NCBI GenBank assembly: GCA_947650285.1
Contig: CANTFL010001372.1
Location: 310,001 to 374,000, forward strand
DNA length: 64,000 bases
From: Hyaloperonospora brassicae
Lineage: Eukaryota > Oomycota > Peronosporomycetes > Peronosporales > Peronosporaceae
Reading direction: 5' to 3'
Position numbers and translations under genes: made by a program. Below are positions 1 to 64,000 of this stretch, piece after piece. The notes under the pieces were generated by a model. That model had not been told where the DNA came from and made no database searches. It saw only the letters and a program-made list of their open reading frames with translations. The stretch's first letter is position 1. Each line of letters begins with the position of its first letter.

Positions 1-1
1 A

Positions 2-839
2 ACACAGCAGCAGCAAAGCACTTTATTGTCTCTCTTGTCCCTCGACTCCGTCGTGTCATCTGGCGTCAATAGCAGCAATACTACATCACAAGACGACCGG
101 ATTCGATTAGATACCGAAGACACGGCAACTGAGAAATTACCTCGAGACGATTTCCGTCAACAGAACTTCATGTTTGCGCACACGGCTCTCGCGTGTCATT
201 CGGTAACATCAAGCAAGCTCATGGAGAGTGGCATCAAGGTATCAATGTCGCTGAAGCAGGCCATTGTACGCGTCGGACTTTCCATCATGGAGCGTAAACT
301 TTTGGTTCGAGTGAAGCACTTTCGCTACGTATGTTTAAACGTCACCGAACGCGATCAGGAGCTCTTTGCGAATGCCAATATTTTGACGCAGTTGGCTCTG
401 TTCTTACTTAACGTACATCGCGCAAGTGGCAAATGGGGTGGTCCGAATGGTCCAGCTCGTCAAAGTCTGACAGTCAATGAAGGTATGGAAAGTGAGCCAG
501 AGAAAGGTCGACCTGTGACGAACAAATCCATTGTCCCGCTGGTGCTTATCACACGAAACCCGGCGCAGAACTGCTTTCTGGTAGTAGGACTTAGCTGCCC
601 ATCCACACCTGGCGAGATCCATCGAAAGTACGTTTTTACGAACTTGCCGCATTGTGATGGTTGCTAATTGTGTCATTCGTTGTTTGTTTTCCAGTACCTT
701 GGGAACGGCTTTTAAGCTTGCTGCCAGCGAGACTGGAGCAAACTTTCGGCAGGATGGCTTCACAAGTGCCGTGATGGAGATTCAAATTGATGAAATCCAG
801 CACTTTGTTGAGCAATTACACAACGTCCTCGATGCATGA
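2..839 (+). CDS. Unrecognised protein, 5' partial, one intron
   Basis: The frame is already open at the left edge, with a short Gln run at codons 2-5, so the gene starts outside the window. Exon 1 ends at 627. An intron of 67 bp (628-694, GTACGT...TTTTCCAG, with a pyrimidine-rich acceptor) is followed by exon 2 (695-839, stop TGA at 837-839). Splicing joins the frames cleanly, whereas reading through adds an unrelated tail and a stop at 665. The visible protein is mostly hydrophilic, with an amphipathic stretch around the motif VRVKHFRYVCLNV and a C-terminal acidic helix (IQIDEIQHFVEQLHNVLDA). I recognise no family. The tandem repeat just downstream marks the start of intergenic sequence. The intron call is well supported; the function is unknown. 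Confidence 0.7.
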
Positions 840-1001
840 GGGTTGCAAGCAACGCCTTGAAAAGCGATGATAATGAAACGAGTTTGTGCTTTGATCTTTT
901 TTACTTGTTGTGTATTTCGGTCACATCAGTCGGTCACACCAGAAAGACCAGTCAGACGAAGCAGACGGCGTGCGCGCGGTTCCACACCACCTATAAACAA
1001 G

Positions 1002-1138
1002 TCACTGCAATGCTGTGAGCCTACTTAAAAATCAAATCACTGTGAATATGTGAGCCTACTTCAAATCAAATTACTGCAGTCATGTGAGCCTACTTGAAAT
1101 GAAGTCACTGCAATCTACTTACAATCAAGTCACTGCCA
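1002..1138. repeat. Short tandem repeat, about 34-bp unit, 3-4 copies
   Basis: The core TGTGAGCCTACTT followed by an AAATCAA-like stretch and TCACTGCA recurs about four times. Units are imperfect and the last copy is shortened. It lies about 160 bp after the stop of the first gene, where a 3' UTR or intergenic sequence is expected. Confidence 0.7.
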
Positions 1139-1413
1139 TCCAGTAAGTCCATATTTTCATGAAGCTTCGTCTCCATACCACTTTCACATTTCTCAGTGGT
1201 GCTTAGACAAGTGCGTTCAATCTAGCGTCGAACGTCGTAGCAGTTGGCTCAGATCTTCCAATGTTCACTCTCATTCGAATGATCTGAGGTTGGAAATGGA
1301 ATTGAGGTCTTATGCACTCGAATTAGGTGCGCTAGCAAGCAAAGGGGAAGACGGCGGTCTGAAATTGTCGTACAGCTAGTGCGAGCCAAAGCATTGCTTG
1401 GACTCTCTTCAGA

Positions 1414-2130
1414 TTAGCTAAGTTTTCGCTCCCGGACGAGTGGCACGTAGCAAACACCGAAGAGCCGACGCTGTGAGTAACTTGTTCCATGCCGCACGAT
1501 CTCCACAAAAACTTGACCACCACGAGCTTCATCCAGTGGAAGCACGAGGCGTCCGCCATCCGCTAGCTGCTCCAAGAGTGCTGGAGGAGGAACTTCAGCG
1601 GCAGCTCCAACATGGATGTAGTGGAATGGTGCTTCATTCGGCAGTCCGTCCCAGCCGTTGTGACAGCGTACTGATACGATACCACGATCAAGCAAGTCGC
1701 CGTCTGCCATCTGTATGTTCTTCTTGGCCAACTGGACGAGTCCAGAAACAATCTCCAAGCCAAACACATGCCCGCCCTTGTTTTCTACCATTCGGCCAAG
1801 GCATGCTGTAAGGAAACCGGAGCCTGAACCCACGTCCAGGATTCGCGGATTGACAACGTCCTTGATTGCAGCGTACCCCAACTCCATTGCGTGACCATGC
1901 ATATGCGGTGCAGAGATAGTCTGGTGATAACCAATTGGGTGAGGAATATCTTGGTAAGCGTGCAGCTCACCAATGGGTCCTCCATCAGGAGTTTCAGTTT
2001 GTGTCAGATACTTGGCGCGGTCCGTCCGCACCATCGCGTCGAATACAGCCTCCGACCGTATGACCCCTGTTTGTCGCAAGTTCTTGATCAAGCCTTCATT
2101 ACTCGACGAGTTACACGGCCAGAATGACAT
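1414..2130 (-). CDS. PCMT1: Protein-L-isoaspartate(D-aspartate) O-methyltransferase
   Basis: This enzyme uses S-adenosylmethionine to methylate isoaspartyl residues that form as proteins age, starting their repair in the cytosol. With the start at 2130 the protein is 238 residues, close to the usual ~227 of the family. It shows the N-terminal NLRQTGVI segment, the substrate-side block GYHQTISAPHMHGHAME (residues 67-83), the SAM motif I ILDVGSGSGFL (97-107) and the C-terminal DGGRLVLPL block. The frame stays open upstream to 2262, but those 44 residues do not look like the family, so the inner ATG is preferred. An upstream exon or targeting peptide cannot be excluded. The gene ends about 575 bp from the first gene, tail to tail. 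The family call is strong. Confidence 0.92.
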   Translation of the reverse strand: MSFWPCNSSSNEGLIKNLRQTGVIRSEAVFDAMVRTDRAKYLTQTETPDGGPIGELHAYQDIPHPIGYHQTISAPHMHGHAMELGYAAIKDVVNPRILDVGSGSGFLTACLGRMVENKGGHVFGLEIVSGLVQLAKKNIQMADGDLLDRGIVSVRCHNGWDGLPNEAPFHYIHVGAAAEVPPPALLEQLADGGRLVLPLDEARGGQVFVEIVRHGTSYSQRRLFGVCYVPLVRERKLS

Positions 2131-2262
2131 CTCGGCCTGATGTAGGTGACACCACTGACTGCGAACGAACAGCGTCTTGTTGAATCGGAGCGTGCTGGTG
2201 AATGTGCTGCAATCAATCAAGGATATCAGGTGAAAAGCAAAGTGAAGCGAGCCGTTATGCAT

Positions 2263-5200
2263 CGATTGGATCCGGCAGTTGGTAGCTCATCAACCATCTC
2301 AGCCATCTTCACTCGTCCCATGTGGGACACGGCGTCATTCCGCTGCTTCAATACAGTTGCTCAACGCCTTTGCGCTTCTGTAGAAAATGGGTGTCATTAG
2401 CATTCTAGTAAACAACGGCGTACCTTGGAGACATGCAAAGTACAATTGATCGTTCCGATGGTGGTGCTACAAAGCGCTTGTTCCGACAAGGAATAACAAG
2501 ATGAGTTCCGTGACTTTATTGGCGGTAGCTTCGTCCTATTGTCGCCTTGTACCTGGCCATCAATAATTCCAGATACTTTGTCAGCAATCGCTCTTTGTGA
2601 GAAATGCTTCAACGCTCAAGAAGCATCACCATACATCGGACCGTTCGTTCTGGTACAGACAGATTACCTTAGTCCCCATCGTTATTGCCCTTTGACGCAA
2701 TAATAACTAAACCTGCGTCATCACGTCGTGTCGTACAAAATCTTACATGTTGGGTATCAGAGCTTGATGGTGCTCAACTGACGCTGTTTTCATCAGCAGA
2801 CGATTCTGCTTTCTTGCCTTATGTGGTCTACCAAAAAAAGCCGCGGCTTCTTTCTCTTCGACTTCGTCTACCTTTCTAAAAACAGTTCGATGTTGTGCTA
2901 TACTGAATGAGATGTGCGTGTACGATCGGCAAACATTTGTTTGTAACTTTAGCGCTACTCGTGTCAGTTCGAGAAAGCCACAAGACGTGGCGATGTCACC
3001 GCGGTAGGGCTCATTTCACCTGTTTCGTAGTCTCTCTTTTGAAGACATTTTTTCCCTTGTATCAGCCATTTATACCCCTATCGAGCTCCCAAAAAAGGGT
3101 TACTCGTTGCGCGATGTTTCTCATCACAAACGTGTGGTACGCCTTTGCCATCTGTGCATCGGCGGTTTATCGGGATCGTGCTATCAAAAGTGCGTCGTTT
3201 TTCATTACGAAGGCGCACGGAGGATGTTCAGGCGAGTAACTCGCATACACACGACCGTCGGAAGCGCGTTTCGAGCAGTGACTTGACACCACTCTTGCCG
3301 TGGATATGATTGTGCAATATAGTTATTCTTTGATGGTGACAATCGACGTACATGCCAACAATTTGTGAGGCTGGTGTCTCTGTCCACCTACGTTACGCAA
3401 CCTATTTACAGCTTTGTACCAAAACAGAAGAGCCAGCTCTGGGAGCTCGTCCTCATCAGTCTTACTATTCAGAGACTTGAACCAAGTTCTGAACGTTATC
3501 GTGACCAAATGAATTGATTGGGTTGACCACAAAAGAACAGTTGGTGCGCTATAAGGATAACATATCGTAAGGTTTCAGTGGTTTGTCGCGGGCTATAGCG
3601 AATTCGTTATCGTTGTTTACATATACAAGAGAAGTTCAGAGGATAGATATGGAATGGAGGTCTTATCCTAATTACAATTAATGCGATGACTATGTGGAAT
3701 TAACGACGAAGAACTCGTCGATGAGAGGGCAAGAGATCAGATCATCTGACCGTCAGGAGGACAGAGCGCGATTTATAGAATTGCACATCAGTTGACGCAA
3801 TAAATTTCAATATGTTCATGACAATAGTTTAGATTATGCTTGCGTGAGTTGCAAGCCTGGAGAGTAACTGAAGCGACAGCGGTTCAGTGGGTCTTCATTA
3901 TCGATAATGATTTAAATAAACGCAAGGCACCACTGTTTTGAAAATCCCTCGCTCATTATCTCCATTTACTAAATCTTGCGAGTGCGTGTGCGTGTGCATG
4001 TCTTACAAACTCCGAAATGTTTGCGATGAGTGACCTAAAACCCAGCCTCATATAAACTGAATAAGCGCCATTATCTGAAGCCCTTATTACAAAGCATTCA
4101 AAACCCGCGTGACTCACAAACACGCTTGCTCACACATCATTTAGCTGCCTACAGAATCGGCTACTATCTAGTTCATACTCGCTAAGAGTTTCACTCTACG
4201 ACGACTCTTCGTATAATTCACACAGAAAGCTGGATTGTAAAATATGGTGTGTAGCCAAATGCGATATATGTAAGGAATGAGATAGGCTCACAGGGACCAG
4301 GTCATCTACGCCGTACTTTGCTTTGGAAAAAGTGCGCTTCGAGCTGCAACATACGCAATGGAGGGTAGTCGACATGATAATGTCAGGTACGGAAGCCGTT
4401 CTGTCGATGACGCTAGATGCTGATAGGCTGTAGCTAATTATAACAATGAGCTGACCGACAACGCCATCTCTCTTTGCAAATGAATTCTTGTATATACGAC
4501 GACATGCACAAGAAAAATAATATCGAGAGTATTTTGTTTATGAATGGTCTCTATGGTCCATATATTGTGACATAATACGCTTGGATCGTATATCCATTTA
4601 ACAGGTCCCATGCTTTACCTTTATCATAAGCTTGAGACGTGACATCTAGGGCGTACGAGCGTTATAGTTCTTTTAATCTTACTGACTTCTGCAAAAAATA
4701 CCGGAGTCACTATGTGTAATATAATAGATGACCCTTTTAACTTGCTTCAGCCCAGCAATTACCACGATACAATATTCCCAGTGCTGGCATGCCCGTAAAT
4801 ATGTTTATTCTGATCATCGCCTATTATATCTGATTAGCTTAGCAGACACTAGACGTGGCTTCTTCGAAATATTCTGTAATATTTCATCAACACGAGCGAT
4901 GAATACTAGTTTATAGCGAACAGTATATTATTTAGTTATAAAGTCGTGAATATATCCGCAGTCAAACGTATCACAATTATTGATAGCGAAAACCAAGGGT
5001 GTAGCTAAAAACATGCAGCCGCAAAATAAACGTTGAAGGCCACAGACATCAAATTGGGGCACCGTCAGACGCATATACAAATGGTTGCCAAGATAATATG
5101 ATTGACATTGGTCAATATGAGATCACGCTGATGTATCTACATACTTCCGGATGTTGTTCTATAAGTATAGTCATCAGATCATTTTGCTAGAATGTAAGCA

Positions 5201-6165
5201 CTTCGCATTTTCTTTAGGTAGACATCAAGCCCAATCTTTTTTGTCCATAGCGACGGCTGGAAAAAAATGAAAGGGGAGGACCATTATTGCACACTTGTTA
5301 AGATTTTGCAGCGTGAAAATGACACAGATAGGTTAAAAAATATATAAGGAACCGCTATTTAGCCGTCACCTTCTTGCTGATTGCCCCCAGTTCCAAATGT
5401 TTTTCGAATCTGATTGGTCAAAGTGTAAAATAACAACATTTCATTAAAATTGCCCAAACCTTTATACGTCAACAGGAGACTCTTGCGCTTCTTGAAACTA
5501 CGTTGATCAGCATGATGTTGAGCTGTTATCGCCATGTTGCTGCTGCTAGGACGTTCTACGAGACTGTGATACCGGTGACTAATCCATTCGATTTTTTGTG
5601 GTGTTGGCTGCTTTGGCAGCGTGTATGCTTATGATCACGGGAGAGTGTCAGTGGCTTCTGGCATCTGCGGGGATTCCCGTGGATATCGAATATCACATTT
5701 TGCAGGTAAATCTCGTGCGAAGAATTGGAGGTTTCTGCTGCAGCAGAACATTGACGATAAGCCACTAACAGTGCATAATAAATATTGCATACTACGATCG
5801 AGTTTATACAAGACCACACGGACCAGTTGGCGCTCATCATGTTGGCCCGGAAACTTGGCTGAATCAATTGCACGCTTGTTCACCACAATGCAGGGGACGG
5901 GCGACCCAGTGCAGGTTGCAAGTGTCAGGGTGGGTATTTTGCTAAACAAAACACTTATGTTACATGTTTCTTTGTTTTTATGAGCTATGAACAAGGTGCT
6001 TGGACACGAATAGAAGAAGAAGAAGGCGGAGATGTAGCAGCAACGCAGTATAAATGACAATTGTACCTTGGTACCAAATCGTGTTGCTGGCAAACAAACA
6101 AATTCAATTTATAATGGTGCGGTAGACAGCCACGTATTGTCACCATGGGCAATGTAATTACCTTA
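2263..6165. other. Intergenic, no gene seen
   Basis: The sequence becomes AT-rich and all reading frames are short and without family features. I see no intact gene, RNA gene or terminal repeats. It is probably old, decayed transposon sequence. A pyrimidine and purine mix around 2,300-2,700 may include the PCMT promoter. Confidence 0.6.
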
Positions 6166-6386
6166 CTACTTAGACGATGTTGCTGTTCTGCGTCCTTTAG
6201 CCCTTGATACAGTGCTGTTGAATCTACTATTGTTGCTGCTGGTGCTGTAAAAGCTGTTTCTTGTGCCTGACGGCGACAGGTTCGATCTTTGTGGCCTGTT
6301 AATGGCAGATCCAACATTGCTGGTGTCGCACAGGAGCTTCCAACGCACCTGCAACATGCTCGAGCTGCGATAGTGGCAATTAGCAA
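6166..6386 (-). pseudogene. Relic of a MULE transposase C-terminus (zinc-knuckle region)
   Basis: Read on the minus strand, about 170 bp (6,190-6,362) resemble the 3' part of the MULE at 46,050-46,200. Both contain GGATCTGCCA followed by a GGCCA...CGCACCTGTCG or GAACCTGTCG-like run. The translation keeps the TGHKDRTC end of a zinc knuckle whose first cysteines are lost. No TIRs or catalytic domain remain nearby. This is a comparison by eye between two places in this window, so the family call is moderate. Confidence 0.4.
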
Positions 6387-6399
6387 GAAGGTGATGGCT

Positions 6400-9300
6400 A
6401 AATAGCGGTTCCCAAAATATATTACGCTAAGTAAAGTGTATTGTAGAAAGTACTAAGCTACAAAACGGGTCAAATTAAGCGGTATAAATGAGCGAAGCCG
6501 TACACACGAATTTCACACATTAGTTAAATTACGATAAACTGGATGCGAGCAAGCTTTAGCCTGCAGCAGCATACAACAATAACAAAATGCTTCTTGTATA
6601 TTACATGACAGGGTACGTCAAGTCTGTAAATAAATTCTAGACTGAGTCCATACTAAGATTAATCCTCCCTGTAATTCTTCTACCATACGCTGTAAAAGTC
6701 GCAAATGATAGACGACGAAGAAAATAATAAAGTGTATGATTCGTTCTTCATCTCATCAAGAAAAAAGGTGTTTTCGTTATTTTACGTTCGTAAAAAAACT
6801 GAGTACTGAGGTTCTGCTCGACATTTTTGCATAACTATGGAATACACAGAAGCTGTTGCAATGGCCGTACCTGTACTTGTGCGAATGCTCCTTGAATATC
6901 GATAATTTGGTTCTGTCAACAACATTTCACATCGATGCATATCAATTCAGTGAGCATGAATATCTATAGATATCGTTTTATTCGTAACGCCATCCCCGAT
7001 CCAATACCTCCTTCTTTACAAACGACCTGCCGCTAACTGTCCCTATGAGACGTAACGAAGCACGTTTGTCTATTACAATTTAATTGAAAATGTAAATTTC
7101 ACGTCGGAGAACCAGGTTCAAATTGGCCATTACCAACGTAACAACATTCATAAAAAACATGAGCGAATATTTACAAGGTCAATATGCAGCCAGGTGAGAA
7201 ATAGTAAGCGCTGAAGATAAAAGCTATATATCAAAATGAACGTCGAATAGATAACATTGAAAACCATATCACTCCGACAAAAGGAAGCCATTGATTTTTT
7301 TTAATTTGACTGAAAAATCAGAAACACTAGTGAGCTATCATTTACTGTTCTGGAGCATTGCAGGGTCTCTTCCCTTTATCATTCGTATCACAGGTCCTCA
7401 CGCATACTTCAATCTTAAGGATAGATTATACATAAGTAGATACAATGTGGTTGCTATACTCGGTCACAACGCGTCATATTCCAATTACGCTTGTAAGTGG
7501 GTTCGAGACCCAACATCAGCCAGTAGGATTTTATCTGTCTGTTAGTGGCTCTTAGGCGTTTATGAACCACACTTCTAATGCTAAATGAGTTATTATATAA
7601 AGATAATTGTAAAAATGCCCGCATTTTTTGTAAAATGACCGGGTTTTTTCGTGAATATTTGCAAATCGTCTTCCGAATGTATAATAATACATCGCTTAAA
7701 TTTTTCTTCTATGATGGATGTGTTACGACAGCGCGCTCGATTTCGACTACTATATTCACCTTATAGGGTATTCTACCCTCTAACGGACCAAGGTTCATTG
7801 CAATGGTGCAAAAAAACAGGTGCCTTACATGGTTTTTGTCATTAAGACTTGCTTTTGAATGTTGACCTTCATCTTGTAAACGACGAAATGGCACTTCAAT
7901 GGCTACTTTTACGTCCACCTGCTCATGCTCAGTATTACGATTCATCCCGTATGCATCATAAATTTCTATCAACAAACCTTTGTGCTCGGGTCCCCTCAAA
8001 TAGACCGAAGAATTACTGCTGGCTTGGCGCCGCCATTGTAGAGCCTCTTCGAACTCTCACGCACACTGATTGAGCGACTGGTGCGTCTTGATACAGGTAA
8101 TATGTAGTTGTTGTTATTCTCTGTCCTGCAGAGATCCACAATGATGGTTGCACAAAGATTCCAAAAAGCATTAACCACGCTTCGACCAAATTATTAACTT
8201 GTATGGGCAGTCAACTCGAAAAGAAGATCTCTTCTGCCTATTGGTGGTGGCTGGATAATTTGGTTGATGCTATCTCCTCTGTACGAGATCCAAACACACT
8301 CGATACTTGTCTCAAGCCTTTTGAATCGCAGAGCATATTTATTTCGAAGAGCCTATGCTATAGCCGCACACTTAGCAGCTATAACATTGTCATATACATC
8401 CGTAGGTGGTTCCTCATGTGGTGCCCAACTTGCCGATAAGTTCATCTCAAATTGCGGTGTCACTTGCTCGACGCATTCCAGCGGCGTTCTTTTGCGTATT
8501 ATAGGGTTGATCTTAGTAACGTTAACCATGCAAAGTAGTAGTGATGATATCGTGGGAGATGAAAAATATAAAAACATACTTATTCCGGAAAATGAAGGGT
8601 TTGTACATATGGAAAAGAAATAAAATCCAATGATGCAAATATCCACACCAAAAACCGGGCACTGAACATAAAAATGCCGGCATTCTACCAACGCCCGATA
8701 AAAACTAAGGGTCGAACTAATCTTAGGTACGCATTAGTGGACGCGTATATCGTTCCCCTTCTCGTATGAATGATAATGGGTGCAAAGGTAACAGCCTCTT
8801 ACCCCGTGACACATCATTAGATAAGCACTGCCATCTGTGATAAACATCTTCGGCCACATTCAACAACAAATAGAGCTTAGGTTTGTATGCCTGTGGCAAA
8901 AATTTGTCGATGTCATCCACGATGTTCGTCTAACGGAGACACACGGACCGTGGTCTACTGGAACGACGGCAACATCAAGTACAAACGACAATATATTAAC
9001 ATATATATATATGTATGTATGTATCTTATTAGTTCATGATCACAGCCATCATGACTATTTAGGCACGTCAGATCATTTGCTAAGTAGTCCTGTAATATTG
9101 TATCGAGTACTGGGTCTGAGATAAACCTTGTCTCGAATCTGGAAGAGACGACAAGGTCATATTTTTCGACTTACCAGTATCAGAACGTCCTTCGGAATAT
9201 TTATGACACAGTGCTTATCGCATGTTTCGAGCTCAATCATTTGCACGATGCGTGATATTGTAGCGTTATCATGTTCTCAACCACCAACGAGTATAGTCAT

Positions 9301-11630
9301 ACCTACATAGATCCCTATACGTTGTACAGAACCTTTTTTTTGGCCGTAGGTAAATGCCACCATAAGTCCCAAAGTTGAGCTGTACGCAGACTTGTTTAAG
9401 TGATGTATAGGAACTTGGAAGCGTTGGCTTATACAAATATTCCGTTGTGTTCTCTATGAAACATCATCGTGTAGCGCTTACAATTTGACAAATTGTATTT
9501 CTTCACTTTATTGCGCTTGCTGAAGGCAAGGTATCCGTAATATATGAAACATCTCCACACGAATCTCGGATTTAATAATATTATTCCTATTATCTGAGAT
9601 GAAAAAGTGCACCACGTGAGGTATACAATATCGCAATAACACAATACATCGTCTCGACAGGGTTCCTTCCATCATCGATGTAGAGAGACAGAATAGTAGC
9701 GATGTTGTTTTACCCTGCGTAGATCATAGGCGGATATCTAAGGAGGTGCTGTAACATAAGTTGAGGGGTCTGAGGCTACTGAGACGACACACATGTCAAT
9801 TAACAGGGTAATGTACTCTTGTGCGACTATCTGCTCGAGCCATACTTACCAAATGCACGAACTTGTCTCTTGTTCGGGAATGTTCCTCTGTGAAGACTCG
9901 GTAAGTATATGTGGTATCTACACGCTGTTACAATAAGCTTTATCAGGATTCCGTTTATGTAAGAGGTGGATCGATAGTACCTTGAAGGCCTCTTCTATTT
10001 ACAATTTCGTTTTTCAGTTAGATGCAATTTAGTCGCGTAGGACAAATATAACGATTTTTTCTTGGGTCGTATCTTCCGGTAATACTTACAAAAAAGAGCT
10101 TATCATCAATCGCATCAAAACGATATTGCATACTGTCCACAAATGAGTTATTTTCGTCGGGAAGTAATGTCCTATAATACCCAGAAAAATTAATGGAATT
10201 TGTGCCGCGTAGGTAAGACTTGCTCGTGATTGTCTGCAAAAAAACGTCTAGCATGACTATCTTTTATTTGTTCACCTGGGTATTTGTCAGCTATTGTGGT
10301 CTTGGCTTTAGTAACGTGCCCGGTGACCGCGGTGGTCTTTACCGTCACATAACACGAGTAGCATAGTCAATATCTTACAGAGAGTGAGACCTTCGCTGAT
10401 GTATAACCTCTACTGGATTATAGGCGTTATATCTCATAATTGGTGCAAACTGGATCGTAAAGTTCTCCCGCACAAGATTAAAAGGTACTCTTGATAGACT
10501 TTATTCAAGCCAACCCGTATTTTCCTCCATAATCGTCCTAATGGAGTTCTTCGGCGTGAGCTGTGAATGTTATATCCCCTCCTGCTGTGGAGCTCTATCC
10601 AGGATAACATTGAGACCAGGAGCCAAAAAGCTACACATTAACAGATTAGCTTCCCCTATTCTGACTATTGGTCTCGCATATGTATACTCGAGCTCTGATG
10701 CCTGTCCACTTAAGATTAGTTGTTCATTTGAAAGTCTGTTCTTTCGATTGCATCGTTTTTGGTATCATTGCTACCAATTTACATTTCGTTTGAGCATGAA
10801 GTAGACAAAAATAAAATAGCTTTTACGAAATTGATCACGCAGCGACAGCAGTATCCCTTATTTACAAGCCATTTAGTATATGAAACATGCACGATTCGCA
10901 CCACTCCACAAAATACTGATTTGTAATCGCAAAAGATGGAATCGCGTGCTCGGGCACCTTGCGGCTTCAACAGGCTTGTTGATGCAATGAAGCGTAGAAG
11001 TCGAATTATTTCTTCCGGAGTATACGCGTATAGAAAAGCAGGTGTAAATATGCGCAGGATTGTAAAAAATTGTTTCCAATTATAAAAACGTTTCAACCGC
11101 TATACTGCCTCTTCAATTTTCAGAAAAGCACCGGCAGGAGCTTAATGAAAGAATATCGTGTATATGAATCTATAAGTCAGGGTACAAAGCAACAGATTTT
11201 AGGTCCGCGAAACGTCGCCTAAAATACCTAAATGAATGAAACATACTGCTATTGTAGCAAATCTTATATGACGCATGTCATCTTCTCCGTAAAAGACTAT
11301 GGCATGCTTGGCGAATTACTTATAACTACCATAATGTAAATAACGGCTGCTTGCGCACGTAAAGAGTCTTATTCACCTAATTTGAGCCGGACGTTAGTGA
11401 CCAAGTGAACTGTTTCGACTTGAACAACAACCTTACGTAGCAAGATACGAAGTAGTGCGAAAAAGCAAAAGCTCACGATTGAACAGACTCGAGAAACTTT
11501 CATCCTACGCTATTCGCATTGTTGCAACGGGGCACCGAATGGCGGTCTGCCACTGTGCAATATGCCCACACTGACCACATTCTGATCAGGTGCCTCGAAA
11601 GTTTACGTCTACGTACGTGCATGGGTAGGT
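6400..11630. other. AT-rich intergenic, no gene seen
   Basis: No coding region with family features is visible on either strand. The frames near 7,850-8,620 include hydrophobic stretches that might be remnants of a membrane protein, but stops and frame changes break them and I do not call a gene. A short (AT)n/(GTAT)n microsatellite sits at 9,000-9,025. Confidence 0.6.
9000..9025. repeat. AT/GTAT microsatellite
   Basis: An alternating AT run of about 12 bp passes into three copies of GTAT. It is a simple-sequence repeat in a gene-free stretch. Confidence 0.8.
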
Positions 11631-11639
11631 GGATCTACA

Positions 11640-12000
11640 AAACAAAGACTGATGCAAAGGGCGTTTGTAGACTTGTATCTAATCGATCCTTATAGTCTCC
11701 TCGACACAATGTCGTCGATTCTTTTTGTAGCAAACAACAAGCATGACGAGAGCTGCTCGCTCACTACCTATTGCGCGCGCCTACGAGCAATTGGTGATTT
11801 AGCTGGTTGATACATGACCTACATCGGTCAAATAGTGGAGTAATTGTCGATAATACCTTCGGCGGTGAAATACGGTCAATGCTTTACGCAGCAAGGTACA
11901 TGTTGTACAATATTATCAATCCGGATGATAATCGCATTGACCCAATCGTGTGTGTAATGTCATGTAACGGCTTCACCCGCTGCATTTCCTTTATTGTACA
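11640..12000 (-). repeat. Decayed solo LTR of the Ty3-A/Ty3-C family
   Basis: On the minus strand the stretch 11,755-11,797 matches the most conserved block of the Ty3-A and Ty3-C LTRs (form: ACCAATNGCT..TAG.CGCGCGCAAT followed by a GTGAGCGAG-like end). No element coding remains beside it, so it is read as a solo LTR remnant. The outer boundaries are approximate because the ends cannot be recognised. Confidence 0.4.
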
Positions 12001-13035
12001 AGCGTCCACATTGTCGGAAATGTGCTGTATGAGAGGGGTTGCAGAAGGACTGCAGCTGTCCAGGGCACATTAATGACACCAGTACCTGTCATCATTATCT
12101 AACGCGATTGAAGGTATGATGACATAAGGTGCGCGTACTAGTCTGCTTGGGCCGCCCGAGTTGCCAGTGCTCGACGGAAGACATCAAAGCGAAGGGAAAG
12201 AGAGGGACCATTGTGTATTAGAGATCAGTGATCTTAGTTAGTCTAGAAGTCCCTCACTTCGCAACTTTCATCAAAGACATCAAGTGCTAAACACTGGCAG
12301 CCGAAGAGTCGACTGCCCAACGCACAAACGAACTCTGGCGTGGATAAAAGTTCACCAAGCGGACACGTCTCTAACCTGAGAAAAAGAGGTACACCAAGGC
12401 TAAGGACACGAAGGTTGGAACCAATTCAGTGCATCTATAGGATGAGAACAAGAAAGAATGAATACAGCAGATCAAGCCAAACTAGTCGTTCCCACAGCAC
12501 CGACTTTGAGCAGAAGCCGAGTTGCCCAGCAACCAGTTTGTCTATTGCCCTGTTGCACTGTAAACTTGCAATGGAACGGGCCATCCCTCAGCCTGAAGCA
12601 AACCATGCGAGCGTCGACGCCGACAGAACGTAATGTTGTCGATGCTATCGTGTTCAGCCATCGTCGTAAAATCTGCATGCGCACATGTTGATGACGTCTA
12701 TGAAGTCTCGACAGTATGCGTGGAAGACCAAAAGAAAAAGCCGTCACTTTCGCATGTTCCTGCGCAACAAAATACGCGACGACGACTTCAACTGCTTTGC
12801 TCGACTTTTGCTCAACAAGCTCCTGTAGCTTCGAAGCCGATTGAGACGGCAGCGCGCCTTCCCTCGTTCATTCATGCGATTGGTCGCTCGCGCGATGCAT
12901 CAGCGATACAAGAACAACGTTGACGGTTGTATTACAACATGCAGTTCCAGTTGAAGAGGCTCACCGCTGCAAACCTCTCTGAGCCAGCGACCACTTCAGT
13001 CAATCCATAAACTCTCATAGGTCCCATCTTCCACA
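12001..13035. other. Region upstream of the PGS1-like gene, no confirmed gene
   Basis: Base composition rises toward that of host genes from about 12,300, and several overlapping frames of 80-97 codons occur on both strands. None shows a family motif and they overlap one another, so none is called. The region should contain the promoter and 5' UTR of the gene starting at 13,036. Confidence 0.5.
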
Positions 13036-14637
13036 ATGCCTTTACCATCTCCGTCACCAGTCGTCGCCATGGCCGCCACCGACGTCTCGTCTTCGGCGCC
13101 GCTTCCGTCGCCCCCCGCGTCTGTCCCACACGCCGGCGCTACCGCCACAACGACTACTGACAGCGGCTTCGAAGCCGTTTTCCGCGCTCTCGCAACGCGC
13201 GCGCGGGTGTTCCCACTGCTCAGCGCCCACGTCGCCACTCTCTCGACTCCCCGTGACTTTTACGACCAATTGCTGCACAACATTCGCCACGCAGAGCGCC
13301 GCGTGTCGATTGCGTCGCTCTACATCGGTACGGGTCCCTACGAGCGCGCAATCGTCGAAGCCCTCGCCCGTCGCCTTCGAGACCGACCCGAGCTGCAGGT
13401 CCACCTCGTGCTCGACTACGCGCGAGGTCAGCGGAGTTGTGGCGCTTCAGCCGCGACGTCCGTGACGCTCTTGGCGCCTCTGCTCGCGGCGTTTCCACGC
13501 AATGTCGAGCTCTCGCTCTTCCGCGTGCCCCAACTCTCGTCCCTCGCTGCGACTCTGTTGTCGTCGCCGCTCAACGAGACGCTCGGGGTCTGTCACGCCA
13601 AAGTGTACCTCGTGGACGACACGCTCGTGCTCAGTGGCGCCAACTTGAGCGCCGACTACTTTACCGACCGGCAAGACCGGTACGTCCAGCTCCGTCACTG
13701 TGGTGAGCTCGGTCAGTTTTATCACGACTTTGTCGAGGTTGTCAAAACGTTCGCTTACCAAGTGAAGCTCGAGCCGTCGTCGACTAGAGGAAGAGGACGA
13801 GGAGGTACTGGACAAGGATCGAGTCAAAGCGATCTTCCCTATCGCCTCGTGCCACCGGAACTCGCGTACGACTCGGACGAAGCAAAAGGGGCTCTGAAAC
13901 AGGCACTGGAACAGTTAGTGGACCCGGCCAAGCACGTGTCGAAGACCGTCGACCCAGCATCGGTCGTAGACACCTGGGCGATCCCGACGTTGCAGTTCAC
14001 TCCTGTCGCTATGGACCATGACAGGCAAGTCGTGAGTACGTTGGTGGAGACTTTACCGCGTGGCTCGCAGCTGCAGATTGCCTCGGGGTATCTGAATTTC
14101 CCGCCATTTCTCAAGGACTTGCTCGTGACGTGTGAAGCTCACTTGGACGTGATCTCTGCGGCTCCTCAAGCCAATGGCTTTTATAATGCACGAGGCGTGA
14201 AAGGCGCTCTGCCCATGGCGTATTCGCTCATTGAGCAAGACTTTTTCGAGCAAACGCTTGGCCGCAACTTCCCGACAGTGCTGCGCGAATACAATCGTCC
14301 TGGCTGGACTTTTCACGGCAAGGGTATGTGGTGGAGACCGCGCCTGCGCAACTCGCACGCGACTGGATTCGGCTTACCTCAACTCACGGTCGTGGGGAGC
14401 TCAAACTTCGGCCAGCGGTCGTATGGCTGCGATTTGGAGTCGAACTTGGTCATGTTCACGCGAAACCCCGTGCTTCAGCGCCAATTACAAAATGAATACG
14501 ACGCTCTAACGCGGGATGCAGAGGTGGTGACCGAGCACCTCTGGCGACGGCCCGAGCGCATGCTACAGAGTCTATTCAGCTGGAAGGATGGCTATTGGAT
14601 CCGACCCGTGTCCAAGTTCATTGCCGCGTACCTCTAA
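13036..14637 (+). CDS. PGS1: CDP-diacylglycerol--glycerol-3-phosphate 3-phosphatidyltransferase (PGS1-like, PLD superfamily)
   Basis: The enzyme transfers a phosphatidyl group from CDP-diacylglycerol to glycerol 3-phosphate to make phosphatidylglycerophosphate, the committed step to phosphatidylglycerol and cardiolipin, usually at the inner mitochondrial membrane. The 533-residue protein has an Ala/Ser/Pro/Thr-rich leader that could carry organelle targeting. The first phospholipase D motif is H187-x-K189-x4-D194, followed by LSGANLSADYFTDRQDRY. The second is the eukaryotic PGS1 form, H427-x-K429-G-M-W, followed by VGSSNFGQRSYGCDLESN. FYDQLL...RRVSIASLYIGTG is the typical N-terminal PLD fold start. 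An internal ATG at 13,069 could also be used. The frame is intact with no intron. The stop lies 102 bp from the stop of the convergent lipid-kinase gene. Confidence 0.93.
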   Translation: MPLPSPSPVVAMAATDVSSSAPLPSPPASVPHAGATATTTTDSGFEAVFRALATRARVFPLLSAHVATLSTPRDFYDQLLHNIRHAERRVSIASLYIGTGPYERAIVEALARRLRDRPELQVHLVLDYARGQRSCGASAATSVTLLAPLLAAFPRNVELSLFRVPQLSSLAATLLSSPLNETLGVCHAKVYLVDDTLVLSGANLSADYFTDRQDRYVQLRHCGELGQFYHDFVEVVKTFAYQVKLEPSSTRGRGRGGTGQGSSQSDLPYRLVPPELAYDSDEAKGALKQALEQLVDPAKHVSKTVDPASVVDTWAIPTLQFTPVAMDHDRQVVSTLVETLPRGSQLQIASGYLNFPPFLKDLLVTCEAHLDVISAAPQANGFYNARGVKGALPMAYSLIEQDFFEQTLGRNFPTVLREYNRPGWTFHGKGMWWRPRLRNSHATGFGLPQLTVVGSSNFGQRSYGCDLESNLVMFTRNPVLQRQLQNEYDALTRDAEVVTEHLWRRPERMLQSLFSWKDGYWIRPVSKFIAAYL

Positions 14638-14739
14638 ATCATCGGTCGATGCTGTCTACAGAGCTCAAAATGATGAATGCGAACAGCTCATTGCTTGGGT
14701 TGGTCGTGTTCACGCGAACGCGTTGAGTCGCTTGCTTGT

Positions 14740-15093
14740 CTACAAATAGCAGCCGACTGTAAGCTGCAAGAACACGCCTGACAAAAGCGGGAGCGTCAAG
14801 TTGTCATCCCATCCGCCCAAGTTGATCATTTCTGCGGCGGCCGCGCCGATTCCTGCTCCAAGTGCGATTACCGCAGCAGCGCCTACTGTCCCATCGTCGC
14901 CGCTCGTGTCAAAGTAGAAATCACGCTCGACCATCAAGACCAGAAACGTTGCGAGGGCTGCGACACCACAGCAGCCGATTGAGCCTTCGAGCGACTTGTG
15001 GCCACCCAGGTTGCCCACGAGCGTCACCCATTTGTGTCGACCGCACAACGTCCCAAAGAACGCTGCAGCAGGGTCTCCAACGGACATCTACAG

Positions 15094-15126
<33 letters not shown>

Positions 15127-15699
15127 GACAGCAACAGCGGTAGCAGCATTAGGACAATCCCACACATAGAACTGAACATGTCACTGGTCTTGCCAAGCGC
15201 TGTTGTACGTCAACACAATCGATAGTCGCACATGAAGAAGCGCAAGTCGCGCTATGCGGAGCTGAAACAGCACGAGCGAGCAGCCCGAGCCCAGCAAAAA
15301 GTAGTACGCTCCCGGTAGCGTTGCGTTGGCGACTTCGTGCGGTCGCATGAGGCGACGAAAGCGTTTGAGGTATGCAGCATCGAAGGCGTTGCTCTGTCTT
15401 CGCAGCGCGTGACATCCGTAGCAAAGCAGTGCAAAGGAGAGCAGAACCGTTGCGCCCGGGCCTCGACCGAGAAAGCGGGAAGCGACGTAGATCAGACTCC
15501 CCGTGATGAGGTGGTGAAGTTTGCGCGGTAGGTGCAGATCGGAGCGATCACGCGCGACGTGGTCGCTTGGCTTGGCGGGACGGTGGCCAGTCGATAGAAT
15601 GAACTGGAACGACAAGATGACGGCGATGCTGATAGCACAGAGAGCTACGGGTACGTTTCCCTCTTCTTCCTCTTCTGTTGCTGCTGCTGCTGCGGACAT
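14740..15699 (-). CDS. CTP-dependent diacylglycerol kinase / dolichol kinase-like membrane protein, one intron
   Basis: Exon 1 runs 15,699-15,217 and exon 2 runs 15,087-14,740. The intron (15,088-15,216, 129 bp) starts GTGTTG and ends TGTAG on the minus strand and keeps phase 0, giving 276 residues, similar to yeast Dgk1 (290). The family phosphorylates a lipid alcohol (diacylglycerol, dolichol or phytol) with CTP in the ER or plastid membrane. Family marks are RKLHHLITGSLIYVASR at the N-terminus, SVGDPAAAFFG just after the junction and the HKSLEGSIGC block. About seven hydrophobic segments are visible, and the N-terminus has a poly-Ala/Glu patch. Without the splice the protein would lose the GDPAA motif. 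An in-frame ATG at 15,750 is an alternative start. Diacylglycerol is the best substrate guess by size; phytol or dolichol is possible. Confidence 0.8.
15088..15216 (-). other. Intron carrying a CAA/TTG trinucleotide tract
   Basis: This is the intron of the lipid-kinase gene. Plus-strand positions 15,091-15,127 are almost pure CAA repeats with one CAT, so the minus-strand transcript has a (TTG)n tract just before the acceptor TGTAG, serving as its pyrimidine-rich 3' region. Confidence 0.7.
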
Positions 15700-16011
15700 G
15701 TCGTGATTGATTGTGCGTGTGGCAGAGTTTTGACAGATGGATTGGTGCAAGCGATGGATCGATGGACGGACAGAGGTTCACGATGGTCTGTTTTCCTTGT
15801 TCACGACTTGACGTACAGGGACGCAGGCCACAGAAAGCAGAAAAAGGATTATGGTGTCTTTGTATAGAACCAAAGGGACGGGAGTGGCGAAGAGGGGATC
15901 CGGAGGTCGAGATTAGGAGGGGAAGAGCTAACGCTACTGGGCGCGAGCTTTTCTGAGTACGATTCGTTCGAGCTACTTGCCTGATCAAGTTGGCGAGAAG
16001 GAAGAGCCCTA

Positions 16012-16389
16012 TCATTCAATTGGTAGCCGAGTCGGTCGCATCTGTAGTTTCCTCGACAGGTGTACACGGTACGTTTCCTCTTGCTCCATGTGAGCAAGTC
16101 CGAGCTCGTAACGGTCAAACTCTTTGTAATTTGCTGTCCTCTTGGTGAAGACTTCTACGGCGCGGTGAAGCTAGCCAAGCATGAAGGGACGGTCACGACT
16201 GTTGCGCCCAAAGTAGAATCGTAAGAGCATCTCGTGACGACGCGCCAGAAGGAACATAGTGTGCGAGAACGAAGTAATGCGGGCCCAGTTGCAACATCCA
16301 AACTCTACGGGACTGCCCGGACGACGACTGCTGGTATCTGGCACTTGAGAACCTTCCGGGTGGAAGACTTTGGAGTCTGGTGCACTCAT
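16012..16389 (-). pseudogene. Small unrecognised protein gene interrupted by one in-frame TAG
   Basis: From ATG 16,389 the frame gives 72 residues (ending RDRPFMLG) to TAG at 16,173-16,171. It then continues in the same frame for 52 residues (from LHRAVEVFTKRTANY to RPTRLPIE) to TGA at 16,014-16,012. Both halves have a consistent charged, helical, protein-like composition (EFDRYELGLAHMEQEETYR), so the TAG looks like a recent change, possibly from a Gln codon CAG, or a readthrough site. The length (~125 aa) and basic/aromatic content recall small mitochondrial proteins, but I recognise no family. A short intron across the TAG is possible, though no convincing donor/acceptor pair was found. It lies about 310 bp upstream of the lipid-kinase gene, on the same strand. 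Confidence 0.5.
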
Positions 16390-16439
16390 CCGCTCATACC
16401 ATTATGAAAAGGTAGATACTACCGAGACCACTTCGCAGG

Positions 16440-17400
16440 TGCTTGTTCACCGAGTGCGCATATGACATCAGCGACTCCGTCTGACAGAAATGGCTCGCCG
16501 AATTCCACACCGGCGTCAGTCATCGTTTGATGGCGGTTCAGCCACGGACAGTTCTCGCTAATGCACTTGGTTTTCGGTGCAGTCTTTCTATTGGATGGAA
16601 GATAAGCCAGAGAGTTTGCCATTGACTTGCACCCCGGTCATTCGTAAGTACTTGCATGGCCTCGGGCTCTATCGCGACCTCAAGCTCGAGAAGTAGTGCT
16701 AGACACAAAAGGGGCTACCTCGAGTTCCGAGACTTTAACTTTGCCGAGCGTGATGCGCCGCGGGCAGAGAAAGTCACGCACAGACCCAAAAGGCTCATAG
16801 TATGACGTTTCGCGGATAGACTACATGGTGACTGAATTATTCTAGTACTAGCCACATGATCAACGAGTCGATTTACGATCTTTTGCCTTCATCTTGCACG
16901 AGCTTTTACGCGTCAAGGCCCTTTCGCCGCCAAAATTCGCCTGAGCTCGGATGTCAGTTTATAATTGAGAGTATGGAGTTCTTGATTGGAAAGTATAAAG
17001 AATAGCGCCCACTCGCCTGCGATCTGGATGAGCAACTACCGGAGAAGAATTCGCACGAGATGTTCATCAGTACTTGAGATCACGAAGCGCCTAATCTTTG
17101 CGTGCGTTTCTCGTATCTTGACGATAGAAGCAATTGCTTCGTCGATGACGCGACGTTTTACTCCACCCTGACCACGATTGATTTTACAACGTACTATTTA
17201 TCAATGCGGACGAGCACAGGAGGATCATCGAGCGGATGTGGAGCCGATGCGGAGCCTTGTTTCGAATTTGGCCTACATATCTTCAGCGACTTCTTATTGA
17301 CCAGAAACGCCACTTCGTGGCGATTTCTTAGTCATTTGCCATTGCAATCGAACAACCAGTGATGGCGAGCCCGAGGTCAACACATACTGTGCTCCTTCAT
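16440..17400 (+). pseudogene. Decayed unknown protein gene
   Basis: Several frames hold pieces that read like one broken protein in plus order: YWMEDKPESLPLTCTPVIR near 16,590, a segment with EFRDFNFAERDAPRAEKVTH near 16,730, DEQLPEKNSHEMF near 17,030, FSYLDDRSNCFVDDATFY near 17,110 and a piece with ADEHRRIIERMWSRCG near 17,200. Frames change between them and stops occur, so this is a relic rather than a gene. I do not recognise the family with confidence. It diverges from the small minus-strand gene at 16,389. Confidence 0.35.
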
Positions 17401-20399
17401 TTCTGGCTTTGCAACGTTTTTCTGAACGTTCTAGCATTCTACGCCAGGTCCGGGATCACGCGTGTAGACTGGTGATTCGGCTCAGTGTTAACATTGCTTG
17501 CTACTCGCGTACTTGTAACGGGGTGAGTCCGTTATACGTAATTGACACTACGTTTGGTTAATGTGAATATGATGTTGATCGATAGTATTCTACGATACTT
17601 ATCTTATCCAGTAAATATTGATCGTGTTATGTCGAAGAGGATCGGAAAGTGTGTGAAATCAGTTATTCTATGGACTTTCTCGTCGTGTTCTATTCTCCTT
17701 CCTTGTATCTTTCCCTGATCTTAATGAATTCTTGAATCTACACTCAAGGTAGTTCTAAAATTATCAGACTGCACATGAAATATTTACACCCTGCCGCATC
17801 CTCGCTGTCTTGTCCCTTGTCCGTTGCAAATCACAGTTTGCTTTGTTGACCATACATCAACAGTGCACACCTCAACAGATCGCACATTACCGACAAATGT
17901 AATTTTTCGCACCGCTTTACACATTGTTGATGTAGTGTTTTTATCTATAACCTGTAACAATTTTCGATCTCTATCACTCAGCTATCGCTTCATCCCATTC
18001 TTTTTGACACACAAATCTAAAGCCATAGATGGCTAGAGTATGCTACTAGCTTCGTTTCTGTAGCCTCAGATTTTGATTGGAAAAAGACTCCGCGAAGTCA
18101 TAGGACCCTAAAGTTTGGAGAATTTCTTTGATTTTGACTCGCGGCGAGCCACGAACGGCCGCTCTAAATTCCCCGTGTAGACTCATTTTCTCGGTTTTTC
18201 TATATTTTTTTGTGTGCAACCCTAAAAATCAGTCGACAAATTAGCGTAAAAGAACCATTTTTGCAGTCTTAAAAGTGGAAATTGGCTGTCGTCACCCTTA
18301 ACGGCATTGTTTTGCCGGTTAATATCTTCACTTACTAAATACGACGCATGCAATTATTCAAATCCATCAAAATTCATCACGTTCGGCACAAAACTATTAC
18401 AAATAACAAAAATTGGCAGCATCTAAATCGTTTACATCCATTAATATAGAATTGGAACCTTAGAATGCGACCAATACTTTTATACGACAAATTTGGCGGC
18501 CTTCCTAGTCAGGATGTTGTGACATACGTCCATGTACCCGTAGCCCTTTTTGGAATGGCGGCAGCTGGCAGTGAGGAAGACTAATGCACGTAATTATAAG
18601 ATCATGTGCTTGATGCCTTATTCAAGCATGGCATTTGATTCTCCCCAGAAATATTTTGATGAAAGTCAGTGTTCAATAAAACCCTAGAAAAAACGAAGTG
18701 GTAGCCGACCGCAGTGATAGCCGACCGCAGTGATAGTCTCTTCCAAAAAAAATATGGCTCTTAAAATCGCATTGGATTTGGATGACACTGCGGGCGCAGC
18801 TACAGCCCTCATAATCTGCAAGTGCGGTAACCATTTGTTGGGGCGCGGCATTGTGGTGAGTTGGCGATCGCTCTTTTGAGGAGTTGATACCGACTCTTCA
18901 CTGTCGCCCGGACGACCGACTAACGGAGGGGGTGCTCCGATTCCGTGCAGTAAATTTTACTCACCTTGTGTTCCCATCAGTAGGGCGGGTTGCACTTTTA
19001 TCAGGTGAACTCGAGTCAATGTCGAACTTGACCGTGGTTGGGATTGTGGCTGTCGCGTGTAATCTTTTACGATAGTGGGTGCATTTGTAAGGTGCTCAAT
19101 ATGAGTCTCCTTAATCTCTACGAGATCGCCTTGCCTAAAGTAGATAATGGATTTGCTAACCTTCTGACCACTTGAGTCGTCTCGCGATCTTGCATTCTTC
19201 GCCTTTACTTGTTTTCTGCGTCCAGTCGTAGTTGGGTTTTGGTTGAGAGTCCTTGATCCCTGGCCGAACAATTCAGAGATAACACTTGAATAAAGTATGT
19301 AACTTCTCTCGACTTCGCGTGGCCAATGATCCAACCCGGAAAAGAAGTCGACACGTGTCGTTAGATGCACTTTAAACTCTTTATTACCTTATTACTAAGC
19401 TATTACTTCTGGAATCTAAAATGATCCTTGGTCAAACTATCTAGGAATTACTTTATCTCGGTAAACGCGTGGTAACCGTGCCTTGATCATCGGAATGCCA
19501 ATATACGATCCTGCCCGGAACTTGCCGCGACTCATGCCCAGACTGATCTATGTCGAAGTTCTTGATTAAGTAACTGAGCGCATCACTTCAATTGAGAGTT
19601 CATTACTATCCAGACGATCCAGGGACTGATACGGCTCGGACGCGTATACTCATAAACATAGGGACGACAATATGCGCACCAGCCCGGAAATGTGCTCCGT
19701 CACGCGCAGACGAAAAGATAATTGATCGAGAGGCTTTGTTATTAAAGACTCGTGACACACTCCTATGCCGAGAGGCCAAAATGAGTCCCTGTCGAAGGAG
19801 GTAGCCACTCGTCTCGTGCAGAAGGAAGTAATTTGAAGTCTGTTGAATGCTTACCAATCAACTTATAAAATTGACACATCGCCAGGCCTGTCTATATCAC
19901 GGCCCATGAAGCTACGATTTTCCCTCTCCTGAAGATCTCCCCTTTGTTTCGATGTGGCTTAAACTAAGTGCGCTCTATCTAAAGCCTTGGCGTGACCCAC
20001 ACCCGACTTCTATGCAAATGACATCAGGCTTGCGATCTCTGGTTGGGATCGCGAGATCGGATCGGGATCGCGATCGCTGGCCGGGACCGCGGCCTCTAGT
20101 CGATCTTGTGAACCTTGAGTCCTCCCGCGATCTCTGGTGAGATTCGTCTTTGGATTGCATAACCATCTATGCGTCACCACATATCTCACCCTTGTCACAA
20201 ACGATCTAACGATCTATTACGTTTGAGTACACGATCATGAGCCACCCGTTCCAGCTCGTATTCTTTAAATCAAAATTATTTCTGGACTTAACTGACGTTG
20301 GCGATCTGTGGGCCCCCTCGCCCAACGCAACGGTAAAGTCTCGTGATTACTTTACCAAAGCATGTTGGACATTGTATACTGATTTTTTTATTAATTAAT
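17401..20399. other. Intergenic, no gene seen
   Basis: No convincing coding region. The 137-codon minus frame near 18,957-19,370 has no recognisable features. There is a 16-bp tandem duplication at 18,702-18,733 and a GATC-rich patch at 20,040-20,100. The sequence is probably a mosaic of old mobile elements. Confidence 0.55.
18702..18733. repeat. Tandem duplication of a 16-bp unit
   Basis: TAGCCGACCGCAGTGA is present twice in direct succession and followed by a third TAG. It is of unknown meaning, possibly a slippage product in old mobile-element sequence. Confidence 0.85.
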
Positions 20400-20860
20400 T
20401 TCTGAAAACGTGCAAACGTTGTGCTTGTTGTGTGCAGTGCGCCGGGAGATTACAAAAAAGGCGTTTGTGGTTACGAAAACGGCGAAAATTCATTTTTTTC
20501 TTTCACATTTGGCGCAAAAACATACATTACAGGTTAAAGGTAGTGCGAAGCTTTGACCATTATATCGACCAACCAAACCACTAATCGCTGCCAGAATCGC
20601 GCAATGGGTGATGAGCGAGTGGCTACATTAAATTTTTGCAGAACGCTATCGCTATGTTTATATCATTAGGTGTTTTATCAGGGAACTTAACTATATCAAA
20701 TACTGTTCTAATTTTCCTTCATCTAAACGTGTTCGTATAGGAGACCAAGTCTGCATCAGCTACAACTGTGCACGTGCATATTCGAGGCATCTGCCTACAC
20801 GGTGTCAGCGTAGGTGGATGTATTGTGTCAATACAAATGAAGATTGGCTCGTTTCGGTAC
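20400..20860 (+). repeat. Decayed solo LTR related to Ty3-C
   Basis: Positions 20,576-20,619 share the conserved LTR block with Ty3-C (TAATCGCTGCCAGAATCGC, then GCAATGGGTG). About 110 bp further on, AACTATATCAAATACTGTTCT parallels the same-order block of the Ty3-C LTR. No internal element sequence is attached. The ends are approximate. Confidence 0.5.
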
Positions 20861-21809
20861 AGGGCATCTTGACGAGGTAATTTCACTTGACCATTTGGTA
20901 CATGATCGCTAGTAGAATAAGTAGAACCTAGAGTCAGGCGGAAGCGGTTGCCGACATGATCAAACAGATACCAAACACTAGATAATCATATATTTTCCGA
21001 TAACCACACGCCACGAGCTCAGAATGAGAGTAAAAGGCTCATTAGGAGAAGAGAAATCTTACCAACGAGCAATGGACAATCATTCGTCAGGACTCGCGCC
21101 CGTTGTGATACTATCACGACTGGATTTGGATGAACGAGGGCGCGTACTGTGAATTACAATAGAGGCAAAGGTAGTGTTCACTGTCGTTAATTTATTCGTT
21201 TCGACCGCGTACCTAATCAGAGTTAACAGAGACGCCTGCTAGCCACTCCTACGAGTGATCGCAACTTCCTATCCAGTGATTACCTGACACGTCCAGATAG
21301 TGGGTTATCTACCCAGCTTTCTTCCATATGTTTCAGCAAGTAGACGACCATATTCTTTGAATTTATGGTGGCATTAAAACTGACGGTGCGTAAGCCCTTA
21401 GGTTGCAATCAAAGGAATTTTTGCTAGCAAGTATCGGCAGGCAAAATTGGACAAGGGATCAGCTTAACGAACGTTGATTAATATACGCGTGATGCTCGCC
21501 AAAAATGCTAAAACCTCCGTTGCATGATATAATTTCTAGTATATTTTTCGTTAAATAGATTAAATACTGAATAACGTAGTAAAACTCTCCCTGGTACGGA
21601 AAAAGAGATATGTTGTTACGTTTCAGTATTTATGTAAACTTTATAGAAACGTGTATAGTTGGGATCGATTTGTATTGTAGTACGCATGCCGCAGAAACTC
21701 GGAAGGCATCGATAGCCAAGCATTTTTAATAAATACAGAAAAATGAAGCGACCTAAGGCTATAAACCTCCTAATTATCGATGAGGTAATCACTTTATGAG
21801 GTAGTGAGC

Positions 21810-22252
21810 TGTTTACATACCATATAAAATACATTTATCAATGTGAATAGTATCTTGTTGACAATATATACATAGTACCTGGTCAAGGAAATATTGATGG
21901 CGCATTACCTCGAAGGGTCCAATTCGTTGGCCGCTTCACTTATTGGAAGACAAAGGCCATTGTATCAACAAAATTACCACCAATCGCTGCTAGAAGCGCG
22001 CAATGGGTGGTGCGCGAGAAGCATGCACATTACATATTTGTAGTTTTATACAGTTGAACTAAGACAAGGAGAGTTGATCGATGATAACTGCATCAAATAC
22101 AGTTCTTCTTTCTCCCCGTACTAAGGGCTTTCTTGATCATGTTCTTCACCTCGCGCTTTCTCAACGCTCACGTGTAACGTCAGGATCACTCATTCTTGTA
22201 TAAAAAACACACCATGGCTTATTAAAAATGTGTAAGAGATTTCCCCGTCACA
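21810..22252 (+). repeat. Ty3-C left LTR
   Basis: Begins TGTTTACAT and ends CCCCGTCACA, eroded forms of the TGTTACA...TGTTACA ends seen in the right copy. It contains the conserved block at 21,976-22,018 and an imperfect version of the AACTG(T)AT...ATACAGTT hairpin. Confidence 0.65.
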
Positions 22253-22843
22253 ACTGATAGCACTTTATGGTCCGATTAACGACCACGATCACCTTCTCTG
22301 ACAAAATAATCTGGATGAAGTGAAAACATTTTACGCCACGCTTGAAGGCTTTACCTAGTTGAGTGACGTCAAATGTGGTGAAATAGAACGTATGAGTCCT
22401 GCTGTTGTGAAACCGCCATTATTCACATGTTTGACACTCTTGACAGAGTCCAACAACATGCCGCTATAGTCAAGTTTATCTATGATATACTTTTCACCGA
22501 TAGGGATAAAGCAGCCTCACTTCACCAGCAAGTCTCTTGACTGTTCAAGCGGTAAAAGAAGTTGGCGATTAACCGACAAAGCTGTTAAGATGGCAGCATG
22601 GTTGTGCTGCTGTCAGCTAGTGGATCCACAGGCGCCATCCTGAAAACTAAAAATATTGATATCTTCAAGTACAGATGATTCAAGAGATACTTGCATTTGA
22701 GATGGGTTGTCGAGTCAAACGGATGCCACAACGGCCCGTCTCATCTTCGACGACGAGATGCAAATCATTTACCCAGTCTTGCGTAGATGGACGTGCAAGA
22801 AATTGGGCCGTAGCGATCAAGCCCCACGACCCATATTGATCAG

Positions 22844-23146
22844 GTGGAAGGCTTAAAGCCCCGTCTAAGACAAGCTCTTAAGCGACCACGAGCTAAGTTG
22901 TGGGATTGTACTAAGTTCGTAAAGCTAAAACATGGTAAACACGATGTGCACGCTTATGCGCATCGAATACGATACTTTTCGAGTTGTAATACGGCCAACG
23001 CGATAGACGAACAAACGAGATTTACTGTGATCATCCAGGTTCTTGCAGATGGTTCCTGTGAAGATCCATCGATTCGTGGACTTATACTTACTAGACTAAG
23101 AGTTCTCTGTGGCGGAATAGGAAGGTTTAATTTTAGACAGACTTAA
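22844..23146 (+). pseudogene. Ty3-C gag remnant
   Basis: The frame carries a capsid-like segment (KHGKHDVHAYAHRIRYFSSC) that parallels the Ty3-A gag segment GKRKVHAYAQHVRYLASC, followed by a degenerate IQVLADGS...RGLILTRLR that matches IQGLSDGPVRDHLFRGELK of Ty3-A. Stops and frame shifts surround it. No zinc knuckle was recognised downstream. Confidence 0.6.
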
Positions 23147-24449
23147 AAAAGGTTCTTGAACTATCGTCCTTTGAGACGACAAAAAACCGTAAGTCCAGAG
23201 CCCTCAAGTTCTGTCGCGTGGTGAGCGGACGCACCCGATCTTCAAGGTTAAAACGATTACAGAAACGTAATTGTTGTCAAAGCCAGGGCACGAGGAAAAT
23301 ATCGTCTACTGCCCCTGCATGTGTGTTACGTACAAAAGTACAAAACGACCGTCCGTAGGTCACGAAGGTCCCGAGACGCGGGTCCGGCGATGTTGCAAAA
23401 TCGCATTAAAGTCGCAAACCGTCAAAACACGGATGGAGTCAGTAAGGGCGGAGTGCCCTACTGTTTCAGCAACGTCAATAGAAGTTTCAAAATGCTTTGA
23501 CAAAAGACGCTTCAGATACACAAGCATTGTGTATCTCTGCACCTGGTGATCAGGTACTCCTAATCACTATAAATATCGAAGGTGAGAAAGACTTGTCACT
23601 TCGTTGTTTAGTCGGCTGAGGGAATTCGACCAATTCATTTGACGCGAGTCGCTAAAGATTCTAGACTCGAGTTTGTGAAGCGAAAATTTCTCTTATGAGA
23701 GTGACAGTGCGCCTTGCAACAGGCACATCGATAACAGTTTAGAGAAGTGTAGGGAGTATTCACTACACGTTAAAAGATGTGCAGTATGATGACACCGTTT
23801 TCGTTCTGGTCTTGGATGATAAATCTGATTTTCCACTATGTCCACCATGAATCAGGAAATACGAGCCATGGATCTGATGGCAGCGTCGATCTGTAAACAT
23901 TCATGTCGCTTGATCATCAGATGGGTATCTAATTACTAACATATGCTTTCAAAGTCGCTCGGATCACCTGTGAGCGAGAGAAATGGCCTCACTCGTAGTC
24001 TAGCAGTTAGTACGACTGCACAAGACCTCATGGGAGTAGATCACTACACTGCGAAGCGAGCTTCCGGCAGCTGTGTATAGACACAGTCAGTGCCGAAGGA
24101 TCACGGCACAAAAAAGCCGAGTGGATTGGAACATCAAGATTTGCCTGAATGACAACATCCAAGGAAATCGTATCCATTAATCCATGAGGGAAACATGTTG
24201 ATCACCGGTCGGCTGAAGATCTTACTGTTGAATACCCACTGTGGTGTAACTTACATAGTTTAGTTACGTTGACCGAAGAAGCTCCCACATACTTGAGGGT
24301 CAACATCTACAAGACAGATTTACTGGGGGAATGAATCTCTAGAAACCTGATGCGCCTAGTCAGAAATTGAGACATTAAATGTATTGGGGGTCAACGAACA
24401 AGTGTCGTGCGCTTGCACAATTGATTGGAGAGAACCGCCAAACTGAGCT

Positions 24450-25513
24450 GTGGAGATAACGCAGTCACCGACGCTCAAGCCTAAACGATTCTTGCGAGAC
24501 CTGAATAGTGGCAAATTCAGGTCAATCTGTGTAATTGACGCAGAATACGAGGGCGTCAACGATATTAGATCGGCGGTAAGGTTTACTGAGATTGAAGGAG
24601 TTCTCAGCAGGTCATATGCGGACAAAGTAGTCTCGATGGGACGACATAGATTAAACAATACACGCATCCATCATGTGATTTGCTACAGGCAACATTTGTA
24701 TGATGATTAGGTCGAATATAGGGCGTGATCTCTGGATCCTTGTTATGCGAGTTGCCAAAGGATATAGGTGATCGCTATGGAATAAAATTGAGACCTATTT
24801 CGAAGTAATGTGGTCTGAAGCAGTGGTCACTTTCCCGTAAAAAAGTACTAGCGATCGACAATCTTCCTTTTCCGATGGCTTAGCAGCAGGTCATCTGAAA
24901 AAAAAACTTTCTCAGATAGCTCTCTGATCTTCCGTGTGCGCAAGTCCATAGTAGGATGGCGAATATTGCATACATTAACCAGTTAAATAGTGCAACGATG
25001 CCGGCCCTAACGTCGATTCCGAGAAAAGACGTAATTATAAATGGCATGTCTAAAAGTATCATTGTGTCGTCTATGTATCCAATGGACGGGTTTAGCAGTG
25101 GAATGGTTTGGTAGTGGCTGGTAATGCCACAGGGGCTAAGCTACAACCCTGCCACATTCAACAGATGCGATTCTAATCTTTTAAGATCGGTGCAAAATTT
25201 TGCACCGAGTTACTTCGACGATGTGCTCGTCCACAGCCGGGGTTTGGATGGAAAGTCGGGCGTGGAAGTCCACCAACTCCATGTTCGATACTTATCACAA
25301 GTATGTGTAGGCATGAATTGCACGCACCCCGTGAAGATTCAATATACAGCTATCGTAATACAACTTCTTAGGTGCATCGTCGGTAATCACGTCGTATGTC
25401 CTGATCTAGAAAAGTTCAAGGCAATTACCGACTGGACGGTGCCATTCGATGTCAAGGGACTTCGAAGGTTTCTTGGGCTAGCGGCATACTTGCACAAGTA
25501 CAATCGCAACTAA
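24450..25513 (+). pseudogene. Ty3-C pre-RT linker and reverse transcriptase remnant
   Basis: Near 24,470 the frame encodes TLKPKRFLRDLNSGK, parallel to the Ty3-A linker TLEPKRFLRDLRSGK. The RT palm is seen from 25,124 (MPQGLSYNPATFNRC, then SYFDDVLVHSR with the catalytic YFDD) to FLGLAAYLHKY near 25,500. The N-terminal RT fingers are lost to stops. The palindrome CGGTGCAAAATTTTGCACCG at 25,188-25,207 lies inside the RT region. Confidence 0.7.
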
Positions 25514-25559
25514 GACGAGATGAACGTCCTTCTTTCACGTTTTTGGAGAGGAAAAACGA

Positions 25560-27700
25560 GAAGTGGTCGTGGAGTGCTGAGTGTAAGCACTTCTTCGAAG
25601 GAGCCAAAAAAAGATTGATGCGATCGCCCATTTTGGCGATTGCCGACCAATACAGACCATTCCATGTGGTCTGTGACACCGGCGATATTGCATCGGCTTT
25701 GTGTTGATGCATTACAATGCAGACAGTACGGAACGCTTCGTCTAATATCAGTTACGCCAACTTCAATCGGCTAATCAAACCTATTTAGTGTATGTCAAGG
25801 AGCTCCTTGCTATGAGGTATGCACTAGCTAACGTTTGCATCTTTTGTATCAGAGACTAGACCGTTCATCGTCTGCAAGGTCATTGCGTAATTGCGCACGA
25901 TCGTGATCCGTCCACACCTCTCGCAACGAATTGCGAGGTTTCTGTCGTCTTCGCGGAGTATAATTCTCCATGAAATACAAGCTAAGACTGCTGAACGTTG
26001 TTGCTGATGATTTATCACGCCGGACTGCCTTATAACGGTCTGCTCTATCCAATAGTGAGGTCAACCCACTGCTACACCACTGATTAGAAGTGCCCCGTCG
26101 TTGAACAATCCCAAAGACGTGACAAATGCGTACACGCATGATATATGTATTGTGCGTTTGATAAACTGTCGATCCTACCCATCCCGTCAAGCTTATAAAA
26201 GCTTGCCGGCAACGTATCGATATTCAACTGATCGAAACACAACCCGCAATGAGCTGCTATATTTCTCAGCATTTTCTGGCGACACTACATGTGTATTTGT
26301 TCCCACTTATAACGATTTGCGAATGCGCGTCATGTATGAGTGCCAGGATGCTCCGTTTAGTGAACATCGTCGTCGAGAGAAGATTCGTCCCACGGTAAGC
26401 TGAGAATTTGACTAGCCCGACGGTAATAGGCTTTGCACAAGTGTGTTTGTGCTTGCGAAGTTCGTAAACGGATGAAGCCTAGAACTTTGACCCATTCACT
26501 GTTGAAGACTCGAATTGTGATGAAGGAGTGCTAGAAGTTTATTTCAATGGACTTCAGTTATTCCGCATCCATTTTACAAATAATGATATTCTTGTGTTAG
26601 TTGACTGGTTCATCTTGCTATTATCCCCGATTTTATGACAGACCAGGGCAATGTCGCGACTTTGTTTGGCTTAGTTTTACGACTCCATCGGTTACCTCGT
26701 GAGCTTGTCTCTGACAAGAACTTTTGGTTCACGGATGAGTTTTGGCAATCCGTGTTCCATTCTCTTGAGCATGATTGAATCTTTTTACCTCTGATTATGC
26801 GGAAACGGATGGCCAAATAAAACGTGCAAACCTTTTACGTGAAGAAATTCTTTAAGAATACGTTCACTCATTCACGTGTTGTATAGAATTCATTTTAGTG
26901 GTGGAGTATACCATTAATAATTCGGTCCATGCATTCAAGACGCATACACCGTTTAGTATGGATGGATTAATCCATCCACGAGTTCCCATCCAACTTAAGT
27001 GTGACGCATAATTTAAATTGGAGGGATCGATTAAGCAACAAATTTGACTAATGATAATCACTCATCGGGTTCCTAATCGATGCGAACGATGCCGACGTCG
27101 AAAAGGAATATACCCAGCAGTAGCGGCGGCGCTATTGATGCCACAGATGATGATGAGCTGGTATATTCATCTTTGCCAAAGATTATCTTAATGAAAATGG
27201 AGACATCCGCAGCGATGAGAAAAGAGAAAAAAATCTTTGTGCAGTGCGCACAAGAGCAGTGAGCAAAAGAAAGTTTAGTCAGCAGAACTTGTTCTGTTGG
27301 CTCGAGAAGCAGTGGTGCAATTTGACCAGGGCTATAATCGCTAATGCGGTGGACCACCCGTAAGGGAATGCTGACAATAGTGGAAGAGCGAATGATTTTC
27401 AATTGAATGAAAATGACTTAATACTACTGTATACGGTATACCTACCGAGGCACGCAGTGACAAGTGTGGGCAGAAATAAATCACTGTCCAAGTACATCAG
27501 TCCATCTCATTTTTTGCGCTGAGAAGGCTACGCATACATGAATGAGCTGCCACGTAGCATGTGTATGCATCCTACGTTCGCGCGGGGCGTCTCTGCTAGT
27601 ACTATCATTACGAGGATTCTTCTGAAGATGAAGATAACCTCCGCATTTAAAATCTTCACCCAGAAATTTACCTCACGCTCCAGGCGTTCATCATGGTATC
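25560..27700 (+). pseudogene. Ty3-C RNase H, integrase and integrase C-terminus remnants
   Basis: Fragments in several frames follow the Ty3-A order: an RNase H start near 25,560-25,700, the integrase zinc region near 26,290-26,380 (YNDLRMRVMYECQDAP, parallel to HDELRLRIMFECHDAP), the core with an LRLHRLPRELVSDKN-like run near 26,680, and the C-terminal YMNELPRSMCMHPTF near 27,550, which parallels the Ty3-A stretch RKMRTHSTF. No intact DDE triad remains. Confidence 0.6.
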
Positions 27701-28488
27701 GTAGTCAAAATAGCCCCTCAACTGAGGCATCTCTTTTCGGTCTGACGATAGCTCGTCAACGAGGGAATTTATGTCTAGCTCTTTTCTTCAACTGTACGTA
27801 AGCATACTTGGTACGATATGCTTTAGCACGGTCAGCACGTTACGCTTTTCCCTCTCGTGCTCCAAATCCTAGCACAATTGAAGGGTGCGCGGTACATCTC
27901 GCGGATGTCAAGGTTTGGTACACCGGATGACTCGGAGCAGTTTTTTCTCCTTCCCTATATTTTCTGGCGGACCCGCGTGGTGACCACTACTTTTGGTGGG
28001 GATCACTTTATATCAGTGCGACAAGATGTAGTTCGGGCGAATCATATCTTCCGTTGATGAGGGTATCCTCCCGTCCTGGTACATCTGGGAGCCTCACTCC
28101 AATCTGATGACCGACGTTTGCAGTTTCGTTTAACAATACGACGAGACACACCTGTTGAGGATGGATTCTCATCGTCAAACAAACGCTTAAAGTTTTCGTG
28201 GAGTGGTCGCAAATTTTTTAATACCATCGTACATCTCAAATGAGATGAGTGCTATAGAGTAGGAATCATTAGGGAGAAAGACCCCTTAGGGTCACGAGAA
28301 GGGTTGTTAACGCAGCTCATACAATTTTCTCCTCATCAGGGAAAGAACAAGACTGTCTTTCGATAAATTTCGTGCAAGTTATTTTAAGCACTGGTTAAAC
28401 ATTTATTATTAAACTATATGTAGGCGGTAGTAGATTTTCCACGCGGCGCTTCACGGCCAACATTCTTGCTGTTTACTACGATCAATTT

Positions 28489-28881
28489 TTACGCCTGCAC
28501 CAACCGACGATCGCCATAATCAATACGATTGATACAGCTACGATGACTCTGTATCGGGCCGCCGGTATCATTACGACAGCCATCCCCCTCGTTTCTATGA
28601 TTTATATCAAACAAATGCGATTGCGATAGTCTCGATACCTGTAACGAGTAATCTGACTCGTCGGGTAAGCCGAGCAGCTCGAGGCACCGCGTATTGTCGA
28701 GCATACCACTGTTACGAGAATTAGGCGATCTCTTCTTTGCAACCACTGCTTCACTGGAGGTCTTTGCGGGTGATATTGAGTCAAATGGGGGATCCGAATC
28801 ACCCGAACAGACAAAGAATAACTTGGTATTAACGTCCATGGGCTTGCCACCTGCAGCTTCAGCTGGGGGTGCGTGGGCCAC
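28489..28881 (-). pseudogene. Ty3-C antisense reading-frame relic
   Basis: This 130-codon minus frame lies between the pol remnants and the right LTR, antisense to the element, where Ty3-A and Ty3-B carry their antisense frames. Its segment LDNTRCLELLGLPDESD...INHRNEGDGCRND can be lined up with LSNERTREIQHSLFGSDDE...HERDDDGESRR of the Ty3-A frame. The similarity is weak and judged by eye. A further minus frame at 28,042-28,239 may continue it. Confidence 0.35.
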
Positions 28882-29190
28882 ACGTGAATACGCACGTTTA
28901 CCTGCAACTTTAATGTTTCATGCTGATCATTGGCAGCAGAAGTCGAATGAACAAAACCTGCTGCTGAGTCTTGTTGTGCTCGTTAGACAGCTGCACGCAT
29001 ACGTGCAGCGGATCTAGCGACGAAATTGGGAGCATTGCATCGTCTTGCGTTCCATGCGTCAATATGTGAAATTGCGTTAGCGAATACCTACAAGCCCCTA
29101 CCTATAGTATTCCATCGGTGATCACTTAATCAGCAATCAGTGGTCAGTCACTCGCTCTTGTGATAAGATGGGTAATGAAACGGATGGGCT

Positions 29191-29640
29191 TGTTACATGT
29201 CATTCATATATAAATATGCCAAAGTGAATAGTATCTTGTTCGTAGTATTCATCTATAGTACCTGACTTAGGAAATATTGATGGTGCATTATTTCCAAGGG
29301 TAAAATTAGTTGGCCGCTTCACTTATTGGTTGACAAAGACCATTGTATCAACAAATTTACCACCACTCGCTGCTAGAAGCAGGCAATGGGTGGTGAGCGA
29401 GAAACATACACAGCACACATTTGTAGTTTTATACAGTTAAATTAATTAAAGGAGAGTGATCGATGATAACTGTATCAAATACAGTTCTTCTTTCTCTCCA
29501 TACTAAGGGCTTTCTTGATCATGTTCTTCACCTCGCGCTATCGCAACGCTCACGTGTACGTGACGTCCAAGAGCGCTCAACCTTGTATTGAAAAACACAC
29601 CATGTCTTATTACAAATGGGTAAAAGAATGCCCTGTTACA
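29191..29640 (+). repeat. Ty3-C right LTR
   Basis: Begins TGTTACATG and ends CCCTGTTACA. It contains the shared LTR block (29,359-29,400) and a perfect hairpin AACTGTAT-caa-ATACAGTT at 29,468-29,486. It is clearly similar to the left LTR along its length, with many substitutions and small gaps. Confidence 0.7.
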
Positions 29641-32600
29641 ATTGTCGAGGAAGATCCAAAGACTCAGTAGACTGGCAAATTTGTAGTTTGGCGAGCTAGA
29701 ATCCTTTCGTTTCATCATATCCACGTACAAGTCTTGTCTAGTGTTAAAAATGTAAATTCGAATAAAGGATCCTTCTTTTAATCTATCTATTGTCGATGAA
29801 GGGGCTTCAGTAGTGAGCATCGTGATTCCTATTTGGCGTATATTGCGCCGGCGGATTGTTCAAGAGCATACATTACTGTCGGTAACCTGTTGTAATATCA
29901 TAAATGTATAGTAAAGAGAAGCTGCTGATCCCATAAAGGCTGTGGAAGGTATTTGACGCAAGCTGTTCATCATTCGCGAGTCTTAGCGGCTCTCAAAGGA
30001 GCAAAACTTATAGACTTATCGTTCTCTCAAATAAATAGGCTAATTTGTTTACCTGACTTGGCGAATTGGTTGTGCTCGTGCATTCAGGCTTCATCGTTGT
30101 ACATTACACTAGATTTTAGACCTAATATTAAATACAATTATCCAAGATGTTCTGATACGGCCTTTATTCCTCTCACGAGTAATCTCCTCGTCAGGCGTGA
30201 TTTCCAAGCAAATTACCCTCTATCAAAATGTTAGTTTTAGATGATAAAAAGACGTTTTGTCAGGTATCTAATATATTTACAAAATACCGATAGCTCATTC
30301 ATATTTTAATGCGCCGTATTTGTCACTGGCAGGAGACGTGGGAGAATCGTACCACAAAATGCTATTGATTGACATTATTCGATCAATTTTTTCTTTCTTC
30401 CTGTCATATATTCTACTTAGTGGCTGCTTTGTATTTTAATGGATATGATCGCGGTACGTAACAGTTAACGTAATAAATCAGCCGCTAAAGCTAACAAATA
30501 ACTTGATCGGACCCTAAATATATACAATTGCGTCTGCTGATCACGTATGACTGCAATATCAAAATGTCATGTGGCCTTCATGTCCGTCAAAATGTATGTT
30601 ATGGACAGAATTATATCCAGTCTTATCAGCATCGCGTTATGAGCGTGGACGTTTGTAGGTTTTACGTACGTCCGCGGGAAATTATTGGTCATTCTCATAG
30701 TCCATTCAACTCCATTATCTCATCGTACAAATTGGTGGATAATCGACCTTGAATACAAATGACTGCGTTCTGGCAGTTTCTAGGACAAATTCGTCGAGAT
30801 AGTTCGTAATAAATAAATTTATACTTAGTGACACTACATGATACTGTGCCAAGAGAGCACAACTAAGTTTGTATGTTTGTCCAGGTTGTGTGGGTTAAAT
30901 TGTTCGACGAAATGCCGGTCGGTTACCAGCACGTTTCGAAGTTTTTTGTGGGTATGTAATTTTGTCTGGACTGTTAACGTCTATAAATGATGCGACTTGT
31001 GTTTGGGGTCTCATGATATAGTTTTCCTGACATTTAAAAGACTGACCAAGGCGTGCATTTGTGTACATTATTTATCTGTAAAACAAATTAATGCGTTTAA
31101 TCCATGGTTACCACGATGAACTAGGAGACTTCAAACATTATGAATATGATTATCCTGATTTCCTTTCATCTTCAAAAGTTGCTATCCCCGCAAGTAATCT
31201 TTGGAAGTGAGGCTGGGTCCATCCAGATGCAAAACATAAGTGCGAAAGAGATCGACAATTGTGGGATGCACCAGATTCATCGACTATAAGGCACATGGAT
31301 ATTAGCTTACTGTACGAGATAAGAGTGATCAGTTTTGAAGCACCGCTTATGTCTCGCATCCCACGCACCTGCGGTCGTAAAAAGAAATAGTAACACCTGT
31401 AACTGCCGTAAAAGTGTTTTCGTTATTACTGGTATCGGTGCTAATGTTTTGTGCTCATTTGCTCGTTTTTGCGGCCACTAATCGGGATGCTATGTGGTGA
31501 GGGACAGATGAAGAAGCAATACAAGTACAAACGACAAACTTTTTGCGATGCGGAAAAAATACAAGTAAAAACAACAAACGTTTTTTGCTGATGAGTGCGA
31601 CTTGACAATTACTGCAAAGTATGGAACGATGCTCCGGATTCTAAGTTTCGCTTATGCTTATGGTCGCTAATGAACGTAAACATTGACTAAGTACCGGATG
31701 TCATTTACGGTATCGATAAGAGAAGAAGTCTCTGCAACATAAATATCTTACGTGTCGCTATTCATTACCAACATGGCTAGTGCGCTGTTACATATGCACG
31801 CCCTGGCGTCGGTGATTTCTAGACAAATTGTAGACCATTATCAACATTTATAGGAACACTATAACAAGCTCATTTTTATAACCCGTTTAATCAAATGGCG
31901 TAGGACTTGTGGCTCTTACAACTAAATCATATTTATTGCCAAGTGAGTCGAATAATATTTTACATCGAACATGGAAAGATGCGTAGGATATCGTGTTGCT
32001 TACAGCACTTAAGCACTATCATAAATTACGGATCTATGCAAGAAGGCGGATTCGATATCGTATCCAGTGTATGCCCATTTTTCGAGCTAGGAAGCTTTCA
32101 AACTAAAGCTAGGGTAGATATTAGAATACCAAAATTGATATGTAAAGTTGCTTTGACCGCGCAGAAAGTACTTATGATGTTCTTGAAATTGTCGCTACAA
32201 CGGTATGCTTTGTTTTTAGATACTCTTCCTTCTTAATGACCATATTGGAACGTTGAGCTCAAAAAATCTTGCCCGCTTCTATTAAATTAGTATCTCAGAT
32301 GATATATATATGCACTTGCTGTATCTATGTTGGTTAAACCAGTCATATTTCATTGACCCCTCTTTTGTATTACTCTTTGTGGCCTTTGACGCTTATTTTA
32401 CAATAAAAATAATGCAAGTACTTTGGACAGAATGGATCCTGACACGCCAATTAAAAGCACGTTTTTATCGCAAGAACGAAATGCATCTACGCCACACTAA
32501 TATAACATTATTGTAGGTATAATTTCTTGGGCTACATATCACCGAAGTTTGAAAACGTCCGACGCCTCGTCGAGCCACAAGTATATGCAAAAGGTTGCAT

Positions 32601-33357
32601 ACTTAACAAGACGTCTGGCTTGTAAATCTCAACGTTACATAATAATCACAGCATGAAGTGGCACGAGCCTATTATGGCATTGCCGTCGACAACGGTAGAT
32701 GCGGATCGCTGTGTGACCGACTACTTTGAATATGTTCATTTAGGACTATCCTTTATTTATGCGAATATCGATACGGGTCATCGTGTGACCAACCTTTTTA
32801 AATATGTTCATTCGGTACTGTCCCGTGATTTCTGCGAATGTCTCATACATACCCCCAATCCTCCGTCTTTGAACTGATGATCCTTCCGGACATACTAATC
32901 TAAACGTCATCAGAGGTTATTAGGTACCGGAATATAGGGGTGTCATTCATTTACTGTATTAAGAATGATCAACCCACTGAGGGGTCAAAAACTACAAACC
33001 TCCTCCAGAACAGACCACTCCACTACTACGCCAGCCCGACTCCTCCTTCGGGCTTTAGGTGATGCGTTTGTATATGTAATGGACGGTAGGCCTATATCCA
33101 TATGTTTGAGTATGCGCGAGTGTGTGCACCAATCGTAAGCGACACTTTTAGAAATGTTGTGGGTACCACATGTCATGCACGTGTTCGTAGCTTAACTGGT
33201 GCGGTGTGGCGGCACCATCGGAGAGGTCGCACAGATTCAGAAACCGGCACGGGCAAAAGACTAAGTTAAGCCTTCGGGTCTCGGAGTATAGGGTTTACCA
33301 GCAATGCCTGCCAGAAGTGACGTCTACTACTTTTAGGATGATGAAACTGTGGCTAAG
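29641..33357. other. AT-rich intergenic, no gene seen
   Basis: No coding, RNA or terminal-repeat signal is recognisable. Frames are short and lack family features. Around 32,985-33,180 a minus frame has a short basic run (SPKARRRSRAGVVVEWS), which may be mobile-element debris, but nothing supports a gene. Confidence 0.55.
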
Positions 33358-35220
33358 CGACAGATCGAATGATGGGACGCGGATCGGTGACCACCCAGTT
33401 GAGGCGTCACTCACTGAGGGAAAATGATGCCAGGGGACGCAGCGATCCAATAAGGAGATGTAAAGCGATCTCAACGGGGATCAGCGATCCGATCCAACTG
33501 TCGCCAGAATGATGGATATGGAACAAACGGGAAAATAGCGATCTGGGACAAGACGACAAATAGAACAATTTCCATGGAGCGATCTGGGACGAGGAAGTGG
33601 GATGAAGTCATACAATTTACCTGAATGTTGATCAAGTAGAAGGATACGTATATTAATGGTCGTGGATATTGTGTCCAAGTCATTCTGTAAAGATGCATCT
33701 GGGACCAGGTGATGCGATGCGATATGACTCTGGGACGAAGGTGTGACATCCTGCAGATCGGTAACACTCTTTACCGATCTCACAATGGAAGTACTGATTT
33801 AGGTTAATTATAGCCCGATCTGGAAACGTGGATACCCGTGGAGGTCCAGGGAGATATGTGGAGAGTCTCGTGGACCAGATATACCCTGAAGGGTAATATC
33901 GGAGCACGTACAATGAACAGAAGAACATCTGCTGTGGAATTGTACCGTGTCGATCTCAACGATCCCGACTTTGGACACCATATCGGTCATGTTCCATGTT
34001 GGTTATGGATATATCTCTGATGAGACTTTGGGATCATGATGAAAATGTTTGTTGAAGGTCCATGAGTGATGTATCGAAAGTCTAGACCGAAAGAGCCAGT
34101 GGAAGCCGGTTGGATTGACGTCGCAAAATGGATTTAGGCACATTTGGCCCTTAAGTACTATTTCGGACCTTTTGGTGCCAAAATTGGGAATGTGGTATCG
34201 TATTTGGGATTTGGTCTCTTCTAAGCATTTAGGAACGGTATCAGGAATATTGACGCTACCTTGGAGTACAGGTCATGAAATTCCGACACGTATTCAAGGG
34301 GCGGTCAAGCTTAAAGATGATATCGGTTTGGAGAGTGACCTAAGGTTTGGAATAACCTTTAAGATACGTTGGCTAGTAATTTAGTTGATTAATAAAACAG
34401 ACTTGAAGTCTACTTCTTCTTCTCACGACGCGCGTTCCCTCTCACTATTCCGGGCATAATTTATTTGGCTTCCCCGACTGTTTGAGGCACGCGTGCTACA
34501 AAGACATTGGAGACCGATCTTTGATTGTTGGCCAAGATCAAGAAGAGCGATCTCGGGAAGTTTGGCCCGGATCGATCAAGTACTCACACTCAACTCAACT
34601 GCTAGGGTAGCAGCGACAAGGAAAAGAATTTTTGGCTACAGGATCGCGAGACGGCTCAAGTAGTCAGAAGATCTGGACAAGGAGTTCAAGACAAGACCGA
34701 GCGAGATCTAAGCGATCCACGAGGCAGATCGGCCCGTTTCATTTTGGCGAAACAGGACACCCATCTGCCCACATTGCGCACTTCCTGCAAGATCGGCCGA
34801 TCCAAAGACCAGATCGGACCGATCCCAAGGCAAGATCGACAAAAGAGTTCGATTTGCTGAGTGAAGATTTCCACGCAGCAAAGACCTCGATCCCGAAGAC
34901 AGATCGAGATCGGTGTGATTTAGGATCAAGACCGCAACATCTCCAAAAAGAGATCGCCGTGACTCAAGATCAAGATCGCAGAACCCCTGTTCGTGGTGTG
35001 AAAATTTCCGCCCGGAAGCGAACTTTCATCCCCAAACCCTCAGCGAGATCGACATATCCCAAGGCCATTACGAAGAGCTCAAGCCAGCCCAACCGGCGGG
35101 TACAAAAGGTGAGCACAAGGCTATACAACAAGGCACGGATCGGAGTACCCCCTCCGTGAGTCGGCAAGTCTGGGCAAGTGGAAGATCGACCCTCACACAA
35201 GCGATTTTGTGAGATCGACT
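33358..35220. repeat. GATC-dense tracts of unknown origin
   Basis: The tetranucleotide GATC, mostly as AGATCG or CGATCT, occurs about 17 times in 33,358-33,970 and about 25 times in 34,500-35,220, where roughly 2-3 per 700 bp are expected. Phrases such as GCGATCTGGGAC recur at 33,540-33,830. A 175-codon plus frame (34,632-35,159) is rich in Arg, Ser and Asp codons made by these repeats. It shows no domain and is not called as a gene. It may be leader or gag sequence of an unrecognised element. Confidence 0.5.
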
Positions 35221-35917
35221 TCACCACAAAACTATGAGAGAGATAAGAGGGGAAATTGCTGCTCCTACCGTTTGCATAATATAATGAGTGGAAAGCAGAA
35301 TGGAACCATGCACCGTAGGAGAATAATGCACACATTGATACTCCGCAGCCTTCAGGCTGACATTCGCAGTGCCAACATTACACGATTCACTCTCGATGCT
35401 TGGATTGAATAACGTTATTCCCTCACATTTGGTAAGAATTCTCCGTCGATAAACTTGTACTTAGCTTCTCGGCTATTGTTTATTCGTTATCAACTAGTGA
35501 CCATGGATCTGCCACGGTGAACGTCAAATACTAACAGGTAGCGGATGTTAAAGTCGTCGAAGGGAAAGTTGTCAGAGAGAGGATTGTTGTCACTTCTTGG
35601 CGGTAAGACTTTCTATGACAGCCGCATATTTTGTTGTAGCCTGTCGCTCAGATATACCTAGTCAATAATTTCGTACCATCTTAAAAAACGTATGTCTTGC
35701 CGATACTCTTTGAGATTTCGAAAATACGCGACGCGTTGTAGCCTGCACTTGCAAATACTGTAGGCAGTCAAAAGTAAAATATATTCAGTGTTAACCACTT
35801 CTCTTTTTTTATAACTTAATCGTACGCTTGATCGACACTGTAACTTGACCAGGTTAAGTTGCACATGGCGTACGTCCAGTCCGCCCATCATCTTATGTCG
35901 GTCCCAAACGGCGAGAA

Positions 35918-36002
35918 AATCCAAAATCCAGCAGTAGAGTTGTACAAAAGTCCAGAAACCATCACCATTTCTGAGACAAGCCCACGCATAACACAAATAA
36001 TG
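35918..36002 (-). repeat. 85-bp inverted repeat, left copy
   Basis: The reverse complement matches 47,598-47,682 at 76 of 85 positions (counted by eye). The two copies face each other on either side of the MULE, about 335 bp outside its left end and 1.0 kb outside its right end. They may be fragments of another interspersed repeat. Confidence 0.75.
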
Positions 36003-36337
36003 GTTACCACACAATACCCCACTACAGGATTATATGAAAATGCGTGATTGGTTACGAGACTTTTCATTTTCAAGGAGTCGTTGGTTTCATCTCATTATGC
36101 ACAATTCGATTTGGCAAAAGGACGGCTCACTGCTCATTTGGCGACCGACAAGCGCCAACAAAGAAGGAAGGAAGCCCTCTGCGTTGTTCGCTGTTACCTC
36201 TCTCATCCTCGCGGGAATCAATCCCTTTGGTGATGAGATATAAGCGTGCATATTGATTTATCTGGATGTTAATTTATCCGAATTCAATCTATTAGCCTGT
36301 GACAGGAGAAAAGGTTAATGAGTAAATGTTAATTTCT

Positions 36338-36530
36338 GGGATTCGTTATTCATCACTCACCTTTTCGTTAACAAGCACCCACCTTAAAATTAGGACCTCT
36401 GATCGGTCCAAGTGGCGAATTAGAACCTAATATTCAACGGCTTCCCTGACGCCTAACAACAAGCACCTTGCGCTACGATTTTGACCACCTTTCTTCTCGT
36501 TTTAACCCACGATGAACAGCTTTTCACCCC
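36338..36530 (+). repeat. MULE left terminal inverted repeat
   Basis: About 193 bp matching the reverse complement of 46,396-46,589, including long identical runs such as the 22-base stretch around CTAACAACAAGCACCTTGCG. The transposase ATG (36,512) lies just inside its inner end. Confidence 0.85.
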
Positions 36531-37308
36531 CTCATAAGCTTGCATACGCTTCCCTGGAAGAGGCAAGAGTCGCAATTGATGCTCATGTGCAGCTGAAAGG
36601 CTATGTTGTGCTTCCCAAACACACAAGAAGGGTCGGCAATAAGAAAAACGGTGATGTAAAAGCTTTAATTCTTGTTTGCTCCCAGTAAAAACCACCCAGT
36701 CATACTACCAGGTGCTAGAGTCCGCCAGCGAATGTCATCCAGCCGTAGCACTGGCTGTTTCGTCAAGGCCAGTATACTACAAGTAGAAGCTGGAGATTGA
36801 CAGGCACAATTTGCCAACGGAGAGCACAACCACGAGACTTTTGCCCACCAGTCTGCCTATCCTCAATGGCGCACTTTGACATGGGAAGATCGGCAAGAAG
36901 TGTTGGCTCTTACACGTGCTAGAGTGACACCTGACCGCATAGTCACCTCACTGCGGCAGAACCATGATGCCTTAGCCACAGCTCAAGACGTTTAAAACCT
37001 GCGTCATGCAGAACGTAAAAGGATGCTGGCGGGCCGCTCTCCTCTAACAGCTCACTTGGACTCTTTAAAAGCAAGTGACAACTTCTATCAGGTTGACCCA
37101 CAACAGCAGCTTACTTACCTACTGATAATCTTCCCATCGGCAAAGGAGATTTGTCGGAAGTACAGTGCTGGTTGTGTGTGCTTGATTGACACCACATACA
37201 AGACCAGCAGATATGGACTCCCTCTACTCCACATTGTTGTCACAGCAACAAATTGTACTTTTACCTTTGCTAACTGTTTCATGCGGAACAAGAATTAGGA
37301 CGAATCCC
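36512..37308 (+). pseudogene. MULE transposase, N-terminal part
   Basis: From ATG 36,512 the frame encodes 58 residues of a FAR1-like DNA-binding start (YASLEEARVAIDAHVQL, GNKKNGDVKALILVC) to TAA at 36,686-36,688. After broken sequence, the core resumes at 37,023 with DSLKASDNFYQVDPQQQ and CLIDTTYKTSRYGLPLL, where the Asp of DTTY is the expected first catalytic residue. A TAG follows at 37,295-37,297, and DESRW then reaches the Ty3-B insertion, beyond which the frame resumes at 44,925 (AMRHIREVLQAYG). The gene was already decaying or has decayed since. Confidence 0.75.
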
Positions 37309-37313
37309 GGTGG

Positions 37314-37625
37314 TGTAATGGGGCAGCCCATTATATTAGGTAGTTATAGCTTTATTACATAATGACATAAGTAGGTACATGCTGTATCCGAATAGCGGAT
37401 ACAGCATCTTATTTTAATGTTGCGCTATTATTGGGGTACCAGACCCAATAACTAGCCGATAGCAAATTGACCTACTTTGAGTGGTTCTCACGAGAAGAGA
37501 ACCCCCTTGTACTTAGTACGGATTTAAAACAAAAATATGAACAGAGTTAATTTTGCTATATAAATGCAACAGCGCTTCCTCAAAGCATTTAGTGTAAGAC
37601 GGTAACGGGACTCTCACCCGTTACA
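37314..37625 (+). repeat. Ty3-B left LTR
   Basis: TGTAATGGGG...CCCGTTACA, 312 bp. It contains a chain of perfect hairpins: TAATGGG-gcag-CCCATTA at the 5' end, TGTATCCG-aatag-CGGATACA, TATTGGG-gtaccaga-CCCAATA, GGTTCTC-acgagaa-GAGAACC, and GTAACGGG-actctca-CCCGTTAC at the 3' end. Confidence 0.9.
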
Positions 37626-37643
37626 CCTGGTAGCACTTGTTGG
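37626..37643 (+). other. Candidate primer-binding site of Ty3-B
   Basis: The sequence directly after the LTR, CCTGGTAGCACTTGTTGG, shares TGGTAGCACTT with the equivalent place in Ty3-A. It would pair with a tRNA 3' end of the form AAGTGCTACCA. The tRNA was not identified. Confidence 0.55.
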
Positions 37644-37666
37644 TCCTTTCCATGACAAAGTTCGAG

Positions 37667-38540
37667 ATGAGCATGGACGAGTCTTCGATCGCTACAGAGG
37701 TTTCGCTGGAGCATGCCGACTTCCCACACCTTAGTATCGTGGAATGGAAGGCAATACACCGCCTTGAGGCGGTGTCTGGTGAGATCTTCGTACATCGCTG
37801 CTGGTCACAGCGACGTCCGAGCAACACCGTGCCTCCATATAAGACTACATGGTGCGCGAGCTCGTCGAAGCGAATCGGCGAGTGCAGACTACCTCGCGCA
37901 CCTACCATCATGACGCGATCAAGATGGAGAAGTCCACGTACTCGAATGATGGACCGGATCGTCTCCCACTAAATCGCTGGTTTCGAGAGATCGATATCGC
38001 GATAGCGTCAAGGTTAATTGACGCTCCTACGCCGAAGGTTAATTTCCTGCTATCACGGCTTGTTGGTTTAGCCAAAGAATAGGCCCTCGGGAAACGTTTC
38101 GTGGACAAGTCGGCGTTCCCCACGCTGAATGAGATCCAGTGTGACTTACGGCTGGCGTTCGAGCCACCTCGAGATGAGTCACGTTTGCGCGCTGACTTCT
38201 TTAAGCTTCAACAAGGCAAGCTGTCGATGCGTAACTACGTGCAGAAGACACGACATCTCGCGTCGTGTATTACCGCGTAACCGATCGACATGGTCTCACA
38301 AGTTCATGTCTTTGTCTTCGGTATGCAGGAGAGCATGACACGTTACTGCCTCACACGGGCTGAACCTAAAACTCTCGAGGAGGCATTTGCGCTTGCGCTC
38401 CGTGAAGATTACACGGTCGCGTCGTCATACCAACACGCAGCATCGCAACGTTACGCACGTCTGACTTCGTGTTAATTGAAATTGATGCGACCGATGTATC
38501 ACGTGGTCGCGGAAATCACTCGGGCCGCGACGTTCGCAGT
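37667..38540 (+). pseudogene. Ty3-B gag
   Basis: The start MSMDESSIATEV and the segment LSIVEWKAIHRLEAV parallel the Ty3-A gag LSDIEWSAIERM. Further on, [15 protein letters not shown] and the capsid region [15 protein letters not shown], then EPKTLEEAFALALRED, keep the Ty3 gag order. At least three frame changes and a TAA near 38,278 break it. No intact zinc knuckle is seen. It would form the retroelement particle. Confidence 0.7.
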
Positions 38541-38554
38541 CGAAACTTAATGAA

Positions 38555-39240
38555 GTGTTTTCGGTGAGTCAAGACAGGACATCGTGCGGCCGTCTGCCGA
38601 GCACTAGCGCCGGTGAAAATAAACACAGCTGTCCCACTTGTAGACACTGTGTCGTCGGTGGTCCCGCCAAAAAACGAGCGGTTCCAGTAGGTGCGAGACG
38701 CCCTACTGACAGAAACGGAGCTCCGGGTACTCAGGTGGCAGCTCGATCTCACAGTCCCAAAGTGACACACACTCACTTCAATGCCACCACCACACGCGAC
38801 GACTCGAGACTGATCATCATCAGTCTCGTCGTCGTTGGAGTGAAGCGACCACTCCGAGCGTTGTTGGATTCGGGTGCATCCAACAACTTCTTTCGGGCAT
38901 CATGTTTGTCCGTTTTGCCGTCCAAGGTTACGGTTTGAGCAGGTCCAGATGACATCGTAGTCAAACTAGCTGATGGACAATTTCAGCTCGTCCCGCGCTA
39001 AACAGTGTTTTTGCCGTATACGTTTGATGGCTTTCAAAGCAACGATAAATTTCTGGTGTACGAGATGAAGTACGCATTCAATCGCATCATGGGGATACCG
39101 TGGCTGTCACGGTATCATCCGACGATAGATTGGCTATCTCGGTCCGTCAAACGACGCAGCGGATATGACGAGAGTGAAGTGTTCACTTATTTGTTGGTTG
39201 CGTCATCCGATTGGCCCCACGTCAGGGTCGTGGAAGAATA
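38555..39240 (+). pseudogene. Ty3-B aspartic protease
   Basis: The active-site motif LLDSGASNNFFRAS (near 38,860) and, further on, the flap-distal motif IMGIPWLSRYHPTIDW (near 39,090) are those of retroelement aspartic proteases, which cut the gag-pol precursor. A TGA at 38,936-38,938 and a frame change separate the two halves. Confidence 0.7.
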
Positions 39241-39321
39241 AGCCACGACTAAAGTCAACACAGAGAGAGCGATGGCCCTCTGCGCCCGGTATGTTCATTC
39301 ACACTGACAGAACCACACCAC

Positions 39322-39520
39322 GAGGCGGTCGAGCAGAGGTTCCTGCACATTCAGACATCGGTCGAGCAGAGGATCCCGATCAATATCGAGGCGGTCGAGC
39401 AGGGGCTACCGCATACTAACACATCGGCTGAGGAGCGGCTCCTGATCAATATCGAGGCGGTCGAGCAGGGGATCCCGCACATATCTGAGGCGGTCGATGG
39501 CGAGCTCCCGCCTCTTATCG
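39322..39520 (+). repeat. 66-bp in-frame tandem repeat in the Ty3-B protease-RT linker
   Basis: GAGGCGGTCGAGCAGNGG starts at 39,322, 39,388 and 39,454 (66-bp spacing) and a fourth, diverged start lies at 39,489. A degenerate half-unit sits in the middle of each. The period is a multiple of three, so in frame it encodes about 22-residue units with EAVEQ. Confidence 0.75.
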
Positions 39521-39740
39521 ACGAGAATGAGCGGACTGTGGGTCCGTATGTAAACGACGTGGTGAGGATAGAGCCCTCACGTCTAGCGGGGGGGGGGGTA
39601 TATCATCCTCCAGCGACAGCGACGTCCCGGTCTCGAGCAGTGGATCGAGACGTAAGAAACGACGTAAACACAAGAAAAGAGCACGCTGATCGCCGGGACG
39701 ACGACATTCTCGTCGACAGGATGACCACGATGATTCCGTA

Positions 39741-41420
39741 GTGACGGAATCCATATGCGCGTTCAAATATGTGGAAGGGTATCGACATCGCGGCCGCTAC
39801 ATTGAGTTAGCGAGCCGTCCGTGTACGGCTGCAGAGATCACATCTCTATCGGGACTACCATGGAAAGATTTTCTCCATGACGTCAAGTCAGGTCACATTG
39901 AGCAGGTGTGCATCGTTTCTACCGCCGAAATAAACACAGAAGAAGATTCGGAGACTCGCCCAAAGAGTGCCGAGCCCAAATCAGCGCGTGAGGAACGTTT
40001 TGCGGCACAGTCGTGGGAAGCCCTTCGTGCGTCGGACAACCCTGTCTACGATATCGCTCGTGAGTTTGCCGATATCTTTTCGGAGAAAATTTCCGCTGAG
40101 CTTCCAGCAGATCGTGGAGTGCGGCACGCGATTGATATTGTGCCTGTATCGAAATAATGCGTAACGCGGCAGTAGCCGTTACTCCATGATTAAGTCATCG
40201 CGATTGATGAATTTTTTGAGGGTCGCCGTAAAGCAGGCCATGTTCGCGAGAGTGTCTCGCCACATTCGGGTCCGACATTCTGTGTGAAGAAAGCCATTGG
40301 CGGATGGAGCATTGTGCCCGCTTTTAACAAGCTGAATGACTCCACGGTTCCGGTTCAAACGCCAATCACACGCAAAGACATGGTATTGGATACCATGTCC
40401 GGCGGTGACATTTTCAGTACCATCGATCTGACAGACGGGTTTATCAGATCTAAATGAGAGACAGTGATATTCCATTCACTGCTGTCAGCACCTCAAGCGG
40501 GATGGTATGGAAGTGACTAGCTATGCAAGAAGGGCTCAAGAACGCTCCAGCTACGTTCAACCGGATGGTGACACAATAACTTCGCCCACTACACGGTTTA
40601 GCATTAGGCTACTTCGACGACATTTTTGTACATAGCGCGCGAAGCATCAGCTCAGCGTTACGGAAGTTCACCTTCGACACTTGAAACAGGATTTTCGAGT
40701 AATGCGTGAGAATAAATTTTGTACGCAGATTTGAAGAAGTGTGCCTTCATTGCGCTCGAGATTCCAGTACTCGGCTGCTATGTCAGCAAGGAAGGTGTCC
40801 GTGCTGATCCATAGAAGGCATCTTCGATATGCTCTTGGCCTACGCCCAATAACCAAACGGAACTAAGACAATGTCTCGTCCTGTATAATTACTTACACAA
40901 GTATACGAAGAATTATGCCAATTTATCAGCCATTGTCGGCTTTGCTGAAGAAAGACACCGTCTGGTCATGGAAGGCAGATCATCGATCTGCCTTCAGCTC
41001 CGTGAAACGGAGCTTTTCTGAGGCACCAGTGCTAATGTTTTCATGATGCCTACAAGCCATATCACGTTGTCTGCGTTTTTGCAACTTTGCGATCAGTTGT
41101 GCTCTCATGCAATGCGACGATGAGGGCCGAGAGCTTATCGTGATCTTTCCGTCACGACAGATGAAACCTGCTGAAAGAAACTATCCGGTACACGATAAAG
41201 AACTTTTGGCTCTGCGTAATGCGCTGATCAAGTTCACAGTATATTTACTCGGCGAGAAAACGTTCTCAATGTATACAAATCATGCATTACTTTGTACCGC
41301 CGTCAAGACTCCTCACTCATCCCAGCGTATGGATCGTTGGTTGTCATTGTTCTAAGAGTATAACTTTGTCGTGTTCTACAAGCCCGGCAGTAATTACATC
41401 CTTGCTGACGCTCTCTCTCG
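39741..41420 (+). pseudogene. Ty3-B reverse transcriptase and RNase H
   Basis: The linker ends with RGVRHAIDIVPVSK near 40,150. RT pieces follow: CVKKAIGGWSIV-like sequence near 40,290, FSTIDLTDGF near 40,420, a GLKNAPATFNRMV segment near 40,540 and the catalytic GYFDDIFVHSAR near 40,610. The RNase H and tether region ends with SRQMKPAERNYPVHDKELLAL (near 41,155) and FYKPGSNYILADALSRRPDY (near 41,385). Several stops and shifts are present. Confidence 0.75.
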
Positions 41421-42480
41421 GCGTCCCGATTACGATCCTCGACGCGACATGGGCCATCAGCCAGGTAGTGCTGATGACGACGACGATGACATTTGTTTGT
41501 GCTGTACTGAGCTAAATCTCAATGCAATGATATCGGCACCTGTGCTGTTCATTCGGAATCAGATCGCTGAGTCGTTCTGCGATGATTCCTTCTACACAAG
41601 GATTATTAACTATCTTCGACACCCTAGTGAGGGGTCACTCGCGAAGCTGACGAAGCCGACGCGCGACAACATCAAGCGTTATGCGCTTGATAGCCCGCTG
41701 TTGACATACACGATGGGTGTCTTTGATTCACCGCAAGTCGTCATGCCTGCCGATGACGACCTTCGAGCACGATTGGTCCATGAGTTTCACGACACTGCAG
41801 CTGGTGGTCATCTGGGTCGCGAATGTCTTTTCGTGGCCATTTCGCTAGTGTTTTTCTGGCCACGGATATACAAGTATATTCAGAAGTGGGTATGCTCTTG
41901 CTAAATCTGCCAGCGTGTAGGCCTGCACCATCTTCTCAAGCCCCACTACGACCATTTCCAATTGCTACGAAAGCCTGACGTTCGGTCAGCATGGACTTCA
42001 TCTTTGTTCTTTCATCGGATGAGAAGGACCGCACAGGCGTCTTAGTTCTCGCGGAATAATTCCCCAAAATGGTGCATTTTGCTCCGGTCCCCGCGCACAT
42101 TGCGGCGGAGACAACCGCGAAGATCTTTATTGATCTTATCTTCAGGCATCATGGCTTGCCTGAATCCATCGTTTTAGACCGTGACCCGCGCTTCACTTAG
42201 GCTTTTTGGGCACAATTGTTTCAATTACTGGGCACGCATCTGCTCATGTCTACGGCAGCCCATCCAGAAACGAATGGGCAAACGGAGCGCGTCAATCGAG
42301 TGCTTGAAGATGTTCTGCGCAATTATGCGAGAACATTTACTTCATGAAGTTCATTTTTCCCGCTTTCCGAGTTTGCAATCAACAATGCAGTACATGCGTC
42401 AACAGGGTTGACGCCATTCTTCGTGAACAACGCGAGGCACGCTCGCGTTCTAGCGCTTCTATATCTCTCAACTCCTAAAC
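41371..42480 (+). pseudogene. Ty3-B integrase
   Basis: The frame 41,371-41,904 includes the zinc-binding region (VHEFHDTAAGGHLGRECLF, then ending at CSC before a TAA where the CxxC should be completed). The catalytic core follows in broken frames, with a VSMDFIF-like start near 41,990, a LDRDPRFT-like run near 42,175 and NGQTERVNRVLEDVL near 42,275. It would insert the cDNA. It is inactive here because of stops. Confidence 0.75.
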
Positions 42481-42807
42481 ATCATGTTTCTCAGCTGGGT
42501 GGGGGGTATCTACGGATGGTATTGCGCAGAATCACTTGATGATCGATTACGTTAAGAAAAAGGTTGCTGCCGATGCCACTTCTGCTGATACTTTCGTGAC
42601 CAACGGCATATCAAGTCCCGACGCGATGCATACCATCACGGTCCCGTCGCTAATTTTGCTCTTTAAGAGTCTTCTTTGCCTGTAAGTTCGGCTGCATTCA
42701 CCGCACTTTTTATTACTACGGCAAGGCATCACGCGTTTTGTACGTGATGCCCTTCAAGAGGACATCGACAAATAAAGGAGAACGCAGACAAGCGAGGTCG
42801 AAAGAAC

Positions 42808-43863
42808 ATGTTGACACTCAACAAAGGGGACGGAGTCTTGTTATCGACAAGTGGTCTGCTAGACACATCAGTGACGAATTTGGGCGCTAACAAATTAGCG
42901 CCAAGGTATATTAGACCCTTTCAGGTTGTTAATGTACATGAAGACACCTACACGCTAGACATACCTACCACTATGCGTCTGCACCCGACATTCTATGTCG
43001 GGCGCCTCGAAACGGACCTCCCGGCGGACCTCCCTTCGAGTCTTCTCCGCTCTTCTGTGCCGGCTCAAAGTTCGACATTCCTTGAAGACGACGCTGACGA
43101 CGCCTTGGACCAAGTCCTACCCGAGTGCGTGCAGACTCGTTCTGCTGGGGCCCTCCAGAAGTTGCAGTCTCAAGTTGGCGAAGACGCGCAACCAACCCCT
43201 GTTGCTCCCGTCGAGTCCTTTTGGCAGCTTTTGTTGCAGCAGCCGCACGATCTTGAGCACTCTCGGCCATCTCACGAGCATCCAGCAGGTCATCCTTCTT
43301 TTCTTTAGTCTCAGCACGAAGAAACCGCAACTCGTCGTTCGGCGGTAAAGGCGTCATGTTACCTGAACCAGCGTCCACCGCAAGAGGTCTTCCGTCGTGA
43401 CGCTCCTCCTACGTTGGTGGATGCATCGGGTGCGCGACACTGGATTTTGGATCGTGTTGTCGATCACGAAGGCCCCACACGCCATGCACCGAGTAGTGAC
43501 TCGGTGCCATCGAAGAGCCGCGAGAAACATTACAAGGTCCTCTGTCTGGGTTATTCAGCATCGGACGACACATGGGAGCCTCGAAGTACATTGGCTCTCG
43601 ATGTTCCTGACGTTGTCGAGGAGTACGAAAGCAGTAAGAGGCCGGTGATCAAGACCGACGATGTCGGCTACACCCACAATCTCGCGAGCCGTGACACTCG
43701 CGAGCTGGGGACCGACTACGATCCTTCGAGCGACTCCGAGATCTATTACGAGGCTCGAGAGCACTTGGATATGATGACGGGTGACAACGACTGTGTGAAC
43801 GACCACGACGGTCGTACATCAATCGGTCTCGACTGTGTGAGCGAACACGACAGTCGTACATGA
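42808..43863 (+). pseudogene. Ty3-B integrase C-terminus and chromodomain
   Basis: The part 42,808-43,308 holds the C-terminal module (NKLAPRYIRPFQVVN, MRLHPTFYVGRLE). After a frame change, 43,414-43,863 holds a chromodomain (WILDRVVDHEG, HYKVLCLGYSASDDTWEPRS), which in chromoviruses guides insertion to modified chromatin. The tail repeats DC-VN/SEHD-RT. The antisense frame of the element overlaps all of this on the minus strand. Confidence 0.75.
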
Positions 43864-44467
43864 ATCGGAGCGTCTCCGTTGGTCGACAGGGCGCTCTCCC
43901 ATGTGACGCAGCGTCAATACTTGGAGCTCTGAGAGACTTCTCTTATAGCGGCCTATCCATGGTTGGATGTGCTGGGGCATTCCCCGTGAACACACTGAGT
44001 CGTCCCATTCCTGATGATTCCACGAAACACGATGAGCCTCCTTCATGAACATGGACGTAGCACATGCGAAACTTGTCACGAGTCAGACGACACACACGCC
44101 GGTGTAAATCGCCAATAGCGTGTGCACCATGATTGTCTTCGCGTCGTTCGATTCAGGACGTGAAGAATCTTCCTTCACGTCGACTCGAGTTCCAGCGTCT
44201 GATGAAGGCACACCAAGATCGTTGCAGTGCGTCGTCAGTGTATGCAAGATTCGTCGCTTTGCCTCGCACGGTACGGTACCGTCTGAAGAGGTCCTTTATC
44301 GACTCAAGCGGTTCAGGCTCGTCAGCGTCTTCGAGGCTGTACAAGGCCAATGGTTTCAAGTCTTCATCCATGACTTGCGGTGGTCGCTCTCTTCGTACCG
44401 TCGCCTGATACACTCTATCGTTGTTCGTGACATCGGCGCGTGAGTATCCAGGATTGATGCTGCTCAT
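42971..44467 (-). pseudogene. Ty3-B antisense reading frame
   Basis: From ATG 44,467, 141 bp inside the right LTR, one minus-strand frame runs about 499 codons to 42,971. The open pieces 44,467-44,153, 43,861-43,649, 43,591-43,409 and 43,378-42,971 are all in the same phase, broken by only about five stops (including TGA 44,155-44,153, TAA 43,945-43,943 and stops ending at 43,649 and 43,409). The first piece carries LQRSWCAFIRRWNSSRREGRF, which resembles LLAAWNAFVQNVKNFGREGW in the Ty3-A antisense frame. The middle is Arg/Ser-rich and the last piece is a coiled coil (LRFLRAETKEKKDDLLDAR). Function is unknown. Confidence 0.6.
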
Positions 44468-44607
44468 TTGTTTGTAACTGAGCAGAGTCGAAGACCGATA
44501 CTACAAGCCGTTAAATTTCTCGTGGTGTTCGTGCGACCATTTGTTAAGAAGCAACATTCTGCGTATGGCGCTTACGTTGAGGTAAGCGCAACTTAACGAT
44601 AGAGTGA

Positions 44608-44919
44608 TGCAATGGGGCAACCCATTATATTAGGTAGTTATAGCTTTATTACACAATGACATGAGTAGGTACATACTGTATCCGAATAGCGGATACAGCA
44701 CCTTATTTTACTGTTGCGCTATTATTGGGGTACCAGACCTAATAATTAGCCAATAGCAAATTGACCTACTTTGAGTGATTCTCACGAGAAGAGAACCCCC
44801 TCGTACTTAGTACATATTTATAGCAAAATATGAACAGAGTTAATTTTGCTATATAAAAACAACAGCGCTTCCTCAAAGCATTTAGTGTAAGACGGTAACT
44901 GGGCTCTTACCCCGTTACA
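44608..44919 (+). repeat. Ty3-B right LTR
   Basis: 312 bp, starts TGCAATGGGG (one change from the left copy) and ends CCCGTTACA. It is followed by the second GGTGG target copy. Most hairpins of the left LTR are kept; TATTGGG...CCTAATA now has a mismatch. Confidence 0.9.
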
Positions 44920-44924
44920 GGTGG

Positions 44925-46140
44925 GCAATGCGCCATATCCGAGAAGTTTTACAGGCGTATGGACTAGGCGCGGCACTCACCTTTGTCACTGATACGAAGC
45001 TTACACTGATGAACGCGCTCGCCGAGGCGTTTCCGAGCGCGCATTGCTTGATATGCCGCTGGAACATCAACAAAAACATTTTGGCCAAGCTGAGGTCAAC
45101 ATTCGGACGTTGGATACCTGGGAAGAGTTCAACAAAACTTGGAACAGACTTTTTTGCTCCCACAGCCATGTAAATTATGAAACGCAACTTGGATTAATGC
45201 ATGCCACTTTCCCTGCAGTCTCGATGCGCTATGTTGAGATGACTTGGCTTACGTTTAAGTAGAGATTTGTTGCTTCTTTCTTTCGCAATAAACGACATTA
45301 TGGCCACGTTACGACATCACGCGTAGAAATTGCCCATACTGCTGTCAAGAAATGAATTGCTGTGTCTACAGGTAAGTTGTATGATACATCGATCATTTTC
45401 TCATGTGTCTTTTTCTGACAGCTTATTTGTTGCAGGTGATCTACTCTCAGTGGATTCGGCAGTTTGCCTTGCTTGTGAAGTTCAGCTTGATGTTTTTGTG
45501 CAGCAAAATGCAAAGCAGCGTGCCATTGTAAACATGTATCTTGGTCCGATGTTCTCACCGGTGATGGGAAAGATTTCGGTAACAGGCCTGCGTGCTGCGG
45601 ATCAGCAATACTAGTATCAGGTTGAAGATGACGGTGATTGTCAAGGCTATGTAGACTTCGGCAATTTTACATGGACTAAATGCGACAGAATGATAACTAT
45701 TACTGTTAGGATTGTTGGCATCTACAATGGGATATCCCTATGCCCATGCATTTCTTCATCAAGTTGTATTACTATCGCTCAATGATTCCAATCAACATTA
45801 ATGACTAGTCCAGCCACCAATGTTGAAGGATGTCACGGTCGTGTCCTCTCCAATTGCAATCCAGACAGAATTGAATACGATTGCAGGCGAATATGTCGAC
45901 GCCCCAAACCATCGCAAGCGCATTTCCTTGACCATGTTTTGGCAGTCCCTGAGACCGTTATCTGTGATCCTGTGCGAGTGCAGACATGTTGTCGTCCAAC
46001 AAGCTCAACACAGCGACTACCATCGCTATTTGGGCATGTGGATGCTGCTTTCGGCGCTATAGTGCAGCTCCGACGATTTCGGATCTGCCAAGCAACCGGC
46101 CATGATTCCCGCACCTGTCGTCAACCAATACCACCAGTAC
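44925..46140 (+). pseudogene. MULE transposase, C-terminal part
   Basis: Directly after the GGTGG duplication, AMRHIREVLQAYGLGAALTF and VTDTKLTLMNALAEAFPS continue the core left at 37,308, in frame with it once the element is ignored. A frame change near 45,070-45,110 leads to WEEFNKTWNRLFC and a TAG, then RFVASFFRNKRHYGHVTTSRVE. The last recognisable part is the zinc knuckle CQATGHDSRTC near 46,095. Only traces are seen between 45,400 and 46,050. Confidence 0.7.
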
Positions 46141-46395
46141 CAGTGGATTTAACTTTACCGGTAGTTTTACTGTCAGCGGTAGGTCTAAAGGTCCAAAATT
46201 TGTGATTTCGACGAATTAAAACCTCTAATGACAGGTTCTTCTCGAAACAGCAACCCCCTATATGTGACTTAGATAATTGGTACTGATGGATAAGGGCTAG
46301 TATTGTTGTGCAGACACTGGATAGGCAGTTTGTCGAACCCAATGCATTTTCTCTGTTTGAGAGACTAATGTGTGCGGCAAAGCGTTGATATCGTA

Positions 46396-46589
46396 GGGGT
46401 GCAAGGCTGTTCATAGTGGGTCAAATCGAGAAGAAAGGTGGTCAAAATGGTAGCGCAAGGTGCTTGTTGTTAGGCTTCAGGGAAGTCGTTGAATATTAAG
46501 TTCTGATTCGCCACTTGGACCAATCAGAGGCCCTAATTTGTGGGGTGAGTGCTGGTTAACGCAAATGTGAGTGATGAATAACGAACCCC
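46396..46589 (-). repeat. MULE right terminal inverted repeat
   Basis: The reverse complement matches 36,338-36,530 over about 193 bp with scattered substitutions, from GGGGTTCGTTATTC at the outer end to GAACAGCCTTGCACCCC at the inner end. Confidence 0.85.
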
Positions 46590-49437
46590 TTTTTTCTGTG
46601 CACGTGAAAGAGGAGGGGACGCAGCGCGCGATCAGCGGATTGCATAAAACCCACCATACGGTATGTAGGGACGAAATTTGCCGTATTCCGCGATTTAATT
46701 TGCTTTAACTCGATTCGATGCTATATCTCGCTGTTTGCTCAATTCATGCAACGTGTAGTAGGAAGGACATTATCAAGATTGTAAAACCTTCGTTTCTATT
46801 CTTTGCAAGTCGATGACGAAGATTCGGCGCCATTCCTGATGTACGTATCAAGTGGTTTTGACGTCGTTGCTACTTGTTTTATTACCAGTGATCGCATAGA
46901 AGGGCTAATCAACTTGCGAGACGAGTAGAAGACCAGAAATTGCGTCATAACGGCTCAGTCAATAAACGTCGAGCTCAGACGGAAGACGCGATATGATGAT
47001 TATGTGGAATAATCATTTAGGACGCTCCATGATCGAAGCAAGCAGTATTTGCAAGTGCAGGTAAAAGCACCTGTTTTTAGAGGCCATTGAGTTTGCACCC
47101 GCCAATGCTTTATGCATTTTGTTTTCTGTACATATAAGCAAGAAGGGACAATATTATTAAAATGTAGCAAGCGTATTTAGATCAACTTTATATAAGTTTT
47201 AAAACGCCGAGATAAAGTCTTGGCTGTCGCGATGCACACATTCGAGTAAATATCGTTTGGCGATGAAACGTAGTGCTCAGAAGATGCACCCTTACGCTGT
47301 CTCTTCGTCACGCGGAGTTCCCACGGGCACCCGTCTTGTGGGCACGCATACGCTTTGCTCCCACCACTTCACCTCTTGACCTTGCACTGTCTATTTATAT
47401 TCAATCAGTCGTCATGTACGAACATAGTTGCAGCAGCGCCAGTCCGGAAAAAATGTTATTTCAACAGTACATTGGTACCGTGAATCTCTTCCATGTCGAT
47501 CTTCGCCGTTTTGGGAGACATCTTATGGATTTTATTTTATGTTTCGTACATGTAACTAACTTTACCAACACATCACACAAACAAAACGTGCGGTCCCCAT
47601 TATTTGTGTTCTGCGTGGGCTCGTCTCAGAACTGGTGCTGGTTTCTGGGCTTTTGCACAATTCTACTGCTGGTTTCTGGATTGCTCCCACACGGCGTTCG
47701 TATCTCCTCGTCGCACATGTCACCACTGGTCGCTATTCCCACATGGCGTCCGTATCTCCTCGTCCCATCCGTCAACCTGTCACTTATGAGTTAGTCAGGT
47801 GAGATCGGGCCTTACCTATAACAGATCTCGCAATTGAATCTCGGGACTTCGAATATTTGTCAGAAATCAAATCTTCCAACAATTTCTGCCAGACGGCCCC
47901 ATGAAACACCCGAAGGTAGATGGGAATGTAACTATACTGGCTCTATTACAGCTTGTCATGGGTTTTCATGACACTGGATGCTCCGACTAGTAAAGCCTTC
48001 AGGTCAGTCAATTATCACACACCTCACGATGTGGTGGCGAGACACCCAATGGTCGGCTCGCTGCTCGTCGTCTAAATTTGACTATCTCCGGCGATCTATG
48101 GTCGTACCACCTCCCGCGCTATCATTCCAGGTACTTCTTGTCCAGTGCCAATGCCATACCGCCTGTCCACTGAGGTCAGTTGCTAGTAAACTGAAAGCAA
48201 TCCAGTGCATCTGCTTCGTATCGAGGTGGGTTTGCAATGATTCTGTGTGTCTACCTGCATATCTAACTAAGCAGAACGCGGGTTTGATGCACACGCCATT
48301 CCTACTGCATGTACAGTAGCTAGCGTGCAAAGCAAGCAAGGATTCTATGACCATTATTTGTCAGTGCATCATATGATGCGCCTGTTGCCGTCGTAGAAGA
48401 GGACGAGGTGTGAATAAGTCTTGTTTTCGTGCGACCTTAGAACGAAACGTGCTATGCGCCTCGTGAAGATCTCACTGCCAATGTCCTCGAGAAAGTTTGC
48501 GTCCTCGAGTCAGGTTACGCGTCGCATGTTGCAAATAGCTCCTGACGCTGTCTTTTACGCACGTGTTATTGTCTCATGTTCTAGCACACCGAATGTCCGA
48601 TGATCGGCTCCAACTAGACTCGTTTCGCTGTCCTGCCAGCTCTGCTCACCCAGGCACTAAAATCGAGAGTAAACATTATTCTGATGTGTGAGGAACTACG
48701 GTAGCGGGTTAGAAGCTGAAGTGCGGCGTTCATATGAAAGAGAAAGCCGTCCCTTTTTTCGTGGTGGACAGGTCGTCGCGCTCACCGAAGTCAAGAGTTT
48801 GATCCGTTCAGCATCCTCAGCGCCAAGTCAATGAAGCCATCTAAACGAAGCGCTTATCATGGAAAGCAATGACTGTATACTTTGAACATGGGAACATTCC
48901 TATGATATCCGAGGGCGAAAAGTGCTTGCAGAGCAAGCGAGGCAGGATACCAATCGATGCCCAATCGTCCCGAGCCTTATGCAATTCATATGTAACCATC
49001 CGCCACAAAAACAAAACTGGTCGGCCGATTTATTTTCTTATAATTCGGGGCTTCTCATCAGCGAGAACTGGTCTATAGAAGTACGAACTTAGTCCCGCTC
49101 TGTAGGCGGCAGATGCGGAATCTGACCGAAGGCAGTTGCGTCACCTGAGACACCTCAACGAGCCCAATCTATGAGCTTCGCAGGTGCTCGTTTGACCGCA
49201 TTTTTCCAATGGTTTGCCAAAGCCGAGGGAAATTCGGACCATCATCGGCCTGGTCTTCCTCTCGTAGTACTCTCGGCGGGAACCCTTCCGACTGGCGAAG
49301 ACGGGTGCGGGGGGACCGTTTCTGCTGGAGGTAGGGGGTATAGTCCGTGGTCCATACCCACTTCGTGGTCGGCCCGAAGGAACCGCAGCTCCGGTCGATC
49401 ATTCTGCGATTTGCCTTATCACTCATCCGACGCCAAT
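46590..49437. other. Intergenic, no gene seen
   Basis: No family features are seen in any frame. The frames at 47,273-47,794 overlap the 85-bp inverted repeat and are not called. The last few hundred bases should include the promoter of the effector relic. A reading frame is open upstream of the effector ATG from 49,171 but has no signal-peptide logic. Confidence 0.55.
47598..47682 (+). repeat. 85-bp inverted repeat, right copy
   Basis: The partner of 35,918-36,002 in inverted orientation, with 9 differences counted over 85 positions. Confidence 0.75.
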
Positions 49438-50368
49438 ATGCGTCTGCTCTGTAACATTGCGGTGTGCCTTTTCGTTCTCCTGCTATGCGCAAGTGGTGCG
49501 TCAACAGCCACGAGAGGCATACAGAAGTACGCTGCAGCTCGGAACGCGTCCGATGGTTTGCTTCGTCTGGAGACAAACGTGGCTGACGAGCCGAATCGCT
49601 TGCAGCCGCAAGACTCAGTGGCCGACAAGGCCAACGACGAACATCGGGAACAAGAGGAGAGAGTGGGGATGACGGTTGAACCCTGGACGTCCAGCGCAGG
49701 ACATTTCTTGGAATCGAACGAGCTGCTACTGCGGCAGAAAATGCACTTAAACAGAGCGCTCGCGCCTTCCACGCATGACGAAGAGATAGAAACGGTGTTC
49801 GCTCGTGTGAATTTGCAGCAGTGGCTTTCCAAGTCCCACAAGCCCGACCACGTCGAAGCGTTTCCGGTTGCTTCCGGTTCCGTCTTGATTACAAATGGAC
49901 GAGGAGGAGGAGTGGCGAAAGTTTTCCTCTGGCTTCGAGGATTCACTCACCAAAAAGACTTTGCGGAGATGTGGCAACGTATTTTACTCGCTCACTACCC
50001 TGAGACTTTGCCACTGGTGTCTGAGGTGTGGCTGAAGTCAGGCTTGAGCCCCACAGAAGCTTACCGCATGATGCCCGTCTCAGCCAAGAAGACGTATGGT
50101 TGGCTCGATGTCCACCGCACGACCAATGATTGGATTGATTATGTTGACAAGTATCGATCTCTGGGTCACGACTACAGCGACAGCCAAGTGGCTCGAGTGT
50201 TGGCGAACGATAGGCACGCAAACACGTTGGAAGAAATTTTTAACTGGCTCAGGATAACTCCGTCTAAGAAGGACGGCGCAGACCGGATGCAAAAAGGTTA
50301 GAGTTGCTACCAGTGCTCTACCGATGGATCAAGTCGGGAGTGAGTCCCGATAAGGCGTACGTGCAGTC
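49438..50368 (+). pseudogene. RxLR-EER/WY-type secreted effector pseudogene, 5' part
   Basis: From ATG 49,438 the protein begins with a signal peptide (about residues 1-24, hydrophobic core VCLFVLLLCASG). It then has GLLR at residues 40-43, a G-for-R form of the RxLR translocation site known from downy mildews, and EER at 73-75. WY-type helical units follow (WLKSGLSPTEAYRMM; IFNWLRI). Such proteins are delivered into plant cells; the host target is unknown. The frame stops at 50,299-50,301 after a run of five A (50,291-50,295), and the next WY half resumes in another phase to 50,368, where Ty3-A is inserted. The right part is at 58,127-59,860. The frame upstream to 49,171 is open, but the signal peptide fixes the start. 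Confidence 0.8.
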
Positions 50369-50806
50369 TGTAACGGGGCACTGTTAAATACGTACTGGTT
50401 GACCAGTACGGAGTATACTTCCACTGACGACAGTGGTCGACAGTGCCCTGCTAGGTGTTTAAGGAACACAGAGGAAGGAAGGGAGAATAAGTAGTCAGAC
50501 CAGTCTCTGGTAAAAGTAAAACTGTATTAATATAATTAAGTCCTATAACTCCTTGAATCTCTGTTATCCTGACTTAATTATACTAATATAACTATATGTA
50601 TGATGACGTCTACTCACCACCCATTGCGCGCGTCTAGCAGCGATTGGTTGGTTAATATCATCACGATATTAACCAATGAGTAGACCCTTCGGTCATCCCA
50701 ACAATATCACCATGTCTGTGACATTGTTAAAAGAATATTCGACGTAATATTCTTTTTTGTCAAATTGTTTTAATGACAATTTCATGTAACGGGCTACCCC
50801 GTTACA
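50369..50806 (-). repeat. Ty3-A 3' LTR (left in the window)
   Basis: Ends TGTAACGGGG and CCCCGTTACA. It is almost entirely hairpins: outer arms 50,376-50,384 / 50,440-50,448 enclose CGTACTGGT-tg-ACCAGTACG (50,391-50,410) and CCACTG-acga-CAGTGG (50,421-50,436). Then come 12-bp arms at 50,531-50,542 / 50,571-50,582, 12-bp arms in 50,648-50,676, an imperfect hairpin at 50,700-50,728, 11-bp arms at 50,729-50,756, 7-bp arms at 50,762-50,782 and 9-bp arms at 50,785-50,806. Confidence 0.95.
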
Positions 50807-50819
50807 TTACCCCTACCTT
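50807..50819 (-). other. Polypurine tract of Ty3-A
   Basis: On the minus strand AAGGTAGGGGTAA directly precedes the 3' LTR, the usual place and composition of the plus-strand primer. Confidence 0.65.
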
Positions 50820-50937
50820 ATCTGATAGTCACCGTATGACCATCGAAACTTGGTGGACACCCGTTGAACACCAGTGAGACAGGGAGCACTTGTTTGGTCA
50901 GACTCATTCACTCCTGACCTTGCCTCGCATAGTTAAC

Positions 50938-52542
50938 ATGTCTATGCGAGGTGATTCGAAGACCACACAGCCTGCTGCTGTGCCAGCCTCTGCGGTAGAC
51001 GCTTCGTCGTCTGCTGCTTGTCCTCCGTCTGCAGCAGAAGGTGCTGCAGACGCACGCGGTATCGCACCACGTGCACATGATGACCTTGACAATGAGGTCA
51101 TCAAGTCTAGCGAGTCAGACGTGTCTGACTCGCGCAACGTTCCAAAGACATCCCGATCACTAGCGGTGTCTCATCGTTTGTCAAGTGCACTGTCGAACGA
51201 GCGCACTCGTGAAATTCAACACAGTCTGTTCGGCAGTGATGATGAACTCTATGGTGAGGAATACTATGCCTCACCAGTATCAACTCGTTCTTTTCCGCAC
51301 GAGCGTGATGACGATGGCGAGAGCCGTCGTCGTTCTGAAAGCCGTGGTACCGAAACAGGTACCACATTGAAGCGTGGTGAGCTCAAGCCGTGGCGCTTGC
51401 CCGAGCAGCTCATCAATAGCTTGTCTCACGAGACAAGCCAACACCATCGAATTCCTTTATTCGATGCAACTGAGCTTCATGGCTTAAGTTCCAGCGCGAG
51501 TAACTTCCGCGCTGAAGAAGACTTCTATCTCGATGCCTTCCTTAGGCATCGATGGTATAATGGAAACCAAAAGCGTTACAAAAACTCACTTTTGGCAGCG
51601 TGGAACGCCTTCGTCCAAAATGTCAAGAATTTTGGACGAGAAGGGTGGCTTAAGAAACTTGAGGCGGTACGCCTCAAGTTTGAAAAGCGAACGCCAACCG
51701 TTGCTAGGTACCGGTTGCATCGTTTGTCAAGCGAGGCAGACATTCCTTGCCTCATTTGGGGAGATCCTTGTGTGAGTTGTGTTGACAACTCTCAGCGTGC
51801 ACATAGGAACGTGATTTCCCTAAGTTAGCCCTGGGGAAGGGCACACATCTCGGCTGAGATGCGTGACGCGATTGCAAACTTGCAATCCGTCTACAAACGC
51901 CAAAAGCGTGTGTTTACCGATGGGCCCTCGGACCAATCGGATGAGTCTCGTCATGTTGGTGAACGAGACCGGGCACATCCATCATCAGCTGGGAGCCCCG
52001 CTTCCAGCTGTTCCAAGAGGGTGGATACCCCCGCCACTGGACGAGGTAGCTCGTCCTTGATCCTGAATCGTCACGGTGGTTCAAGATACGCTCCACTAGA
52101 AAGCGTTGACCCTCGTGTGAGTCCACCAACGGATGTGGCGGAGGAGAAAAGACATCCTCCAGATCGTTCTGCTCACCATCTCGATACTCACGAGATGGAT
52201 CGCACAATCGTTGAATTGCGCGATGATTTAGAGCACGAGAGGGACAGGCGTTACGCTCTGACTGACTCTTTGCGGAAGTACCGCAAAGAGCACGAGACGA
52301 ACCGTGCGAAGGACCGCGCTGAGTATGCGGTCGCACAGCTGCGGGTCGAGCGCGACGTCCGCTCCTTCCTTGGCGAGCTGGCGACATCTCGCGGAGAGAT
52401 CTCTTAATTGCGTTGTGAGGTCTCTTATTTACGCGACCAGACGTACCGTCTGGAGCGAGAACGCAATAACTTGATCGATGTTCTTGAACGTGGGGGCTAT
52501 CTTCATCGGAAGAAGAAGGCTCGTACTGAAAGTACGGCCTGA
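50938..52542 (+). CDS. Ty3-A antisense reading frame, 534 codons with two in-frame stops
   Basis: This frame runs against the pol genes. It starts at ATG 50,938, 132 bp inside the 3' LTR, and ends at TGA 52,540-52,542. Only TAG (51,826-51,828) and TAA (52,405-52,407) interrupt it. Residues 1-100 are rich in Ala, Ser and acidic residues. The middle has a Trp-rich block (LLAAWNAFVQNVKNFGREGW) that is recognisable in the Ty3-B antisense frame. The last third is a strong coiled coil (TIVELRDDLEHERDRRYALT, RDQTYRLERERNN) with a basic end. From 50,938 to 51,913 there is no sense frame, so its openness is not a shadow of pol; from 51,914 it overlaps the chromodomain frame. By layout it recalls antisense genes of retroviruses such as HBZ, but no homology is claimed. 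It may be translated only in intact copies. Confidence 0.6.
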
Positions 52543-52891
52543 GTCGCCCCAAGTAAAACGTAGAATGTGTGCGCATCTTACGTCGCAATTTTATCAAGTA
52601 TGCATTGTCCTTGCGGTGCAACACACGATAGAGACCAATGTATATCGGCAGTAGTTTACTACTGCCGACATTAGTGACTACATGTCCAGGTAAGTTCACC
52701 GTAGACAGTAGTACTAGGTCGTTAACCTTAAATGAAAGAACATTTGATCTTCCATTCTTGTCTGCGTTCCGTTTCTGGCGGTCCACCGCATTTGCGATGG
52801 AGTCCTGAACGAAACGGACTACCGCCTTTCGAGTCAGCAGGAAGTTCTCTGATGACTCGTTGTTTTGTCTTTCAGTGCGCTTCGTGCGCAC
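51914..52891 (-). CDS. Ty3-A integrase C-terminus and chromodomain
   Basis: An intact 325-codon frame. The N-terminal half has the post-core integrase module (NDLVLLSTVNLPGHVV, RKMRTHSTFYLGRLRPYF). The C-terminal half has a chromodomain (LVERILNHRDDSGS, YLVQWRGYPPSWNSW) that in Tf1/sushi-type chromoviruses directs insertion by reading histone marks. It is separated from the main integrase frame (ending at 52,960) by a frame change. Positions 51,914-52,542 also encode the antisense frame on the other strand. Confidence 0.85.
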   Translation of the reverse strand: MRTKRTERQNNESSENFLLTRKAVVRFVQDSIANAVDRQKRNADKNGRSNVLSFKVNDLVLLSTVNLPGHVVTNVGSSKLLPIYIGLYRVLHRKDNAYLIKLRRKMRTHSTFYLGRLRPYFQYEPSSSDEDSPHVQEHRSSYCVLAPDGTSGRVNKRPHNAIKRSLREMSPARQGRSGRRARPAAVRPHTQRGPSHGSSRALCGTSAKSQSERNACPSRALNHRAIQRLCDPSREYRDGEQNDLEDVFSPPPHPLVDSHEGQRFLVERILNHRDDSGSRTSYLVQWRGYPPSWNSWKRGSQLMMDVPGLVHQHDETHPIGPRAHR

Positions 52892-52959
52892 TGCTAAGAT
52901 ATCGTTCTCTTCTTCAACGAGGGTGTATTCTTCCTCGCTGGAATAATCATTGACGATGC

Positions 52960-54234
52960 TTAATATCCCAGCATCGTCATCGTTGTCTGATGTAGCAGCA
53001 GCGTCATCGCTACTGCTAAGCTCAATTTCCTCGATGTCGACAACGTCGACATCGGCATCAAACGTATCGGCGTGAGCGGTGATACGTGATGAGCAAGAGC
53101 CAAAACGGTTTTTGCTCGAGCGAGTCTCTCCCTTCTTAACTCAGAGTCACTCTGTATGAGGACGGGAATACGAGGGTGGCGTAAGCCATTCACGTAGAAT
53201 GGTGTATGCGTTGTGGACGCATTCACGGAGTTGTTGATGGCAAACTCAACCATCGGCAAGAACTCACTCCAATGTGAAAAGGAGTGGACGTATCCACGAA
53301 GAATTTCTTCGAGGACACAGTTCGCCCGTTCAGTCCGACCATCCGTTTCGGGATGATCAGAGGTTGACATCTTCAACCGTGTTCCCAATGTGCGGAACAC
53401 GGATTGCCAAAACGCCGCCGTGAACCGAGGGTCACGGTCGGATACGAGTTCACGGGGTAAACCGTGGAGTCGAAACACAGTGTCGATAAATACACGCGCA
53501 CATCCGTGAGCGTCGATCGATTCTAGGACTGCAGCAAGATGTACCATCTTGCTGAAACGATCCACAAACAAAAGAATACCATTATTCTTGTTAGTGTCTT
53601 CGGGAATTTCGAAGACAAAGTCCATCGACACGGACTCCCAACACTCTGCCGGGACCGGCAGAGGTTGTAACGGTGCACGGGATGAATGGCTAGGCTTCAC
53701 CCGTTGACAGACCTCGCAATAACGAATGTACTTGTGGACAAACGGATACTGGCGGGGCCAGTAAAAGGCACGATTGACCGTGAGGTAAGTCTTTTCTCGG
53801 CCACGATGTCCGCCAGACGGTGCATCGTGACATTCGAACATAATTCGTAATCGCAATTCATCATGATCGGGAACGACGACACGAGGCGTGTCGTCGGCAA
53901 ATGATGTATTGTACAGCAGGCCATTGCGAGTCGTGTACCGATCCAAAGAGGAACGGTACAGAGCCGGCAAATCCGACAAGGATTCCCGGGATGGGTTCGC
54001 AAGATGACACATCAAACGGAGGAGATTTGTGTCTCCTGCGTATGCTTTCCGCACGTCGTCGAGTAAAGGTGACGACGGCACACTGATGGACAGTGTCGCA
54101 ACAGTGGGCAAAGCCTCACTGTTGACTCGGGACGTTGGCTCGAAGTCGGGCCGACGTGACAACGCATCAGCGACGACATCAAGTCGTCCTGATATATACT
54201 CCACGGAGAAGTTATACTCCGCGAAGAAGGACAA
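52960..54234 (-). CDS. Ty3-A RNase H end and integrase
   Basis: A 424-codon intact frame. It begins in the RNase H end (SVEYISGRLDVVADALSRRP). The integrase zinc domain follows as ECHDAPSGGH and CEVC. The catalytic core has the D,D,E residues in VSMDFVFEIP, VSDRDPRFTAAFW and TDGRTERANCVLEE. The last 40 residues (from LALAHHVSPLTP) do not fit the family, so a frame change near 53,080 probably replaces the true continuation. The protein would join the element cDNA to the genome. Confidence 0.88.
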   Translation of the reverse strand: MSFFAEYNFSVEYISGRLDVVADALSRRPDFEPTSRVNSEALPTVATLSISVPSSPLLDDVRKAYAGDTNLLRLMCHLANPSRESLSDLPALYRSSLDRYTTRNGLLYNTSFADDTPRVVVPDHDELRLRIMFECHDAPSGGHRGREKTYLTVNRAFYWPRQYPFVHKYIRYCEVCQRVKPSHSSRAPLQPLPVPAECWESVSMDFVFEIPEDTNKNNGILLFVDRFSKMVHLAAVLESIDAHGCARVFIDTVFRLHGLPRELVSDRDPRFTAAFWQSVFRTLGTRLKMSTSDHPETDGRTERANCVLEEILRGYVHSFSHWSEFLPMVEFAINNSVNASTTHTPFYVNGLRHPRIPVLIQSDSELRRERLARAKTVLALAHHVSPLTPIRLMPMSTLSTSRKLSLAVAMTLLLHQTTMTMLGY

Positions 54235-55651
54235 TCACCTCGCCATTCGTTGCGAGAGGTGTGGACTGTTTACGGCCGTGCGTAGTGACGTATGGTCCGT
54301 ATAGACGATGAACGGTCTATCTCCCAAGAGATAGACCTGGAACTTAGCTAGTGCTTATTTCATAGCAAGGAGTTCCTTGTCATGCACTAGGTAATTGCGT
54401 TCATCTGGTTGCATCTGACGCGATTGATAGCAGACGACGCGCTCTGCGCCGTCTGTGTCATACTGCATCCCTGCACAGCCGATAGCAAAATCGCTGGCGT
54501 CACAGACCACACGAAAAGGTCAATCCTGATCTGCAATCGCCAATATCGGCGATTGCATCAAGCTTTGCTTGATACCCTCAAAAGAACGCTTGCACTCAGC
54601 GTTCCATGACCACTTGACATTTTCTTGAGCAAGCAAGAAAGATGAACAGTCATCTCGGAGTAGTTGCGCGAGTACTTGTGCAAGTACGCCGCTAGCCCAA
54701 GGAACTTCCTTAGTCTCTTGACATCGACTGGCACTGGCCAGTCGGTGATCGACTTGATCTTTTCGGGATCAGGGCGTACGCCCTGTTTGCCGACGATGCA
54801 CCCAAGAAGTGATATTTCGTTTGCCGCAAATATACACTTCTCGAGGTTGGCATACAACTTATACCTGCGCATAAGTTGAAGAACCTGACGAACGTGAGTT
54901 CGGTGGACTTCAACGTCCGTCCTTCCGTCCATGGCCCGGCTATAGACGAACACATCATCGAAATAACTCGGTGCGAAATCCCGCACCGGTCTCAACAGAT
55001 TTGTAGCGCATCTGTTAAATGTTGCAGGGGCATTACTCAGCCCCTGTGGCATCACTAGCTACTCCCACAGCATACCGCTGGGGTGCGCACTTCTGTGTGC
55101 GGAACATCCCGTTTACGCATAAGGATCTGATAGAATCCGTCCATCAGATCCATGGACGAAAAGATGGTACTCTTTGACATACCATCTATGATTACGTCCT
55201 TTCTTGGTATCGGCGTCTGAGCCGGTACCGTTTCAGCATTCAATTTGTTGAATGCGTGCACTATCCGCCATCCTCCTGTGGCCTTTCGCAAACAGAAGGT
55301 CGGAGAGCTGTGAGGGGATGTCGATTCCCTCACATGGCCCGCTGTTAAGCGATCGGCAAAGAACTTGTCGATTGCTAACACTTGTTCACGAGGCAGTGGC
55401 CACTGCTTCATGACACAATCTTTCGAGCCCGGATTGAGCTCGATCTCGTGTCGAGTGCCTTTGTACTTAGGCAACTCGCATGGCACGGATTCAGGGAGCA
55501 CATCCTTGAATTCGATCAAATCCTTATACAATGGATTTGCCTGAAGCGACTTCCAGGATTGAGATTCATATCTCTCAATCCGATTCTTCTCATCGATTAC
55601 AGTTTCGTCCATCGATGAACTACTGGGAACCCTCTCGGTCTCAGTAAACAC
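54180..55651 (-). pseudogene. Ty3-A reverse transcriptase and RNase H
   Basis: Frame 55,651-55,055 carries the RT fingers (KQWPLPREQVLAIDKFFADR, TFCLRKATGGWRIVHAFN, FSSMDLMDGFYQI). Frame 55,055-54,558 carries MMPQGLSNAPATFNRC and the catalytic SYFDDVFVYSR, then FLGLAAYLHKYSRNY. Between them, near 55,060, a frame change and a TAG break the LWEWLVMPQG region. RNase H continues to 54,180 with further breaks (ERVVCYQSRQMQPDERNYLV). This copy cannot make active RT. Confidence 0.85.
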
Positions 55652-55660
55652 CGTTGCCGA

Positions 55661-56345
55661 TCAAATATCGGTAACGTACTCGTCCTCCGCGACGAGTACA
55701 CAGATCTGCTTGACTTTGCCACTGCGCAGATCACGCAAGAATCGTTTCGGTTCTAGCGTCGTAAATTGAGATATCTCCGAAGTTAGTTTCGGAGGCACAA
55801 CCAGATCAAGCGTGTAAGCGCCTACGCTTGATCCACCATTAACCAGGACATTCAGTGTCTGGATTACCTCCTGTGAAATCACTTTCACAGGATCTGGGAG
55901 AGTTATCTACACAATGTAGTTATCATCTACATTGTGTTCTTGTACAGTCGTGCTAACGACCGTACCACAAGTGAGGCCATCGCACTCGCTCGTAGTACAC
56001 CCACGTGAGTGTGGGCGTTCCAAGATATTCGTCAGGGGGTTATCTGAGGAACAAGTAGCAGGTATCGTAACCGATTGATACTGCCAACTCACCCTTGGCT
56101 CGTATCTCCTGAGCCAAGGCAACCCTAAGATGACGTCGAACTTGTCATCTAGGTCAAGCACGATGAAATCATCATCGTACTGTTCGCCTTTAACGTGTAG
56201 TGGATTCCGACTACACGTTTCTTCACAGTGATCGATTCGCCTGTCGCTAGGCGCACCGTCATCTTCGTTGGAGGGATCTCCGCTCCAAGAAGTTAAAACT
56301 TCCTGCCTCTAGAGTCTGGCGACGAACAAAATTGTTCGACGCCCC
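55661..56345 (-). pseudogene. Ty3-A aspartic protease and linker
   Basis: On the minus strand LVDCGASNNFVR near 56,330 is the active-site motif (D-C/S-G-A). MLDLDDKFDVILGLPWLRRY near 56,130 is the conserved distal part. The linker with TTLEPKRFLRDLRSGK (55,740) follows in another frame. Stops and frame changes separate the pieces. Confidence 0.75.
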
Positions 56346-56539
56346 ACAGTCAACTAGGGCGCGAAGTGACAAGTCTTTTGTCACTTCTAACTTCGAGGTG
56401 ATGAGAGACACCTCATCACCAGGTGCATATACACACAGAAATTGTGTGTCGGGAGCAACATTTTTCAGGAGATTTGCAAATTCTCTCGATGTTGCTGGAT
56501 CAGTAGGGCGCTCCGCCCCTACTGATCCCGACCGTTTTT

Positions 56540-57638
56540 TTATGGTCCACTTTGCTGTTGCGACTTTGCAACAGCAACGGACCCTCGCCCTCCAGTTCTT
56601 CTTGCTGGTGGGTGAATACTGCGCTCAGCACCGCGAGGTCCTGAGCGGGGGACACTGCATTCGTATGCATAATGTCCCAGTTTGTGACAGCGATGGCATC
56701 TCACCATTCGCTTGTCGTTCATAGGGCGAGGTTTCTCGCCCTCGACTTGACAGAGGTCCATTGGTTCTGGACCTCCGACAGCTGATTGTCTTTTTGGACG
56801 ATAGGGGTCAACGTAGCGTGAGACTGCCTCACACTATAATCTCCTTGCTCCGCTGCGAAGATTGCCTCTGAGAGCGTCTTTAGCTCTCCGCGGAACAGGT
56901 GGTCCCTAACGGGACCGTCTGAAAGCCCTTGAATGAAAATCTTGATCAACACAAACTCACTCACAGGGTTCACTACCATGCAGCTTGCAAGGTAGCGTAC
57001 GTGCTGAGCGTAAGCGTGAACCTTACGCTTACCCTGTTTGATTCCGAGGAGTTCAGATAGTGTTCTGAACTCTGCTCTGGGCGGCTTGAACGTCTCACTG
57101 AGCAGGTTCTTGAAGACTTCTAACGACCCAAACACATTTGGGTCGTGCAACTTGAGGTTCAGGCCCAAGCTCTGGCTTCTCCTGCCAGGTTAGACTGAGC
57201 GAATAAGACTTGCATTCGCTCATCGTCGATGCGACGAGCATCGATGGCATCGTCCAGCTCGACGAACCACCTCAACAGGGAGTCTTCATCGACTCCCCGA
57301 CACTTGGAGACCTCTAATTTTAGAGACTCCCGTCGACGCTCACGCGTCGGCTCTGCGGACTGAGACTGTCGTTGTCTCAGTGCTTCGGTCCGCTGGTGAT
57401 CTTGTTGTTGTAACAAGGTCACCTGCGCGCGCGACTCATCAAGTTCTCGTTGCAAGAACTTGATAATGACGGCATGTTGCCGGTCTATATGCCTTGAGGA
57501 TAGCATGGCCCATATGGCTTCCTCGCCAACGGTCGAACTCATTCGTTCGATCGCACTCCATTCGATGTCACTCAAATAGGAGTAGCTCTCACGGGTTCCG
57601 TGATAGCTGTCGCCGTCTACATCGTCCAACATGTTCAT
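56540..57638 (-). pseudogene. Ty3-A gag with zinc knuckle
   Basis: Three frames in order: 57,638-57,159 (MNMLDDVDGDS..., LSDIEWSAIERM, coiled region QRELDESRAQVTLLQQQ), 57,168-56,719 (capsid core with HAYAQHVRYLASC and LIKIFIQGLSDGPVRDH), and 56,761-56,540 (nucleocapsid with CHRCHKLGHYAYEC, a CX2CX4HX4C knuckle). The two junctions are single frame changes, near 57,165 and 56,740. Gag builds the particle and binds the element RNA. The start is 51 bp after the 5' LTR. Confidence 0.85.
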
Positions 57639-57670
57639 GTTGGGCGATGGGGTTGTGGTCCTTGGACGGA

Positions 57671-57688
57671 CTACAAAGTGCTACCAGG
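57671..57688 (-). other. Candidate primer-binding site of Ty3-A
   Basis: On the minus strand the sequence directly after the 5' LTR is CCTGGTAGCACTTTGTAG, sharing TGGTAGCACTT with Ty3-B and, with changes, Ty3-C. The matching tRNA was not identified. Confidence 0.6.
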
Positions 57689-58126
57689 TGTAACGGGGCA
57701 CTGTTAAATACGTACTGGTTGACCAGTACGGAGTATACTTCCACTGACGACAGTGGTCGACAGTGCCCTGCTAGGTGTTTAAGGAACACAGAGGAAGGAA
57801 AGGAGAATAAGTAGTCAGACTAGTCTCTGGTAAAAGTAAAACTGTATTAATATAATTAAGTCCTATAACTCCTTGAATCTCTGTTATCCTGACTTAATTA
57901 TACTAATATAACTATATGTATGATGACGTCTACTCACCACCCATTGCGCGCGTCTAGCAGCAATTGGTGGGTTGATATCATCACGATATTAACCAATGAG
58001 TAGACCCTTCGGTCATCCCAACAATATCACCATGTCTGTGACATTGTTAAAAGAATATTCGACGTAATATTCTTTTTTGTCAAATTGTTTTAATAACAAT
58101 TTCATGTAACGGGCTACCCCGTTACA
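57689..58126 (-). repeat. Ty3-A 5' LTR (right in the window)
   Basis: 438 bp, same ends as the other copy, about six substitutions. Two of these weaken the 12-bp hairpin of the other LTR (GGTTAATATC has become GGTTGATATC). Confidence 0.95.
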
Positions 58127-59860
58127 CAGTCGCTTAATTTAGTGAACTTTAGATTTTCGGGCGCCGATGGAGAAGCGTCAGATTGGGCCGCCTTTTTGTC
58201 TGAGTTTCAACATTGGCTCACACTTATCGACGTCTATCGATCTCCGGGTAACGACTTCATCGACAAGCAAGTTATTGAATCGATGGTGACCGGTCGAACA
58301 AAGCACGAGTTGATGAAGATCTTCCTGAAACTTCGAAACGTTCCGGGAATGAAGAATCGCGCAGACATCCTGCAAAGATGTCTGCTTTCTGAGCAAAATA
58401 TGCTGGATGATTTCAGAGCGACATATGGTGTGTGGCTGGAGTCAGGTGTGCATCCTGCAGAAGTTTACCATATCCTGTTCGGTCCAGCGACGACAAGCAA
58501 TATGCCAACTGTTGTAATTACTGCAGCCGAGTGGCTCACCATCTGTCGCACGCTCGATTTTTGGATCAGATATGGCGACGTCTACCGGTCTCATTTCAAA
58601 ATATTTGACGATGACCAAGTCGTTGACGTGTTGAGGAAGAACCGACATGAGAAAGAGGTGGTGGATTTTTTCACTTGGCTTCGAGACGAAAAAGAGATGA
58701 AGGATCGCGCAGACAGAATGCATAGACGTTTGATTTGGGGTTCGCATGATCAACTTGGCACTTTGGAGCTGACGTTCGATGCGTGGCTGAGGTCAGGTGT
58801 GCATCCTTTACAAGTTTACCACATCATGTTCATTCCAGCGACGGAACGCCACACGGCGGCTGCTGAACGGATGGCAGACTGGCCCACCATCTTTAGAATG
58901 CTCAAACTTTGGTTTGAACATATTGAGTTGTGCCGGTCTCGCTGCATACATTTCGACGATGCCGAAGCCGTTGACGTGTTGAGGTACAACAGACATGAGG
59001 AAGAGGTGGTGAAGTTTTTCAATTGGCTTCGAGACGAACACAAGATGAAGCGTCGAGCAGACCGCATGCAACGACGCATGATTTTGTTGTCACCAAATCT
59101 ACCCGAAACTTTAAAGCTGGCGTTTCCTGCGTGGCTGAGGTCACGTAGGAGTCCTACAGAAGTGTACCACATGATGGTACCTCCACTAAAGTCACGCGTC
59201 GTGGGAACTGCTGGAGGGACTACAGCGCAGCCCGATATCATTTCCTTGCTCATGGAATGGCTCGAGTACGTTAGAATATACCGGAAACGCGTCGCAGCAT
59301 TTAATGACGCCCGAGTCGTTCATGTGCTGGAGCGCAACGAAAAGAAAGCCGGGGCACTGCATTTTCTCGACAGGCTTCAACGCGTCCGTGGTAAGAGGCG
59401 CGACGCCGACATCTTGCAAAGGCATCTACGTAAGCTTTTGAACCGTCGGCGTCAGCCACATTCGACAGTCTGAAAGTGATGCCCAATGTACGGATGAAGT
59501 CGTGGATGAGTCCTGAAGAAGTTTCTCGAATCGTGTTCGCCGACGTGAGGACACACAGTGTTGGGGCTACTGGATGGAAGTCAGAGTTGTCAGCCCACCG
59601 TCCGTCTTGTGCTCGCACTTTGGCAGTGACGAGTGCTGAGCTCAGATCAACCGATGTGATGGCCGTTCTGCCGATTGCGTCGTCGAAGTGTTGAGGCGCT
59701 ACAGCAAAAGAAGCGAGGGAGGAACTTGTCAATTGGTCTCGAGGTGGCTCTTCTTCGCTGTTAAACAGCGCAGACCTGAAGCGGCGACGTCGGGTGCCGA
59801 GAGCGATAGCGCTGCAGTTAACGTTCGATGCCCGATACATTTTGTTTCCCTCAGGCTCTG
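58127..59860 (+). pseudogene. RxLR-EER/WY-type effector pseudogene, 3' part
   Basis: This continues the gene broken at 50,368, in the phase of its last piece. The frame to 59,473 holds four LWY-like units of about 110-120 residues, each with a W...VYRS-like start, a DVLR-NRHE-EVV-FF-WLRDE middle, an RADRMQRR turn and a WLRSGVHP--VYHIM end. After TGA 59,471-59,473 the last unit goes on in another phase (MKSWMSPEEVSRIVF, 59,476-59,694). Traces of one more (VVEVLRRYSKRSE; LTFDARYI) reach about 59,860. The original gene would have had at least seven units and about 2.6 kb. Frame breaks near 50,291 and 59,440, besides the insertion, mark it as dead. Confidence 0.75.
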
Positions 59861-60321
59861 ATGGTGCAATCGCCCGATCGTTCTACGCTGCTGACTTCTC
59901 CTTCTTCCCCATGACGTTTTCCGCTCTTTTCTACTGAGTTGTGCGCGCGCTGTGCGCCTGCGCAAGTTGTCCTGACTTGGCAAAGTCCGCTCGAGACCAT
60001 TACGGGCTCTGTGTAAAAACGTGCTATCGTGTCGACGATGGGCCACGCGCGTAGTTGTCCGCACGAAAAAAGCTCTTTTTTGTTGACAAATACTGTCCGC
60101 ACGCAGAGGCGCAGAGCGTACCCCTTTTGTCCTTTTCGCAGCCACGCGCTTGCGGTGCGACCTCCCAAAAACGCAGCGATCGTGTACCCCGTTGTACCAT
60201 TTGGCCGTAACGGGGAGGTCGGTCCTATCAGCCGTTCAGCCGCCGGTCGTCCAGTTCTACGTCCACCACACCAACGACGTGTGGCAGACCCCACATTCGC
60301 CGCTCGGCCTCACTTGCCGCC
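59861..60321. promoter_or_regulatory. Presumed promoter region of the coiled-coil gene
   Basis: GC-rich sequence without a supported gene. It contains a 7-bp-arm hairpin CCCCGTT...AACGGGG (60,187-60,215). The ATG at 60,322 is preceded by TTGCCGCC, a favourable start context. No TATA box is obvious. Confidence 0.35.
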
Positions 60322-62853
60322 ATGTTGAGCCGCGTCGACAACGCGCGCGTGTTCGCGAGCTCCGACGACGTCGTGTTCCCCACGTGCGGTCGGGTGGCCA
60401 CGTCCCACAGCCGCCGGCTCGAGGACGAGGCGCTCCGACCGTCGTCTAACCGCCGCGAGCGTGTACGACCGTGTGGCGGTCAGTGGGGCGACGGGGCGGC
60501 GGCCACGATGGAGCTTTTTTTCGGGGATTCTGGCGCGATTTGGGCGCGGGCCGACTGTCGGATGGGCTCGAGCTCGCTGGAGGTGCCGCAAGTGTTGAGC
60601 TGCTGCAGTCGGACGAGTGCTGACGAGGGAGGGAGCGAGGGACACGGGACGGACAGACGTGGACGGTGTAGCTGGGCCAAGCAGGAGGAGCAGGAGAGGC
60701 CGCGCAGACGGCGGACGAGCTCGAGGGGACGACCACGAGGACCGCGGGGCGATGATCGCTGGGACTCGTCGTCGGTCGTTTCGTCGATTGGGTCCGTGTT
60801 GGCTGCACTGGAGCAGGAGGAGGAGGTTGTTACTGCTGCTGCTGCTGCTGCTAGCGAGGACGATGACGAGGAGGAGGAGGAGAAAGAGGAGGAGAAGGGT
60901 GGACTTGATGGTGACAGCGTATTTATTGTGTCAAAGTGTTTTACAGCGAGTGAGACGCAAAACGAGCAGACGACAAGCGGACGTGGTGGACAGATGCGAC
61001 TTGATAGACGAGAAGCACGACGAGGCGATGAGCATGACGAGCTGCAGGAGGGCGATGCAGCATTTGCAGTAAGGGACACGGGGAACTTGACGTCAGTGCG
61101 GTTATCGCACGGTAGCAACGACTTGGGCAAAGAAGACAGCAATACGGCTGCTATGGACAGCAATACGGCTGCTCATGGTCGTAGGAAAGAACGGACGAGC
61201 GAAGACGCGTTGCGCGAGTCGAGGCAGCAACGGCCAGCAGCCTCGGAAGAAGCGCTCCGAGTTCTTCAAACGGATGACGCAAACGAAGCAGCGTCTCGAC
61301 AAACTAACGGGTCTTCGACAGTCGATCGATCGGTTCTAGACGAACAGATCTTTGGTACGAAGGGCGGAGCTGTATCGTGCGAAGGAAAGAGCGACAACGT
61401 GATTGTTCGCTTGGGACGAGAATTGCAGAACGAGAAACAGCTTGTGCGGCAACAGACGGCTTATTTGCGGGATGAACAGGACAGGAATCAGCAGCTTCGT
61501 GCTCGCATTGAGGAGTTGGAGGCACAGCTTCCTGCCACAAAAGACAGTACAAGGAGTGTCAAAGCGCGGAAAGCGTCACGCGAACAGGGAGATGAACGAT
61601 TGTCGTCAGAAAAAGACCGATATGCTCAACTTGGTGACTCGGATCTACAAGGCCGTGTTCGAGAAGCGGATACCGCATGCGGAAACGATGACACAGTCCA
61701 GCGAAAGAGTGGGTCGCAGCAGCCAGAAGAGGAGGACTGTTCGTTGCCCGGCGACCACCGTCGTGATGCGCGGACAGTGGTGGGGCTGAGAGATAAGCTT
61801 GACGATATGAATGGTCGTCTCAGTGAGTTTTTGGCAAGGGTGGAGCGGTGGAAGAGTAGCAGCAAGAGGAAACTGTCAAACTGCCGCAAGACCGAGCTGC
61901 CTGACTTGATGGAGAACGTGTGGTCGGACTTTCCGCAGTATTCGGAGTCCTTGCCAAGGCGAGACGCTGGAACTCTGAACCCTCCAAGCAAACAGCTAGC
62001 GCTCGATTCCGGTGAGCAAGCTGATTTGATCCACTTCTTGAAAAAGAGGTTGCGCCAGCGCGACGACGAGCTGCGACAAACCTGCGCCAAGTACGTGGAG
62101 CTCAAGGAGCTGTGCGCCCGACAATGTGTGCGTGAAGCGGACCTCCAGAACTTCATTAACGAACACCGTCTGCGTGGCAACCTCCCCGTCATTCGCAAGG
62201 CCAGCAATTGCCAGCCTGGCGCGGCTAGCAGCAACAAGCAAACACGGGCACAAGACAAGCAGCACGACACAGCGCGATGTCGTGTCGATGTAACGTCAGT
62301 ACCGGATGGAGACAACAAGATGGCGCTACCGTCGTACAACAAGAAACGTCACGTACAAGCGAATGCTGCCAGCGACAAGTACGCTGACAACGACGAGGAG
62401 GCCAACGGCGAATGTGTGATGGAAGGGAAGCTGGAATGCTCGATGGGCACTTTCAACAAGTACGCGTTGCCCGAAAACGCGGATACGGCTCGGGAGCATT
62501 CGACCAGACAGAGTCGAGAGGAGGAGCGAAAGACAGCAGGAATGAAGCAGCTCGAGCTGCAGCATCGATGCCAGCACCAGCGTGCCGAACGAGTACTAGC
62601 GCCGTCGTCGAGTCGGACGCGCCGCGTACCTCCGTCGACAAGAGCGGCAGCTCGACACAGCCAATCGATCCAGCAGCTGTCGCGCTCTCATCTTCCACTG
62701 CTCGGAACGTGTCCAATCGGCTGCGGAAGTCATGCGTCGTACCTGCCCGCGGAACCACGCGCACGTGCCGCACAAGCAGCGAATCCCGTGACGACCAGGA
62801 CAGCGACAAGAGCATTGAAAAGAGCTGGTAAGGTCAGTCGACCATGGACGTAA
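60322..62853 (+). CDS. Long coiled-coil protein of unknown function
   Basis: An 843-codon frame without obvious introns. It has a basic, low-complexity N-terminus, a run of Ala followed by a strongly acidic Asp/Glu run (about residues 170-195, from GCT/GAG repeats), and heptad-rich coiled coils around RLGRELQNEKQLVRQQTAY and YLRDEQDRNQQLRARIEELE, around VVGLRDKLDDMNGRLSEFLA, and LRQRDDELRQTCAKYVELKE. I recognise no enzyme domain; a scaffold or cytoskeletal role is only a guess. From about 62,580 the tail becomes Arg/Pro-rich, while the +2 phase (to 62,831, ending DDQDSDKSIEKSW) looks more protein-like, so an intron or frame change near 62,550-62,620 is possible. The start codon context is good. 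Confidence 0.65.
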   Translation: MLSRVDNARVFASSDDVVFPTCGRVATSHSRRLEDEALRPSSNRRERVRPCGGQWGDGAAATMELFFGDSGAIWARADCRMGSSSLEVPQVLSCCSRTSADEGGSEGHGTDRRGRCSWAKQEEQERPRRRRTSSRGRPRGPRGDDRWDSSSVVSSIGSVLAALEQEEEVVTAAAAAASEDDDEEEEEKEEEKGGLDGDSVFIVSKCFTASETQNEQTTSGRGGQMRLDRREARRGDEHDELQEGDAAFAVRDTGNLTSVRLSHGSNDLGKEDSNTAAMDSNTAAHGRRKERTSEDALRESRQQRPAASEEALRVLQTDDANEAASRQTNGSSTVDRSVLDEQIFGTKGGAVSCEGKSDNVIVRLGRELQNEKQLVRQQTAYLRDEQDRNQQLRARIEELEAQLPATKDSTRSVKARKASREQGDERLSSEKDRYAQLGDSDLQGRVREADTACGNDDTVQRKSGSQQPEEEDCSLPGDHRRDARTVVGLRDKLDDMNGRLSEFLARVERWKSSSKRKLSNCRKTELPDLMENVWSDFPQYSESLPRRDAGTLNPPSKQLALDSGEQADLIHFLKKRLRQRDDELRQTCAKYVELKELCARQCVREADLQNFINEHRLRGNLPVIRKASNCQPGAASSNKQTRAQDKQHDTARCRVDVTSVPDGDNKMALPSYNKKRHVQANAASDKYADNDEEANGECVMEGKLECSMGTFNKYALPENADTAREHSTRQSREEERKTAGMKQLELQHRCQHQRAERVLAPSSSRTRRVPPSTRAAARHSQSIQQLSRSHLPLLGTCPIGCGSHASYLPAEPRARAAQAANPVTTRTATRALKRAGKVSRPWT

Positions 62854-63083
62854 CAGCAGATGAAGGAGCAGCAGCACTGTCGTCGTCGCTCGCTCGTCGT
62901 GTCTCCATCTCCTCTTCTTTCAGTACATTAGTGTTCGTCGTGCCCCCCCTTCACAAAAGCGCACTTACGCCCACCCACCCACCGCCCACCGCCCACCGCC
63001 CCCGCTCTCACCTCGCACGTCGACGACACCACACAACGCCCACCCAATCACCCAAAACCCCACGCACCCACTCGAAAAGAGCT

Positions 63084-63116
63084 CCTCACTCTCACTCACT
63101 CTCTCTCTCACTCTAT
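63084..63116 (+). promoter_or_regulatory. CT-rich tract, possible initiator region of the carrier gene
   Basis: Repeated TCACTC/CTCTCT just 18-50 bp before the carrier ATG resembles the pyrimidine-rich TCAYTYY-type initiators described for oomycete genes. This is inferred from position and composition only. Confidence 0.35.
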
Positions 63117-63133
63117 CCGCCCGTCCGCCCGAC

Positions 63134-64000
63134 ATGACGGCCGCCCCGCCGCCGCCCGACCCCGCGACGGCCCGCGCGCAGCTCGTGCGCCGCCACTCGC
63201 GCGAGACCGTCGACCAGCTCCTCCGCGACGCCTTCGCGCGCATGGACGTCGACCGCGACGGCCGCGTCGACGCGCTCGACCTCCAGCGCGGGCTCCGCGC
63301 GGCCGGCGTCGCGCTCGCGCCCCGCGACGTGGCAGCGCTCATGCAGCGCCTCGACCCGCAGAATCGCGGGCTCCTGACCTACGCGGACTTTGCAGCGCTG
63401 CACGATGCAGTCATCAGCCGCACGTTCCGCGCGCTGGACCGCTGCGACAAGGGCTACGTCGAGGACCACGAGCTGCAGCGCGGGCTCGAGGCGCTCGGCG
63501 TGCACGTGACGCTGCAGGAAGCGACGGAAATGATTCAGCAGCTGAAGCCGCGTGACGCGCACCGCGTGACCGAAGCGGACTTTAAGGGGCTGTACCTGCT
63601 CTTGCGGGCGCAGATGGTCGCGTCGCCCACGGCGCTCGAGCGCTTCTGGTGGGACCCCGACGTGCGCGCGCTGTCCAAGCACTGGTGGAAAGCCAGCGTC
63701 GAGGTGGGCGAGAGCGGACTGCGGGCGCCGCTGCCGTCGCAGGACGGACGGGCCGTAAGGGTCTCGCCCGTGGTCAAGTTCCTCGGCGGTGCGCTCTCGG
63801 GCGTGATTGAAGCCGTGATCCTCACGCCGCTCGACGTGACCAAGACGCGCATGCAGCTGGACAAGAAGGGGCAGTACCGCGGCATGGTGGACTGCGGCAA
63901 GAAGCTCGTGGCGGCCGAAGGGCCCAAGGGGCTGTTTAAAGGCTTTACGCCCTGGACCGTGCACGTCGTGCTGAAGAACGGCACGCGGTTCTACTTTAAC
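63134..64000 (+). CDS. EF-hand mitochondrial carrier (SLC25 family), 3' partial
   Basis: The 289 visible residues run off the window. The N-terminal half is a calcium-binding-like region: a good EF-hand loop at 38-49 (D38, D40, D42, G43, D49), a degenerate one near 74, a partial one at 102-113 and a poor one near 139. The carrier begins at about 214 (FLGGALSGVIEAVILT) with the signature P232-L-D-V-T-K-T-R, then YRGMVDCGKKLVAAEGPKGLFKG and KNGTRFYFN. SLC25 proteins exchange metabolites over the inner mitochondrial membrane. The KNGTRFYFN run recalls oxodicarboxylate or citrate-type carriers, but the substrate is not determinable. The ATG is the first in frame after the CT tract. The sequence is very GC-rich (third positions mostly G/C), as in a highly expressed gene. 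Confidence 0.88.
   Translation, partial: MTAAPPPPDPATARAQLVRRHSRETVDQLLRDAFARMDVDRDGRVDALDLQRGLRAAGVALAPRDVAALMQRLDPQNRGLLTYADFAALHDAVISRTFRALDRCDKGYVEDHELQRGLEALGVHVTLQEATEMIQQLKPRDAHRVTEADFKGLYLLLRAQMVASPTALERFWWDPDVRALSKHWWKASVEVGESGLRAPLPSQDGRAVRVSPVVKFLGGALSGVIEAVILTPLDVTKTRMQLDKKGQYRGMVDCGKKLVAAEGPKGLFKGFTPWTVHVVLKNGTRFYFN

Follow-up and report, generated by a model that had tools for sequence, protein, structure and literature searches.

Dense tiling with short perfect hairpins in Ty3/gypsy chromodomain retrotransposons of an oomycete

A Ty3/gypsy LTR retrotransposon with a chromodomain, located at positions 50369-58126 of a 64,000-nucleotide stretch of Hyaloperonospora brassicae DNA (the window), carries 61 non-overlapping perfect hairpins (arm of at least 8, loop of at most 12) in 7758 bp, where 30 dinucleotide shuffles give a mean of 1.6 and a maximum of 6. 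Hairpin tiling almost certainly spans one clade of Ty3/gypsy chromodomain elements, and each family has its own typical stem length. As its cause we tentatively favor arm-copying template switching by the element's reverse transcriptase, which we rank narrowly above selection for a folded genome; the preference is only narrow because controls leave little covariation and no hairpin was observed in the act of being created. The features of the window are as follows, with hairpins given as arm/loop.

21805..29644, plus strand: family B, an old relative of element A (67% nucleotide identity), LTRs 83% alike, 7 hairpins versus 1.35
37310..44919, plus strand: family C, a second hairpin-tiled Ty3 element, LTRs 37310-37625 and 44604-44919, 25 hairpins versus 1.4 in shuffles
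50364..50368, no strand: target-site duplication CAGTC, left copy, repeated at 58127-58131
50369..58126, no strand: whole element (family A), 61 perfect hairpins with arms of at least 8
50369..50806, minus strand: 3' LTR in pol sense, TGTAACGGGG...CCCCGTTACA, with hairpins 12/5 (50648), 11/6 (50729) and others
50878..52404, plus strand: antisense frame adjoining the 3' LTR, two open pieces (316 and 192 codons)
51026..51681, no strand: eleven perfect hairpins of the initial annotation, arms 7-12, loops 2-9
51917..53140, minus strand: pol C-terminal part, Tf2-1-like SH3 and chromodomain (PF00385, E 7e-10)
52963..54234, minus strand: integrase, H2C2 zinc-binding and rve core
54561..55058, minus strand: reverse transcriptase, C-terminal piece
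54770..54785, no strand: perfect palindrome CAGGGCGTACGCCCTG within reverse transcriptase
55058..55660, minus strand: reverse transcriptase, N-terminal piece in a different frame, RVT_1 under its cut-off
55910..56308, minus strand: aspartic protease (RVP_2)
56722..57189, minus strand: gag (Retrotrans_gag)
57674..57686, minus strand: likely primer-binding site TGGTAGCACTTTG just inside the 5' LTR, judged from its position and TGG start
57689..58126, minus strand: 5' LTR in pol sense

The LTRs of the family A element (50369-50806 and 57689-58126) end in TG...CA and match at 98% over 300 nt. A domain search places gag, PR, RT and IN in Ty3/gypsy order on the minus strand, and the plus frame at 50878-52404 is therefore antisense; this frame matched no Pfam family above cut-off. 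The chromodomain PF00385 is found at the pol C end in families A, C' and D, by which these elements would be classed as chromovirus-like. RNase H was detected in the C' and D pol frames only. With Pfam families that we take to mark a second, archaeal-type RNase H, no match was obtained in the C' and D pol frames (L059 and L064), which gave only RT_RNaseH or RT_RNaseH_2, with E values of up to 0.1. The likely primer-binding site shares its first 10 bases with one place each in L062, L059 and L060, and a search for self-priming found the reverse complement of these bases in none of four elements. Rfam returned nothing above gathering scores.

The tiling runs the full length of the element, through LTRs, gag, pol and the antisense frame, and its density in family A is uniform across coding and non-coding parts. 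With arms of at least 7 and loops of at most 12 the count rises to 89, and with arms of at least 10 it is 26, compared with 0.07 in dinucleotide shuffles; two less decayed copies of family A hold 109 perfect hairpins each. Regular spacing was rejected (coefficient of variation of gaps 0.77-1.02). All eleven hairpins listed in the initial annotation are perfect at their coordinates, two of them slightly longer than given (51026-51052 is 11/5, 51419-51438 is 9/2), and its palindrome is exact at 54770, as are the reverse transcriptase arms TGCAATCGCC/GGCGATTGCA at 54532/54548. Where it had counted at least nine stems in reverse transcriptase (54532-55046) we count 10 (arm of at least 7, loop of at most 12), and its random expectation of about 0.1 for 51,027-51,681 agrees with the roughly 0.13 per 655 bp given by shuffles.

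Equal density in shuffled controls had been named beforehand as grounds for abandoning the tiling, and both dinucleotide and synonymous-codon shuffles fall far below what is observed. With arms of at least 9, the pol frame of a related family A copy has 29 hairpins versus 0.35 after synonymous-codon shuffling and that of family C' has 16 versus 0.6; with arm 6, the family D frame has 49 versus 9.9. The excess thus vanishes when the same protein is encoded by shuffled codons, and an origin in chance or composition can be rejected as vanishingly improbable.

Hairpins in the window DNA outside the elements are near chance, not exactly at chance: 7 with arms of at least 8 fall within 0-20 kb, versus 3.85 expected (7 versus 2.4 with loops of at most 10). 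The host gene PGS1 and the effector had been described as lacking the feature, and both are indeed near chance (1 versus 0.3 expected in the PLD-domain frame 13036-14637 and 1 versus 0.2 in the effector frame), although each holds one hairpin. Arms of at least 8 are absent from 47017 to 50390, and past the element up to 64000 there is a single one, at 58361.

The tiling is larger than the initial annotation reported. The feature had been assigned to the one element alone, but families C and B in the same window carry it as well. Stems are typically 8-10 bp in family A, about 8 in C', and 5-6 with a triloop in D, whereas none of the 19 loci sampled from other reverse-transcriptase families holds more than one hairpin with an arm of at least 8. 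Relatives of pol, among the best 120 of 4420 matches, are named from Peronospora, Phytophthora and Globisporangium, and a viral contig scan using the D pol found no relative. The antisense frames of A and C' match weakly (E 0.02), and those of C' and D could not be aligned. Between families, at about 65% nucleotide identity, hairpin centers rarely coincide. Related copies lacking hairpins at the same places without compensating changes had been proposed as evidence against the tiling. This is borne out in part: sister families do lack hairpins at the corresponding places but have others elsewhere, and in decayed copies losses are mostly uncompensated.

Stems of the young families C' and D are almost strictly Watson-Crick. 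In D, with 5 pairs and a loop of 3, there are 88 all-Watson-Crick stems versus 7.7 expected, 6 with one G.U versus 11.2 and 8 with one A.C versus 9.5; in C', with 8 pairs and loops of 3-6, the corresponding counts are 59 versus 0.8, 6 versus 1.4 and 11 versus 1.2, a small excess of one-mismatch stems persisting in this family. These fixed-size counts replaced a strand test in family A based on G.U versus A.C, which gave no clear asymmetry. Decay is visible in L061, where one-mismatch stems of 9 pairs comprise 35 with G.U, 33 with A.C and 29 with other mismatches. Codons within hairpins are less conserved in all six comparisons (for example 0.456 versus 0.539).

Comparisons between copies indicate that hairpins are lost, not gained, after integration. 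In four pairs of close copies, 48 stem pairs are broken and 0 are compensated, with no stem repair in any of the four. Among minority hairpins of 30 family A copies (up to 7 variants per place), most are one-base extensions and none is a one-step, multi-base creation. Loops are inverted between A copies at 5 of 53 hairpin loci, with 0 reversed and 0 complemented, and one loop of 6 bases has opposite orientations in L061 and L062. A simulation gives a mean of 2.2 (P=0.003 for 5 of 53 loci). A stricter count against the majority loop only leaves 3 loci (3 of 56 variants), where a rough estimate would expect 4.2, a value that includes loops whose inversion the observed changes cannot reach, for which reason we prefer the simulation. 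An asymmetry between template arm and copy arm was sought and not found: neither arm is consistently nearer the outgroup, and arms differ no more at hairpins than at random sites. In four chosen A copy pairs, stem pairs in which both bases have changed still obey Watson-Crick pairing in 10 of 13, 9 of 12, 5 of 10 and 10 of 13 cases, where the control fraction within A is 0.43-0.49; covariation within this family is modest. A stronger claim of covariation between A and B (42/83 versus 0.25, p=5e-7) was withdrawn: it looked extreme, but a double transition by itself brings back a Watson-Crick pair, and measured against control pairs the fractions are 0.51 versus 0.42 (p=0.07).

Because stems are broken between close copies, young stems are almost strictly Watson-Crick and some loops invert, the tiling seems to be renewed only during element replication, and we infer that it is the replicating lineage, and not the host chromosome, in which hairpins arise and stay perfect. 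Under template switching, at a site where the nascent strand can fold back or pair with a complementary strand during cDNA synthesis, the reverse transcriptase would copy a short tract from the opposite arm and then rejoin its template. Each switch would make the two arms exactly complementary and would sometimes invert the loop. How long a tract is copied would depend on the enzyme of each family, and after integration copies would drift and their hairpins decay. Template switching in cellular genomes is reported to create and homogenize hairpins and to invert spacers (PMC8794818, PMC8604942). Of the causes put forward in the initial annotation, template-switch correction is the best supported, by the near-exclusive Watson-Crick excess of young stems with few G.U pairs, the loop inversions between A copies, stem decay, non-coinciding hairpin centers, less conserved hairpin codons and confinement to one reverse-transcriptase clade among the sampled loci; but creation events, arm asymmetry and repair between close copies were each looked for and not found. 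A narrow, family-specific arm length is also no obvious outcome of copying, and the loop-inversion count is only 5 versus 2.2. These inversions could moreover have arisen after integration, and perfect repeats in ordinary cellular DNA undergo loop inversion as well.

Selection for a hairpin-tiled genome, in which only density and stem size matter and not position, is a possible explanation that we place just behind. The benefit might lie in the genomic RNA, the single-stranded cDNA, or sense and antisense RNA together, for instance in particle packing, in blocking annealing to antisense RNA or in resisting small-RNA silencing. Narrow arm lengths, the uniform density in A and the double changes within A all suit it, as do two features that look like selection or a seeding bias: preferred bases at certain stem positions (C at the closing position in D, G at the start in C') and the GNRA loops of C' (5 of 24 versus 0.7 expected). 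Hairpin span also varies less than in permuted arm-loop pairs in C' and A, not D; as a total-span ruler this was set aside, since an inner pair that forms by chance leaves the span unchanged and so accounts for part of the effect. The folded RNA proposed in the initial annotation is borne out by 701-nt pieces (z=-10.8 for A in the window, -11.8 for A in L062, -4.3 for D in L064), but its selection sits poorly with centers that seldom coincide and with the lack of G.U substitution for Watson-Crick pairs. RNA stems under selection usually tolerate G.U, whereas one-G.U stems are at chance in D and not above one-A.C stems in C', and variants shared by at least three A copies do not clearly favor G.U on the pol-sense strand (30 versus 21). 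Fixed positions and compensation through G.U, as expected of selected RNA, were not found, and the controlled A versus B covariation adds little. A further reading, which we consider somewhat doubtful, is a genome-wide hairpin code, written by the family's reverse transcriptase, in which each family keeps its stem specification along the whole genome, in coding and non-coding parts alike, and every hairpin acts as a functional unit, such as a particle-protein contact or self-pairing of both strands against antisense RNA or small-RNA silencing. A joint cause, with template switching supplying perfect stems and selection keeping useful sizes, would fit both the strict pairing and loop inversions and the narrow sizes and base preferences, but no direct test sets it apart from either alone, and we consider it rather unlikely. 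Very improbable is a host process, chromosomal replication or repair, acting on the elements: inverted repeats in chromosomes are known to undergo loop inversion (PMC8604942) and L063 has six unexplained hairpins with arms of at least 8 outside its LTR (bins 500-1500), but the nearly hairpin-free DNA beside the LTR in the window and L061 largely refutes it, the genome's other elements are close to the chance level, and integrated copies lose hairpins.

Among known systems the closest are chromodomain elements of the Ty3/gypsy group (chromoviruses), including oomycete Chronos (PMC5348765), which share the LTRs, tRNA-type primer site, gag, PR, RT, RNase H, integrase, C-terminal chromodomain and host group; the antisense frame at the 3' end sets the present elements apart. 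Chronos has dual RNase H, and the main text of PMC5348765 does not contain the word "hairpin". Cellular template-switch mutations share the perfect arms and loop (spacer) inversion but are scattered events in genes (PMC8794818, PMC8604942), not an element saturated with stems of one size class; the string "reverse transcript" is absent from both main texts. Titles and abstracts found by a literature search describe no hairpin-tiled retroelement and no folded-genome strategy. The genomes of RNA viruses can have genome-scale ordered RNA structure, with which the excess of local folding over a whole genome is common ground, whereas here there are separate perfect Watson-Crick hairpins of family-specific stem length in a DNA-integrated retroelement. 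Chloroplast DNA undergoes small inversions in hairpin loops between perfect arms, as here, but from isolated hairpins and not a genome-wide tiling.

If template switching is the cause, the clade would show, as a natural experiment, how a polymerase's bias for copying hairpins rewrote an entire coding genome, and having families with 5-, 8- and 10-bp stems would make the mechanism measurable; if selection is, it would be a folded-genome strategy of retroelements. Either way, perfect stems occur at large scale where ordinary selection on one RNA strand fits poorly, which matters for anyone who takes perfect stems and paired substitutions to prove function, and the high copy number offers ample material for study. 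In the window element, terminator-like sites number 7 versus 6.6 and promoter-like sites 13 versus 7.5, counts that are uninformative for a eukaryote.

The density of short hairpins (perfect inverted repeats of arm and loop) reported for the Ty3/gypsy chromodomain retrotransposon at window positions 50369-58126, here element A, proved real. All eleven hairpins listed for 51026-51681 are exact, as is the palindrome at 54770. Of the non-overlapping perfect inverted repeats found in a window-wide scan (arms of at least 8, loops of at most 12), element A carries 61, and 44 lie in the remaining 56 kb. Thirty dinucleotide shuffles of the element averaged 1.6, none exceeding 6. The excess rises with arm length, reaching 26 versus 0.07 in shuffles for arms of 10 or more, and after synonymous-codon shuffling it is gone from the pol frames of families A, C′ and D (defined below). 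A further cluster at window 37-46 kb belongs mostly to a different element. The frame at 13036-14637 (plus strand), a PLD-like domain protein (PF13091) and perhaps the host gene that the initial annotation called PGS1, contains a single hairpin with an arm of at least 8, against 0.3 expected. The anatomy of element A and its relatives is as follows.

50369-50806 and 57689-58126: LTRs of element A, with a CAGTC target duplication
minus strand: gag, protease, reverse transcriptase, integrase, Tf2-1-like SH3 and chromodomain of element A
57674-57686, minus strand: likely primer-binding site, TGGTAGCACTTTG
50878-52404, plus strand: antisense frame of element A, opposite the 3′ end
L059:7537-8931 (minus), L064:6809-8224 (minus), L061:467-1945 (plus as stored): antisense frames at the 3′ end in families C′, D and A
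L060, pol-sense 1641-1740 (5′ LTR), repeated in the 3′ LTR: tandem unit of the family D LTR

The window copy of element A is broken, because its reverse transcriptase is split over two frames. Antisense frames occur at the equivalent place in all six full copies read from the same genome (465 aa in L059 and L063, 472 in L060 and L064, 493 in L061 and 351 in L062); the A and C′ frames resemble each other only weakly, and those of C′ and D show no significant similarity. The first 10 bases of the primer-binding site are common to L062, L059 and L060. Sixteen bases past the 5′ LTR of element A begins a frame (58142-59473, plus strand) with WY domains of RXLR effectors (PF18634, E 4e-21).

Among the loci sampled, tiling is restricted to one clade. 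Searching the 100.6 Mb genome with two parts of element A gave at least 40 scored places each, and all 30 loci of family A that were fetched, the window copy included, are hairpin-rich, with 26 to 61 per locus of about 5 kb versus 0.4-2.0 in shuffles; in two copies that are better preserved, L061 and L062, the count is 109 in each versus 1.2-1.3. Outside the 30 A loci, 18 of 18 clade stretches (L045, L047-L049, L051-L053, L056, L057, L059-L064 and the three window elements) show an excess when counted at the arm length typical of each. In the 19 other reverse-transcriptase loci, some of them near-identical copies, hairpins with arms of at least 8 number one at most. From their RT motifs we take these 19 to be LINE-like and Ty3-like (RT 25-28% identical to L047 and L053). 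The 1000 bases preceding the L061 LTR hold no hairpins; L063 is an exception, with six (arm 8 or more) at L063:500-1500, ahead of the LTR at 1523, possibly part of a neighbouring element of the clade. Such tiling is absent from the titles and abstracts searched, which mostly lay outside subscription journals, and the main text of a paper naming oomycete Ty3 groups (PMC5348765) does not use the word hairpin.

Stem size is specific to the family. Between A, C′ and D, the RT segments share about 70-74% identity. Arm lengths peak at 8-10 bp in A (L061, L062; longest 14) and at 8 bp in C′ (L059, L063), where loops are mostly 3-6. Family D (L060, L064) has few arms of 8 or more (5 versus 1.5); L060 has 135 arms of 5 and 67 of 6 versus 45 and 13, and loops of 3 number 63 versus 4.3, both LTRs counted. 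Use of D as a hairpin-free control was rejected, since long-arm counts mislead and the arm histogram reveals a short-arm excess. The D LTR tandem unit, of about 50 nt, comprises three 5-bp/3-nt hairpins with different stems. C′ and D appear recently active, given near-identical copies, open pol (1795 codons in C′, 1606 in D) and LTRs about 99% alike in C′ and identical in D, across four copies; many genome copies of both are 99-100% identical. The window element at 21805-29644 (family B), whose LTRs are 83% alike, is an old Ty3 element related to element A at 67% nt identity, and it retains a faint trace of the excess. The one at 37310-44919 (family C) is a second tiled Ty3 element (LTRs 92% alike), related to L045 (81-85% nt) and L059.

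It is quite possible, if short of probable, that the hairpins were written by reverse transcriptase through template switching that copies arms; selection favouring a folded genome comes close to it in likelihood. In the young families D and C′ the pairing is almost strictly Watson-Crick. When stems of fixed size were split by mismatch, D (5 bp, 3-nt loop) had 88 all-Watson-Crick stems (7.7 expected), 6 with one G.U (11.2) and 8 with one A.C (9.5), and C′ (8 bp) had 59 (0.8), 6 (1.4) and 11 (1.2). G.U pairs are therefore no substitute for Watson-Crick pairs. One-mismatch stems are abundant in older A copies, with similar counts in L061 (G.U 35, A.C 33, other 29), as neutral decay would give. 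Such strictness is more in keeping with one arm being copied from the other, or with selected pairing of the DNA or of both RNA strands, than with ordinary selection acting on a single RNA strand. Pol-sense RNA pieces of 701 nt, each compared with 20 shuffles, fold with z of -10.8 (A, window), -11.8 (A, L062) and -4.3 (D, L064), and the predicted A structures are mostly chains of local hairpins. Template switching has been described in yeast as yielding spacer inversion and homogenised arms (PMC8604942), and in rRNA genes as a possible explanation of loop inversion (PMC8794818). At 5 of 53 hairpin loci of A, a pair of copies differs by an exact loop inversion with inner arms unchanged (mean 2.2 from redrawn substitutions; P=0.003 for 5), and none of the 53 shows a reversed or complemented loop. 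L061 and L062, which are about 98% identical, carry one 6-base loop in opposite orientations within perfect arms. A sixth case lies in L015; a stricter majority-loop method, counting it, retains three loci.

Covariation between copies is modest within A relative to control pairs and weak against B. Hairpin places are common to the A copies (30 loci, 51000-54400), and 23 of 467 stem pairs have another Watson-Crick pair in some copies. Double-changed stem pairs are Watson-Crick again in 10/13, 9/12, 5/10 and 10/13 cases for four chosen A copy pairs (p 0.026, 0.041, 0.61 and 0.014 versus control pairs), in 42/83 (L062, p 0.07) and 42/81 (L061, p 0.06) against B, in 5/6 for L059 versus L045 (p 0.037), in 2/7 and 5/10 against window C and in 11/27 for L062 versus L059, not significant. 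Among the variants covered, up to seven per place, most minority hairpins in A lengthen by one base a stem found elsewhere. In four close pairs (L060/L051, L060/L049, L061/L062, L059/L063) 48 stem pairs are broken and none is compensated. This suggests that integrated copies decay in the chromosome, and we infer that the tiling is renewed while the element replicates.

Between families, hairpin positions turn over: centres in the pol alignment coincide no more often than shifted controls allow. Exact matches of centres (A-C′ 0 versus 0.2; A-D 3 versus 0.8, maximum 5; C′-D 3 versus 0.4, maximum 4) mean that a few hairpins may be common to families. Hairpin codons are less conserved in all six family comparisons, through codon positions 1 and 2 and not 3, so hairpins either cost amino-acid changes or occupy change-tolerant sites. 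No preferential conservation of either arm was found. GNRA tetraloops are enriched in C′ (5/24, p 7e-4; antisense 3/24) and not in A (1/34) or D (1/57). Stems begin with G in 39/68 cases in C′, the loop-closing base on the 5′ side is C in 93/194 in D, and A shows little base preference. Among the best 120 of 4420 matches, RT relatives of family D occur in Peronospora matthiolae (96%) and P. farinosa (92%, 82% covered).
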